A stretch of DNA of 50,450 nucleotides from a virus, in IMG/VR virus record IMGVR_UViG_3300017751_000031, positions 1 through 50,450 of that record. One strand, 5' to 3'. The position numbers and the translations under genes are program-made. Shown here in pieces: positions 1 through 50,450 of the stretch (positions are counted from its first letter, which is position 1; each line of letters starts with the position of its first letter). The notes beneath the pieces are model-generated. The model searched no databases. It had not been told where the DNA came from and was given only the letters and a program-made list of their open reading frames with translations.

Positions 1-282
1 ACCTGCTATTACATTTTGTAATTCACCTTTAAATTCTTTATTTGCAGCCGCCATTGCTTTGGCTTGCTCGCTTCTTTCTTCAGGTGTAGCGTTTTTTAGA
101 TCTAATGTTACGTTTGCTTGTTTTAATTTACCAATAAAAATATTATCTATATTCATGGTTTTTAAACCACCTAGATCTAATCCTTTTAAAACATATCCCT
201 TACCCGCACCAGGTGCACCTGCTAGGATAATAGCTTTAGGTGTATTTACTTGTTCAGTAAGTAGGTCATATAGTTTTATCAT
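1..282 (-). CDS. P-loop kinase-like protein, 3' part cut by window edge
   Basis: The first 94 codons are present and the frame is still open at base 1, so the C-terminal part lies outside the window. A Walker A motif (GAPGAGKG) lies at residues 22-29, preceded by a hydrophobic strand (AIILA), as in small nucleotide or zeta-toxin-like kinases. The substrate cannot be told because the catalytic core and lid are missing. The ATG at 280-282 is chosen because the conserved ATATTTATAA element ends 12 bases upstream and the P-loop sits at a normal distance from this N-terminus. No Shine-Dalgarno sequence is visible. It is the last visible gene of the replication-type block at the left end. P-loop identity is strong; the exact family is inferred. 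Confidence 0.75.
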   Translation of the reverse strand, partial: MIKLYDLLTEQVNTPKAIILAGAPGAGKGYVLKGLDLGGLKTMNIDNIFIGKLKQANVTLDLKNATPEERSEQAKAMAAANKEFKGELQNVIAG

Positions 283-294
283 AAGGACTATTTA

Positions 295-304
295 TTATAA
301 ATAT
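295..304 (-). promoter_or_regulatory. ATATTTATAA element upstream of kinase gene
   Basis: The coding strand reads ATATTTATAATAAATA here, ending 12 bases before the kinase ATG. It is one of eleven copies in the window, each upstream of a gene that follows an intergenic gap. A phage late promoter is the simplest reading. Confidence 0.5.
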
Positions 305-319
305 TAATGACTTTATATA

Positions 320-472
320 TTATACAATAATATTATCATTAAAGAAACGACGATAATCTCTTATTTGCTCAACAAGATACTCATCGATGTGACCTTTTTC
401 AAGAAGGGATTGTAATTTATCATTGAATTCTTTTGTTGGTAAATAGTTGAATGTGTTGAATGTGTTTTGCAT
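320..472 (-). CDS. small hypothetical protein (50 aa)
   Basis: An intact 50-codon ORF runs from ATG at 470-472 to TAA at 320-322. The product begins MQNTFNTFNYLPTKEF and continues into a charged, probably helical segment (LLEKGHIDEYLVEQIRDYRRFF). I do not recognise the family. Support comes from its position: it fills the gap between the PD-(D/E)XK nuclease and the kinase gene, is on the common coding strand, and has a plausible soluble composition with balanced charges. Its start has AT-rich upstream sequence without Shine-Dalgarno, like its neighbours. It could be a chance ORF, but the gap would otherwise be unusually large for this compact genome. Confidence 0.6.
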   Translation of the reverse strand: MQNTFNTFNYLPTKEFNDKLQSLLEKGHIDEYLVEQIRDYRRFFNDNIIV

Positions 473-536
473 AACCTTTATTTTTAATTATTAATACAGG
501 GTAAATATACGCTGAATTTCTAGGGTAGCCAAATTT

Positions 537-1304
537 TTACACGGTTCTCTTTACTGTAGTTTGAAATGAAGTTGTAGCTGGTTTGTGTTTTGGGTTTTCT
601 AGATCAAATAAAGCTTTAACGTTTCCAAAAATATTTAAATTTTCTTCTTGTGTTCTAGGAGACTCATATATTTCCCAGTTTTTACCTTTTAAACGTTTTC
701 CACTTTTATCTTCGCCCCTTGATTTAGATTTTAACCATAGTACACCTATACGGTCAGCTTTTTTACCAAAACATTCTTCATAACATTTAGCATAAACCGC
801 ACCTTGTAAGTCATATGTAGTTTGCAAGTGGTTTGATGTTTTAAAGTCAATAACCCATAATTCACCATCAATTTCACAAATACAATCTACAGTACCAGCT
901 ATTTTTAATTTATCTGAGAATAAATGGGTTTCTGTTTCAATTAAAGTTGGTTTATAGGTTTCCCAAAAGTCCACAAAACGTAAAAACATTTTCCAGATAT
1001 CAGGGTGCATTGTAGGATTACCTTTTTCATTAAGAAAATTCATCTCTTTACCTTCGAAGTACTCTTCTATTAATTCGTGTACTTGGGTACCTTCTTCAGA
1101 TGCTTTTTTAACAATCCAATCTGCACTATATCCCACTTTTTTAAGCCAATCTTCAAAATGGCGTCCTTTAGGATATGCTTGTAAAACATATGTTACAGAT
1201 GGATAATATTCTCCATTACGTCTATAATAGCGTGAGTCCGGTAGTGTGATCTGTTTGTGGTCATCCGAGATCTCAAGGATCCGGGCATATTTCTTCTTAA
1301 TCAT
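537..1304 (-). CDS. PD-(D/E)XK (RecB/Cas4-like) nuclease
   Basis: The 255-residue product carries the hallmarks of RecB-family PD-(D/E)XK nucleases: a His-containing helix (HELIEEYFEG, from residue 76), the motif II aspartate in AGTVD (D140), the catalytic D-x-K in VIDFKTS (residues 153-155), and a QxxxY motif (QGAVY, 167-171). Such enzymes cut DNA ends with Mg2+ in recombination, repair or host DNA degradation. The long N-terminal part (1-70) is aromatic and basic and may bind DNA. The start ATG overlaps the primase stop (ATGA, 4 bases), so the two are probably translationally coupled. This is a single-domain protein with no helicase part. The nuclease superfamily is well supported; its exact role is not known. 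Confidence 0.85.
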   Translation of the reverse strand: MIKKKYARILEISDDHKQITLPDSRYYRRNGEYYPSVTYVLQAYPKGRHFEDWLKKVGYSADWIVKKASEEGTQVHELIEEYFEGKEMNFLNEKGNPTMHPDIWKMFLRFVDFWETYKPTLIETETHLFSDKLKIAGTVDCICEIDGELWVIDFKTSNHLQTTYDLQGAVYAKCYEECFGKKADRIGVLWLKSKSRGEDKSGKRLKGKNWEIYESPRTQEENLNIFGNVKALFDLENPKHKPATTSFQTTVKRTV

Positions 1305-2230
1305 AAAGCTAGTTTCCTTTCCAATAAACCAGAATAGGTAAGTGGTTGGGTAGTTTGAATTAATTTAGTGAAATTAACAAAGCCCATTTCACTCGGGTCT
1401 TTATCCTGTAAATCTACAAGATAGACTTCTTTACCTTCTGCCATTAGATTTTCACAAAAGCGTAAAGCTTGTTTAATTGCATCCTTATCTAATGCAATGT
1501 AAATTTTGTCTACAACTGAAGTAACTATTCGTTTCATTAAGCTACTTTGAATATTTTTTCCTAATAATGGTATAGCATTTCGTTTTATAGCAATAGCATC
1601 AAATAGTCCTTCACATATTACAATTGGTATATTCCAATTAATTAAATGTTCATTTGGAATTATATCTCTACTTACTGAAGGATTTCTATATTTTATATAT
1701 GGTTCTTTTTCAAATGAACGGGCTGTAAAATAATTTATACTACCATCTTGATTATAAGTGGGAATAATAATCATGTTTTTATATTTCCCTTTTTTACAAT
1801 AACCTATATTATATTTTAAAATATCGTATTTACTAATATTTCTACGTTTTAAATAGACCAATGCATGACGAGCAGATATATCGCTTAAATCACCAGTAGA
1901 TAGACAAATGTATTCATTAGGTAATGCAATACTATATTCAACTTTAGTTTCTTTAATTGACTTAGAAGTTTTAACTAATGACTTTAATTCTGTAAACTTT
2001 TTAGCTTCTACTTTAAGTTGTTTGAATAGGTTATATATAGTAGTACCTCTAGCATTACAAGCCCAACAATGCCAAGGGTTTTTACCTTCGCGATTTTCTG
2101 TCAAATTAACCTCAAGCTTAGGTTTATGGTGATGACAGAAAGGGCAATGATAAGCATAGTTGTTTCGAGCAGTAGATTTGCCCGATCCTAATACAGAATT
2201 AACTAAGTTAACTAATAACTGATTTACCAT
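1301..2230 (-). CDS. gp61: DnaG-type DNA primase, T4 gp61-like
   Basis: The 309-residue protein has an N-terminal zinc ribbon (C29, C32, C55, C58: CPFC and CWAC) for template recognition, and a TOPRIM domain with EGLFDA (E207, D211) and DKD (D248, D250), the acidic residues that bind catalytic metals. It would make RNA primers for lagging-strand synthesis with the replicative helicase. Length and domain order match T4 gp61 (about 340 residues), and no helicase domain is fused, unlike T7 gp4. It lies 18 bases downstream of the GIY-YIG gene and overlaps the downstream nuclease start by 4 bases, indicating one transcript. The primase call is strong; equivalence to gene 61 is by family and phage type. 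Confidence 0.9.
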   Translation of the reverse strand: MVNQLLVNLVNSVLGSGKSTARNNYAYHCPFCHHHKPKLEVNLTENREGKNPWHCWACNARGTTIYNLFKQLKVEAKKFTELKSLVKTSKSIKETKVEYSIALPNEYICLSTGDLSDISARHALVYLKRRNISKYDILKYNIGYCKKGKYKNMIIIPTYNQDGSINYFTARSFEKEPYIKYRNPSVSRDIIPNEHLINWNIPIVICEGLFDAIAIKRNAIPLLGKNIQSSLMKRIVTSVVDKIYIALDKDAIKQALRFCENLMAEGKEVYLVDLQDKDPSEMGFVNFTKLIQTTQPLTYSGLLERKLAL

Positions 2231-2248
2231 ACATGGTAATATACAAAA

Positions 2249-2731
2249 CTAATCTTTGTTTTCAAAAATATCTTCAAAATCTACTTCAAAAAAATCTTTA
2301 CTATAAAATTTTCCTAAAATATTATCATTAAAATATTCCTCAGGTTTTTCTAATACCTGATATATCATTTGGTATTGTACTTCGTAATATGTAAGTAATT
2401 TTTTGGATGGGGCGAATTTAAGTATTTCACGTTGGAATGCATCGGGTCCATCTTCTTGTAGTATTTGTTTAATACCTGCTTGAGAGCCATAATATGTTTT
2501 CCAATCTGATTCTTTAACTGCAAGTTTGTAGGATGGTCTTCTACCTACTACATGTTCCATTTTAGCGAGTTCACGTTTTCCTATTTTCATTTTTTTAGTA
2601 TGATATAGGACTTTTTTCCCAATGTAAGCTTTACCTGTTGCTTTATGAGTAGTCATATAAACAAAGCCGTAAGTATTTTCAGGGAATTGAGAGATATCTC
2701 CTATTTCGTTTTGATTATAGGTCCAACTCAT
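2249..2731 (-). CDS. GIY-YIG family nuclease
   Basis: The 160-residue product has the GIY-YIG core: GFVY at residues 22-25 and YIG at 36-38, followed by a basic helix and a candidate metal-binding glutamate (E117, in TYYEVQYQ). The segment WKTYYGS (77-83) followed by IKQILQEDGPDAF is also typical of phage members of the family. These enzymes make nicks or breaks in DNA; phage versions are often Seg-like homing endonucleases but some are repair nucleases. There is no separate DNA-binding zinc-finger or helix-turn-helix domain, so homing is not shown. A variant of the ATATTTATAA element (ending in C) lies 15 bases before the ATG, so a new transcript for the replication block may start here. Confidence 0.75.
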   Translation of the reverse strand: MSWTYNQNEIGDISQFPENTYGFVYMTTHKATGKAYIGKKVLYHTKKMKIGKRELAKMEHVVGRRPSYKLAVKESDWKTYYGSQAGIKQILQEDGPDAFQREILKFAPSKKLLTYYEVQYQMIYQVLEKPEEYFNDNILGKFYSKDFFEVDFEDIFENKD

Positions 2732-2746
2732 AAAAAAAGTGTTTAA

Positions 2747-2756
2747 GTATAAATAT
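2747..2756 (-). promoter_or_regulatory. ATATTTATAC element upstream of GIY-YIG gene
   Basis: The coding strand reads ATATTTATAC, a one-base variant of the repeated element, 15 bases before the start. It touches the stop codon of the upstream adhesin gene, so it would start a new transcript at the boundary between tail and replication genes. Confidence 0.45.
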
Positions 2757-3796
2757 TATAAAGCATATGAAATCATAGAACCAGTATTTGGACTAGCAGG
2801 AGTACCTGGAGTTCCTGGGCCTGCTGTAAATTCAGTTGTCCAATTTATAGTTGAAGGAGTTCCTCCTCCTGCTGTTAATCCTCCATTTGCTGTTCCTCCT
2901 CCTCCCATTAAACATCTAGCAGAAGGCATATTAGTTGCTGCTGACCAAGAAGTACCATTATAAGTTTCTACACAGTTTCTAATTGAAGAGGGGGTTGAAG
3001 CTCCACCATAAGCAACTGTAGAATTTTGGGTTCCGGCTGTTACCCCACAAGCTCTAGCAATAATCATATTTCCACCACCCGACCAAGAAGTGCCATTGTA
3101 TTCTTCAGTACAAGTTATAGAACTACCTGCGGTACCACCTGATTTTATTGTAGCATTTTGAGAACCTTGTCCAAAAGGAATACAAGCCCCTTGATTAGAA
3201 CTAGTTCCTGTAGTCCAAGAAGTACCATTGTATTCAGAAACAGAACTAGCTGCACCATTACCCCCAAATTGTACAGCAGCATTTTGTGTTCCTGCTGCTG
3301 ATAATTGGCTTTTATTGAAAGGGGTTGCCCCTCCAGTACTCCAACTAGTACCATTATATTCTTGGGTACATCTATTTATTCCACCAACTGGTGATTGATT
3401 ATATCCTGAAATCATTAATCCTGCATTTTGAGTACCTGCACCCGCACCTACTTGCTGACCAATAATTAAAGCACCACCTGTAGACCAAGCACTTCCATTA
3501 TACTCTTCAGTACATCTATTGTTTGGGGAAAACCCACCCATAACTGTCATAGAATTTTGAGTACCACATTTAGTACCACTTAAAGCTGCTCTAGAAACAC
3601 TAAGATTTCCACCACTAGACCAATTTAATCCTCCAGGTACAGCAGGTGTACCTGGTGTAGCTCCACCCCATTCAGTAACACTAACATTGATTTGATTGCT
3701 AGCTGTATTAAACCACATAAGGCCCATAGATGATGTATTTTCAACTTTAGGTAATTCAAAAGATCCACTTATAATAGTAAACTGTAGCTCTGCCAT
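2756..3796 (-). CDS. kelch-like repeat tail adhesin (346 aa)
   Basis: After an N-terminal segment with the GLMWFN motif (about residues 24-29), shared in form with the next two upstream genes, the protein contains about six repeats of 40-48 residues. Each combines EYNGTSWSTGG with GTQNAAVQFGG-like strands. This layout resembles a kelch/galactose-oxidase beta-propeller. Short GTPGTP linkers flank the repeat region. It is probably a virion surface protein, possibly a receptor-binding tip. It ends the adhesin block; its ATG follows the stop of the 3798-4880 gene region by one base on the coding strand. The fold is inferred from repeat pattern only; no catalytic residues were identified. Confidence 0.65.
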   Translation of the reverse strand: MAELQFTIISGSFELPKVENTSSMGLMWFNTASNQINVSVTEWGGATPGTPAVPGGLNWSSGGNLSVSRAALSGTKCGTQNSMTVMGGFSPNNRCTEEYNGSAWSTGGALIIGQQVGAGAGTQNAGLMISGYNQSPVGGINRCTQEYNGTSWSTGGATPFNKSQLSAAGTQNAAVQFGGNGAASSVSEYNGTSWTTGTSSNQGACIPFGQGSQNATIKSGGTAGSSITCTEEYNGTSWSGGGNMIIARACGVTAGTQNSTVAYGGASTPSSIRNCVETYNGTSWSAATNMPSARCLMGGGGTANGGLTAGGGTPSTINWTTEFTAGPGTPGTPASPNTGSMISYAL

Positions 3797-3797
3797 T

Positions 3798-4880
3798 TTA
3801 TATTAGATTTATTGATCCGGTTACTATTGAATAAGTTCCTGGTGTTCCTGGTGTTCCTGGGCCTGAAATATATTGATATGTAGCACTAGTAGGGGTAGAA
3901 CCACCAGTAAATCCTGTAGCTATAAAAGCATTACCTATTTCACCAGAAGTAGCATTTCGTGTTGATGCTGGGCCTGGGGGTTGGTCGGTTGTTGTCCAAG
4001 TACTCCCATTGTAACAATACATACGAGCAAGAGTAGGAGCTCCATTGATTTGAAATGTAGAATTTTGTGATCCTTGAACTCCTAAACCTTGACCATAAGG
4101 ACTATTTTGAAGTAAATTCCCTCCACTACTCCAACTAGAACCATTATATTCATTAGTACAGGCATTACCTGATATACCTGATCCAGCCTGGGATAAACCT
4201 GCATTTTGAGTACCTGCTGCCCCTACATTATATCTGCCTGCTGGGAGGTTACCACCATTAGACCAAGAAGTACCATTAAATTCTCTAGTACCCGTTAATT
4301 TAGTAGTAGTATTAGGATGAAATCCTCCAAAAGCTAAAGCTGAATTTGTTGTTCCTGTTTGACCTGCAGCTGCGTGGTAAGCTGGTAGTGCTTGTTGGGT
4401 ACTCCAAGTAGACCCATCATATTCTTCTACACACAATCTACGTGAGGTTGAAGGACCAGCACCTCCTACTGCTAACGCTGCGGGTTGAGATCCTGCTATT
4501 TGGGCTCCCATTCTTCTAGCATTAATCAAACTTCCTCCGGCAGACCAAGTAGAACCATCATATTCTTGTGAGCTAGCATTATATATATTAGAGGGAGAAC
4601 ACGTACCCCCTGCTATTAAACCTGCGGTTGCATTTCCTGCACCTCCTGGATCATAATTTGCAGTAATTACATTTCCCCCAGTACTCCATCCTGATCCTCC
4701 TGGTGTGCCAGGTGTACCTGGAGTGAAACTACAAAAAGTATATTTTATAGAAGAAGTTGAATTTACATCAGAACCACAATTAAACCACATAGCTCCTGCT
4801 GAGCTAGTGGTGTAAGATTTATTTTGACCTAATATTAATGAGCCTGAATAGTCTAATGATGCTGAAATAAGTATTGCCAT
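3798..4880 (-). CDS. kelch-like repeat tail adhesin (360 aa)
   Basis: This is a paralogue in architecture of the downstream 346-residue protein. It has an N-terminal segment with AGAMWFN, then GTPGTPGG, about six EY(N/D)GS(T/S)W repeats with a period near 45 residues, and a closing GPGTPGTPGT linker. The repeat units carry alternating Trp, Gly-Gly and Asn-Gly turns expected for propeller blades. It is probably a tail-tip or fibre adhesin. It is separated by a single base from both neighbours, so the three genes are certainly one transcription unit. Family known in general from uncultured phages; the propeller fold and receptor role are inferred. Confidence 0.65.
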   Translation of the reverse strand: MAILISASLDYSGSLILGQNKSYTTSSAGAMWFNCGSDVNSTSSIKYTFCSFTPGTPGTPGGSGWSTGGNVITANYDPGGAGNATAGLIAGGTCSPSNIYNASSQEYDGSTWSAGGSLINARRMGAQIAGSQPAALAVGGAGPSTSRRLCVEEYDGSTWSTQQALPAYHAAAGQTGTTNSALAFGGFHPNTTTKLTGTREFNGTSWSNGGNLPAGRYNVGAAGTQNAGLSQAGSGISGNACTNEYNGSSWSSGGNLLQNSPYGQGLGVQGSQNSTFQINGAPTLARMYCYNGSTWTTTDQPPGPASTRNATSGEIGNAFIATGFTGGSTPTSATYQYISGPGTPGTPGTYSIVTGSINLI

Positions 4881-4881
4881 T

Positions 4882-5964
4882 TTATACTGCTGTTATAGTT
4901 ACATATCCATGAGTTCCTACTGCTGCTGAAGTTATAATGGAAGTAACTCCACTCGATAAGTTATTTATACTACCTCCTCCTGTACCTCCAGATAAAGAAT
5001 TACAAGAACATGATGGTAAACCACCGCCACATCCACCTGTATATCCTCCCCCACCACCTGCTGAATAGGGTCCTGAAGCTCCACCTCCACCAAATCCTCC
5101 ATCTTTATATGATAAATTACCTCCATTAGGTAAAGAAGAATTTATTTGTTCACCACCCCCTCCACTTTGTTCATCGGTACCACCTCCAAGCCAGCCTCCT
5201 CCTCCATTACCTGAGTTTACACATCCACCAGCTACTAGGCCTCCATAACCTGTAGTAGGAACTGCAGAATTTGGAGATCCAGCAGAAGCTAAAGATCCTT
5301 GGGTTGTTTGGGCATTTCCAGCATCAACACCTGTTGATCCTCCTCCACCACCTCCTGCTATTGCTATAATAGTGCCAGTAGAATTACCTGCAATAGTTCC
5401 AAAAGATACAGCTGTTGCTCCTCCTCCTCCACCACCAGCACCACTACATGTACCAGCTCCATTAATTCCTACTTGACCTACAACTATTCTTACTACATCA
5501 CCTGAGGATAAAGTGTATGTACCTGTACATCTTGCAGGTTTACCATAAGTTGAATCTCCACCACCTCTTCCTCCAGTTGCTCCTTGAATTGTGAATGAAT
5601 AATTTCCATCTGAGGGGACAGTCCAAAATTGAATTCCATTATTTACAGTAAAATACCCAGATAAAAAAGCTTGACCACTATATGCGGTTTGACAATTTGA
5701 TAAAGAAGGTCCTGAATATCCAGTAGTTGATGCATTAGTAAAAGTATTAGAAGTAAATTCATATAAAGAAGGAGCTGAACCTGATGAACTGGGGGAAGAA
5801 TTACCTAATTCTTTAGCAATAATGCCATCACCACTCCACCCACTGTATTCAAATACAGAAGAGGAATCATTAAACCAAATATAACCTACATCTGTAGTAT
5901 TAGAAGCAGTTGGAAAAACAAATGATGATGATTCATCTATTTGTAATGATTGTAACTCAGCCAT
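4882..5964 (-). CDS. glycine-rich (ALK-like polyglycine) tail adhesin
   Basis: The N-terminal part has MAELQ and VGYIWFN, matching the other two adhesins. From about residue 120 the sequence becomes a glycine-rich domain: strands with GNYSFTIQGATGGRGGG, VVRIVVGQVG, then GGGGGGATAVSF and IIAIAGGGGGGS. This order closely parallels the glycine-rich domain of the ALK receptor family, and long Gly tracts also build the polyglycine-helix tips of phage adhesins such as S16 gp38. The expected role is receptor binding at the fibre or tail tip. Four Cys lie in the last third (CGGG, CSCN). The ATATTTATAA element lies 19 bases upstream, so this gene likely heads the adhesin transcript. The domain call is by motif order; target unknown. 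Confidence 0.7.
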   Translation of the reverse strand: MAELQSLQIDESSSFVFPTASNTTDVGYIWFNDSSSVFEYSGWSGDGIIAKELGNSSPSSSGSAPSLYEFTSNTFTNASTTGYSGPSLSNCQTAYSGQAFLSGYFTVNNGIQFWTVPSDGNYSFTIQGATGGRGGGDSTYGKPARCTGTYTLSSGDVVRIVVGQVGINGAGTCSGAGGGGGGATAVSFGTIAGNSTGTIIAIAGGGGGGSTGVDAGNAQTTQGSLASAGSPNSAVPTTGYGGLVAGGCVNSGNGGGGWLGGGTDEQSGGGGEQINSSLPNGGNLSYKDGGFGGGGASGPYSAGGGGGYTGGCGGGLPSCSCNSLSGGTGGGSINNLSSGVTSIITSAAVGTHGYVTITAV

Positions 5965-5983
5965 TTATAAAAAATTTAATTTA

Positions 5984-5993
5984 TTATAAATAT
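5984..5993 (-). promoter_or_regulatory. ATATTTATAA element upstream of Gly-rich adhesin
   Basis: The coding strand reads ATATTTATAATAAATT, 19 bases before the ATG. It separates the glycosyltransferase gene from the three-gene adhesin unit and likely starts that unit. Confidence 0.5.
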
Positions 5994-5999
5994 GGTTTA

Positions 6000-6920
6000 T
6001 CAAATAGAATTTAATATAGTGTTAATATTAAATATTTGCCTTACATCCATATAAGGACATTCATGAATATTATTTTCGAATTGGTAATCAAAAGTATATG
6101 ATCCAATAAGTTGATTAGCTTTTTTAGGTAAAATTGCTTCAATATTTGCATGTAAATCATAACCAAATACTTTAGGTGAAGTACCTACCCATAATACTGT
6201 AGATTTTTTATCTAGAGCAGCAGCAGCATGTTGTAAACAAGAATCAATTAAAACAAGTTTTTCTGCTTTTACTACCAAAGAAAATAATTCCATATTAGAC
6301 ATATTTTGATCCATTCTCTCTACATTATCCAGTGGATACCCCTCTGGTCTTGTTATTTGGATAATATGATAGTGTTGGTAATATTTTTTAACTATTTCTT
6401 GTGCTACCTCTATAGGAATATCTCGAGTCCAAGAATATGAATATTTTTGTCCTTCCATAGGACCACCCCCAGTTTGAATTACCATTATAGGTTTTGGTCT
6501 TTCCCATAATCCTAAAAGCATACCTTGAGGATAATTTGGTAATATAACTGGGAGTTGTTTTTTGTATTCTATATCCATTAAATCACACCAATTATGTACT
6601 AAATGTTTTTTCTTAGTAATATGATCCGATTGATTATATGGTTCATGTTTTGATATAATTACATCTTTTCCTTCAATATAATCTTCGTAAAAATATGGTG
6701 ATTGACCTAATTGGAATATTCTATCTACATCTGGGTTGTTTAAAAATACTTCAGGCCAAGAAGTAACCATTATTAATTTGCGATCAGGATATTTTTTCTT
6801 TATATCCCTTATTAAAGAAGTTCCAGCTACATTTTTACCTAAACCTCCTTGAATATGCCAAATAAAGTATTTTTCTTCAGATTTAGGGAGATGGGCTTTA
6901 TATGTGTATCCTTGTTCCAA
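6000..6920 (-). CDS. GT9-like glycosyltransferase (heptosyltransferase fold)
   Basis: The 306-residue product has the two-Rossmann pattern of GT-B enzymes of the ADP-heptose:LPS heptosyltransferase type. The N-terminal loop GGLGKNVAGT (25-34) is followed by a helix and the LIMVTSWPEVFLNNP strand. The C-terminal half has SWTRDIP (163-169), DSCLQHAAAAL (226-236) and WVGTSP (244-249), corresponding to the nucleotide-sugar site. It would transfer a sugar from a nucleotide donor, but the acceptor may be a virion protein, host glycan or DNA. It ends in TGA, 2 bases after the oxygenase stop region, and is the last gene of the five-oxygenase cassette. The family is well supported; donor and acceptor are unknown. 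Confidence 0.75.
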   Translation of the reverse strand: MEQGYTYKAHLPKSEEKYFIWHIQGGLGKNVAGTSLIRDIKKKYPDRKLIMVTSWPEVFLNNPDVDRIFQLGQSPYFYEDYIEGKDVIISKHEPYNQSDHITKKKHLVHNWCDLMDIEYKKQLPVILPNYPQGMLLGLWERPKPIMVIQTGGGPMEGQKYSYSWTRDIPIEVAQEIVKKYYQHYHIIQITRPEGYPLDNVERMDQNMSNMELFSLVVKAEKLVLIDSCLQHAAAALDKKSTVLWVGTSPKVFGYDLHANIEAILPKKANQLIGSYTFDYQFENNIHECPYMDVRQIFNINTILNSI

Positions 6921-6922
6921 TA

Positions 6923-7582
6923 TTAAAATTTTAATTCAGTTAAATCTTCTTCGTTTCCAAATCCTACAGTTGGAACTATATTAAAAGCTAAACTACAACG
7001 AGTAGATTTTGTACTATTTACAGGAACTGAATGATGTAAATAAGAAGGGAATAATAGTAATAAACCAGGGGTGAAATTTATATCAAAAGTTTCCCAAGAA
7101 TATTTAAATGAACGTTTATCAAGCACGGTAGAAGGTCTAATTGCATTAATATGCATCCCACCTGATATTTTATGAAATCTAATAGCAGGAGTCTCAGGTT
7201 CAGGAGTACCAAAATAAAATACTCCTGAAATTAAACTATTAGGGTGGGTATGTTGGGTATGATGTTGGCCTGGGTGTTTGTAAGATAGCCATGATTGACC
7301 AAACTTATAAGATTTATAAGTATACCCTAATTCTTTTCCAAAGTTTTCAGCTGTAGTTAAAAATAATGATTTTAAATCTTTACATTCAGGTTCATCTAAA
7401 ATGTAAGAATTAGAGGACCTGTCTCCATAATTATCAGCATCTACCCCCTCACCCTTTCCTTCGTCACCTTTCATTTTTTGTTTAAAAAACCAAGGAATTA
7501 CACCACTATAACTTTCAGGAATAGTAGTAGTTAGTAATGGGGTTGGGAATAGTTCTAAAATTTGGGTTTCTTGATTAGACAT
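6923..7582 (-). CDS. putative 2OG-Fe(II) oxygenase (2OG-FeII_Oxy_5/TIGR02466-like)
   Basis: The 219-residue protein begins with the LFPTPLL strand typical of this family. It has a QSWLSYKHPG strand, a His-rich metal site (HHTQHTHPNSLISGVFYF, residues 107-124), the distal histidine in PSYLHHSVP (H183/H184) and the co-substrate region RCSLAFN (R195). The family uses 2-oxoglutarate and O2 to hydroxylate a substrate. It is a clear paralogue of the next gene upstream (same QSWLSYK, HPN and FPSYL blocks), and the two overlap by 8 bases. A Lys/Gly/Asp-rich insert (about 36-54) is particular to this copy. The oxygenase family is likely; the substrate is unknown. Confidence 0.75.
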   Translation of the reverse strand: MSNQETQILELFPTPLLTTTIPESYSGVIPWFFKQKMKGDEGKGEGVDADNYGDRSSNSYILDEPECKDLKSLFLTTAENFGKELGYTYKSYKFGQSWLSYKHPGQHHTQHTHPNSLISGVFYFGTPEPETPAIRFHKISGGMHINAIRPSTVLDKRSFKYSWETFDINFTPGLLLLFPSYLHHSVPVNSTKSTRCSLAFNIVPTVGFGNEEDLTELKF

Positions 7583-8213
7583 AACGGCTAAAAATTATTT
7601 CTGATATTGTTTCTTTATCTCCTAAAGTACCTGATGTTAGTACATTTACTCCTAATGATTTACGTACTCTATTAGTAGTATTAGGGGGAACCCCATGGGT
7701 TAAATATGAAGGAAATATAATAAAATTATTTTGTTGGGGTTTAAAAAATATTTCTTCTTGAGAAAAAGGATGATTTTGGTAATCATCTAATAAAGAAGGC
7801 TCAAGATAGGGACGATTAAATGATTTTACTTCTTTTGAAAAACATATAGCTGCATCTTCAGGTTGGCAATCATAATAAAACACACCCGCTAATAATGTAT
7901 TAGGGTGAACATGTGCTTTATGAAACATCCCAGGTTGTTTATAAGATAGCCATGATTGTGAAAATTTTAATTTTGTATACTTATAACGCATTAATTCAGT
8001 AGCATACTCTTCAAAACATTGCATAAACCAATTAGCTAAAGGTTTGCAAACTGAATGGTCTATTATATATGAATTTTTAGATACTTCTCCATAAGCACCT
8101 TTTCCGGGTTGCATAGGACAAGAATCAAAATATTTTGTTATTTCACTAGTATCCTCTTCATATGTGTTAACATATAAAGGAGTTGGGAATAAGGAAAATA
8201 CTTCTGCTTCCAT
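7575..8213 (-). CDS. putative 2OG-Fe(II) oxygenase (2OG-FeII_Oxy_5/TIGR02466-like)
   Basis: This 212-residue protein has the same plan as its downstream neighbour: LFPTPLYV near the N-terminus, FSQSWLSYKQPG, a metal-binding block HKAHVHPNTLLAGVFYY (H101, H103), a distal histidine in FPSYLTHGVP (H173) and R184 in NRVRKSLGVN. The pair looks like a tandem duplication that has diverged widely. Activity would be 2-oxoglutarate-dependent hydroxylation. It overlaps the next gene by 8 bases and is separated from the upstream oxygenase by 18 bases. Substrate unknown. Confidence 0.75.
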   Translation of the reverse strand: MEAEVFSLFPTPLYVNTYEEDTSEITKYFDSCPMQPGKGAYGEVSKNSYIIDHSVCKPLANWFMQCFEEYATELMRYKYTKLKFSQSWLSYKQPGMFHKAHVHPNTLLAGVFYYDCQPEDAAICFSKEVKSFNRPYLEPSLLDDYQNHPFSQEEIFFKPQQNNFIIFPSYLTHGVPPNTTNRVRKSLGVNVLTSGTLGDKETISEIIFSRYV

Positions 8214-8231
8214 AATTATTAATATACAAAA

Positions 8232-8828
8232 TTATTGGTTAGGAGACACGAAATTAAAAGCAATAGATATTCTTTCTTTATTACTTTCATTCCTATCAAC
8301 TGAATGTTTAACCCAGGAGGGAAATAAATAAAACATAGATTCTTTAACTGGGCAAGGAACTGCCATAGCATTAGCCATAGTTTGTTCTCTTTCTACTTTA
8401 GAAGTTAAAAAGAATTCAGCATTATCTCCTCTATGTAAAATTAAATCTCCCATATTTTCTTCGGGGACTTGAACATAGTAAGTACCACTTAATACACTAT
8501 TTTGATGATCATGTGGTTCGTTATAATCGTATTTACCGTTAATATTTATCCACCAATTACCTAATATAAGGTTTGATGTTCCTAGATAACGCTGAGGTAC
8601 ATCATTGACAAATACAGTTAAATCATTAAATAATTGATCAAGTGCTGGGGGTATAGGGGTAAGGAGTTCTCCACTATGCCATCCTCCTCTATTTGAGATA
8701 TCAACACCAGGCTTTTCGTCTTTTACTTTATAACAATACTCAGCTATTGATTTATTATCAATATCTTCTACAGGACATTCCCAAACTGGGGTTGTCCACC
8801 ATAATCTTTCAAAAACTTTAAATTCCAT
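8232..8828 (-). CDS. putative 2OG-Fe(II) oxygenase (2OG-FeII_Oxy_5/TIGR02466-like)
   Basis: The 198-residue product has a short N-terminal LWWTTPVWE strand, NWWININGKYDYNEPHDH with candidate iron ligands H106/H108, then SVLSGTYYVQVP, a LYLFPSWV-type strand with distal H175 (PSWVKHSV) and R186 in ERISIAFNF. This fits the same family as the two downstream genes but is more distant from both than they are from each other. It is the middle of five consecutive oxygenases, with gaps of 9 and 18 bases, so it is co-transcribed. The fold is likely; target not known. Confidence 0.75.
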   Translation of the reverse strand: MEFKVFERLWWTTPVWECPVEDIDNKSIAEYCYKVKDEKPGVDISNRGGWHSGELLTPIPPALDQLFNDLTVFVNDVPQRYLGTSNLILGNWWININGKYDYNEPHDHQNSVLSGTYYVQVPEENMGDLILHRGDNAEFFLTSKVEREQTMANAMAVPCPVKESMFYLFPSWVKHSVDRNESNKERISIAFNFVSPNQ

Positions 8829-8837
8829 AACTTTATT

Positions 8838-9476
8838 TTACCTAAATGGACGTCCTCCAGTCCAAAATACTAAACATCTTCTTTCTCCTCTTGTAATTGG
8901 TTTTACTCTATGCATACAAAAAGCAGGAAATATAATTACATCTCCCTTTTCTCTTGGAACAGTATTAGCTTTATCTCCACCTAACCATATTTCAAAATCT
9001 CCCCCTTCATAATCATCAGAATCTGATAGTTGGACTGTCATAGCTAGTTTACGTCTATTAACTCCATAAGCTCCTACATCCATATGCCAATCTAAATGGC
9101 CTCCATCTTCGGGATAAACTACATAATGAATAGGATCTGTAACTATATCAATATCAAAATGAAATAAATCTTTATTTGCTTCTAAAGCTAAAGGAAATAA
9201 TAATTCATATAACCATTGGTTATAGGGTTGAGGAGTTATATATGCAATATCTCTATTATTAGTTTTATATGAATCTGTATCATCCCCTAACTCTGATATT
9301 CCGGTTCTCCCTTTTTCAAATTTATAATTAGCAGATACCATATCGTTTAAGTCTTTAATCATTTCATCATTAAAAACATTTTTAAAGTAATAAAAACTAT
9401 TCCAATTAGATTTAGGAGGAGATTCATTATAAGGGGTTAAAACTAAACGATCTTCGTGAAAATTAGGTTCTTTCAT
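8838..9476 (-). CDS. 2OG-Fe(II) oxygenase (PiuC/prolyl-4-hydroxylase-like)
   Basis: This is the clearest oxygenase of the cassette. The 212-residue protein contains the HxD iron motif in LDWHMDVGAYG (H131, D133), the strand LAMTVQLSDSDDYEGGDFEI, a distal histidine in FPAFCMHRVKPIT (H189) and the 2-oxoglutarate-binding Arg in GERRCLVFW (R199/R200). This order is that of the P4Hc/PiuC superfamily, which hydroxylates proteins or small molecules. Similar genes occur in marine T4-like phages, where their targets are mostly unknown. It is 9 bases upstream of the next oxygenase and 3 bases downstream of the previous one. Confidence 0.88.
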   Translation of the reverse strand: MKEPNFHEDRLVLTPYNESPPKSNWNSFYYFKNVFNDEMIKDLNDMVSANYKFEKGRTGISELGDDTDSYKTNNRDIAYITPQPYNQWLYELLFPLALEANKDLFHFDIDIVTDPIHYVVYPEDGGHLDWHMDVGAYGVNRRKLAMTVQLSDSDDYEGGDFEIWLGGDKANTVPREKGDVIIFPAFCMHRVKPITRGERRCLVFWTGGRPFR

Positions 9477-9479
9477 ATT

Positions 9480-10055
9480 CTATTCAATTAAATTAAACCA
9501 TCCAGTTAGTATATATTTTGTTTGAGTAGGAGAAACTATTCCTCTATGGGTATACATCCAATCCGAAGGCCATATAACTAGCTTTCCTTGTTTTGGCTCT
9601 TCAAAATGGTGTTGATATAAAAACTCTGTTTCTCCTCTATCAGTTACATCATTTAAATATACCATCCAAACCAATATTCTATTTGAATAATTTAAACTAG
9701 CTCTTTCACAATGCCAACTTGAAAATCCTTCTTTTGGTAGGTATCTTTGTATATTAAAATATGTAGAAAGTTCAATAGGATCTATTTTATTAAAAGCTGT
9801 TAAGTGTCTTTCAATATAATCACTTTTTCCTTTTTCAACTACTTCAACTAAAGAAGTAAGTAATGAACCCCATGTTTTATCTTGTAAATATCCAGGATGG
9901 AAAGTTATATCAGTTGATTTTTTACCTTTATCAGAAGTATGTTCCCCAGAACTATATAAAACACCTGGTTTTTTTTCATCTGATGCTTCAAAAGTTTCTA
10001 TAAATTGATTACATAACTCAGGAGATAATACTCCTTCTTTTCTATAAAGAAACAT
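9480..10055 (-). CDS. 2OG-Fe(II) oxygenase (prolyl hydroxylase-like)
   Basis: The 191-residue product starts with a helix typical of P4H-type enzymes (SPELCNQFIETFE), then NIQRYLPKEGFSSWHCE with an HxE iron motif (H115, E117), ILVWMVYLNDVTDRGETEF, and the distal block MYTHRGIVSP (H170) followed by K180 for 2-oxoglutarate. The WMVYLNDV...GETEF pattern is standard for prolyl-hydroxylase-like oxygenases. It is the first of five oxygenases in transcription order and is preceded 8 bases away by an unrelated helical protein gene. Substrate unknown; a virion or host-surface protein is possible. Confidence 0.85.
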   Translation of the reverse strand: MFLYRKEGVLSPELCNQFIETFEASDEKKPGVLYSSGEHTSDKGKKSTDITFHPGYLQDKTWGSLLTSLVEVVEKGKSDYIERHLTAFNKIDPIELSTYFNIQRYLPKEGFSSWHCERASLNYSNRILVWMVYLNDVTDRGETEFLYQHHFEEPKQGKLVIWPSDWMYTHRGIVSPTQTKYILTGWFNLIE

Positions 10056-10063
10056 ATTTTATT

Positions 10064-10747
10064 TTATCCCTCAGAAGATTGATTTAACAATTTTTGAGCT
10101 TCTTTAAAACTTAACAAATTACCACTTTCTTGTTGTAATCTTTCTACTGTTTTAAGTGGTCCTACAGCGTTAATAACTTCAGCTGGTCCTGCATTTGGGC
10201 CTAAAGCTTCAGCCCTATTTTGTAAAGCTAAACGATATGAAGTAGCTTGATGAGAGTCTACATTTTGACTATCAAATGAACCATCATTTAATTCTGATTT
10301 GATTTGAGACCATAACTTCAATTCTCGTACTCTATCGTGGGCTGTTTGTTCCATATTAGCTTTTCCATACAAATTTTCATCTAAATCAATTTGTATTTTT
10401 CTTGCTTTCCAATCATCTCCTTGATCAATTGCTTTCTGCATTTTACTTTCAAGCTTTTCTCTATCTAAAGCACTACGTCTTAAATCAAAGGATAATCCCA
10501 TTAATGCATCAAACATAGATGACATTTCTCTAACTGATTGCCAATATTTAGATGCGGATGTTGGATGTTTACCATCATTAAGTACTGAAATTCTCATTTC
10601 AGTTTCGGTACGGAATATTTGTTTTTTGAGCCAGTTATCTGTTAGCTCCTCTTTGAGTTCAATAACTGCTTTAGCATCTTCTTGTTTTAAAACCCCTAAT
10701 ATAGGTTTTAAATCATCGGTTATAACTAGATTTTTTTCTTCGGCCAT
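10064..10747 (-). CDS. conserved hypothetical helical protein (227 aa)
   Basis: I do not recognise a named family. The protein is highly charged and predicted by eye to be almost entirely helical, with heptad-like stretches (ELKEELTDNWLKKQIF, REKLESKMQKAIDQ, RVRELKLWSQIKSEL). A Gly/Pro/Asn-rich hinge (LGPNAGPAEV, about 182-191) precedes a C-terminal amphipathic helix. There is no signal peptide or membrane segment. It lies between a small unknown gene and the oxygenase cassette, and follows a 53-base AT-rich gap without a clean copy of the repeated promoter element. It might be a virion assembly or scaffolding protein, but nothing in the sequence proves this. Confidence 0.6.
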   Translation of the reverse strand: MAEEKNLVITDDLKPILGVLKQEDAKAVIELKEELTDNWLKKQIFRTETEMRISVLNDGKHPTSASKYWQSVREMSSMFDALMGLSFDLRRSALDREKLESKMQKAIDQGDDWKARKIQIDLDENLYGKANMEQTAHDRVRELKLWSQIKSELNDGSFDSQNVDSHQATSYRLALQNRAEALGPNAGPAEVINAVGPLKTVERLQQESGNLLSFKEAQKLLNQSSEG

Positions 10748-10800
10748 ATATATAACTTTATTTTAATATTAATATAAAAACTTATTTAAGATATTCCAAA

Positions 10801-11058
10801 TTATTCTCTAGGAAGGTCATAAGTAAGTGCAGAACCACTTAATTCTCCTTCTTCAAAAAATAACCCATCTATAGATGCACTAATAATAGCTTGAGCTTCT
10901 TCTAATGTTTTTTCTTCGGCTTCTACTCTACTAGCCCATAATTCATTTTCTGTTGACCATAAACTACCAGGATGTCCTGCTATATGAGCTGCAGAATTAT
11001 CTTCATGAGTAATGAATCCTTTTCCTGTATTGGTAGATGTATAATATTTTAATGCCAT
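10801..11058 (-). CDS. small hypothetical protein (85 aa)
   Basis: This acidic 85-residue protein (TEEAQ/EEGEL-rich) begins MALKYYTSTNTGKGFITHEDN and contains AAHIAGHPGSLWSTENELWAS. I recall similar short proteins next to tail genes in uncultured phages but cannot assign a function. The start is supported by a good ATATTTATAA element 15 bases upstream. It probably heads the transcript that carries the helical protein and oxygenase cassette. A role tied to the tail fibre or its modification is only suggested by position. Confidence 0.6.
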   Translation of the reverse strand: MALKYYTSTNTGKGFITHEDNSAAHIAGHPGSLWSTENELWASRVEAEEKTLEEAQAIISASIDGLFFEEGELSGSALTYDLPRE

Positions 11059-11073
11059 GATATATTATTTTTA

Positions 11074-11083
11074 TTATAAATAT
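11074..11083 (-). promoter_or_regulatory. ATATTTATAA element upstream of 85-aa gene
   Basis: The coding strand reads ATATTTATAATAAAAA, 15 bases before the ATG. It is the only copy between the kelch-like gene and the five oxygenases, so it may drive the whole modification cassette. Confidence 0.5.
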
Positions 11084-11084
11084 G

Positions 11085-12350
11085 TTAAGATAATCGTATT
11101 TTTACAAAGCTTCCACTTCTATATAATCCTCCTAGAGGAATACCTGCACTAGCAGCTTCTGTGTCATCAGCATAATCATAACTAGAAGATATTCTTGATA
11201 AGGTAATAAACCCACTATCAGTAGTACTTAAATAAGATCCAGTAGTAATAGTAGTGGTTCCAGGAGTAGCAGGAGATAAAAATGCTTGAACATTAGTTGC
11301 CGATGTAGCTGTAGATTGTTGATAAGAACCTATACTTAAAGCTGCTGTTGAAACTCCTACATTATTAGTTCCACCTTGTTTACTAAGTATCATATTATTA
11401 GCTGAAGACCAAGATGTACCATTATAACAATCAGTACACAAATTATGCCATTGAACTGCATCATTTTGTGTTCCTGCTGCTGCATTATATCTAGCAGCTC
11501 CACTAGGGGTGGTTCCTCCTGTAGACCAAGCACTTCCATTCCATTCTACATTATTAGAAAAACATCCAGGAGAGGTTAAACCTTTTATAACAAGTCCTGC
11601 ATTTTGGGTTCCTGCAGATCCTGCTTGGCTTCTATTAGCAGGTAGATTTGTTGCAGAACTCCAACTACTACCATCATATTGAGAGTGGAATTGATTCGTT
11701 CCATAACTAGGTGGAGCATATCCTCCAGTTTGTGAACCTGCATTAACTGTTCCATAACCTTGAGTATAAAAACTACAATTTGTTAAAGCACCTGCAGCTG
11801 ACCAAGAAGTGCCATTATAAGTTTCAGTACAATTATTATAAGTAGGGATAGAGGGAGATGGGAATGTACCACCAAATTTTAAAGCTGCATTTTCTGAGGC
11901 TCCTGTTCCACCAGTACCTGTTGAAGCATGGTTTTGATTAGCTTCTTGAGACCAAGCACTTCCATTATATGAATAAGTAGGATCATCAGTTCCTCCAAAA
12001 TATAAAGCACCATTAGTAGTTCCAGAACCTCCTCCTGAAATTTTCCCTTGTGGAACACTACTAACAGTTGACCAAACTCCAGCTCCATAAGTAGTTGAGG
12101 ATTCCGAAGAGGATAAAAATTGAAAATCTGTGCTTCCACTTACTATTAAACTACCAGATATAATAGTTGAACCTGTAGATATTAATCCAGAGGAAAAATC
12201 ACTTCCTCCTCCACCACTACCAGCATTTTCAGCGTATGAAGCAGTTATAGCATAAGAGGCAGAGGGAAAAGTATTGTTAGATTGACCACAAACATTAAAA
12301 CTACCGCTTAAAATTAAAGATCCAGTTATAGTAGGGTTATAAGTTAACAT
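11085..12350 (-). CDS. kelch-like repeat virion protein (421 aa)
   Basis: The N-terminal 50 residues carry ITGSLILSGSFNVCG, a fibre-type beta segment, followed by a GSGGGGS linker. Residues about 90-365 hold roughly six repeats with YNGSAWS/YNGTSWSA and GTQNAGL units, consistent with a kelch-like propeller. The C-terminus (385-421) is a conserved module with SSSYDYADDTEAAS and GGLYRSGSFVKIRLS, shared with the upstream gene. It is probably a tail fibre or tip subunit. A 44-base exact DNA repeat encodes the common C-terminal end, showing duplication or recent recombination with 12364-13641. The fold is inferred from repeats. Confidence 0.65.
   Translation of the reverse strand: MLTYNPTITGSLILSGSFNVCGQSNNTFPSASYAITASYAENAGSGGGGSDFSSGLISTGSTIISGSLIVSGSTDFQFLSSSESSTTYGAGVWSTVSSVPQGKISGGGSGTTNGALYFGGTDDPTYSYNGSAWSQEANQNHASTGTGGTGASENAALKFGGTFPSPSIPTYNNCTETYNGTSWSAAGALTNCSFYTQGYGTVNAGSQTGGYAPPSYGTNQFHSQYDGSSWSSATNLPANRSQAGSAGTQNAGLVIKGLTSPGCFSNNVEWNGSAWSTGGTTPSGAARYNAAAGTQNDAVQWHNLCTDCYNGTSWSSANNMILSKQGGTNNVGVSTAALSIGSYQQSTATSATNVQAFLSPATPGTTTITTGSYLSTTDSGFITLSRISSSYDYADDTEAASAGIPLGGLYRSGSFVKIRLS
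11091..11134 (-). repeat. 44-bp direct repeat, copy 1 (C-terminal coding end)
   Basis: These 44 bases are identical to 12370-12413. Both copies encode the final residues of the GGLYRSGSFVKIRL module in two adjacent kelch-like genes, so they mark a duplication or a recombination junction. Confidence 0.85.
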
Positions 12351-12363
12351 ATTTTATTATTTA

Positions 12364-13641
12364 TTATTCTAATCGTATTTTTACAAAGCTTCCACTTCTA
12401 TATAATCCTCCTAATTCAATTCCTCCTGAGGCTGCAGCAGTATCATCAGCATAGTCATAACTAGAAGATACTTTTGTTAAAATTACAGCGGATTTTTGAA
12501 CTACATCTCCTGTTGATCTGCAGAAATGAAACCCAGATCTCCATGCACTAGAGTTTTCATATACTTCCGTTGATGTTTGCCTTGAATAGTTAGGTGGGGC
12601 ATATCCTCCATGTGCCATTGTAGATATTCCTGTTCCTGTTCCTGTTAGATCTCTCCTTTCAACATTTAAGTTAGGGCCAGTTGACCAACTATTACCATTA
12701 TATTCTTCAGTAGCTGTTGTATTCCATGGAGAAGCAGGAGCGGGTCCACCAAAAATAAGAACACAACTAGTATCAACCCCACTAGAGGCAAAATTACGAT
12801 TAATTACACTAGTATTTCCTCCACTAGACCAGGCACTTCCATTATATTCCACTGTAGTAGGAGTATCTGTAAAACTAGGATTAATCCACCCACCAATTAC
12901 AATACCATCATTTACTGCACCCGAAGCGTTTCCTCCTGCTCTAACAGAAGGCATATCAGTTTCTGTACTCCATGCTGAACCATTATAATTTAAATGCCCA
13001 CATGCCATAGATGGTGAGGAAAGGTTAGGTAGATCATAACCCCCAACTAAAAATCCACTGTTTTCACTTGTTGCATCACCCATAAGATAAGCCCCAACAC
13101 ACATACCTGAATAAGCAGGTGCTGTAGAATTAGGAATATCACTTATTGTACTCCAGCTACTACCATTGTAAACTTCTGCTTCTTTCCAAGAGGAATAAGG
13201 AGGAGTTTCATTAATATACCCTAGAGCCCCCATAGCAAGTATAGAATTTGCTGTTCCACCTGATGCACATTTAAACCCACCTCTACACATTGTATTTGAG
13301 GTAGACCAAGATGAACCATCCCATACTTGAAAGGATTTTTGTTGAGGTTGGATTGGACTAGTTGGGGATACTACTGATGGATAAGTTCCACCTAGAATTC
13401 CTGCGCCAGCAGAATTTCCTGCGCTACCTGCTTGTTGGGTTCCTACAGGAGATGCTGTTGAAACAGCCCAAGCTACAGGATTAGGACCTACTCCATAATA
13501 TGAAAGTTCTACACTTCCAGAAGTTTGTAAAGCATAAGGGGCATATGGAGTATCTCCTTCATATAGGTTAGAATAACCACAAACATAAAGTGAACCTGTG
13601 ACATTTAAAGAACCCGTAACTCCTGGTTGATGTACTCTCAT
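12364..13641 (-). CDS. kelch-like repeat virion protein (425 aa)
   Basis: This is the upstream paralogue of the 421-residue protein. It shares the N-terminal plan (VTGSLNVTGSLYVCG), a propeller-like repeat region with YNGSSWS/EYNGNSWS units (about 55-385), and a nearly identical C-terminal module ending GGLYRSGSFVKIRLE. The repeats between these ends have diverged strongly, as expected for receptor-binding surfaces under selection. It is separated by 13 bases from the next gene and by 3 bases from the long fibre gene upstream, so it is co-transcribed with it. Function as an adhesin is inferred. Confidence 0.65.
   Translation of the reverse strand: MRVHQPGVTGSLNVTGSLYVCGYSNLYEGDTPYAPYALQTSGSVELSYYGVGPNPVAWAVSTASPVGTQQAGSAGNSAGAGILGGTYPSVVSPTSPIQPQQKSFQVWDGSSWSTSNTMCRGGFKCASGGTANSILAMGALGYINETPPYSSWKEAEVYNGSSWSTISDIPNSTAPAYSGMCVGAYLMGDATSENSGFLVGGYDLPNLSSPSMACGHLNYNGSAWSTETDMPSVRAGGNASGAVNDGIVIGGWINPSFTDTPTTVEYNGSAWSSGGNTSVINRNFASSGVDTSCVLIFGGPAPASPWNTTATEEYNGNSWSTGPNLNVERRDLTGTGTGISTMAHGGYAPPNYSRQTSTEVYENSSAWRSGFHFCRSTGDVVQKSAVILTKVSSSYDYADDTAAASGGIELGGLYRSGSFVKIRLE
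12370..12413 (-). repeat. 44-bp direct repeat, copy 2 (C-terminal coding end)
   Basis: Identical to 11091-11134, and located at the same place in the paralogous gene. Exact identity here contrasts with weak identity of the central repeats. Confidence 0.85.
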
Positions 13642-13644
13642 AGC

Positions 13645-16600
13645 TTATTTAGTTAAATTATCTAATTTTTTAGTTAAAATATTTATTTGTTCCTGTTGTT
13701 CTTGAATTGATTTTACAAGGGCAGAAACCATTTTAGAATAATTCATTCCTTCTACTTCTCCTTTACTGTTTTCAGAAACTAAGTTAGGATATATATTTTT
13801 AACAGACTCAGCAGTAAACCCAATATCTTGTTTTTGGTTTGATCTCCAGCTAAATTCTACAGGTTGGAGTTGTAATACATTATGTAATTGGGATCCTAAA
13901 GGTTTAACATTATCTTTATACCTTTCGGCTGAGGTTTCAATTAGACAAGATACAGTAGTTTTTCCTGTGTACTTATTATAATTAAACGATTCAGTTTGTT
14001 GGTTACTAGCGGCATGATAAACACCAGTAGTGCTACTTCCTCCTGCAACCATAGCATCACAATTTAGACCATTAGGGGTACTAGCCATAGAATGCATAGC
14101 GGGACCTGGAAGGTTATTACCAGCGGTCCAAGTGGTTCCATCATATGCATGGGAAAAATTTTGTCCGGGTGCAGGAGAAGGAGGGAGACCTCCAAATGTT
14201 AAAGCTTGATCGGGATTTCCAGCAAAACCATGGTTTGTTGTACAGTAAATCATATTTGCTTCTGATGACCAAGAAGTACCATTGTATTCTTCTGTTTCAC
14301 AAGTATTAGTAGATGGATGTTTAGCTCCCATTGATACTAAAGCAGCATTTTGTGATCCTCCTCCACCTGAACATCTTCTACCTGTATTTAAACTACCTCC
14401 TGAAGACCAACTGCTACCATCAAACTCAATAGTACATGTCATAGCATTGGCAGAAGGGTTGTTGCTATATCCACTAAAAACTAAAGCGGCATTTTGTGTA
14501 CCTGCACCTCTTTCTAACCCAACAATTGGGGTAGCTGTAGATGTAGACCAACTAGTACCGTCATATTTTTCAGTACAAGTACAATTTCCAGCTGTTGCAG
14601 TTCCACCAGCTGCTAAAGCAGCATTTTGTGTACCTGCCGAAGCATTTTGACTGGTAGCATTAATTTTAGCACCACCAGCAGCCCAACTACTACCATTATA
14701 TTCTTCTGTTTGCATCCCAAGAACAGGACTGGTAGGGAAAAATGCAGGGGAACCTCCAAATAAAACATAAGCATTAGTTGTCCCAGTACCACCAGCACAT
14801 CCATTTTGTCTACTAACACTAATAGATCCTCCAGTTGTCCATGTTATACCAGAAGGATAATAGGCAAAATCTACACTACCCGATACATTTAACCCACCAT
14901 TTATAGCAGCATCTCCGGTATAAGGAAAATCACTTCCTCCTCCACCTCCACCACCTGAACCTGTATCTACTGTTACACTTTCAGTTGTACCATCTCCTTG
15001 AGTAAAGGTAATAGTATTTAAGTTTACAGATGATGATATATAAAAAGAACCAGTATCTACTGATCCACCACCTGTAGATGATATAGTAACATCTCCAGTA
15101 GATTGATCAACTGATATACCTGTACCTGCTATAATAGAAGATACCCCACTACCTCCTCCTCCTGCTGATGCTAAAGAAGCTGAAACAGAACCCCAATCGT
15201 CTATATATACATCTGATCCTGTTATAGATCCAATGGTCCCAATATTTCCTGATGAAGTTATGTTTCCTTCAACATGTAATAGGGCTAATGGTTGTGCTAT
15301 ACCTATACCTATTCTATTAGTACTTACATTTGAACGAAATAGGTTTTGTATACTACTACCAAATATAGCAAAATCTGTATTATTTTGACCAGGATTAACT
15401 ACAACTTCATCTGTAACTCCAAAATATCCTTCTCTTATGAGGAACATATTTTCCCCACCTGCATTAAAGTTTATTGTATCAGAGCCAAAATCAATATAAG
15501 TATCTGAATCTCCATCATGGTGTATGGTATTTGTTGTAAGATCACCTGTTATTGATCCACTAAATGATCCACTAGCTTTTAAATCATATAAATCAATTAG
15601 TTGAATTGTATTGCCCATTCCATTTCCATGAACGGTACAGTAATATTTTAATGAGCTTGAAGTAGCAAAATCTACATCAAATTCTACATAAGCACCTGCG
15701 TTACCTGCTGTACCTACTGTTGTAATACCTGTAGTATATGAAGTATCATCAGGTAACCTAAATGCAAAAGGATGGCCACTATTACTACTATCTGATAGAT
15801 CAAATCTATAAGTGGTACCTTTATTAAGAGATAATTTAGGGGCTGTTACATTATCAAAAGCATATTTATCTCCCCCATCATTTACTACTGTTACAGCAAT
15901 TTCATCATACTTGTCTTCAGGTTGTAAAATGTCATACCATTCTGATCCTGAATATGCTTGGTATTTTCCTCTAGTAGTATTAAATATTATATCCCCTGTT
16001 GTATTAGATAAACTTCCTGTTTCTGAATTGGTAAATGAAGCTACTCTTAATGGGGAAGAAGTAACAATAACTGCACTAGAAGCACTTAAATTTAAGTTTG
16101 TTGCCGAATATAATGAGGGTTGACCTGTAGCATTATCATCTATATTAAATGAATAGGCGCTTACTGAACCTGATACATTTACTGATCCTGTTACTTCTGC
16201 TTTTCCTTCAAATGGGAATCCACTTCCTTCTCCTCCTGTAAGAGTAACAGAAGCTGTTGAATTAGTAATACTTACTCCTTGTACAGAAGATCCAGAGAAT
16301 AATAAATAATCTGCTGTTCCTACATGGGTACTACCACTTGCTATATTCAAAACAGTCGTTTCACCTGAAGTACCTGATGTACCACTGGTTCCTGATGTAC
16401 CTGAAGCACCATCTGTACCACTTGTACCTGCAGGATCTCCTGTCATGCTTGATAATATAGCATATCCAGCAGTTGCGCTTGAAAATGTAATTACTGTTTG
16501 GTTTGGATCTGATAAATCAATACTTGTAGGTTGGATAACACTTTTATTAGCATCAGTTATAGTTACATTTAGTAAGGATGATGATAAAGCATGATTAATA

Positions 16601-17502
16601 GTCCAAGTAGTTGAAGCAGAAGACTGATCGTGTTCATAAGCTATTCCACTAGTACCAGAAGTTCCTGATGTTCCTGTTGTACCTGAAGTACCACTTGTGC
16701 CCGAAGTAGCAGAAGTACCACTTGTACCTGAGGTACCATCAGTTGCACTTGTTCCACTTGTGCCTGAAGTAGCTGAGGTACCACTAGTACCTGATGTTGC
16801 ACTTGTTCCTGATGTACCCGAAGTAGCTGAAGTACCAGATGTACCAGATGTACCATCTGTAGCAGAAGTACCACTTGTACCTGATGTGGCACTTGTTCCT
16901 GATGTACCCGAAGTAGCTGAGGTACCACTGGTACCTGATGTTGCACTTGTTCCACTTGTGCCTGAAGTAGCTGAGGTACCTGAAGTTCCTGAGGTTGCAG
17001 CAGTATATTCTGTTCCATTTATAGATAAAGAACCTGTAATAGACATACTACCTGTACGAACATGGGTATCATCTAAAGTATCACCAAATTTTGTTGAACC
17101 ACTTGAATAGATTATAGAAGCAGTTTCATAAATTGTTTCTAAGTGGTTAATAGAAGCTGTTCCTTGTACTATAATATCACTTGAGAAAGTTACAGTTTCC
17201 GTAAAGGTATTAGAACCTGTAGTAGCATAAGATGAAGTTTGGGAAGATAAACTAGAAATATTACTAACATTTGTTGAAATATCACTAGCTAATGAAGCAC
17301 TAGTAGAGGTAAAGGACCCAGATATATCAGAAGATATTTGAGCAGAACTAGATATTGTTCCGTCTGCAACCACATTAATTAATCCTGAACCGTCCCCAGT
17401 GAAGGAACCTGTAATAAATGAACCAGTTATTTCACTTACTATTGCTTTTGATCCTGAAATATCACTACTACCTGAAAGGTCTACTCCTTTTAAATATGCC
17501 AT
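13645..17502 (-). CDS. long tail fibre with collagen-like repeats, cupredoxin-like domain, kelch-like tip and S74 chaperone
   Basis: This 1285-residue mosaic fibre has, in order: beta-rich GSFTGDGSGL segments (1-165); Thr-Ser-Gly repeats (170-286); a [16 protein letters not shown] domain (about 298-352); a second short repeat (359-380); a cupredoxin-like domain (about 535-635) with H577, C622, H625 and M629; a typical fibre motif RIGIGIAQP (730-738); a kelch-like region (about 885-1165); and a C-terminal S74-type intramolecular chaperone starting near SAERYKDNV (S1191, K1196). S74 domains assist trimer folding and then cut themselves off. The ATATTTATAA element lies 21 bases before the ATG. 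Fibre identity is strong; metal binding and exact tip fold are inferred. Confidence 0.82.
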   Translation of the reverse strand: MAYLKGVDLSGSSDISGSKAIVSEITGSFITGSFTGDGSGLINVVADGTISSSAQISSDISGSFTSTSASLASDISTNVSNISSLSSQTSSYATTGSNTFTETVTFSSDIIVQGTASINHLETIYETASIIYSSGSTKFGDTLDDTHVRTGSMSITGSLSINGTEYTAATSGTSGTSATSGTSGTSATSGTSGTSATSGTSGTSATSGTSGTSATDGTSGTSGTSATSGTSGTSATSGTSGTSATSGTSGTSATDGTSGTSGTSATSGTSGTSGTTGTSGTSGTSGIAYEHDQSSASTTWTINHALSSSLLNVTITDANKSVIQPTSIDLSDPNQTVITFSSATAGYAILSSMTGDPAGTSGTDGASGTSGTSGTSGTSGETTVLNIASGSTHVGTADYLLFSGSSVQGVSITNSTASVTLTGGEGSGFPFEGKAEVTGSVNVSGSVSAYSFNIDDNATGQPSLYSATNLNLSASSAVIVTSSPLRVASFTNSETGSLSNTTGDIIFNTTRGKYQAYSGSEWYDILQPEDKYDEIAVTVVNDGGDKYAFDNVTAPKLSLNKGTTYRFDLSDSSNSGHPFAFRLPDDTSYTTGITTVGTAGNAGAYVEFDVDFATSSSLKYYCTVHGNGMGNTIQLIDLYDLKASGSFSGSITGDLTTNTIHHDGDSDTYIDFGSDTINFNAGGENMFLIREGYFGVTDEVVVNPGQNNTDFAIFGSSIQNLFRSNVSTNRIGIGIAQPLALLHVEGNITSSGNIGTIGSITGSDVYIDDWGSVSASLASAGGGGSGVSSIIAGTGISVDQSTGDVTISSTGGGSVDTGSFYISSSVNLNTITFTQGDGTTESVTVDTGSGGGGGGGSDFPYTGDAAINGGLNVSGSVDFAYYPSGITWTTGGSISVSRQNGCAGGTGTTNAYVLFGGSPAFFPTSPVLGMQTEEYNGSSWAAGGAKINATSQNASAGTQNAALAAGGTATAGNCTCTEKYDGTSWSTSTATPIVGLERGAGTQNAALVFSGYSNNPSANAMTCTIEFDGSSWSSGGSLNTGRRCSGGGGSQNAALVSMGAKHPSTNTCETEEYNGTSWSSEANMIYCTTNHGFAGNPDQALTFGGLPPSPAPGQNFSHAYDGTTWTAGNNLPGPAMHSMASTPNGLNCDAMVAGGSSTTGVYHAASNQQTESFNYNKYTGKTTVSCLIETSAERYKDNVKPLGSQLHNVLQLQPVEFSWRSNQKQDIGFTAESVKNIYPNLVSENSKGEVEGMNYSKMVSALVKSIQEQQEQINILTKKLDNLTK
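16645..16997 (-). repeat. Thr-Ser-Gly coding repeat tract
   Basis: This in-frame tract encodes about 117 residues of [12 protein letters not shown] repeats with occasional ATDG and TTG units. Synonymous codons vary, so the DNA repeat is imperfect, but it could still promote slippage or recombination with the tracts at 25021-25722, 26335-26772 and 32561-33492. Confidence 0.85.
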
Positions 17503-17523
17503 GTTTTAGTAAAAATCGATTTA

Positions 17524-17533
17524 TTATAAATAT
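17524..17533 (-). promoter_or_regulatory. ATATTTATAA element upstream of long fibre gene
   Basis: The coding strand reads ATATTTATAATAAATC, 21 bases before the ATG of the 1285-residue fibre, in a 52-base gap. Confidence 0.5.
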
Positions 17534-17554
17534 CTAAATTAAATTAAATGTTTA

Positions 17555-20500
17555 TTAAGTGGGACAATCTAGTTTATATTCCCAACTAGCTGGGGGAATT
17601 GGTGCGAAAAATTTAACTGTTGCTGTTGATGGTGATGCTGAATTTTTATTAAATATTGAACTAGTATTTCTAATAGAAGTTATAGTTTCAGTTGATAAAC
17701 CTTTATCAGATAAAATATCGTCTAAAGGAGTTTGATAGCTAGAAGCACCAATATATCCTGTATTCACTACTTCACTACCATTCCATTCTATTATGGTTTT
17801 TACAGGAGATTGGGATGCTGTTATATAAAAATAAACATCACCTGTTCCTGATCCTAGATCTACTATTTGAGTTCTTGGAAAAGATGTGGTTGCATTATCT
17901 GTTAATCCATCAAAGGTTACATCACAATTAATCTGATCATCTGTAAAACAACTTTCATATGAAGATGTAGTATATAAAATATTATTTGAAGGATTGCTAG
18001 AAGTTATTTTTAATGTTATATTATTTACAGTAGAGTTTGGGGTTATAGATGAACTATATTCTACTCTAGTTTTACTATTATATTCATCTAAAATAATCCT
18101 ATCACTATATGAACTTGATATTATAATAGAATCATAAGCTGATCCAGATATTCTAACTATATTAGCATTACTATTTTCACCTGTTGTAAAATAGTAAGAA
18201 GTTGTTGCTTCATCATAAAATATGGGTAATCCATTAATAGCACTAGGACCACTATTAAATGTACCCCCTGACCCTGAAAGATGATTTTCAGTAAATGAAG
18301 AAGAAGCAAATGTCCAAGGATTTGTAATTGGGTTAAATTCTGTATAATCATATGGATTTTTGGTTATATGTCTCATTACGAGAAGTTCATTTATTGTTGT
18401 AGCTGATATAGCAACAACTTCAGTTTCATTTTTACCCGCAAAGTATTTAAATTTATCCCAATTGCTAACTCCTCCAAAAAGACCATATGTAATAGGGGTA
18501 TTAGCACCTCCGTATAATTCTTGAATATTACCATTATCATTTACTTGCCATCCATATATTTGGTTCATTACATCTGAAGATCCTAAATTTGTATCTTGTA
18601 CTGGTTGGATAATAACATTACCAACTTTAGATAATCTACCTACTCTATTAAAGCTAAATAAAGATTTTATTTTTTCCCAAGAAGTACCATCACTTGGGGT
18701 ACTTGTAGAAAAAACTGATTTGTCTGTTTTATTAGTTACAAACCATACTCCATTAGAATATTTAATACTATGAAGGGTATCTCCAGCACTTATCCCACTA
18801 GAATTTGCAAAGTTTTTTAAAGACCAAGTATAACCATAGTCTGTGGAGTAATAATAATAAGAATTTCCCAAACCTCCACTTGTTACAGCAATTGCTATAT
18901 TAGAGTCCATTTCTATTTCTTCTATATATTTAAGTGCCATAGAAGGAACTTCAGACCAATTACGTCCATTATCTGTAGATCTCCACATTTTAAAAAATCC
19001 ACCAACAAGTATAGTATCTCCGGAGGAAGCAAAATCATTATAATTATGATTTCCAATATCACTATGAGATAAAACTTTACTCCAATTAGAAAAATCAGTG
19101 CTTCTATATATTCCTACGTCATTTGTTGGAGAACTTACACATACCATTAATGTTCCATTATTTACAAAAAATCCATTGAAGTTTTGAGTAGAACTTGCAA
19201 TTGAATTACTAGCAGTAGTAACATTTACTACATTAGTTATTTCATTATTAATAGGAACAACATATTCACTTGGTTCCCCTACAAAACTAGCAGTATAATT
19301 TACTGTATATTCTATATCTACAGGGTTTCCTACTGAGGTAAGGCTGCCATTTTCTTTTGATTGGATATAAAAACCTCTATTATTATTTCCTAAGCCATAA
19401 GTACAATCATCAGCTGCATTTAAAGACATAGTAGTTCCAGTTCCTTGATAATAAAAAGGTTCTTGGTCTAACCAATCATTTAAACCTAAATAGTATCCGG
19501 AACTTACCTCACTAACAGAACCAGTATCTGTGAAATTGGGAAATTGATAAAAGCTGCTATATGAAGCAGATGTTATATATCCTTTTACAACTTCATAAAC
19601 TCCATTATTATAAACAGTAGTAGTATCAAAAGGATCAGGAGAATTATAATTGTTCCAAAATTCTTGTGTATAATTTTTTAAATTTCTTCCATTTGAACCT
19701 GAAATAAACCAGTTACTAGAATATGATTGATTAGTATAAATTATAGGTAAACCACTATCAGTTGCACTACTTCCTGAAGTTGTTATATATTGAATATCAT
19801 CTATTGCTCCGTTAGTAGTATGATAAAAAGTTTTATAATAAAAAGAACTTCCAGTTGCATAATAACCATCAAGAACTTTTTGACAACCAAACCCATCATA
19901 ATATAAATTAGTACCAACTGCTAGAGATCCTGTATAGAAAGCACTAGCAAGTGTAGGTTTAGTTTCATCTTTAATTTCATGAGTGAAATGAGCTTGAAAA
20001 TAATCTGGGTCTTCTTGGGCTGTTGTATAATTTCCTTGGGTTTGAGCTATTCCAATAGCTATATCATGATATTGACTTGATTTTGCATCTGCATCTGCTT
20101 GGCTAATACAACTAGTAAAAGAACCATAGGGCATTTCTATTAATACAGGGTCACATGTTTCAAAATCACAACAAGTAGTAGTATGAAGATAAGATCTATA
20201 AGCACTATAGTATATAGTACTTCCACCACAATAAGGCATAGGTTTTCCTGATGTGTAAGGGAGGAAAAATAATTTTGCAGGGTCAGTTACTAATGTAGGA
20301 TCATCAGGTTTTATTGATTCTAGATATTTAAGTTCTTTAGGATCATTTTTTACTAAAGCAATAGTATAAGATAATTCTTTATTTGTTATAGACCCTGCGC
20401 TTTGTAAATAATAGTAAGCTCCATCACTATAATACCCATTATTTATTATACTTAAATCATTATCTCTATATAAGACACTTCCTGTATTAAGGTAAGGGGA

Positions 20501-21871
20501 TTGAGCAAAATGGTGTAAAAAATCTAAACAAGGTTCATTGTAATATTTAGTTTTTCTAGAAAAATAATTAATTGCTACCCATATAAATAATAAAGCTAGC
20601 AGGGCAACTATAACTATACCCCCAATAGGACCTAAAGCGGAAGAAATAGCAGTACCAAATTTTAAAAGAGTAGGTGAAAAGGGACCTATTAAACCATTTA
20701 AAAATATAGATACGGATAATGAAGCATTAGCTACAACGGCAGTTAAAGAAGGAATAGCTAAAGCTAACCCCCCAATACCCAAAGCAGTAAGTAAAAGAGT
20801 TCCTCCTGTTTTAACATTTTTATCCCATCCTGAAATAAGATGTGTTAGAAGTTTTTGGGTTGAATGTTGAAATCCAGTTATAGGATAATGTTTTTTATCG
20901 CCAAAATGGTATTCTGTAAATACACTATCATTTGATTCACGTTGTGTAGTAACATCATACCCCATATAGTACCTATATTGTTGAGGTTGATCTAAAGAAC
21001 TAGTATTTGATATTTTTGAAATTTTGCCTAACCCTTCATATAAAGGTTCTACACAGGCGGCAGAAGTTTCATTTGAAGAATTATAAAAATCTTTAGGACC
21101 TTCTGTTACGGTTTTTGTACTAAATTTACTGCTAAAACTGGGTTTAGTGGCTTTTAGATTAGTTTTTGTACCATATGCTCTATTTAATTCAGATCCTATT
21201 TGGTATACTTTACCTTCATATCCATAATAATAATTTAAAGCAGGACTTGATAAAGTTGGAGATGAATATATAGTAGTACTATTAGCTATCCAATTACTTA
21301 TAGGAATCCTTGAATATAATTTAGTAGTTAAAGTAGATTGTTCTGCCCCTGCATCATAAGGTGAATAAACATGAACCCCTGTTTCATATTCATATATAGG
21401 AGAATGTAAACAATCTATAAATAATTGTACAGTAGCTGAAGATGGATTTTTAGCTGCAACTGATATTTCAATATTTATTTTATCTGTTTTTTGTCCTGGG
21501 TCTCCATTTACACATACATAAAAGGTTTTTGAAAATCCTGTGTTATTTTCATCCTTAAATATATTTTCAATATAAGCTTCAGGGGGAAAGCTAACTTTAT
21601 ATAAATTATCTATATCATCTGAAACTGAAACTAAACTTCCATCTGCATCGTAAAAACAAATAGAACCATATTGTATATTTCCTGACCAAGATAATCTAAA
21701 TTTAGTTATGCCATAGTCAGTTCCTCCTAAATCTAAAGTTAATTTTCGATTAGCAAATTTTAAATTTTTAGGATAACTAGCATCTTGGGTATTAACATAT
21801 GAAGGTTTTGAGCTATCATATAAAACCCCATTATTAGTGTCCGGGAAGTTTAAAGGAACATATTGTGACAT
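17555..21871 (-). CDS. giant virion protein with internal hydrophobic segments and Asp-box propeller
   Basis: The 1438-residue protein has a beta-rich N-terminal part. It then carries a strongly hydrophobic region at about 357-437 that reads as two or three membrane-type segments (GGTLLLTALGIGGLALAI; IGGIVIVALLALLFIWVAI). Next come Cys-rich GYYSDG-type modules (465-700), and a repeat region with three Asp-box-like motifs: STDFSNW (924), STDNGRNW (965) and STDYGYTW (1009). Asp boxes are typical of sialidase/BNR and Ycf48-like beta-propellers. No catalytic triad was identified, so enzyme activity is not claimed. A membrane-active region in a tail protein could aid envelope penetration or form a hydrophobic core. 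An ATATTTATAA element lies 9 bases upstream. Confidence 0.6.
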   Translation of the reverse strand: MSQYVPLNFPDTNNGVLYDSSKPSYVNTQDASYPKNLKFANRKLTLDLGGTDYGITKFRLSWSGNIQYGSICFYDADGSLVSVSDDIDNLYKVSFPPEAYIENIFKDENNTGFSKTFYVCVNGDPGQKTDKINIEISVAAKNPSSATVQLFIDCLHSPIYEYETGVHVYSPYDAGAEQSTLTTKLYSRIPISNWIANSTTIYSSPTLSSPALNYYYGYEGKVYQIGSELNRAYGTKTNLKATKPSFSSKFSTKTVTEGPKDFYNSSNETSAACVEPLYEGLGKISKISNTSSLDQPQQYRYYMGYDVTTQRESNDSVFTEYHFGDKKHYPITGFQHSTQKLLTHLISGWDKNVKTGGTLLLTALGIGGLALAIPSLTAVVANASLSVSIFLNGLIGPFSPTLLKFGTAISSALGPIGGIVIVALLALLFIWVAINYFSRKTKYYNEPCLDFLHHFAQSPYLNTGSVLYRDNDLSIINNGYYSDGAYYYLQSAGSITNKELSYTIALVKNDPKELKYLESIKPDDPTLVTDPAKLFFLPYTSGKPMPYCGGSTIYYSAYRSYLHTTTCCDFETCDPVLIEMPYGSFTSCISQADADAKSSQYHDIAIGIAQTQGNYTTAQEDPDYFQAHFTHEIKDETKPTLASAFYTGSLAVGTNLYYDGFGCQKVLDGYYATGSSFYYKTFYHTTNGAIDDIQYITTSGSSATDSGLPIIYTNQSYSSNWFISGSNGRNLKNYTQEFWNNYNSPDPFDTTTVYNNGVYEVVKGYITSASYSSFYQFPNFTDTGSVSEVSSGYYLGLNDWLDQEPFYYQGTGTTMSLNAADDCTYGLGNNNRGFYIQSKENGSLTSVGNPVDIEYTVNYTASFVGEPSEYVVPINNEITNVVNVTTASNSIASSTQNFNGFFVNNGTLMVCVSSPTNDVGIYRSTDFSNWSKVLSHSDIGNHNYNDFASSGDTILVGGFFKMWRSTDNGRNWSEVPSMALKYIEEIEMDSNIAIAVTSGGLGNSYYYYSTDYGYTWSLKNFANSSGISAGDTLHSIKYSNGVWFVTNKTDKSVFSTSTPSDGTSWEKIKSLFSFNRVGRLSKVGNVIIQPVQDTNLGSSDVMNQIYGWQVNDNGNIQELYGGANTPITYGLFGGVSNWDKFKYFAGKNETEVVAISATTINELLVMRHITKNPYDYTEFNPITNPWTFASSSFTENHLSGSGGTFNSGPSAINGLPIFYDEATTSYYFTTGENSNANIVRISGSAYDSIIISSSYSDRIILDEYNSKTRVEYSSSITPNSTVNNITLKITSSNPSNNILYTTSSYESCFTDDQINCDVTFDGLTDNATTSFPRTQIVDLGSGTGDVYFYITASQSPVKTIIEWNGSEVVNTGYIGASSYQTPLDDILSDKGLSTETITSIRNTSSIFNKNSASPSTATVKFFAPIPPASWEYKLDCPT

Positions 21872-21880
21872 CTAATTTAT

Positions 21881-21890
21881 TTATAAATAT
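21881..21890 (-). promoter_or_regulatory. ATATTTATAA element upstream of 1438-aa gene
   Basis: The coding strand reads ATATTTATAAATAAAT, 9 bases before the ATG. This is the only copy that also contains an exact T4-style TATAAATA in the coding direction. Confidence 0.5.
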
Positions 21891-21891
21891 T

Positions 21892-23466
21892 TCATATTTG
21901 ATATTCTATACATACACTTTTTTCTATACCCATACTAGCAGTAACTGATCCAGTCATATACTGTGATATGTCATATTCCAATAATCTTCCTCCACTTAGG
22001 GATATTCCAGGAACATTACTAGCAGATATTACAATGTTATTTGGGGAAGATAAATCATTTCTAATTATATTAATACTAGCTGAAGGAGTAGAGAGAATTT
22101 TATTTCCAACAGTATAAAATACTAATTTATGTATTTCTTCTGTTTGGCAAAGTTCATTAGTTTCTTTTATAAGCCCTTTACCCCCTACTGTTATACTATC
22201 ATGATCAGCACATATAGATTCAGTTTTACCAGATTCTATGGTTACAGATGAATTATCTCCATTTTTAGTAAAATAAAAAGTAGAGTTAGCTTCTGTAGGG
22301 ATTAAATCAGTATAAGAACTTGTAGTTGGTGCCGTTGTACTATCATTTGTATAATACAGATTATAGGTAGTTAAAGACCCAGTACATGGGGTAGGATTAG
22401 TTCCTTCACATACTATATGTCTTTGATTAGCGTGAAAACTCATCCAATATCTTCCAGGAGATAATCTTATACCATCTGTGTATTTGTCTCCTGATGAATT
22501 ATATGCAGAAATACTTTGATAGCCTCCACCTGAAGAAAGAAGTGAGCCTGCTAAAGGGAATACATTTAAATTCAATTGGGTGAATGAAATATTAGAACTA
22601 GTATCTTCATCAAGATTAATTTTTCCACTTATCCAAATATTTCCAAAAGATTGGGGAACTTCTATTATGTTATAGCTTACAGACGTTATATATTGATAGT
22701 TTGTTGAAGTAAAAGTTTCTAGAGTATTTTTACCATTACTAAGATAAGGTGAACCTCCTTGTCCTACTAATTCATACTTTATTGGTGATTTAGTTAATGC
22801 TTTATATAAATATAATTTTGTATCTTGATTTTGGTCATATATTACAGGAGTATCTACTCCTCCAATGTTTATTATTTTAGAATTAGGAATATTACCTAAT
22901 ACACTATTACTAAAACTTAAATGTACATTACAAGGGGTTGTATCAGTATATGTAAAATTTGGGTTAAAAGCTGGTGGTTCTGAAGCGCAAAAACTAAATT
23001 CTTCAAATGGGGCCATATTATGAGATTGGTCATTACCATCACAATCTATATAATTTAAAGGGGTAGTTGCAAATCCTCCTTGTATATTACTAGTTATTGC
23101 TGTATACCTTTGACAAACTGATTGGTCATCCACAAGATTAGATAGTGTAGAATCAAATCCTAATAAACCACCATTATACTGATTACTAGTAAAACAAAAA
23201 GAACCAGAATTACTAAGAGGAGCTTGATCTTTTTGGATATTACTACACGAACCATTTTCATCAACTACAATAAACTTAGTAGTATTATCTGGTACTATAA
23301 TTCTAAGTCCTGTAACTGAGGATAAATTAGAAAAAGGAATATCTTGAGCAGGATTACCTGATGAAGAAATAGTAGCTATATTACTAACATTAACTTCATT
23401 ATAGTATATAGTATACTCTCCACTAGCATTTCCTTCTTGCGATCTAACATCAAATATTCTTGCCAT
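21892..23466 (-). CDS. Cys-rich structural protein (524 aa)
   Basis: No family is recognised. The product starts MARIFDVRSQEGNASGEYTIYYN and is rich in Ser, Asn, Thr and beta-type strands, as in extended virion proteins. About a dozen cysteines are spread along it (for example SFCFTS, DCDGND, PCNVHL, SICADHD, NELCQTE), which is unusual for a tail protein assembled in the cytoplasm. There is no signal peptide or membrane segment. It sits between two other Cys-containing structural genes with gaps of 20 and 11 bases, so all three are expressed together. It is probably a tail or fibre component; metal or disulfide cross-linking is a possibility only. Confidence 0.6.
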   Translation of the reverse strand: MARIFDVRSQEGNASGEYTIYYNEVNVSNIATISSSGNPAQDIPFSNLSSVTGLRIIVPDNTTKFIVVDENGSCSNIQKDQAPLSNSGSFCFTSNQYNGGLLGFDSTLSNLVDDQSVCQRYTAITSNIQGGFATTPLNYIDCDGNDQSHNMAPFEEFSFCASEPPAFNPNFTYTDTTPCNVHLSFSNSVLGNIPNSKIINIGGVDTPVIYDQNQDTKLYLYKALTKSPIKYELVGQGGSPYLSNGKNTLETFTSTNYQYITSVSYNIIEVPQSFGNIWISGKINLDEDTSSNISFTQLNLNVFPLAGSLLSSGGGYQSISAYNSSGDKYTDGIRLSPGRYWMSFHANQRHIVCEGTNPTPCTGSLTTYNLYYTNDSTTAPTTSSYTDLIPTEANSTFYFTKNGDNSSVTIESGKTESICADHDSITVGGKGLIKETNELCQTEEIHKLVFYTVGNKILSTPSASINIIRNDLSSPNNIVISASNVPGISLSGGRLLEYDISQYMTGSVTASMGIEKSVCIEYQI

Positions 23467-23477
23467 AATTTATTTTT

Positions 23478-24368
23478 TTAAGAACATACAATTGTTTCTC
23501 CATCACAATTATGATAATAAGTTGCATTTCCACTTGTTACATTATATACTGTAGGATTTAATGACCCTGAAAGGTAATAATATCCATCTAAAGCATTAGA
23601 ACTTAAATTATTATCTAAATACCAAGTTAAATTAGTTGGGGATGATCCTGAAAAGCTTGTTTTATTAAAATATACATCAATTTTTCTGTTACATCTAAAA
23701 CATATATCATTTAAATTATCATTATAATTATAGCAATATGTTCTTTTAGTTACATTAGAATCAAATATAGCATAATAATTTATAACTTGAGTAGGATCGT
23801 CTACATTTGGTATTGTAAAAGAAGAAGTAAAACTAGTTGAAATTGTATTTAAAGATAAAAGTGCATTTTGAAGATTTCTCCCAAATATAAGAAAACTACC
23901 TGCTAAAGAAATAGGGGTAGAACTCCAACCTAAAAATATACTATTTTGAAAAGCAGAAGCAGTAGCACTTACACTAGCACCTTCAACTGTATCTACCCTT
24001 ACAAAATCAATTGAGGAAGTAGAGTTTGATTCTACAGATCCAGAAGCTATATCTGATAGGAAATCTGTTTTAAAATTAATTTCAACATTTTCTAATTCAA
24101 CTTCTACAAAACTACAAGATATAAGACAATCATCTAAAGGATAACCTCTATATTGAAGGGATTGGTTAATATCAGATATAGTTCTTGCTCCTCTTATAGA
24201 TAATTCATCAAATTTACTAATATAAGAAGCTGAAATGAGTGAAGAAGTAGAACCTGAAAATTCAGTTATACCTGTTATAGTACCTCCCCCTGCTTCAACT
24301 CCACCTGCAATTGATTCAGTAGTTGTAGCACCAAACATCTCATATGATCCTGTATATGGTACACCCAT
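23478..24368 (-). CDS. Cys-rich structural protein with C-terminal GYYY module (296 aa)
   Basis: The family is not recognised by name. The N-terminus (MGVPYTGSYEMFGATTTESI) is Gly/Thr-rich and the middle is beta-rich. The C-terminal third has clustered cysteines (YCYNYN, ICFRCNRK with CX2C) and ends in a module LDGYYYLSGS...HNCDGETIVCS. Related GYYSDG...C modules occur in the 1438- and 1429-residue proteins. In my knowledge this pattern is common at the C-termini of Bacteroidota and Bacteroidota-phage surface proteins. It is one base downstream of the second long fibre gene, hence in its operon. It may be an accessory fibre protein. Confidence 0.6.
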   Translation of the reverse strand: MGVPYTGSYEMFGATTTESIAGGVEAGGGTITGITEFSGSTSSLISASYISKFDELSIRGARTISDINQSLQYRGYPLDDCLISCSFVEVELENVEINFKTDFLSDIASGSVESNSTSSIDFVRVDTVEGASVSATASAFQNSIFLGWSSTPISLAGSFLIFGRNLQNALLSLNTISTSFTSSFTIPNVDDPTQVINYYAIFDSNVTKRTYCYNYNDNLNDICFRCNRKIDVYFNKTSFSGSSPTNLTWYLDNNLSSNALDGYYYLSGSLNPTVYNVTSGNATYYHNCDGETIVCS

Positions 24369-24369
24369 G

Positions 24370-27300
24370 TTAACCTAGTTTTGATTCTATAGCTTTAATG
24401 CGTTCTTCTAGTTCTATTACCGCTTGATGGAGGTGGGCTAATATAGGTCGGTCATTCATAGTTAAATACCCGTCACCACCAGTAAATACGGCGTATGGTA
24501 GAACTTCTTGAACTTCTTGAGCTATAAAACCAGCATCAGGTTCTCCATGTTTTGTGTAAGTGTAAGCAGTAAATTGTTTTATTGTTTCTAAACTACCTGC
24601 AATAGCAGTTATATTATCTTTTAAATCTCTATCTGAAGTAGTTATAAAGTTATTAGCAATTACATTTCCTGAAGCTGTGATTGCTCCATTAAATCCTAAA
24701 GTAACTTTATCATTATTAGATCCTGTTACTATAATATTATTAGTAGTTTCATTTCCAACATCTGTTACTTGTTGTAAATTAGGGAATGTTGCAGAATCTA
24801 AATATGAAGCTGAAATACTTGAGAATATAGCATATCCCGCTTGTGATGAAGGGAAAGCAATTGTTGCTGTATTAATTGTAGGGAAGGAAATATCTTCAGT
24901 AATTACTAAATTGTAATTAGTATCTACAACATCTACATTTAAAGGTCTTGTTCCTAAATTATGAGTAATACTCCAATTAGTAGTAGCAGACGATTGAGTA
25001 TGTACATATCCACCTCCACCACTAGTACCTGAAGTACCTGAAGTGCCAGATGTTCCTGATGCACCAGAGGTTCCTGAACTTCCAGAAGTACCATCTGCTC
25101 CTGCTCCTCCATTTACACCAGAAGTACCAGATGTTCCTGAAGTACCATCTAATCCATCATTAGCTGAAGTACCAGATGTACCATCACTACCTGAGGTTCC
25201 ACTTGTACCTGATGTACCTGCATTACCACTTGTTCCAGATGTTCCTGTTGTACCACTAGTACCTGAAGTAGCTGAAGTACCAGATGTACCACTTGTACCA
25301 TCTGTAGCAGAAGTACCGCTAGTTCCTGAGGTACCATCTGTAGCTGAGGTACCAGATGTGCCTGAGGTACCATCTGTAGCACTTGTTCCACTTGTACCAG
25401 AGGTACCATCTGTAGCAGAAGTACCGCTTGTACCTGAAGTTCCATCTATAGCAGAAGTTCCTGAAGTACCACTTGTAGCTGAGGTACCACTAGTACCTGA
25501 TGTACCTGTTGTACCGCTTGTACCAGATGTAGCACTTGTTCCTGATGTACCTGAGGTAGCAGAAGTACCAGAAGTACCGCTTGTACCTGTTGTACCTGAT
25601 GTACCACTAGTACCTGAAGTTCCATCTATAGCAGAAGTTCCTGAGGTACCACTTGTGCCTGAAGTACCTGATGTACCTGAGGTACCACTAGTACCTGAAG
25701 TACCGTCTATACCACTTGTACCTGCAGGATTAGCTGTTAAGCTTGATAATATAACATATCCAGCTTGGTCTTCAATAAAGGTTATTACAGCTTGATTATT
25801 ATCAGATAGATCAATATTATAAGGAATTATTACATTTTTATCTGAATCTGTTACAGTTACGTTTAATAATGAAGAAGATAAAGAGTGATTAATAGTCCAT
25901 GTAGTTGAAGCTGATGTTTGTTCAAAAACAAATGCAACACCACTTGTACCACTTGTACCTGAAGTACCTGAAGTGCCATCAAATTCTTTATATCCTATTA
26001 AACCATCATTGTCTATTACTAATATTGTACTTTCTGAAGATTGTTCTTGTAAATCTTTTACTGATAAAGACCCTGTAATAGAAACGGATCCTGTATATTC
26101 ATGGGTATCATCTAATGTGTCTCCAAATTTAGTTGAACCGCTTGAATAAATTACCGAGGCGGTTTCATATATAGTATGGATCATTCCAAATGAACCAGTT
26201 CCTGTTACTTCTATGTCTCCAGTTATAGATAAAGTTGATCCATCAAATGTCATATTTGATTCAACTGTAGCACTTGGAGCAGACCCATTTAAGGTAATTA
26301 CACCATTATCTGTAGTACCAGTTAAAGATAATAAACCTGAAGTACCACTTGTTCCACTTGTACCACTAGTACCTGAAGTAGCTGAGGTACCGCTAGTACC
26401 TGATGTACCGTCTGTAGCACTTGTTCCACTTGTTCCACTTGTACCACTTGTGGCTGAAGTTCCACTTGTACCTGAAGTACCATCTGTAGCACTTGTTCCT
26501 GATGTACCCGAAGTAGCTGAGGTACCAGATGTTCCTGAGGTACCATCTGTAGCACTTGTACCTGAAGTGCCTGAAGTGCCTGAAGTTGCGCTTGTACCAC
26601 TTGTTCCACTTGTACCTGTTGTACCTGATGTACCGCTTGTACCTGAGGTTCCATCTGTAGCAGAAGTTCCACTTGTACCAGATGTACCTGAAGTGGCTGA
26701 TGTACCACTAGTACCTGATGTACCTGAAGTAGCAGATGTACCACTTGTACCTGAGGTACCACCTGTACCTGATGTTGCTGCTGCTTCTTTAGTTCCTACA
26801 ATACCATCGCTATCGATTACTAGTACTGTATCCTCTGAAGATTTTTCTGGGAGACCTTGAATAGAAAAGCTTCCTGTTGAATTAACTACACGATTAAGAT
26901 TTATATCAAATGAACCTGTTGATTCTATATCTCCATCTTCTTTTGAGTAGGTAAAAGTTGTATAACTACCTGTAATTATAGTTACACCAGGAGAATATTC
27001 TTCTGTTGCTGAATATACAACATACGGGGATGGATTTGTACCACCAAAAGCTAAACCAGCATCTGATGTACCTGCTCCTCCATGGCTATTTCTTGCATTA
27101 ATTAAAGCACCACCTGCCGTCCATGAAACCCCATCATATTCTTCAGTACAACTAAGTGTTGTGGGGTTAAACCCACCAAAATATATTGCTGAATTTTGTG
27201 TTCCTGCTATTGCTCCCTCTCTAGCACCATTAGTTGCAGTTCCTCCAGCTGACCAAGTAGTACCATCATATTCTAAAGAAGCGTTAATAAGTGAGGTGTC

Positions 27301-27960
27301 AAAACCACCTATAGTTAATGCTGCGTTTTGTGTACCAGTTGATGAATTTTGGCTTCTTGCTGTTGGAAGAGCTCCACCTGGACTCCAAGAAGAACCATTA
27401 TATTCTTCAACACAACTATATTTTACAGATGTACAGTGACCACCTACAGCTAATGTTGCATTTTGAGTACCATTTCCTCCTAGGCGGGCTCTAGCAGTAG
27501 CCATGTTACCACCATTAGTCCAAGAAGTACCATTATACTCCTTAGTAACATTAGTGGCTGAAGGAGTTCCTCCACCAAAAGCTACAGCAGCGGTTTGTGT
27601 TCCTGCAGCAGCATGATTTAATCTACCAGGGCTAGGGAAAGTTCCTCCAGTTTGCCAAGAATTACCATTATATTCTTCAGTAGCAGTTAATGAAGGGGAA
27701 CCTCCAATTGCTAAACCAGCATTTTGTGTACCTGCTCCTGCTACACCGGATCTTGCTGTGATTAAATTTCCTCCAGATGACCATGCTGAAGGTCCACTTG
27801 GGTTACTATAACTTACATCATGTGCAAATCCTACACTGCCAGTTGTTGCTAAAGATCCAGTTATATCAACTGATCCTGTGGCATTAATTCCACTGGTTAC
27901 TTTTAAAGAGTTTAATTCAGCATCACTTCCAGAAATGATGACTTTTTTCCAACTTGGCAT
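24370..27960 (-). CDS. long tail fibre with kelch-like head, collagen-like repeats and S74 chaperone
   Basis: The 1196-residue product starts [17 protein letters not shown], an N-terminal anchor shared in form with the 503-residue fibre. It has six kelch-like units (EYNG or EYDG at residues 96, 141, 187, 230 and 274, period 43-46), a Thr-Ser-Gly tract (397-542), a beta-rich [20 protein letters not shown] segment (598-617), a [16 protein letters not shown] domain (about 688-740), a long second Thr-Ser-Gly tract (747 to about 980), a second [16 protein letters not shown] domain, and an S74 chaperone with SDRDLKDNI (S1109, K1114) and [12 protein letters not shown]. It is a trimeric fibre that is probably self-processed at S1109. 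The start lies 72 bases from the promoter element, leaving an unusually long leader. Confidence 0.82.
25021..25722 (-). repeat. Thr-Ser-Gly coding repeat tract (long)
   Basis: The tract encodes about 234 residues of TSGTSG units broken by ATDG, AIDG, NAG, SDG and ANDGLDG variants. It is in frame and uses mixed synonymous codons. It is the second collagen-like shaft of the 1196-residue fibre. Confidence 0.85.
26335..26772 (-). repeat. Thr-Ser-Gly coding repeat tract
   Basis: The tract encodes residues 397-542 of the same fibre, mostly [12 protein letters not shown] and TSGTSATDG units. Its nucleotide pattern is very like the tract in the 1285-residue fibre. Confidence 0.85.
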
Positions 27961-27987
27961 ATTAACTAGTTTTATTATGGTTGGTTA

Positions 27988-28003
27988 CTTCGGTTGTGCG
28001 AAG
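27988..28003 (-). promoter_or_regulatory. GC-rich hairpin in the 5' leader of the 1196-aa fibre gene
   Basis: On the coding strand CTTCG-CACAAC-CGAAG forms a five-pair stem with a six-base loop, inside a locally GC-rich patch (AAGTGGGCTTCGCACAACCG) that stands out in the AT-rich region. It lies between the promoter element and the ATG, so it would be in the transcript leader and could affect mRNA stability or translation. Confidence 0.35.
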
Positions 28004-28032
28004 CCCACTTCCTTTACAGGCCTATAATACAC

Positions 28033-28042
28033 TTATAAATAT
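28033..28042 (-). promoter_or_regulatory. ATATTTATAA element, distal to the 1196-aa fibre gene
   Basis: The coding strand reads ATATTTATAAGTGTAT, 72 bases before the ATG, much further than the usual 9-21. It follows directly after a terminator-like hairpin, which supports transcription restarting here. Confidence 0.5.
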
Positions 28043-28044
28043 AG

Positions 28045-28072
28045 AAAAAAATAGATTAACTAATAGTTAATC
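28045..28072 (-). terminator. terminator-like hairpin after the small coiled-coil gene
   Basis: A perfect inverted repeat (GATTAACT, 3-base loop, AGTTAATC; 28054-28072) is followed on the coding strand by TATTTTTTT (28053-28045). The stem is AT-rich and so may be weak, but its shape and position, 9 bases after the stop of the 104-residue gene, fit an intrinsic terminator. Confidence 0.6.
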
Positions 28073-28081
28073 CACTTTCTT

Positions 28082-28396
28082 TTAATTTTTTTCAATAAAT
28101 TTATATTGATTTTGAAGTTTTAAAGTTACTTGAAATACATGTTCTAATTGTGCCCCTGTAAAGCTTGCTTCTTTTATAAAATGTAAAAGAAACATAAGTT
28201 CTTGTTCTGATAGAGAGCTTACATCTTTATCTTTTAAAAAGCTTAATTGAGAATTTAAATTTTGATTAGATTCAGTTAGTGTTTTAACTTGTTTTTTTAA
28301 TCTATCATTTTCCCCAAGGGTAGAAGATAGCAGAGTTTCCTCCGCTATCTTCTTTGGGGTAATCCCAATGACTTTATTTTGTGATTTGAAACCCAT
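28082..28396 (-). CDS. small coiled-coil protein (104 aa)
   Basis: The N-terminal 27 residues are basic (MGFKSQNKVIGITPKKIAEE). The middle is a clear heptad-pattern coiled coil (ENDRLKKQVKTLTESNQNLNSQLSFLKDK), followed by a helical C-terminal domain (SEQELMFLLHFIKEASFTG). No enzyme motif or membrane segment is present. The family is not recognised. It is the last gene before a terminator-like hairpin and lies downstream of the 503-residue fibre gene with a 41-base gap, so it may be a fibre assembly chaperone, but this is only positional inference. Its start has no Shine-Dalgarno sequence. Confidence 0.6.
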   Translation of the reverse strand: MGFKSQNKVIGITPKKIAEETLLSSTLGENDRLKKQVKTLTESNQNLNSQLSFLKDKDVSSLSEQELMFLLHFIKEASFTGAQLEHVFQVTLKLQNQYKFIEKN

Positions 28397-28437
28397 TTAG
28401 ATTAAACATAATTTAAATATTAATAATATAATAAAGA

Positions 28438-29949
28438 TTATGAATAAATCCAAATGTCTTGATCACCACCTGTTTCTGTCCAGATGTTACCAGCAGCATT
28501 ATATCTAGTATCTGGTACTGCAGATGCAATTGTAGCACTTGTATTTTCAGTTCCTGCTAAAGCAATTGATACATACCCATCTGGGGTAAATACACTAGCA
28601 CTAGCATGGAAATCAATAGCAACTCCCCAACGTGATGGAGTACCACCTTGATTTTTAAATCCAAATACATCACCTACATCTTGGTTAGATTGTTGTACTA
28701 CGATACCACCATCTGACTCAGCATCAGATCCTGAGTTTAATAGGATGAATTGGTCTGCAATTTCTAATGTGTCTTCATGTCGGAATGAAGAAGTACCTTC
28801 TACTATTAGATCACCATTAACTGTTAAGTCATTTTGTACAATTACATCATTTGGTAAACCAACTGTAATAGTTTGACCTGCAGCAACTACATCTACTTCA
28901 TTAGCAGTACCTGCTACTGTTAATCCTTGAGTTTGTAAATCAACAGATCCAGAAGTTATACTAGAAGGTAAAGATCCTGAAATTTGTAATGTAGTAGCAA
29001 TTCCAGTTAAGCCTGAACCATCACCTTCAAATGAACCACTAAATGATCCTGAATTGAATCCTGTCTCAGCAAGTGTTACAGATTCACCTAGTGATACTTC
29101 GTGACTACCAATTGTAATTGAAGAGTTAACTAAGCTACCACTAATTTCACCTGTTGAGTCGTTATAAGATAAATCAATTCCAGCAGCACCCGTAGTATCA
29201 GCTACACTAATCTTTCCTCTTACACCTGCTGAGAAATGGTCTGAACCAGTGTTTAAAGAAAGTGTTACTGAACCTGTATTAGATGCTTTTGTAATGTCAG
29301 CTCCAATAGTTCCATCAGAACCAGAAACAAATCGAATTTGATCAGCTGATAGATCAATAGATTCTTGTCCTGAATCAGCACCAACTGTTAAATCGTTAGC
29401 ACCACCAATTTGAGTAGTAACATAATCAATGATAGCAGCATTAGTGGCTATTGTAGTATCATTATCATTATTAGCAATACCTTCAGCTTCAGTTACTACT
29501 GTATCTGCTGCTAGTTTAGTTAGAGTTAAACTGTTATCTTTAACTTCTAATTCGTTTGATCCATTTACACCTACTGTAGTATCGTCATACTGTACTGCAA
29601 TCGATCCTGATTCTCCTAGAGATACAGATCCAATTGTACTAATTGCACCCGTAGTACTACCAGAGATATAAATAGATGAGTTTTGTAAATCGTCGTTACT
29701 AATACCTCCGTCTGCTAAGCTAATTTCTATTAAATCGGTACCAGGGGTTCCCGTTAAGTTGATAGCAGTTTCACCTGAAGCGGTGTTAAAGGTAAAGGAA
29801 GAGGTAGGACTAGAAGCTATTAGTTCTACTCCGTTGATTGAAGCCGTTGCATAGGAATCGTGGATAGATGTACTGGTTATATATCCAGCTTGGTTATCTA
29901 ACTGTAAATTCGAACTCCCCGAAACGACTAGTTTTTTCCAAGTTGCCAT
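28438..29949 (-). CDS. tail fibre protein (503 aa)
   Basis: The N-terminus MATWKKLVVSGSSNLQLD matches the anchor of the 1196-residue fibre. The body is repetitive beta-type sequence with segments often seen in phage fibres: LTLTKLAADTV, GSFSGSFEGDGSGLTGI (about 314-330) and DLTVNGDLIVEGTSSF. The C-terminal part (about 395-503) is a more globular domain ending DQDIWIYS, with no S74 chaperone visible. Gly and Asp composition differs from the kelch-like proteins, suggesting a distinct structural role such as a shaft or connector. A 70-base AT-rich gap precedes it without a full ATATTTATAA element. Function inferred from repeat type and location. Confidence 0.75.
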   Translation of the reverse strand: MATWKKLVVSGSSNLQLDNQAGYITSTSIHDSYATASINGVELIASSPTSSFTFNTASGETAINLTGTPGTDLIEISLADGGISNDDLQNSSIYISGSTTGAISTIGSVSLGESGSIAVQYDDTTVGVNGSNELEVKDNSLTLTKLAADTVVTEAEGIANNDNDTTIATNAAIIDYVTTQIGGANDLTVGADSGQESIDLSADQIRFVSGSDGTIGADITKASNTGSVTLSLNTGSDHFSAGVRGKISVADTTGAAGIDLSYNDSTGEISGSLVNSSITIGSHEVSLGESVTLAETGFNSGSFSGSFEGDGSGLTGIATTLQISGSLPSSITSGSVDLQTQGLTVAGTANEVDVVAAGQTITVGLPNDVIVQNDLTVNGDLIVEGTSSFRHEDTLEIADQFILLNSGSDAESDGGIVVQQSNQDVGDVFGFKNQGGTPSRWGVAIDFHASASVFTPDGYVSIALAGTENTSATIASAVPDTRYNAAGNIWTETGGDQDIWIYS

Positions 29950-30019
29950 TGAGAATAATTGTTTTAGTTAATAATTAAAATTTAAAAAATGTTTATCGTT
30001 TATACGTATGTATATTTTT

Positions 30020-31924
30020 TTAATCTATTGCAACCCAAACTGAAGAAGACATATAATATATTCCACCATAATCGGCACTTGCCCATGGATTATCTTCATT
30101 GGCATAAGCAAAAAATCGAGTTATACCTTCAGAATCTATTTTTAATGCATCATAACTACTTGATTGTATTAAGAAGAAATTAGATGTATTATCTTGTCTA
30201 TTTACTAATAATGAACCAGTAATTTGAACATCTTTAGATGATGTTAAGAATGTATCTCCTATATACCAATCATTATCTTCCCCACCACTAGAAATAGAAC
30301 CTCCTTCTAACATTAATAAGAAAGGTGGGGTACCTGAGAAGCTAAATAATCCTCCAGCTTCAGATTGGTCTAACCAACTACCACTTAATAAAACATCTCC
30401 CCCATCTTCTCTAAATAAAGTTAAAAATCTTTGTTCAGCGTCAGGAGCAAATTCTCCAGAAGGTAAACCAGTTCCTGAAGAGCCTCCTATCAAATTAACT
30501 CCAAAAGCATCCGCAGCTTTTTGTTTTAAAATAATAGTACCTTGATCTTGGGCAATAACATTAAGAGTATTAGTGCCAAAGCTAGCACTTAAAGAAACTC
30601 CAGCAGTTGAAGCAGCAGTTGCAATATCAAAAGATATTTGTTCTTCGTTAGCAGCTGGATAATTATAGGGTTCAAAATTTGATTTTGTAAAATGTACTTC
30701 GAAATCCGTTTCACTACCCCCTAAAGAATGAGTTATTTCTAATATTCCAGGAGCGGATGGATAATCACCAGTTCCTCCATTTTCTGTAGAAGAAAGATAT
30801 ATTGCTAATTGGGTAGCATCACTAAGTGTACCATTTGCACCCCCAGTTCCTGCACTACCCCCAGTAGATATGGTTATATTAGATCCTCCTATTACATCTA
30901 CTGATGCTGAGGTGAATGTTACACTAGCAGATGTATTTATAGACCCAGTAATTTGATCTAAAGTTAATGTACTTCCTCCAGAATCTACAGGAATAACTTC
31001 AACCCCATTAATTATAAAATTATATTGAGTTTGATTTAAATTAGGATTATGATAACTACCTGTAGTTTGGCCTATTCTACTATCTGTTATTTGAAAAAAT
31101 TTAGCTTGGGTATCTACTCCACTACTTGTAGTATAGTAATTACTACCACTTAAATACCAAGTTGTACCAATTTCCCCATTCATTACTAATTCTGGTTTGT
31201 CAAAATTAGTAACAATTTTATTAAAAGGACGGATATTTACATTATTCCCTCCATATAAATCTGCTACAACTCCTATAACGGTATCGTCTTGTGAAGCTGT
31301 AGCTAAAGTATAAGGTGTACCTGATCCAGTAATTGTTATAAAATCTCCTAATTGTAAAGAACCTGTGTTTTCAGGATATAAAGTAAACCTTTGAAAAGGA
31401 GTATATATTTTAAAAAAGTTTTCAATTTGAGCTAAATATTGGGCATTTTCAAAATCTGTAATTTTGTTCATGGCTAATACCATGTGCCCATCATCATTTA
31501 CTTCAAATATTACTACAGTGGCTCCTTGACTAATAGAGTTATTTTTAGTTGAATTGGTTCTAGCAACTGTCATTCCAGTATCTTCTCCAATACATTTTAC
31601 AATTTCAGTATTTTTTTCGGATATAGAAACTATTTTTAATATTCTACCCCCATCAGTAGTAGCAATATAATCACCAACTTTTACATCTATACCATTATAT
31701 ACCCCCAATTTGTTTACCCCTGTTCCTGTTGTGTGTCTTAGACTTGTATCTCCTACAGTTTGGGTTTGAATGTCACTAAGAGTAAGAGAATAAGATATAA
31801 ATTGATCAACCCCATTAGGACCTAACCCTGTATTATCATTTACATTATATTTCTGAAATCCTGCACTTTGGGATAAAGTTGCTTTTAATGTTAGTGCTGG
31901 ATTTTCGGGGTTGTATGATTTCAT
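30020..31924 (-). CDS. structural/fibre-associated protein (634 aa)
   Basis: The N-terminal 300 residues look globular and beta-rich, with short strand-turn units (KVGDYIATTDGGRILKIVSI; LQLGDFITITGSGTPYTLAT) similar to phage structural domains. The middle (about 315-365) is Ser/Thr/Gly-rich linker, followed by an LSDATQLAIYLSS segment. The C-terminal 130 residues carry WYIGDTFLTSSKDVQITGSLLV and AYANEDNPWASADYGGIYYMSSSVWVAID, like the globular heads of fibres. No catalytic motif is seen. It lies between the collagen-like protein and the 503-residue fibre in the same operon. I cannot assign a T4 homologue. Confidence 0.65.
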   Translation of the reverse strand: MKSYNPENPALTLKATLSQSAGFQKYNVNDNTGLGPNGVDQFISYSLTLSDIQTQTVGDTSLRHTTGTGVNKLGVYNGIDVKVGDYIATTDGGRILKIVSISEKNTEIVKCIGEDTGMTVARTNSTKNNSISQGATVVIFEVNDDGHMVLAMNKITDFENAQYLAQIENFFKIYTPFQRFTLYPENTGSLQLGDFITITGSGTPYTLATASQDDTVIGVVADLYGGNNVNIRPFNKIVTNFDKPELVMNGEIGTTWYLSGSNYYTTSSGVDTQAKFFQITDSRIGQTTGSYHNPNLNQTQYNFIINGVEVIPVDSGGSTLTLDQITGSINTSASVTFTSASVDVIGGSNITISTGGSAGTGGANGTLSDATQLAIYLSSTENGGTGDYPSAPGILEITHSLGGSETDFEVHFTKSNFEPYNYPAANEEQISFDIATAASTAGVSLSASFGTNTLNVIAQDQGTIILKQKAADAFGVNLIGGSSGTGLPSGEFAPDAEQRFLTLFREDGGDVLLSGSWLDQSEAGGLFSFSGTPPFLLMLEGGSISSGGEDNDWYIGDTFLTSSKDVQITGSLLVNRQDNTSNFFLIQSSSYDALKIDSEGITRFFAYANEDNPWASADYGGIYYMSSSVWVAID

Positions 31925-31962
31925 TTATTTTATATTATTTTTAATAATTAAAATAACCCTTT

Positions 31963-33780
31963 TTATCCAAATACAAATATTATATAAGCATGTGCATTAA
32001 CAGGAGGTGGTGGAGATCCTTTTCTAATAGCCCCATAATTTCCAGGGGTAAGAACTAATTCTACACTTGTATCTGTTTTAAATGATGTAAAAAAGTTATT
32101 TTCTGCTTCGGCATTACTTATGGTAGATGTAAACCCATCTGCTTTTATAGCATCGTCTAAATTACCTAATCCAAAAGTTGAGAATTTATAATCATTATTA
32201 GTAGCATTGTAAAACCAACCTCCTATAAAATGAGGAGGAAAATCTTCTTCATTGAACTGAAAATCTATTTTGTTAGTAGTACCTGTATAAGATATAGTAG
32301 TACTTTTATCTGAAGCTGCAGATCCTGAAAGTTGTGTTAATTGAGAAGCTGCAGTAAGAGCATTACTTGAACCATAGTTAACTTTAAAAATATATTTATT
32401 TACACCAGATCCAGTTCCTCCTCCTCCTCCTGATACTGTAATAGTTGCTTCACCACTACCATCATTAGTTATATTTTCAACTCCTGATCCTGAAAAGTTT
32501 AGTGTACTTAATCCTGTAGCTACAACACTTCCTGTGTGTTCTACTGTTATAGTTCCAACTCCTGAAGTTCCACTTGTGCCCGAAGTTCCCGAAGTGCCTG
32601 AAGTACCATCTACTCCTGAAGTTCCACTTGTACCTGAAGTTCCTGTAGTTCCAGAAGTACCTGATGTACCAGATGTGCCTAGGGATACTCCTGAAGAACC
32701 AGATGAGCCACTTGTGCCCGAAGTTCCCGAAGTGCCTGAAGTGCCATCTACTCCTGAAGTTCCACTTGTACCAGATGTACCTGAAGTACCGTCGTTTGAA
32801 ACACCTGAGCTACCACTTGAGCCACTAGTACCTGAGGTACCTGATGTGCCTGATGTGCCTGAAGTGCCATCTACTCCTGAAGTTCCACTTGTGCCTGAAG
32901 TACCAGTTGTGCCTGATGTTCCACTTGTACCAGATGTACCTAAGGATACTCCTGAAGAACCTGATGAACCTGAAGTACCAGTTGTACCTGAGGTACCATC
33001 TACTCCTGAAGTGCCACTTGTTCCACTAGTACCTGAGGTACCTGATGTACCATCATTTGAAACACCTGAGCTACCACTTGAGCCACTTGTTCCGCTTGTT
33101 CCACTTGTACCTGAGGTACCATCTACTCCTGAAGTGCCACTTGTACCTGATGTGCCTGAAGTACCTGATGTACCATCATTTGAAACACCTGAGCTACCAC
33201 TTGAACCTGAAGTACCTGATGTACCTGATGTACCAGAAGTGCCATCTACTCCTGAGGTACCTGATGTTCCACTTGTTCCTGAAGTTCCTGAATCACCTTG
33301 CCCACCAGATGTACCACTTGTACCACTTGTACCTGAAGTTCCTGTAGTTCCAGAAGTACCTGATGTACCAGAAGTTCCTGAAGTACCAGGAGCACCATTA
33401 CTACCTGGGGCACCATCTGTTCCACTTGTACCGCTAGTTCCAGAAGTACCAGATGTACCACTAGTTCCAGAAGTACCTGATGTACCTGATGTATTGGATC
33501 CTCCTTCTCCTCCTCCACCACCATAAGAACCTGTATAGTAGAATTGGCCAGTAGAAGTATCTACCATTACAGTTTTATAGTTGGTGTCACTATCAGTTGA
33601 GATTGTAGGGTTTGAGAAAGATCCACTAAAGACTGAAGAACCAGTCATATGGAAAGAACCTGAAATTGAAATATCGTAATCCTGTGTTGCTGTTAAAGCA
33701 TCTACAGATTGAGAAACATGCCAAGATTGTATTGTAGAACCTTGGACTATCTGTGATTCGTAGTTAAGTTTTTTGGCCAT
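31963..33780 (-). CDS. collagen-like (Thr-Ser-Gly repeat) fibre protein (605 aa)
   Basis: After an N-terminal beta-type segment (GSFHMTGSSVFSGSFSNPTI) and a Gly-rich linker, residues 97-407 are almost pure Gly-X-Y-like TSG triplets. Within it is a higher-order unit: SGVDG occurs six times and SSGSSGV five times, alternating with VSNDG or VSLG. The C-terminal 200 residues form a globular domain (NKYIFKVNYGSSNALTAASQ to NAHAYIIFVFG). A triple-helical or beta-type shaft capped by a trimerisation or binding head is likely. The Thr/Ser-rich repeats are candidate sites for glycosylation or hydroxylation by the cassette at 6000-10055. The ATATTTATAA element lies 16 bases upstream. Confidence 0.8.
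   Translation of the reverse strand: MAKKLNYESQIVQGSTIQSWHVSQSVDALTATQDYDISISGSFHMTGSSVFSGSFSNPTISTDSDTNYKTVMVDTSTGQFYYTGSYGGGGGEGGSNTSGTSGTSGTSGTSGTSGTSGTSGTDGAPGSNGAPGTSGTSGTSGTSGTTGTSGTSGTSGTSGGQGDSGTSGTSGTSGTSGVDGTSGTSGTSGTSGSSGSSGVSNDGTSGTSGTSGTSGTSGVDGTSGTSGTSGTSGSSGSSGVSNDGTSGTSGTSGTSGTSGVDGTSGTTGTSGSSGSSGVSLGTSGTSGTSGTTGTSGTSGTSGVDGTSGTSGTSGTSGTSGSSGSSGVSNDGTSGTSGTSGTSGVDGTSGTSGTSGTSGSSGSSGVSLGTSGTSGTSGTTGTSGTSGTSGVDGTSGTSGTSGTSGTSGVGTITVEHTGSVVATGLSTLNFSGSGVENITNDGSGEATITVSGGGGGTGSGVNKYIFKVNYGSSNALTAASQLTQLSGSAASDKSTTISYTGTTNKIDFQFNEEDFPPHFIGGWFYNATNNDYKFSTFGLGNLDDAIKADGFTSTISNAEAENNFFTSFKTDTSVELVLTPGNYGAIRKGSPPPPVNAHAYIIFVFG
32561..33492 (-). repeat. Thr-Ser-Gly coding repeat tract with higher-order units
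   Basis: This is the longest repeat tract in the window, about 310 codons. It has TSG triplets plus a larger unit of about 29-47 residues bounded by VDG and VSNDG or VSLG. The antisense strand is also open across it, an artefact of codon pattern. Confidence 0.85.
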
Positions 33781-33796
33781 TTTACTTAATTATTTA

Positions 33797-33806
33797 TTAT
33801 AAATAT
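33797..33806 (-). promoter_or_regulatory. ATATTTATAA element upstream of collagen-like gene
   Basis: The coding strand reads ATATTTATAATAAATA, 16 bases before the ATG, in a 33-base gap. Confidence 0.5.
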
Positions 33807-33813
33807 ATCTTTT

Positions 33814-34722
33814 TTACTGTCTATCAATGTTTATTAATATAGTTGTGTCAGTTGTTTTTGATATTGGAGTAGGTTGGGCTAATTTACCAACTGCTATTAA
33901 ATCTCTTTGATCATTATACAAACCAACGGTGGTTACATAAGGGGAAAATGATGCACTTGTTGCATAACCCCAAGGCAATCCATTAGAACCACTAGTAACT
34001 GATGGGTTTAGTGTATAATTAAATTCACTTTCCCCTATAGTACATTTATATTGTGTTTCATATACTGTATATGAACTAGAAAATGAACATGTTACATTTG
34101 TATTATCAACAAAAGTAGATATTTCTTCACTCCAATAGTCTCTAGTTCGTTCCCCTCCAGTTAAAACTATAATACCATGTTTATAAATAATATTACCTAC
34201 ATAAGTAGATCCAGAAATTAATCTTCCTTCTCCATCATCTGTATAACTTCCACTAAGAGTAGTAAATTCAAATGATTCAGGTTGAATATAATCTCCATAC
34301 ATATATTGAGGTATAGATAATACCCCAATAATAGAATTAGAAGCAGTTGGAAAATATCGTTTTGCTTCTAAAGTAGTATCTAAATAATTTTGATAAGAAG
34401 GGGAGTAAATTATACCAGTTATAGTACCATCAGGATTAAAACTAGCAGTTGAAACATTTGATAATTCTCCATTACTACCTGATAGGTAATTAGTGTAATA
34501 GAGTTGTTTAATTTGATTATAAACTAAAGATTGAGATTTTGAATTATCTGTAGGGCCAGTTTCGGTTTGGTTCTCTAAGTAATCTATATTTTTACCTAAG
34601 TATCTTCCTATATTAACATTACTCCCAGATAATGCACTTTGCCCCTCAAATCTAAATCCTTTATTTAAATGAAGAGGGGATACTATTACATCTTGCGCAT
34701 TGAGTGTTTTGAAAGCAGCCAT
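33814..34722 (-). CDS. structural protein with FNY/VGLYND C-terminal domain (302 aa)
   Basis: The N-terminus (MAAFKTLNAQDVIVSPLHLNKGF) is followed by a beta-rich body with a Tyr-rich segment (SFEFTTLSGSYTDDGEGRLI). The C-terminal 75 residues hold ESEFNYTLNPS, VTTVGLYNDQRDLIAVGKLAQP and TILINIDRQ. The same C-terminal block occurs in the next gene upstream, so the two are paralogues. It is probably a baseplate or fibre-attachment component because it lies between the baseplate giants and the collagen-like fibre. It is separated from its paralogue by only 3 bases. No T4 homologue recognised. Confidence 0.65.
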   Translation of the reverse strand: MAAFKTLNAQDVIVSPLHLNKGFRFEGQSALSGSNVNIGRYLGKNIDYLENQTETGPTDNSKSQSLVYNQIKQLYYTNYLSGSNGELSNVSTASFNPDGTITGIIYSPSYQNYLDTTLEAKRYFPTASNSIIGVLSIPQYMYGDYIQPESFEFTTLSGSYTDDGEGRLISGSTYVGNIIYKHGIIVLTGGERTRDYWSEEISTFVDNTNVTCSFSSSYTVYETQYKCTIGESEFNYTLNPSVTSGSNGLPWGYATSASFSPYVTTVGLYNDQRDLIAVGKLAQPTPISKTTDTTILINIDRQ

Positions 34723-34725
34723 TCA

Positions 34726-35757
34726 TTAGAAGTCTAATTTGATTCTTATTAATGCTTCTTTTGTAAAATTCTTTTGAATAGGTCTAGACAATTTAGCGGT
34801 TGCTACTAATTCATTTGAATCATTATATAAACCTACTGAAGTAGGATATACTTGAGGATTATTAATAAAATAATCATAAATTACCTCACCAGTAGAAGAA
34901 GCTATAAATGATGGGTTTTCTGAATAATTAAATTCTGAGTTTCTAGCTCTAATGAATACAAAATCAGATGTAATTGTTTCTTCTGAGTTTAAAGAAAATG
35001 ATGAACCTGATTGTAGTACACTGAGTAATTTTAAATTATTTTGCCCATCAGTATTAGAAGTTATAGTAGTATCTAAATTAACACCATAAGTAGGATCATC
35101 TAAAGCAGCTCCATTTAATATTATAGTAGAAGTATCAGGTAAAAATAACCCATAAGAACCAATAGTTGTACTTTGACCATTAGCTCCAGCATACCCTTCA
35201 TTAGCATATGCACTTCCTTCAGACCCACTTACAATTTCAAATGCTCTTTGAGTGCCATAATAAGTAGGTAAAGTTACATCTTTAGAATTATCAGTTAAAG
35301 TTAAAACCCTAGTATTTCCATCACTAATGGTTAATTCGAAAGAACCAGGTAAAAGTTTTTCTTTATATCTAGCTCTATTTATATTTAAAACATAAAAATA
35401 TTGGTTAGTAGTTACACCCCCAAAGCTAAAATCAGAATCTTCATCTTCTAATACTAAACTTCTATATTGCCCATAAATTGTTCTAGAAAATGATAATTCA
35501 GTAGATACATTTGGGTTAAATGCTAAACTGCCTCTTCCGTTTTTATCTGCAAAAGCAATATCAAATTGTACTTCGGCATCAGTTGCTGTTGGGGTAGATT
35601 GATAAACAGCTAAATAATAATCCCCGGATCTATCTCCTTCTTGGGTAGCACTATAATAAAATTGAGATAGGTTTGGTTGATTTCCACTCCATACTGTTGC
35701 TGATACAGTGTCCGCACTTACTAAAAAATCTTCGGTTTCTAATCTTTTAAATCCCAT
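34726..35757 (-). CDS. structural protein with FNY/VGLYND C-terminal domain (343 aa)
   Basis: The product begins MGFKRLETEDFLVSADTVSATVW and has the same C-terminal block as its downstream paralogue (NSEFNYSENPSF, PTSVGLYNDSNELVATAKLSRP, LIRIKLDF). Its middle part (about 45-240) differs, with YYLAVYQST and EFELTISDGN-like beta strands. This shared C-terminus with different N-terminal bodies suggests a common docking surface on the baseplate. It follows the 219-residue gene with a 6-base gap. Role is inferred from context. Confidence 0.65.
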   Translation of the reverse strand: MGFKRLETEDFLVSADTVSATVWSGNQPNLSQFYYSATQEGDRSGDYYLAVYQSTPTATDAEVQFDIAFADKNGRGSLAFNPNVSTELSFSRTIYGQYRSLVLEDEDSDFSFGGVTTNQYFYVLNINRARYKEKLLPGSFELTISDGNTRVLTLTDNSKDVTLPTYYGTQRAFEIVSGSEGSAYANEGYAGANGQSTTIGSYGLFLPDTSTIILNGAALDDPTYGVNLDTTITSNTDGQNNLKLLSVLQSGSSFSLNSEETITSDFVFIRARNSEFNYSENPSFIASSTGEVIYDYFINNPQVYPTSVGLYNDSNELVATAKLSRPIQKNFTKEALIRIKLDF

Positions 35758-35763
35758 AGCTTA

Positions 35764-36423
35764 TTATGTTGTAGTTTTATTAATAGTTACTGGGATAGTA
35801 ATTCTAGCACCACTATCTAATCCTACTACTGTTAAAGTTGTTCTAATTGCAGTTTGTGAACCAAATAATGTATTTACAGTAGTTGCTTTTAGATTGATTT
35901 GAGATCCAATTACAGTTTTAGATACATTAGTACCTAAAGTAGTAGTAGCATTTTGAGCAGTAGCTGCTTCACTATTAATACCCATTCCTGTAAAATTATT
36001 CATTAATCTAACATCAGCTATTGTTGCTGAGTATCCACTTGTTTCAAAGGTTTGCTCGTTATCTAAATAATTTAGAGTTTGTGGGGTAATTGCTAATTGA
36101 GCCCCTTGTTTTAGGGTAATAGCGCTATAACCTAAATTAAGTACTGGTAATTTAGCTGTACCACGAGGTAAAGTTGCCAGTTTATATTTCATGATTTGAC
36201 TTTCGTCAGGAAAAGCTTCTAGTAATGGCATGCCATCAATTGCTTCTCCATAATATGATGAACCCGAGGGGTGAGCTGGGTTGAACATTGTGTAGTCTAT
36301 CTCATCATCAGATAGAGCAAACTGTGTAATGCTAAAAGAACCATCACCACGAGCGAGTAATTCACGTCCTTTTTTTGTTAAAATGGCATCAACAGTTATT
36401 ACAGTATTATTTAAATATCCCAT
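35764..36423 (-). CDS. conserved structural protein (219 aa)
   Basis: The N-terminus MGYLNNTVITVDAILTKKGRELLARGDGSF, of which the part ILTKKGRELLA is most distinctive, is a pattern I have seen in structural genes of uncultured T4-like phages, but I cannot name the family. The rest is beta-rich with a Thr-rich C-terminus (TTVNTLFGSQTAIRTTLTVV). There is no membrane segment or enzyme motif. The promoter-like element lies 19 bases upstream, so it probably heads a transcript that includes the two VGLYND paralogues. It is likely a baseplate or tail-fibre adaptor. Confidence 0.65.
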   Translation of the reverse strand: MGYLNNTVITVDAILTKKGRELLARGDGSFSITQFALSDDEIDYTMFNPAHPSGSSYYGEAIDGMPLLEAFPDESQIMKYKLATLPRGTAKLPVLNLGYSAITLKQGAQLAITPQTLNYLDNEQTFETSGYSATIADVRLMNNFTGMGINSEAATAQNATTTLGTNVSKTVIGSQINLKATTVNTLFGSQTAIRTTLTVVGLDSGARITIPVTINKTTT

Positions 36424-36442
36424 TTTGTTATATAATTATATG

Positions 36443-36452
36443 TTATAAATAT
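36443..36452 (-). promoter_or_regulatory. ATATTTATAA element upstream of 219-aa gene
   Basis: The coding strand reads ATATTTATAACATATA, 19 bases before the ATG. Confidence 0.5.
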
Positions 36453-36453
36453 G

Positions 36454-39400
36454 TTATTCTATTAGTTTTTTATCTTCTAAGTCCTTAATTATTAAATTAG
36501 GATCTATATTTATTTCTTCTACTGGAAATTCTGGAAGGATTACACCAGGAGATGTAGAAGGAACAACTGTAGTTACTGATCCACTTATAGAAGGAAAATA
36601 AGGTTTTGGTGTATTTAAAATAACTGTTCCTTTTTCTTCCATAAATCTACGTACTACAAAAAAGTCAAAATTAGTTGTAAAATCTTCAATAGGGGGAGAA
36701 ACTGTTACCCTTAAATTACCAGACTCTGCGGGAGGAGATATACTAATGATTTTATGAACTTTATTTTCATTATTTTCAAATTTAATCTCATCCTCTAACT
36801 CTAAGCTCCAAAATTTAGTAATATTAGGAAAAGTTACAAAGCTAGGTTCTTGACCAAATGGAAATTTAGGCCAAGTAGAAGGAACATAAGGGATATCTAC
36901 TTGTTTTAATTCATTATCATAAGCTTCGTTTACTTTTTCTGATTGCATTTCTAAAACACTTCCTGTAGTATTAGCTACTACCCTCCAATATGGTTTTACA
37001 GCACCTTCTGGTGGGGCTGATTTAGTATTACTTAATATAAATCTATCAAATTGAATACCACTATGAGGGTCAGCTTGTGGGTAGAAATAATTTTGAAATT
37101 TTTTACCAAGATCATTTCTTGCAAAAAATCCTCCATGTGATATTTTAATATTATCTCCTTGTGTAAAATAAGGGCGTTGAAAAATTCCTGCTGATCTTGG
37201 TTTTACTTTTGCTTTGATTGTCCATCTACATTTAACCCAGGTTCCAGTATAATTACCATTATTATTACTATTTAATAAACTAGATACATCATATGATAAA
37301 CCATTATTTACCATATAACTTTTTATATCATCTCTATGGAAGTCAATACGTACATAACCATTAAATTTTTTAACATGTTTGCTAAATTTTCTCATATAAC
37401 TTACACTATGGGATGATATCCCAGTACTAGTGTTTGGGTTTGTATGGATAAATTCTAATACAACATCACTAATACTTAAACTTGCCATTTTATTATCCAC
37501 TAAAGCTCTAAGATAATAATTACCCACTCGTTTGTAATTATATTTTTCACTACTTTCAAAAAAACCTTGATCATCATCAGTTAACTGTCTAATAATAGGA
37601 GTAGTTTCAAAAGTATGTTCAAAACCAAAACTATAATTATCTGATAAAGGTTTACCATTACCTGAACCCTGAGGAGCAAGATTATCATCAATAGGAAATG
37701 AAATTGTTCCTGTACTTGGATTATAAGAAGAAGTGACATTAACCCCTGAACCTGAAGTTGCAAAATCTGGGGAGAGTTGATTTAAATTAGTATTAGTAGT
37801 AATGTTTACATCATACCTATCAATCCCAGCAAAAGTTCTTTGATTTGTTGTTGGAAACGCTGAACTAGAGGCTCTAAAAGAATAATCGTTAAAATCAGGT
37901 GGTTCGGGTTGTGGGGGATTTATACCTGTAAAATTTATTGAACCTGTGGCTTCTCTTCCTCCTATTTGAGTATATAAAATAGGAGTTGGTATAACACCTA
38001 CATGTTTAACTCTATGGTCAGTGTTTAACATTATTAATGATTCATCCTCTTTGACACTAGTAGATAAAGTTAAAGTAGAACCATCTTCAAAAGTACCTTC
38101 TAAATTATAATAATTATAACTACCTAATCGAGGGTTAAATCTATTACCATTAGCATCAAATATATACTTCATATCTAATGTAGTTGTACCTTCTAATAAA
38201 GGATATAGATCATAAATTCTATTAAAATATCCAAAATATGCTTTATTAATATCTATATTAGAAATCCTACCAAAAGTACCTTCATCACCATCTGTAAATA
38301 TATTATACTGTTGAGCATTAGATCTAGATCCTAGATATCTTGAGTTTGCAGAAGAAGCTTTTGTATAATTTGATTCAGGTACAGTTGCTCTAACTGCTTC
38401 ATCTTTTAGGATTTGGTCAAAGTTTACAGGATAAAGAGACCCACTAGTTGGTGAACTATAATCTACGTCTTGCAATCGAGCATTTGGTCTATCATTTACA
38501 ATATTAGAAAGTAAAGGGTTACAATCATCATTTAACTCTAAGTAATTGTTAAATGTAACTGGAACTTTATCATCTGTTGGAGGTACAGGTGCACCTATAC
38601 TCATAGTATAAGAAGTAGCTATTAAAGAAGAATTAAAAGATTGGGTATTAGTATTATCAACAGATAATGATAATCTTAAAGTATCTCCGGGGGAAATTAA
38701 ACCTGTAGTAAGAGGATATTTTATTGTAATTGATGGTTTATTAAGAATATCTGTTGAAGATATATATTCTGTAGATGAAGCTAATAAACTAGATCCTTTA
38801 TATATGTTTAATGAAGCAGTTCTCCAAGTAATTACATTATCCCCACTTCCTTCACCTCCATATTCAAATTCACTATCATCATAACTAGCTGTACCATAAT
38901 GAGAAGGTCTAACAACATCTAAGGATAAATAATCTAGATTAACAGAAGCAGTTAACCCAACATTTGTAGATAGATTAGTTTCAAAGGTATATATACCATC
39001 TTCTCTATATGAAGATCTAGATTCTGAATAGTTTACATATACTGCTTCTATTTCATTAGGGGGAGGACCAACTGGTGTACTTCCAGTCCCGTAAGATCCT
39101 GTTCCATAATTATCATTTCCGTATCCCCTATCTGCAGATCCAGTTGAAGTTAAAACATAAGCTTTATATGGACGGTGGAAATATCTATTATACTTAAATC
39201 TATTAGTATCTCCTTCTCCAATATTACCTCTACCTCTAGTAAGCCAAAGGGATTGAGAAGGCTTAACTTCAATAATAAATTGATTATCAGGAGTGAGATA
39301 AGTTATAGTATTATTAGAAGGAGAAACTAATTCAACATCATATAAATTATTATAGGAATATTCACCTGTTTTTTTAGTATCTAAATGTTCTTCTCCTTCT

Positions 39401-41286
39401 ACTAAAATATTACCACTAGTTTCATGATAATAATATTTTATCTCACCACCCCCTGATGTTTTAAAAGTAGGACCTATTTGTATAGCATTAGCTTGTGATG
39501 TGTAAGATTGAAAATCAGATGAAGTTATTGTTATATAACTACTTGTAGCATCAATAAAAAATGGTAATTCTGGAGATATGTAGAAAGGGGCTGTATCATA
39601 ATCTCTTTCTGTAGATCCTGTTCTAAATTGTTTTAAAGGGTCATAATAGTCACCTCCAACACTAACTAAATCATCTCCTACATAATAATTAGCATTAGCC
39701 CATCCTCTAAAAAATTGTTCAGATGGATAATTAGAAGAAGCAGAAGGGAAAAACCCTTGAGGGATAGATTCACTTATATTAGTTGTAAGTACAGGTTCAA
39801 CAATATTTCCTGATGATGAGGCATATACAACATATTGTCCTTCTGCTAAGAAATTATGATTAGTACTTGCGAAATTTTGAGAATCAACAGCAAAAGTTGT
39901 ATCTACATTCTCTTGATCTACAAATAAATGAGAATATTCATTATATTTAGTAATATTATGTAAATAATAAGTTTCGGGGTAATTTCCATTAGCTGAATAT
40001 AATAAACTACCTTGGGCGTCAAAAGGATTATATAATATAAATCTACTCCATATAGATTTTTTAATAAAATCAGATAAAATTGTACCTCCAAAAGAGATAT
40101 TATTCATTTTTATATGTTTCACTTTATAACCATCATTCCATAACCAAGCATATCCTGCTGAATTAGGGTAAAAATTAGGATCTATAAAATCAGATTCAGG
40201 TAATCCCCAATCAATAGCAAATGGTTGGGAAATGGATCCTGAACCAAATGATGCTGTTTGGGTAATACATGCAACTACATAATCTTTATCTATACTGGTT
40301 ACTTCTCTTTCATAGTAACCAGGAATTATATCATTGTAAAATTTAATATCTACAATTGATCCTGATCCTGCAGCTATACTGCTAGATAAGGGGTTGGCAT
40401 TTGGAATTGCACTACCTATTTTAGAAACTCCTAATTTAAAATAACCACTAGAAGCAGGATTTGATCCTTCAAATGTAACACTTTCTAAATCAAATCTATG
40501 ATAAAATAGATCTTCTCCACTTCCACTTATAATAATTTGTACTTCTCCATATGGGTCTGAAGGGGTAGATGCAGGAGCCACTGAGGAAGATAATGCTGTT
40601 AAATAATAGATAATATCTTCTTGACTGTTATTATCTTTAATATCAATGTATATTTCAGTACTATCTTCTTCATTTGTACCACCTTCACTGCCAATGCTGC
40701 CTTTATTTAATCTAAAATAGCTAGCTCCAGGATCAGCTGATGAGGTATTAGTATTAAAAGTATAATTAAAATCTTGTGATCCACTATAATATGCAAATAT
40801 TTTTTTAGATCTAGATAAATTTTCTAAAACAAAATAATCATATATAAGAGAAGTAGATGGAGAAGGTACAGTAGGTTTTATGATGATGATTGGATCTTTT
40901 ACCTTTTCGTCATTACTATCATCAACTACACCTGAGGAACAGTCATATATTTCTCTTACTATACCTATACTATCAACTAGTATAGCCTTTTGGGGTGTCG
41001 ATCTTGAATTTATGGTAATACCCCACCATTTGTTCCGACCATTTAATGAAGATAATTGTTCATCAGTATAAATTATACTACCTTTACGTATAGCACTATA
41101 GGAATGTTGAGAATATCCAGGGGTATAACCTAAGTTTTGAGGGTTAAAATAAGTACAAGTAACTTCCTCACCATCAGTTCCTACTGGCGTTAATAGAAAT
41201 GGATTTAATCGAATATTTATTCCATCTCTATAGTTACCCCCAGTACCATCGTCGGGTTGGCGAAATCTAAAATCGTCTACAGCCAT
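36454..41286 (-). CDS. giant virion structural protein (1610 aa)
   Basis: This is the largest product in the window. It begins MAVDDFRFRQPDDGTGGNYRDG and is made mostly of beta-type sequence rich in Ser, Tyr, Asn and Thr, with recurring NYSESRSSYREDG- and SGDTLRLSLSVDN-like blocks. The C-terminal 300 residues include a distinct globular domain (HVKKFNGYVRIDFHRDDI; FYPQADPHSGIQFDRFIL; SLELEDEIKFEN) and end in an acidic helix (LIIKDLEDKKLIE). No enzyme motif or coiled coil is seen. Its place downstream of the gp6 and 1429-residue genes matches the T4 region of gp7-gp10, so a peripheral baseplate or tail-fibre network role is likely, but I see no direct T4 homology. The promoter-like element ends 13 bases before the ATG. 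Confidence 0.65.
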   Translation of the reverse strand: MAVDDFRFRQPDDGTGGNYRDGINIRLNPFLLTPVGTDGEEVTCTYFNPQNLGYTPGYSQHSYSAIRKGSIIYTDEQLSSLNGRNKWWGITINSRSTPQKAILVDSIGIVREIYDCSSGVVDDSNDEKVKDPIIIIKPTVPSPSTSLIYDYFVLENLSRSKKIFAYYSGSQDFNYTFNTNTSSADPGASYFRLNKGSIGSEGGTNEEDSTEIYIDIKDNNSQEDIIYYLTALSSSVAPASTPSDPYGEVQIIISGSGEDLFYHRFDLESVTFEGSNPASSGYFKLGVSKIGSAIPNANPLSSSIAAGSGSIVDIKFYNDIIPGYYEREVTSIDKDYVVACITQTASFGSGSISQPFAIDWGLPESDFIDPNFYPNSAGYAWLWNDGYKVKHIKMNNISFGGTILSDFIKKSIWSRFILYNPFDAQGSLLYSANGNYPETYYLHNITKYNEYSHLFVDQENVDTTFAVDSQNFASTNHNFLAEGQYVVYASSSGNIVEPVLTTNISESIPQGFFPSASSNYPSEQFFRGWANANYYVGDDLVSVGGDYYDPLKQFRTGSTERDYDTAPFYISPELPFFIDATSSYITITSSDFQSYTSQANAIQIGPTFKTSGGGEIKYYYHETSGNILVEGEEHLDTKKTGEYSYNNLYDVELVSPSNNTITYLTPDNQFIIEVKPSQSLWLTRGRGNIGEGDTNRFKYNRYFHRPYKAYVLTSTGSADRGYGNDNYGTGSYGTGSTPVGPPPNEIEAVYVNYSESRSSYREDGIYTFETNLSTNVGLTASVNLDYLSLDVVRPSHYGTASYDDSEFEYGGEGSGDNVITWRTASLNIYKGSSLLASSTEYISSTDILNKPSITIKYPLTTGLISPGDTLRLSLSVDNTNTQSFNSSLIATSYTMSIGAPVPPTDDKVPVTFNNYLELNDDCNPLLSNIVNDRPNARLQDVDYSSPTSGSLYPVNFDQILKDEAVRATVPESNYTKASSANSRYLGSRSNAQQYNIFTDGDEGTFGRISNIDINKAYFGYFNRIYDLYPLLEGTTTLDMKYIFDANGNRFNPRLGSYNYYNLEGTFEDGSTLTLSTSVKEDESLIMLNTDHRVKHVGVIPTPILYTQIGGREATGSINFTGINPPQPEPPDFNDYSFRASSSAFPTTNQRTFAGIDRYDVNITTNTNLNQLSPDFATSGSGVNVTSSYNPSTGTISFPIDDNLAPQGSGNGKPLSDNYSFGFEHTFETTPIIRQLTDDDQGFFESSEKYNYKRVGNYYLRALVDNKMASLSISDVVLEFIHTNPNTSTGISSHSVSYMRKFSKHVKKFNGYVRIDFHRDDIKSYMVNNGLSYDVSSLLNSNNNGNYTGTWVKCRWTIKAKVKPRSAGIFQRPYFTQGDNIKISHGGFFARNDLGKKFQNYFYPQADPHSGIQFDRFILSNTKSAPPEGAVKPYWRVVANTTGSVLEMQSEKVNEAYDNELKQVDIPYVPSTWPKFPFGQEPSFVTFPNITKFWSLELEDEIKFENNENKVHKIISISPPAESGNLRVTVSPPIEDFTTNFDFFVVRRFMEEKGTVILNTPKPYFPSISGSVTTVVPSTSPGVILPEFPVEEINIDPNLIIKDLEDKKLIE

Positions 41287-41299
41287 ATATTATACTTTA

Positions 41300-41309
41300 T
41301 TATAAATAT
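41300..41309 (-). promoter_or_regulatory. ATATTTATAA element upstream of 1610-aa gene
   Basis: The coding strand reads ATATTTATAATAAAGT, 13 bases before the ATG. Confidence 0.5.
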
Positions 41310-41316
41310 TTTTTAT

Positions 41317-44300
41317 TTAAGAATATGAACTACAATTTCTTGTTGATGTAAATCTAGTTCCATTCCAATATCTTACTATACTACCATCCGAATAATACCC
41401 TGCAGAAGTAAATGAAGGTACTCCTGTATTAGTATAAACTGCGGTTGCTGTAGATAGATAAGTTGAATCAATTCTAAATTCTTGTGTTATATCATTACAA
41501 GCTAAAAGTGGTGTAGATACATGATACCCAAGATATACATTAATTAATTCTAAATTTTCTTGTAAATCACTAACTGATCCTGAAATTGATGCCCCTACAT
41601 TTAACCATCCATATGGTACTGATGATGTAACATGAGCTATTCTAGTTAATGAAGAAGTAAGTACTGGGTAGTAAGAGTTATTTATTGATTCTGAATAATT
41701 AACATTTATAATACTACCTGTAAATACTGTTGGAGCAGTTATATTACCATATATGTCTACTTCAAATCCACTACTACTCCGTTCTGCTGATCCTGTTGCC
41801 ATACTAAATTCTAAGGTTGGTGCTGCTTCTTGTAAAGCACTAGCAGTTGCTCTAAATGTTTGATTAAAATTCCTATAGTTTAGAGGTTCATCGGGTACTC
41901 TTAATTCAAAACTAGCTGTTCTCCAAACATTAGATCCTGTTAAATCATAAAATGGAGGAAAAGCTACGTTAGCATCAACATAAGATATATCTCCTACTAT
42001 AGTAAAATTACTCCCAGATGGTGGGGTTATAACTCCTAAATAATCTACATCAAAATCTGTAGTGAATATTAAGTCATCTTGAGTTAAAGCATCGGGTATT
42101 CCTGCAGAAGAGGTATATATTAAATATTCATTGTCTGATCCAGAAAAAGCTTGTATTTTATATAGATATTCAGGAATATTTTCCCAACTGTAGTAAGCAT
42201 GACATAAATCATCTTTTCCTCCTATTTGTAACTTTGTGTTTATAGTTGAACCACTAAATTCTCCATTATATAATTCACGTTGATCATCTCTATCATAGCC
42301 AATAAGCCCAAGAATAGAAGGAGTAAATTCTACCCAACTTTGAGTAATATTAAACCTATTATTTAAAGTATTAGGTTGAACTGGGGGTGATAAAATATCT
42401 TGTACATAAGAACCAAAATATTCAATTCCATTATAAGGTTCAAACATACCCGCGGTTCCTCCCATAAATTTATATACTGGACCACTATTGTAATTTTGGA
42501 CAAAGGGTTTTAGAGAAGCAGTTAGTTGTTCATCTTTAAAGCTTACATTTATAGACCTTTGTTTATTTCTCTCAAGAATATGTTGTTTTACTACTACACC
42601 AGAACTTAAACTTGTTCTAGCAGGAGTAAAATCTTTAATCATTTTAAATAATGAATTATCAAAGTATTTTATTAAACGAATAAAATCTTTAATATCATAA
42701 CTATGTAAATATTTTTCAAAATAAGTATCTCTTAAAGTATCTAAATCTGGGTAATTATAACGTGACTCGGATACTTGTCTTGGATCTCCTATGTAATCCC
42801 CCATATTAAAATTACCTACTTGAGCTATAATATCATTGTCTACTTGGTTAGTAGGGGAAAAAGATACTTCTAAGTAATTAATATTAGGTGTATAATTTTG
42901 AGTTGTATAAGACTTTTGTTCTAAAGAAGATAAGGGAGATAAAGTATCTCCTGATGGAATTAAGTTGTTTTCAAGAGTTATTTTATCTGTGATACGATTT
43001 TTAATACCAACAGGTGATTGATTTAAATAAATATTTTCTTTATTACTTGAAAAACTAGCAGAAGAAATATAAAAATCACTGTGAGTAGAGAAAGAAGAAG
43101 TTATACTAGATCCTGAAGTTTTAGGGTGAATTGATTCTCTAGAATTAATATCTAACATTGACCCTAAAGATGCTCTAAATATTAATTCATTAGGAGTTGA
43201 ATTTAATGAATTTCCTAAAACTGAATAAGGGTTTAAAACATAATTATCAAATGAAGATTGACTTATTTCTGAGTTAAAGTATCTAATTTCTTGATAAGAC
43301 CCTGAAAAGTATGTGTATCCAGGCAAACTAGCAGATGAAGGGAAGTGTATAGAACTTACAGACCTATAATAACTAGAGGTAGTAAAAGTAGATTTATTAG
43401 ATTGATGTAGTATACTATTATTTTCTTTATTTGCTACATATAGACTTGCAGTTGAAATAGTTTCACTACCTACAGTTGTCATTACAGACCACCAATTTCC
43501 ATCAAATACAGGTAAAAATACACTAGCTGTTGGGGCACCACTTACTATACCTTCAGGGTAAAATGTAATTTTACCATATGAATTTTCAGGATTAGATATT
43601 GAACCAGAGTAAGAACCACTAGTATAACTAGATCCAGTATAACTTAATACTAAAGCAGATTGATTTACATCTCCAGTCCATAATAATTGATTTATATTTT
43701 CAGTTGGAATTCCTAAAGTTTTAAATCTAAATTGTACTGTTTTTGGAGAGGTAACACCCCAGTTAGAATTAGGGCTAAATGAAGATGAGAATGTATTAGT
43801 ACCATCTACATCTAAAACTTTATTATATACTCTACTTTCTAATTCCCAATTTTGAGTTGTATCTAATGCTTGGTCTCCAAATTCATTTACTTGCAAGATA
43901 GTATCAGGAATACCATAAGAAGTAATTAATGCTTTTAATCCAGCTACTGTACCTTTAGTTTTAAGTAAATATGGAATATTATGGTAGATACGTTTGTATA
44001 ATCGCTTATTTACATCATCTAATGGTATTGTATCATTTGAAGCAGATATTAATGTATCTATATATTCTGACCCAGTAGTTGGGAAATTATTGCCTGTAGG
44101 GGTAATGCCAAGGAATGCTTCATATAAATCATTAGTATTAAAATTATTTGAGTATAATTTAACTCCAAAATCTCTAATAGCATCAGCTACTAAATCTTTA
44201 GATATACCATAATCTAATCTATTATCAGCATTAAATCGATTTACTAAGTCTTTTGTATAGATCCAAATATTATCAAAATGTTGACCTACCATATCAACAA

Positions 44301-45606
44301 ATAATTCATATTTTTGGTTATCAGGATCTTCTCTTAAATAGTCTGGTATGGCCCAGTATAACCAATCTTGGTTATCTTGATCATAATTTGAAGCAGATAA
44401 TGCTTGCCCACCATAATAAGCACTTGTAGGGTCAGCACTTCCTAACCAATCTAATACAATAGTTGAACCTGTTGAGAATAAGGAATATGGTTTAGAAGTA
44501 TTTGATTTAGGATAACTATATTGCGATCCCGAATCATAGTAGAGGAAGTATTCATAACCATCAAAATTTTTAGTTATATTATCAATTTTTCCCTGGTATG
44601 TAGATTTTGAAGAGCTAAAAGAAATAGAACTTGTGATACTACTAGTAACATTAGAATCTAAAGTTGAAATTTCATTTTGATAGTTTTCAATTAATCCTAC
44701 TTTGTAGTAAAAGTTTTCTAAACGTGTTAACGCAGAAGAAAACTTTATATATTGAGATCTATCTTCATAATTGACATTAATGTTTATTCCCTTTTCTTGT
44801 AATAAGCTTTGTAATTGTTGGTTTGATGATGTTATTTCTGACCCTAGTAAAGTATTATAGGTGGCTACTTCAGATTCAACCCCACTTTCATTTTTAATAT
44901 CTAAACTGTAATTTGGACCTGCTATATAAGTAAAATCTTGTGGTTCAAATACAGGTATTGGAAACTTAACTTGGTAAGCTTCGGCATTAGATATATTTTC
45001 TACTACCCAACATTGTGATTTTAAATCAAATGATGAAGGTAAGGGTTCATACAATTTAATTAATACAGTAGGATTATCATCTACTCTAGTATCTAATTGT
45101 ATGTTATTAGCTATAACTAAATTATTATTACCAAAATTTACATAAAAATCTACAAAGTGTGTTTGGGAATCTCTGTAATCTATAAAATCGTTAGTTGAAG
45201 ATATTATAACATCATTCTCAATTACTGATGATGCTAATCTAAGTTCTGTTCTATCCCCACTAATTTCAGAAACATAATAATTGGATTGTATAGATGAACC
45301 TAAAAGCTTTCTATAAAAGTAATAATTTATATAATAATTACCTTCATCATATCCAAATGATTGTAAATCCTGGATAGGATCTAAATTGATATGATCATCC
45401 TTGATAGTATAAGTAAGTAATTCTCTAGAAGTAGGTGGGAAGATTTTGTTTTGATTTTCATCATAAACACAATATTCAATATAATCACTAGAAGAAAAAG
45501 ATGTATCTAATTCTACACTAGATATTATATCAACATCAGCTTGGGAATAACTCTCAAGTTTGAATGTCTCTGGGTTAACCTGTAATGTTAAAATGTTATC
45601 CGCCAT
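41317..45606 (-). CDS. giant baseplate/tail protein with LamG-like domain (1429 aa)
   Basis: Residues 1-380 are beta-rich with an internal coiled-coil-like part (about 260-345). Residues 415-580 form a helical domain (YELFVDMVGQHFDNIWIYT; RIYHNIPYLLKTKGTVAGLKALI) that recurs in large tail proteins of uncultured phages. Residues about 600-830 resemble a LamG/concanavalin-A-like jellyroll ending in GSYQEIRYFNSEISQ. The C-terminus is a module with TYLSTATAVYTNTG, GYYSDGSIVRYWNG and a closing Cys. The LamG part may bind host glycans. It follows gp25, gp6 and two small genes and overlaps the 128-residue gene by 11 bases, so a baseplate role like gp7 or gp10 is likely by position, not by sequence. 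Confidence 0.65.
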   Translation of the reverse strand: MADNILTLQVNPETFKLESYSQADVDIISSVELDTSFSSSDYIEYCVYDENQNKIFPPTSRELLTYTIKDDHINLDPIQDLQSFGYDEGNYYINYYFYRKLLGSSIQSNYYVSEISGDRTELRLASSVIENDVIISSTNDFIDYRDSQTHFVDFYVNFGNNNLVIANNIQLDTRVDDNPTVLIKLYEPLPSSFDLKSQCWVVENISNAEAYQVKFPIPVFEPQDFTYIAGPNYSLDIKNESGVESEVATYNTLLGSEITSSNQQLQSLLQEKGININVNYEDRSQYIKFSSALTRLENFYYKVGLIENYQNEISTLDSNVTSSITSSISFSSSKSTYQGKIDNITKNFDGYEYFLYYDSGSQYSYPKSNTSKPYSLFSTGSTIVLDWLGSADPTSAYYGGQALSASNYDQDNQDWLYWAIPDYLREDPDNQKYELFVDMVGQHFDNIWIYTKDLVNRFNADNRLDYGISKDLVADAIRDFGVKLYSNNFNTNDLYEAFLGITPTGNNFPTTGSEYIDTLISASNDTIPLDDVNKRLYKRIYHNIPYLLKTKGTVAGLKALITSYGIPDTILQVNEFGDQALDTTQNWELESRVYNKVLDVDGTNTFSSSFSPNSNWGVTSPKTVQFRFKTLGIPTENINQLLWTGDVNQSALVLSYTGSSYTSGSYSGSISNPENSYGKITFYPEGIVSGAPTASVFLPVFDGNWWSVMTTVGSETISTASLYVANKENNSILHQSNKSTFTTSSYYRSVSSIHFPSSASLPGYTYFSGSYQEIRYFNSEISQSSFDNYVLNPYSVLGNSLNSTPNELIFRASLGSMLDINSRESIHPKTSGSSITSSFSTHSDFYISSASFSSNKENIYLNQSPVGIKNRITDKITLENNLIPSGDTLSPLSSLEQKSYTTQNYTPNINYLEVSFSPTNQVDNDIIAQVGNFNMGDYIGDPRQVSESRYNYPDLDTLRDTYFEKYLHSYDIKDFIRLIKYFDNSLFKMIKDFTPARTSLSSGVVVKQHILERNKQRSINVSFKDEQLTASLKPFVQNYNSGPVYKFMGGTAGMFEPYNGIEYFGSYVQDILSPPVQPNTLNNRFNITQSWVEFTPSILGLIGYDRDDQRELYNGEFSGSTINTKLQIGGKDDLCHAYYSWENIPEYLYKIQAFSGSDNEYLIYTSSAGIPDALTQDDLIFTTDFDVDYLGVITPPSGSNFTIVGDISYVDANVAFPPFYDLTGSNVWRTASFELRVPDEPLNYRNFNQTFRATASALQEAAPTLEFSMATGSAERSSSGFEVDIYGNITAPTVFTGSIINVNYSESINNSYYPVLTSSLTRIAHVTSSVPYGWLNVGASISGSVSDLQENLELINVYLGYHVSTPLLACNDITQEFRIDSTYLSTATAVYTNTGVPSFTSAGYYSDGSIVRYWNGTRFTSTRNCSSYS

Positions 45607-45982
45607 TTTCTGTTGTTAATGATCCTGTTATACCCAATGGAGCACCAGAAACTGTTTCTGCTAATTCAATTTGAGTATTTAATAATTCTTCTCTTAATGT
45701 AGTAATTTCTTGTTGTAATGCTTCAACTAATTCGTTTGTTTCTTCAAAATTAATATATTCACCACTAGTTTTAACTAAATATTCATGAGAATTAGTTTCA
45801 CCTAAAGCAGGAATATCATAAAATAATTCATCATATAATTGAAAAAATTCTTCAACTGTAGGAGTATCAGCAATAGCATCAGTAATAGAGACAACACCCA
45901 ATTGATTAAATTGAGTGTCGATAGTTTTAGGGTATTGTGATTTATTAAATACCTTCTTTTTTGTGTCTACTGATTGTTTCAT
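45596..45982 (-). CDS. hypothetical small protein with coiled coil (128 aa)
   Basis: The N-terminus is basic (MKQSVDTKKKVFNKSQYPKT). The body is acidic, and a coiled-coil-type helix (ETNELVEALQQEITTLREELLNTQIELAETV) occupies about residues 78-109. No family is recognised. It starts within a TAATG overlap with the DNRLRE-like gene and ends inside the start of the 1429-residue gene, so the three are translated from one message. It may be an assembly partner or an adaptor of the wedge; this is inference from position and shape. Confidence 0.65.
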   Translation of the reverse strand: MKQSVDTKKKVFNKSQYPKTIDTQFNQLGVVSITDAIADTPTVEEFFQLYDELFYDIPALGETNSHEYLVKTSGEYINFEETNELVEALQQEITTLREELLNTQIELAETVSGAPLGITGSLTTENGG

Positions 45983-47070
45983 TATCCATTTATAACTTTA
46001 AATATATAATCTTCATCTTTTACCATTGTACTGTTATCAACAGTAGTTTGGATTAATATTTTATAATTTCTTTCAGGCTCTAAACCATTCATATATACAT
46101 CAAAATAACTTCCATTTTCATCATTACTAATTTTAGTATATGAAGTGTCAAAATTAACTACATATTCATCTGTATCTAAATCTTTAATAGCATAATATGA
46201 AGCAGTAGGTAAACTATGATTAGTAGTGTATATTGAGGAGGTTTGGAATGCACGAGTGGGGTATGTTGGACGCACATTTAATCTAAAACGGTTTATACTT
46301 TCTGAATAATAAATTCCTGGGTTTTCATCTAATGCTATGGTTAGATCTGAGGTTGTTATTTCTGTTGGTGCATTTGATGAAGTGGAAAAATCATCCCATC
46401 TAAATTCTAATTGAGGGGGATAAATTGTGTTTGTATCTACAGAGAAAAATTTAAATTCAGGTTGGTTTTCACTTCCAGAAATAAGTTCTTGACTATCCAC
46501 TAACTTAATTAAGTAACTATCTGTTCCCATAGATAAAATATTATTGTATATCATACTGGTAGCAGTAGTTACATCAAGATTTAGATCTTTAGTGGTTCTA
46601 GTATCAAAGGATTGGGTTAATTCTACATACCCTGGTCCTGGACTTGATCTTAAGTCTCCTCCTGGGGTAGACCAAGCACCAGAACCTGAGGAAAATTTGT
46701 AATTCCAACTTACGCCATTTGTGGTTTGAGGGGAATCTAAATATTGTCCTGACCCATTATTCCAGCTTCCTGAAGATAATCTAACTTCTAAAGTAGTATC
46801 TTGATTTATGCCTTGGGCTTCGGCTATATATAGTCTAAGATATGTTTTGTAATTAATAGTAGGGGTTGATCCACTTATAATTTTATTATTAATAACATTA
46901 ACTATTTCATTTTCGTTAAAATCTAATATCGCCCTTGCAGCTCTAGGAGAAGGGGAAATTGATGGGTTAGTACTAGATACTTCTAATATAGCATCTATTC
47001 CTGTATTCATATTAGGATATGCTGAATACAAGGTGGCATCTTTGGTTGGGAAAATTTTATATATTGCCAT
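45982..47070 (-). CDS. DNRLRE-like virion protein (362 aa)
   Basis: The first half resembles the DNRLRE/carbohydrate-binding-like beta-sandwich: IFPTKDATLYSAYPNMNTG, then RAARAILDFN, YLRLYIAEAQG, LEVRLSSGSWNNGSG, GVSWNYKF, GAWSTPGGD and a closing NLDVTTATSMIYN. In secreted proteins this fold binds polysaccharide or strengthens walls. The C-terminal half (about 215-362) has SINRFRLNVRPTYPTRAFQTSS and YKILIQTTVDNSTM, more like a fibronectin-type domain. It lies directly after the gp6 gene, so it is probably a baseplate component, perhaps helping early contact with the host surface. The domain call is by pattern; binding was not shown. Confidence 0.7.
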   Translation of the reverse strand: MAIYKIFPTKDATLYSAYPNMNTGIDAILEVSSTNPSISPSPRAARAILDFNENEIVNVINNKIISGSTPTINYKTYLRLYIAEAQGINQDTTLEVRLSSGSWNNGSGQYLDSPQTTNGVSWNYKFSSGSGAWSTPGGDLRSSPGPGYVELTQSFDTRTTKDLNLDVTTATSMIYNNILSMGTDSYLIKLVDSQELISGSENQPEFKFFSVDTNTIYPPQLEFRWDDFSTSSNAPTEITTSDLTIALDENPGIYYSESINRFRLNVRPTYPTRAFQTSSIYTTNHSLPTASYYAIKDLDTDEYVVNFDTSYTKISNDENGSYFDVYMNGLEPERNYKILIQTTVDNSTMVKDEDYIFKVING

Positions 47071-47071
47071 A

Positions 47072-48913
47072 TTATAATGTTACTACTTTTCCTTTAATAT
47101 CTTGATTTGGGAACTTTAATTCAAATATAGATGGGTCTAATGATGGGTAAATTACACCATTTTGAGTAGCTCCTTCTATATCATAAGCATATTGTGAATA
47201 TCCTGATGTTGTTCCACGTTTGTTGGTTATAATAACTTTTTTAACGGTTTGAATACCTTTTACAGCATCTAATGCTACAAATAAATCTCTAAGTATAATA
47301 GGTTGATTAATTTGCCATTTATTTATATCAAAATAACTTCTAAGAGTGTTTATACAATTAATTAATACCTCATTATTATTATAATTGGGTAAAGTAATTA
47401 TTTCAAAGTCACATGCTATATTAATCACAAAAGCATCTTTAATTGCTAATGTATCACCTACCATTCTATATTGGTTAAGATAAGTTTTTAAATTATTTTT
47501 TAATGAGGATGAAGCAGTTTTTAAACTACCATTTTGATTTTGTGATAAAATGTATAAGTCTAATGAAGTAAGATTTTCATCTGCTTTTGGTTTTTGGACA
47601 TGTCCTTTAGATATAACCCCATATCTAGAAGGCATACTTAAAGCACGAACTAAATAATCATTTGCTGTTACGTTTCTTAACTGAGAAGAATATTGTGAAA
47701 TAGTATTTTGTCTAATTTCTTCAACTGTATCACCATCTTGTCCCCCTGAAGCAGGGTTTTCATTGTTAGTAGCTATAGTACCAAATATATAATTCGCAGT
47801 TGTACTATTTAATCCCGATTTGTTAAATCTTACATTTGAAGTATTGATTCCTGTAATACTATTAGCAGGAACGTTTGCTTCAACCCCACCACCAGAATAA
47901 TACCTAATAGTTAAAGTAGTATTTGAAGGAGCAATACCATAAGTGTTTGTAAAAATAAAATTAGTAGGACTATAAGCTGTTGTTAATTTATTTTTTTCAA
48001 ATGGTAAACCAATACCTACATTAAATGGATTTGGAATTACTTCTTCATCTGATACACTAGGATTACCTGATCCAAATTGTAGTTGTAGAGTAGATTGGTT
48101 TAAGAAACGAGTTGTAAATCTTCGTTGTATTTGTTTATTTTTTAATACATAAGGAGTATCATCACTATTTTGATAATTATTAGGATCATTTACATTAGTA
48201 TTTTTAATCCCATCAAATACCATATCTTGGGCTAAATGGTCTACTTCATACCATTCATTTCCATCACTATCAGTACAATCTATAATACCCGCTATATTAG
48301 CTCCCCCAATATTAACTGTAGGAAATTCTTCAGGTGAACCAAATGAAAATGTAGTACTATTTATAGTTCCTGATACTGCATTACGTTTCTTTTTAAGTAA
48401 ATAATATGTGGGTTGATCATTTGAAATTTGAGAAATAGTTATTGTAGTAGGATCAAGTGAATTTGATACTGAAAAATCAATAGGGTCTTCAATAGTAAAA
48501 TTAACAGTAGCATTATTTGATGATATTTGAGTATTTGCTCCAATATATAAAACGTAATCAAAATCAGGTACTATTTCTCCATTAATTTCTTTAGCAGGTA
48601 CTTCCTGAAAAAAATCTAGTTCAACTGTAGATAAACCTGTAGTTTTAGGTTTATAGTTAAACATATAAGCTAAATCAAAAATATTATTAGTTTGTCTAGT
48701 ATACTGTAAAAAATTTTCTTGAATTTGTGAATCTAAATAAAAAGATAAAACATCACCTACATATGATGCCATTTCCATAAACATTACACCAGGAGAAGAA
48801 GGATCAAAATCTGTGTAAGTAGTAGGGAAATAGGTTTGAGCATAATTGATTAAATCTGCTCTAAAACCATCAAAGTCTTTATTTAAATAATTTATTTCTC
48901 TATTAAGTGCCAT
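47072..48913 (-). CDS. gp6: baseplate wedge subunit, T4 gp6-like
   Basis: The 613-residue protein matches T4 gp6 in key N-terminal blocks: NYLNKDFDGFRADLINYAQ, TDFDPSSPGVMFMEMASYVG and FYLDSQIQENFLQYTRQ. The later VEEIRQNTISQYSSQLRNVT and NDYLVRALSMPSRYGVI are features of baseplate J/gp6-family proteins. In T4, gp6 forms the dimeric ring that ties the wedges together around the hub. It overlaps the gp25 stop by one base (TAATG) and ends two bases before the DNRLRE-like start. The length is close to that of T4 gp6 (660 residues). Assignment is strong. Confidence 0.92.
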   Translation of the reverse strand: MALNREINYLNKDFDGFRADLINYAQTYFPTTYTDFDPSSPGVMFMEMASYVGDVLSFYLDSQIQENFLQYTRQTNNIFDLAYMFNYKPKTTGLSTVELDFFQEVPAKEINGEIVPDFDYVLYIGANTQISSNNATVNFTIEDPIDFSVSNSLDPTTITISQISNDQPTYYLLKKKRNAVSGTINSTTFSFGSPEEFPTVNIGGANIAGIIDCTDSDGNEWYEVDHLAQDMVFDGIKNTNVNDPNNYQNSDDTPYVLKNKQIQRRFTTRFLNQSTLQLQFGSGNPSVSDEEVIPNPFNVGIGLPFEKNKLTTAYSPTNFIFTNTYGIAPSNTTLTIRYYSGGGVEANVPANSITGINTSNVRFNKSGLNSTTANYIFGTIATNNENPASGGQDGDTVEEIRQNTISQYSSQLRNVTANDYLVRALSMPSRYGVISKGHVQKPKADENLTSLDLYILSQNQNGSLKTASSSLKNNLKTYLNQYRMVGDTLAIKDAFVINIACDFEIITLPNYNNNEVLINCINTLRSYFDINKWQINQPIILRDLFVALDAVKGIQTVKKVIITNKRGTTSGYSQYAYDIEGATQNGVIYPSLDPSIFELKFPNQDIKGKVVTL

Positions 48914-49320
48914 TACGTAAAGCTTAATTCTAGTGAATCATTTATACCAGTATTACTTACAAAATATTTAATTGTAACTAATATTTGGTTGTTATCTTCG
49001 TTTGATGTAACTGCTACTTCTTCTACTCCAACGCTGGGAAAATAAGTAGATAATTTATTTTGGATATCTTCTTTTAAAAAGTCTAAATTACCCTCTGTAA
49101 TTTGGGTAAATATATAGGCTCTTAATCCTGCTCCAAATTCAGGATTGCCAGGTCTTTCTCCTGGGTTTGTTAGAAAGTAATTAATTAAATTATTTTTAAT
49201 TGCTTCCTTGGTTTGGTAATTAGGAATAAAAACAGAATTCCCATTAAATGGAATGTCTACACCTATGGCTACCCTAGGTCTAGTATCATTAGGAAATATT
49301 TGTTTTGCTCCGAATGCCAT
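48913..49320 (-). CDS. gp25: baseplate wedge protein, gp25/lysozyme-like family
   Basis: The 135-residue product is of the gp25/GPW family. It has the signature NPGERPGNPEFGAGL (residues 52-66) and the following helix (YIFTQITEGNLDFLKEDIQNKL), with strands EVAVTSNEDNNQILVTIKYF near the C-terminus. Gp25 sits at the sheath-proximal end of the wedge and starts sheath polymerisation. Despite its family name it is structural, not a lysozyme. It starts at a TAATG overlap with the 119-residue gene and ends at another with gp6, so the three are translationally coupled. Assignment is strong. Confidence 0.93.
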   Translation of the reverse strand: MAFGAKQIFPNDTRPRVAIGVDIPFNGNSVFIPNYQTKEAIKNNLINYFLTNPGERPGNPEFGAGLRAYIFTQITEGNLDFLKEDIQNKLSTYFPSVGVEEVAVTSNEDNNQILVTIKYFVSNTGINDSLELSFT

Positions 49321-49679
49321 TATTTATTGTTCATTAACCCCATGATTTGATCCATTGATACGTTACCTTCGGGTAATTGACCATTTGGGCCTGCTGTATC
49401 CGTGGTTGTAACTTGTAGAGGTTGTTGTAATTGTGATGTGTTAAAAGTAGCAGCTGTTTCTCCTAAAATATTTTTATATCCTTCTCTAAGTTCAGATCTA
49501 GTTTTACTAGCAACTGGGTTAGTTGGGGTGGGGGTACTTACAGTAGACTCTATAGGTCTATATTCTGAAACTACTTGTTTAGGTGATTTTACAGCTTCTA
49601 AAAGTATATCTTTTAGCTCTTCTTGGATTGCTCCTTTTACTTCTTCTCTAATAATTTTTCTTAAAGCGGATATTTTCAT
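49320..49679 (-). CDS. hypothetical protein upstream of gp25 (119 aa)
   Basis: The N-terminal helix (MKISALRKIIREEVKGAIQEELKDILLEAV) is charged and amphipathic. A Pro/Ser/Thr-rich linker (STVSTPTPTNPVASK) follows, then a C-terminal segment ending DQIMGLMNNK. No family is recognised. It probably heads the baseplate message, since the ATATTTATAA element lies 19 bases upstream and its stop overlaps the gp25 start (TAATG). A helix plus flexible tail suggests an accessory or adaptor protein of the wedge or tail; this is inferred. Confidence 0.65.
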   Translation of the reverse strand: MKISALRKIIREEVKGAIQEELKDILLEAVKSPKQVVSEYRPIESTVSTPTPTNPVASKTRSELREGYKNILGETAATFNTSQLQQPLQVTTTDTAGPNGQLPEGNVSMDQIMGLMNNK

Positions 49680-49698
49680 AATACAAATATAGCGTTGG

Positions 49699-49708
49699 TT
49701 ATAAATAT
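49699..49708 (-). promoter_or_regulatory. ATATTTATAA element upstream of baseplate operon
   Basis: The coding strand reads ATATTTATAACCAACG, 19 bases before the ATG of the 119-residue gene. It likely starts the gp25-gp6 transcript, as the following genes are tightly overlapped. Confidence 0.5.
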
Positions 49709-49712
49709 GGGT

Positions 49713-50450
49713 TTAATATGCTTTTAAATCGTTTGATTTAATATAATAAGCAAGTTCATTAATTAAAATTGTGTCTTCAGCACTAAAGGAGGCATCTCCT
49801 TTAACTAATATTACACCTTGGGCATTTTTACCCACGGCTTGTCTTCGCTTCAAACCATTAACCTCGTTTTTATCTATCTCTTGTACTTCAATAGTAAAAC
49901 CATTTATTTGATTTGTAGCTGCTACAGCATTTTCTTCAGCTGTTTCTTTTTCTAAATTTCTAAGTTCTTCATTTATAGCTTCTAATTCAACTCCACCACT
50001 AGGGGCACATTTAAATATAAGTTGATCTACTGCTCTTAAAATTAATAATAAAATTATTAAAGCTGCTACTAGAAATACTAAAGCAACTATTAGAGCAATA
50101 TTTAACTGTTTATTACTATCAATAAATTCTTGAATTATTTCTCTAACTCTTTGGATTTGTAAGAGAGGAATAGGGGCTGGAGGGGTAGTAGTAATACTGG
50201 CTAGTTGGAGATCAACTTCTTTAAGTTTAATTGCTATAAAATTAAATAATACTGCTAAGGCGGCATTAACAGCTAACATAGCATATATTTGGTTTAATTG
50301 TCTTACAATTCTATTTCTTTTTCTTATAGCTTGTTGTAATTGTTCAGGTGTAGGACATTGTGCTTTTTTTAAATCCTCTTTTTTTGTTATTTTAAATATA
50401 ACTAGTAAACCAATAGCTAAAGGTATTAATTTAAATAAAATTATATTCTG
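49713..50450 (-). CDS. membrane protein, 5' end cut by window edge
   Basis: The frame is open at base 50450 and 245 codons are visible; a Met at 50277-50279 is internal, because the in-frame sequence continues upstream without a stop. Three hydrophobic segments are visible: near the cut end (IILFKLIPLAIGLLVIF), around the internal Met (LAVNAALAVLFNFIAI), and at about two fifths to half of the visible length (IALIVALVFLVAALIILLLIL). They are joined by charged or Pro-rich loops (TTTPPAPIPLL). The C-terminal domain is soluble and acidic with a coiled-coil-like part (LEAINEELRNLEKETAEEN) and ends AYYIKSNDLKAY. I do not recognise the family. Being adjacent to baseplate genes, it may act in virion assembly at, or penetration of, the membrane. 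Confidence 0.65.
   Translation of the reverse strand, partial: QNIILFKLIPLAIGLLVIFKITKKEDLKKAQCPTPEQLQQAIRKRNRIVRQLNQIYAMLAVNAALAVLFNFIAIKLKEVDLQLASITTTPPAPIPLLQIQRVREIIQEFIDSNKQLNIALIVALVFLVAALIILLLILRAVDQLIFKCAPSGGVELEAINEELRNLEKETAEENAVAATNQINGFTIEVQEIDKNEVNGLKRRQAVGKNAQGVILVKGDASFSAEDTILINELAYYIKSNDLKAY

Follow-up and report, generated by a model that had tools for sequence, protein, structure and literature searches.

Two neighbouring giant genes of an IMG/VR virus probably encode one oversized, modular baseplate-wedge protein of the gp7/gpI type

The baseplate region of IMG/VR virus record IMGVR_UViG_3300017751_000031 (50,450 nt, the whole of which is called the window here) contains two neighbouring giant genes, coding for proteins of 1429 and 1610 residues. 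With a probability of roughly 0.65, the two giants together make up a single gp7/gpI-type subunit of the baseplate wedge, oversized and modular, which in this lineage is carried on two chains. They probably do not replace a standard baseplate part but are themselves a form of it, oversized and fast-changing. The module has a recurring gene order, the giants are split in frame, relatives carry them as a single ORF, conserved ends enclose a hypervariable middle, and the first giant contains a LamG fold.

Gene order of the module

The gene order and the coordinates of the giants given in an earlier note on this DNA were exact: gp25 (135 aa) and gp6 (613 aa) were followed by genes for proteins of 362, 128, 1429 and 1610 residues, all on the minus strand (Table 1). 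Both giant ORFs start with ATG, and the 128-aa gene overlaps the start of the first giant by 11 nt. The order gp25-gp6-362-128-giant-219-343-302 recurred in relatives, as seen by similarity and, separately, by gene lengths only. Relatives of the 1429-aa protein were encoded by 160 IMG/VR stretches, the best 80 of which were kept. The 43-locus comparison used loci selected for having the core of the first giant and the 219-aa gene, whose presence in 43/43 is therefore by selection. The gene lengths of the module were also seen in L113 and L114, two of four loci from a genome-contig search, all on MAG contigs.

The inner wedge was conserved, as the same note had stated. The gp25 protein matched Pfam and PHROG families; gp6 was recognized by a baseplate-wedge PHROG and by hhalign, which aligned it with T4 gp6 at a probability of 90% (E 2e-6, the positive control). 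The proposed DNRLRE-like nature of the 362-aa protein is possible: one of its 29 family members matched CBM96 (PF24517, 5.5e-5), which we take to be the DNRLRE family, and the window's own protein did not. Among the genes compared, median identity was highest for the 219-aa protein (75% over the 43 loci, selected for having this gene), and the 343- and 302-aa proteins were 25% identical to each other. We also noted a collagen-like 605-aa protein downstream of the giants and, in the window, a 1196-aa fibre-like protein.

Table 1. Features of the baseplate module in the window
Feature	Coordinates	Strand	Evidence
gp25-like sheath initiator/wedge protein, 135 aa	48913..49320	-	Pfam GPW_gp25 E 5.6e-11; PHROG 261 E 1.2e-21
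gp6-like (J) wedge protein, 613 aa	47072..48913	-	PHROG 10646 E 2.6e-14; hhalign vs T4 gp6
362-aa protein, possibly DNRLRE/CBM96-like, kept in module	45982..47070	-	matches in 40/43 loci
128-aa protein, putative coiled coil (earlier note)	45596..45982	-	matches in 39/43 loci
First giant, 1429 aa: probable gp7/gpI-like wedge core with LamG insertion, then variable extension	41317..45606	-	
First-giant motif region, residues 420-575	43882..44349	-	KGT part matches gpI profile; rest by eye
LamG/pentraxin-like domain in core, residues 593-860	43027..43830	-	VIA-align fold match
Conserved C-terminal part of core, residues 866-1060, FKMIKDFTPART	42427..43011	-	median identity 55.3%, 43 loci
Hypervariable stretch: first-giant residues 1061-1429, spacer, second-giant residues 1-915	38542..42426	-	
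AT-rich 30-nt spacer dividing the giant	41287..41316	-	both ORFs in same frame
Second giant, 1610 aa: variable N-part, conserved C-terminal module	36454..41286	-	
C-terminal module, second-giant residues 916-1230 and 1346-1610, with unconserved link 1231-1345	36457..38541	-	
219-aa protein	35764..36423	-	top median identity among compared genes
343-aa protein, paralogue of next gene; RM378 homologue	34726..35757	-	43/43 loci
302-aa paralogue of the 343-aa protein	33814..34722	-	HMM cross-matches; 43/43 loci

The two giants as halves of one long protein

That the giants are two separate structural genes, as they had been described, was not supported in general. The core of the first giant and the C-terminal module of the second were encoded by a single ORF in 22 of the 46 relatives' slots, the longest product having 3265 aa; this count used HMMs derived from the window's matches in the very same loci, and a few of those loci are near-identical. 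A match to the C-terminal module was present in 44 of the 46 slots, and the single-ORF giants ended in this module. In L039 and L080, the contig end falls within the core. The cut points differed among relatives, some of which were cut elsewhere than the window. In the window, the two ORFs lie in frame with each other (frame 0) across a gap of 30 nt. Judged from these ORFs, the two neighbouring giants are halves of the one very long protein of many relatives. We set aside stop readthrough and assembly error as explanations for the split: L008 carries both giants divided at this same position, with a gap of 25 nt that changes the frame; its best segment shares 67% identity with the 1429-aa protein.

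The core and the C-terminal module are separated by about 1280 hypervariable residues, which may be the portion on the fibre side. Residues 1061-1429 of the first giant had matches in 20 of the 43 loci (one at 40% coverage or more). In the second giant, the corresponding counts were one for residues 1-360 (one at that coverage), seven for residues 361-615 (all seven) and four for residues 616-915 (one). The C-terminal module was far better preserved, with matches in 39 of 43 loci for residues 916-1230 and 29 of 43 for residues 1346-1610, while the link between them (1231-1345) had none in the 43 loci.

Comparison of the first-giant core with gp7 and gpI

Profile-profile comparison bore out the statement that the window genes compared have no match to T4 gp7-gp12. 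Sixteen window profiles were used, including that of gp6 and three made from single sequences; the set did not extend to a few other genes, among them that of the 1196-aa fibre-like protein. Apart from gp6's, none of the 15 profiles gave an hhalign match to T4 gp7, 8, 9, 10, 11 or 12; the probabilities were at most 2% for gp8, gp9, gp10, gp11 and gp12, and below 1% for the giant core against gp7. The giants had no PHROG match at E<=1 and no Pfam match above the curated cut-off. Searches of Pfam, PHROGs and NCBIfam with single members and with sets of 36 or 8 family members returned weak single-member matches only, one being Gp6-like_1st (0.0087 in 1 of 36). No match above the curated cut-off was found to Tail_P2_I (Pfam) among 36 family members and the window protein, or to TIGR02242 (NCBIfam) among eight members and the window protein, so the core was not filed under either family. 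Sequence searches of the PDB with profiles of the core, the 362-aa, 219-aa and 343/302-aa proteins and the C-terminal half of the 1610-aa protein gave no match or matches at E 0.26 and 0.44, which were taken as chance.

The missing similarity to T4 gp7-gp12 and to any curated family would agree with a phage in which gp7 is truly absent and unrelated giants replace the whole peripheral baseplate, making other contacts to gp6. The presence of two further genes between gp6 and the first giant, and the low hhalign probability to gpI, point the same way. Against this stands the motif region of the core (IPxYLRxD ... YKRIYHNxPYLLKxKGTxxGLxALIxxYGIP, residues 420-575). The gpI profile, built from ten sequences, scored 28.7 against the core on 28 columns at KGT, with an hhalign probability of only 6%. 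None of 100 column shuffles reached this score (maximum 18.7), reversal gave 12.1, and 17 other profiles scored 9.7-17.6 against the gpI profile. T4 gp7 itself scored 27.4 against the same profile, a value reached by none of 60 shuffles (maximum 21.0). The score was 29.5 for the whole core and 24.4 for a separate alignment of the 1429-aa family, the latter on 19 columns around KGT at an hhalign probability of 0.8%. T4 gp7 matched columns 1-105 of the gpI profile and not 122-149, while the core matched other columns; because of this, the core and T4 gp7 do not confirm each other's register. Comparisons of the core with individual P2 gpI or TIGR02242 proteins were uninformative (hhalign P below 4%), and a P2 gpI scan returned 80 near-identical P2 copies, unfit for profile building.

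The earlier note had proposed structure prediction and comparison with T4 gp7. Since the model of the whole 1429-aa protein returned mainly LamG matches, the LamG-free core of Flavobacterium phage immuto was folded. Both AlphaFold models had low mean confidence (62.4 and 65.0). T4 gp7 was absent among the 50 VIA matches listed for the core model, and the top match was weak: the wedge protein gp32 of A-1(L) (8kea_c, 157 residues, rmsd 15.3), whose Z of 7.9 is at a level typically reached by unmatched models. The aligned stretch (model residues 425-734) was mostly below pLDDT 70 and much of it below 50. A Streptomyces contractile injection system (CIS) baseplate chain, 9gtp_A, stood 26th (Z 5.5, 119 residues, 4.9 Å); a TIGR02242-bearing protein matched 9gtp_E, and chains A and E may differ as proteins. 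For the core model, no Foldseek match reached E<=0.001. In a Foldseek comparison with viral models, the strongest matches were uncharacterised proteins of uncultured viruses.

Within the wedge operon, the core follows gp25 and gp6, with two small genes intervening, and its median identity over the 43 loci (51-55%) was similar to that of gp25 (57%) and not far below that of gp6 (61%). This conservation, a gpI-profile score that exceeds every control and is close to that of T4 gp7, and a structural list headed by a wedge protein make a true absence of gp7 unlikely. The claim that gp7 had been replaced is therefore unsupported, and gp7 is probably not missing from this phage; the core is most likely a wedge subunit of the gp7/gpI type.

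The LamG insertion and the fibre-like features of the giants

The LamG-like domain that had been suggested in the 1429-aa protein was supported at the level of fold, with residues 593-860 matching 4dqa (VIA-align Z 17.2, 204 residues, 3.7 Å). This fold, the hypervariability and the tail-fibre PHROG matches further downstream would suit tail-fibre or adhesin genes outside the wedge, and small genes directly follow gp6, so that the 362- or 128-aa protein would be its wedge partner. We regard this as improbable. Conservation of the core is comparable to that of gp25, which is generally unusual for fibres. The LamG domain is an insertion in the core and is absent from immuto, where it appears as a gap in the L081 row of the core alignment. 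Moreover, the 362- and 128-aa profiles showed no similarity to gp7 or gpI by profile comparison.

Proposed arrangement and significance

If the giants are one gp7/gpI-type subunit, the wedge would follow the plan of T4, pyocin R2, XM1 and A-1(L): the helical region of the core would join two gp6 copies, giving the (gp6)2-gp7 heterotrimer, and gp25 would lie above it. The fibres and adhesins encoded just downstream (the 219-aa protein, the 343/302 paralogues and a collagen-like protein of 605 aa) would be held by the LamG domain, the hypervariable middle and the C-terminal module of the 1610-aa protein, all of which would reach outward from the wedge. Receptor binding could in this way be relayed to the sheath through the wedge. 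One long protein, here of two chains, and a few unrelated small ones would then largely take over the tasks that T4 distributes over the domains of gp7 and over gp8-gp12. A broader and more tentative idea is that in this phage group the peripheral baseplate is largely one giant wedge chain of up to 3265 aa instead of separate gp8-gp12-like proteins. Such a chain might combine a constant core on the sheath side, a constant C-terminal module for docking and, between them, a hypervariable cassette that can be exchanged and within which the chain is repeatedly cut or joined; receptor range could perhaps be swapped with the contraction machinery untouched.

A function is thereby proposed for large proteins called "hypothetical" in a phage group that has two cultured members and is seen in many metagenome contigs. 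The fused, split and LamG-free versions form a natural series for structural work, and they allow a test of whether re-engineering of contractile tails for new fibres takes place in gp7-type proteins.

Comparison with known systems

The cultured relatives are immuto (Immutovirus) and Microcystis phage Mel-JY01. Both, and the uncultured phage LR756508, have the module order of the window, with homologues of gp25, gp6, the 362-aa protein, the giant core and the 219- and 343-aa proteins. In contrast to the window, immuto has no LamG domain and its second gene encodes 403 aa, while Mel-JY01 has one 1336-aa ORF with no match to the C-terminal module. The giant is annotated as hypothetical in immuto and Mel-JY01, and LR756508 is unannotated; judged by titles and abstract openings, none of the papers listed describes the module. 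Rhodothermus phage RM378 (Far-T4) shares neighbouring homologues of the 219-aa (E 2e-8) and 343-aa (tblastn E 1e-13) proteins, and an HMM search of its 12-129.9 kb region gave no gp25, gp6 or core homologue.

P2 has the gene order W-J-I, so gpI takes an operon position after gp25/W and gp6/J like that of the giant, although the window has two extra genes between. The core has a motif region that resembles the K/R-G-T/S region of P2 gpI, pyocin R2 Tri2 (PA0619), A-1(L) gp32 and the 190-aa chain of the Streptomyces CIS, which is probably Cis12. Profile similarity of this group to the core exceeded shuffles, yet there was no curated HMM match, and gpI-type proteins have about 175-200 aa against about 800 aa for the core without LamG and up to 3265 aa for the relatives' chain. 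T4 gp7 (1032 aa) is likewise a large single protein after gp6, and both it and the core reached gpI-profile scores of 27-29, in different columns. However, direct similarity was not detectable; the giants add the LamG insertion, the variable extension and the C-terminal module, have two genes between gp6 and themselves, and, unlike T4 gp7, are not followed by recognisable gp8-gp12.

The AlgoCIS authors described the gp7-like part as a re-engineering hotspot that meets the tail fibres (PMC8894135). Alg12, Afp12 and Pvc12 would resemble the giants in having a fusion-prone gp7-like part in contact with tail fibres (PMC8894135). In those proteins the gp7-like part is fused to a gp6-like one, whereas here gp6 is separate and fusion or fission occurs on the C-terminal side of the gp7-like protein.

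Gene order

The observed gene order agrees with the earlier note: after gp25 and gp6, the ORFs lead in the described order to proteins of 1429 aa (first giant) and 1610 aa (second giant). The claim that no T4 match was recognisable was likewise borne out. When T4 gp53, gp5, gp6, gp7, gp8, gp9, gp10, gp11 and gp12 were compared with 15 window profiles besides that of gp6, three of them single sequences, P was at most 2% throughout.

Features of the window
Feature	Position	Strand	Basis or remark
gp25	48913-49320	minus	Pfam/PHROGs
gp6	47072-48913	minus	Pfam/PHROGs; profile comparison with T4 gp6, P 90%
362-aa gene, then 128-aa gene	between gp6 and 1429-aa gene	minus	
1429-aa gene (first giant)	41317-45606	minus	
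1610-aa gene (second giant)	36454-41286	minus	
219-, 343- and 302-aa genes, in that order	after 1610-aa gene	minus	
605-aa protein	31963-33780	minus	long GTSGTSG collagen-like repeats
Open frame of 330 aa, antisense to 605-aa gene	32534-33526	plus	likely a shadow ORF
503-aa protein	28438-29949	minus	phrog_18186 'baseplate wedge subunit', residues 333-424, E 2.5e-7
Six dispersed proteins	2756-3796, 3798-4880, 11085-12350, 12364-13641, 13645-17502, 24370-27960	minus	common match to phrog_27227 (unknown function)
Two closely spaced 2OG-Fe(II) oxygenase genes	7575-8213, 8838-9476	minus	

The two giants as one unit

Relatives of the 1429-aa protein were encoded in 160 IMG/VR stretches, from which the best 80 loci were retained. 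The slot that opens with the first giant and closes at the 219-aa gene was spanned by, and compared in, 46 loci, including the window; two of these (L039 and L080) end with the contig inside the core, the conserved part of the first giant (residues 1-1060), and a few are near-identical. One ORF filled the slot in 23 loci, two in 18, three in 4 and four in 1. Using HMMs derived from the window's own matches, we found the core joined to part of the second giant's C-terminal module (residues 916-1230 and 1346-1610) in 22 of the 23 single ORFs, the exception being Microcystis phage Mel-JY01. The module matched in 44 of 46 slots, all but those of Mel-JY01 and the uncultured phage LR756508. Summed slot length ranged from 1336 to 3624 aa (3039 in the window). 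The split fell directly after the ~1058-aa core in some loci (L048, L064), after the region matching residues 361-611 of the 1610-aa protein in others (L011, L019, L044), and before that region in the window, L003, L005 and L008. The window's giants lie in the same frame, separated by an AT-rich spacer of 30 nt. The two giants are one unit.

Conserved and variable parts

Both window giants were cut into pieces and compared with 43 loci selected for the core and the 219-aa gene. Median identity was 51% for core residues 1-590 and 55% for residues 866-1060; as yardsticks, the values were 57% for gp25, 61% for gp6 and, highest of those compared, 75% for the 219-aa protein. The giants' middle was nearly unalignable: residues 1061-1429 of the first giant matched in 20 loci (coverage of at least 40% in 1), and residues 1-360, 361-615 and 616-915 of the second in 1, 7 and 4. 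Further on, residues 916-1230 matched in 39 loci and 1346-1610 in 29, while the link between them (1231-1345) matched in none of the 43. These identities and counts place the split in a hypervariable middle, flanked by a core that is well conserved and an end that is moderately so.

The LamG-like domain attributed earlier to the 1429-residue protein has a clear LamG fold (Z 17.2, 204 residues, 3.7 Å). The piece that covers it (residues 591-865) matched in 41 of 43 loci, and the domain is an insertion in the core, because the core of Flavobacterium phage immuto lacks it.

Carriers and relatives

Relatives in the phage collection were immuto, Mel-JY01 and LR756508; others lay on four MAG contigs, two labelled Winogradskyella and Flavobacteriaceae. 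A distant core relative (29%) is encoded on contig L116, binned as Candidatus Pacearchaeota, which is perhaps a phage contig. Rhodothermus phage RM378 likewise has the 219/343 pair, as adjacent homologues followed by a 235-aa protein partly matching the 219-aa family (L246:11761-14342). RM378 is described as the sole Far-T4 isolate, and marine Bacteroidetes are linked there with Far-T4-like viruses (PMC7198788). The window probably belongs to this wider group.

Identity of the core

Outside LamG, the core matched no curated family. Structures were compared using immuto's naturally LamG-free core, a predicted model with pLDDT 65.0. Foldseek of this model against solved structures gave nothing at E≤0.001. 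In VIA the top row was gp32, the wedge protein of A-1(L), its identity being confirmed (157 residues aligned with Z 7.9 and rmsd 15.3, over a mostly low-confidence stretch), and row 26 was a Streptomyces CIS baseplate chain (Z 5.5). The A-1(L) wedge is described as (gp31)2-gp32 (PMC10966104), and that of Streptomyces as two Cis11 and one Cis12 (PMC12237407).

By eye, core residues 420-575 show the pattern LPxxYRxD ... K/R-G-T-xxGL typical of gpI-type wedge proteins, such as P2 gpI. A gpI-type profile was built from ten proteins (P2 gpI, PA0619, A-1(L) gp32 and two relatives, a Streptomyces 9gtp chain fragment and four genome matches). Against the core's helical region it scored 28.7 over 28 aligned columns around the KGT motif, with an hhalign probability of only 6%; column shuffles reached at most 18.7 (0 of 100 attained 28.7) and the reversed control 12.1. 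A separate 1429-family alignment scored 24.4, and single-sequence comparisons of the core stayed below P 4%. T4 gp7, described as the equivalent of gpI-type wedge proteins (PMC10457771), scored 27.4 (0 of 60 shuffles, maximum 21.0) at different gpI columns than the core. Seventeen other profiles scored 9.7-17.6; real-protein controls are better than shuffles, because column shuffling also breaks the local order of real proteins. Each line is weak singly, and combined with gene order they indicate that the core is most likely a gp7/gpI-type wedge protein.

Cyanophage S-TIM54 encodes a large 'virion structural protein' (L253:7723-10149), one stretch of which resembles A-1(L) gp32 (32%, E 4e-3); this protein is possibly another enlarged gp7/gpI-type protein.

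Proposed working of the wedge

The earlier note had the whole gp7-gp12 region replaced. That reading is partly supported. For gp8-gp12, profile comparison detected no counterparts among the window genes tested. gp7 itself is probably there, oversized and split. The core would then join the gp6 dimer as its third partner. Lying outward, the LamG domain, variable middle and C-terminal module may hold fibres, and the wedge would relay fibre movement to gp25 and on to the sheath. Such a fibre-holding wedge chain fits the remark of the AlgoCIS authors that the gp7-like part is a hotspot of re-engineering and meets the tail fibres (PMC8894135).
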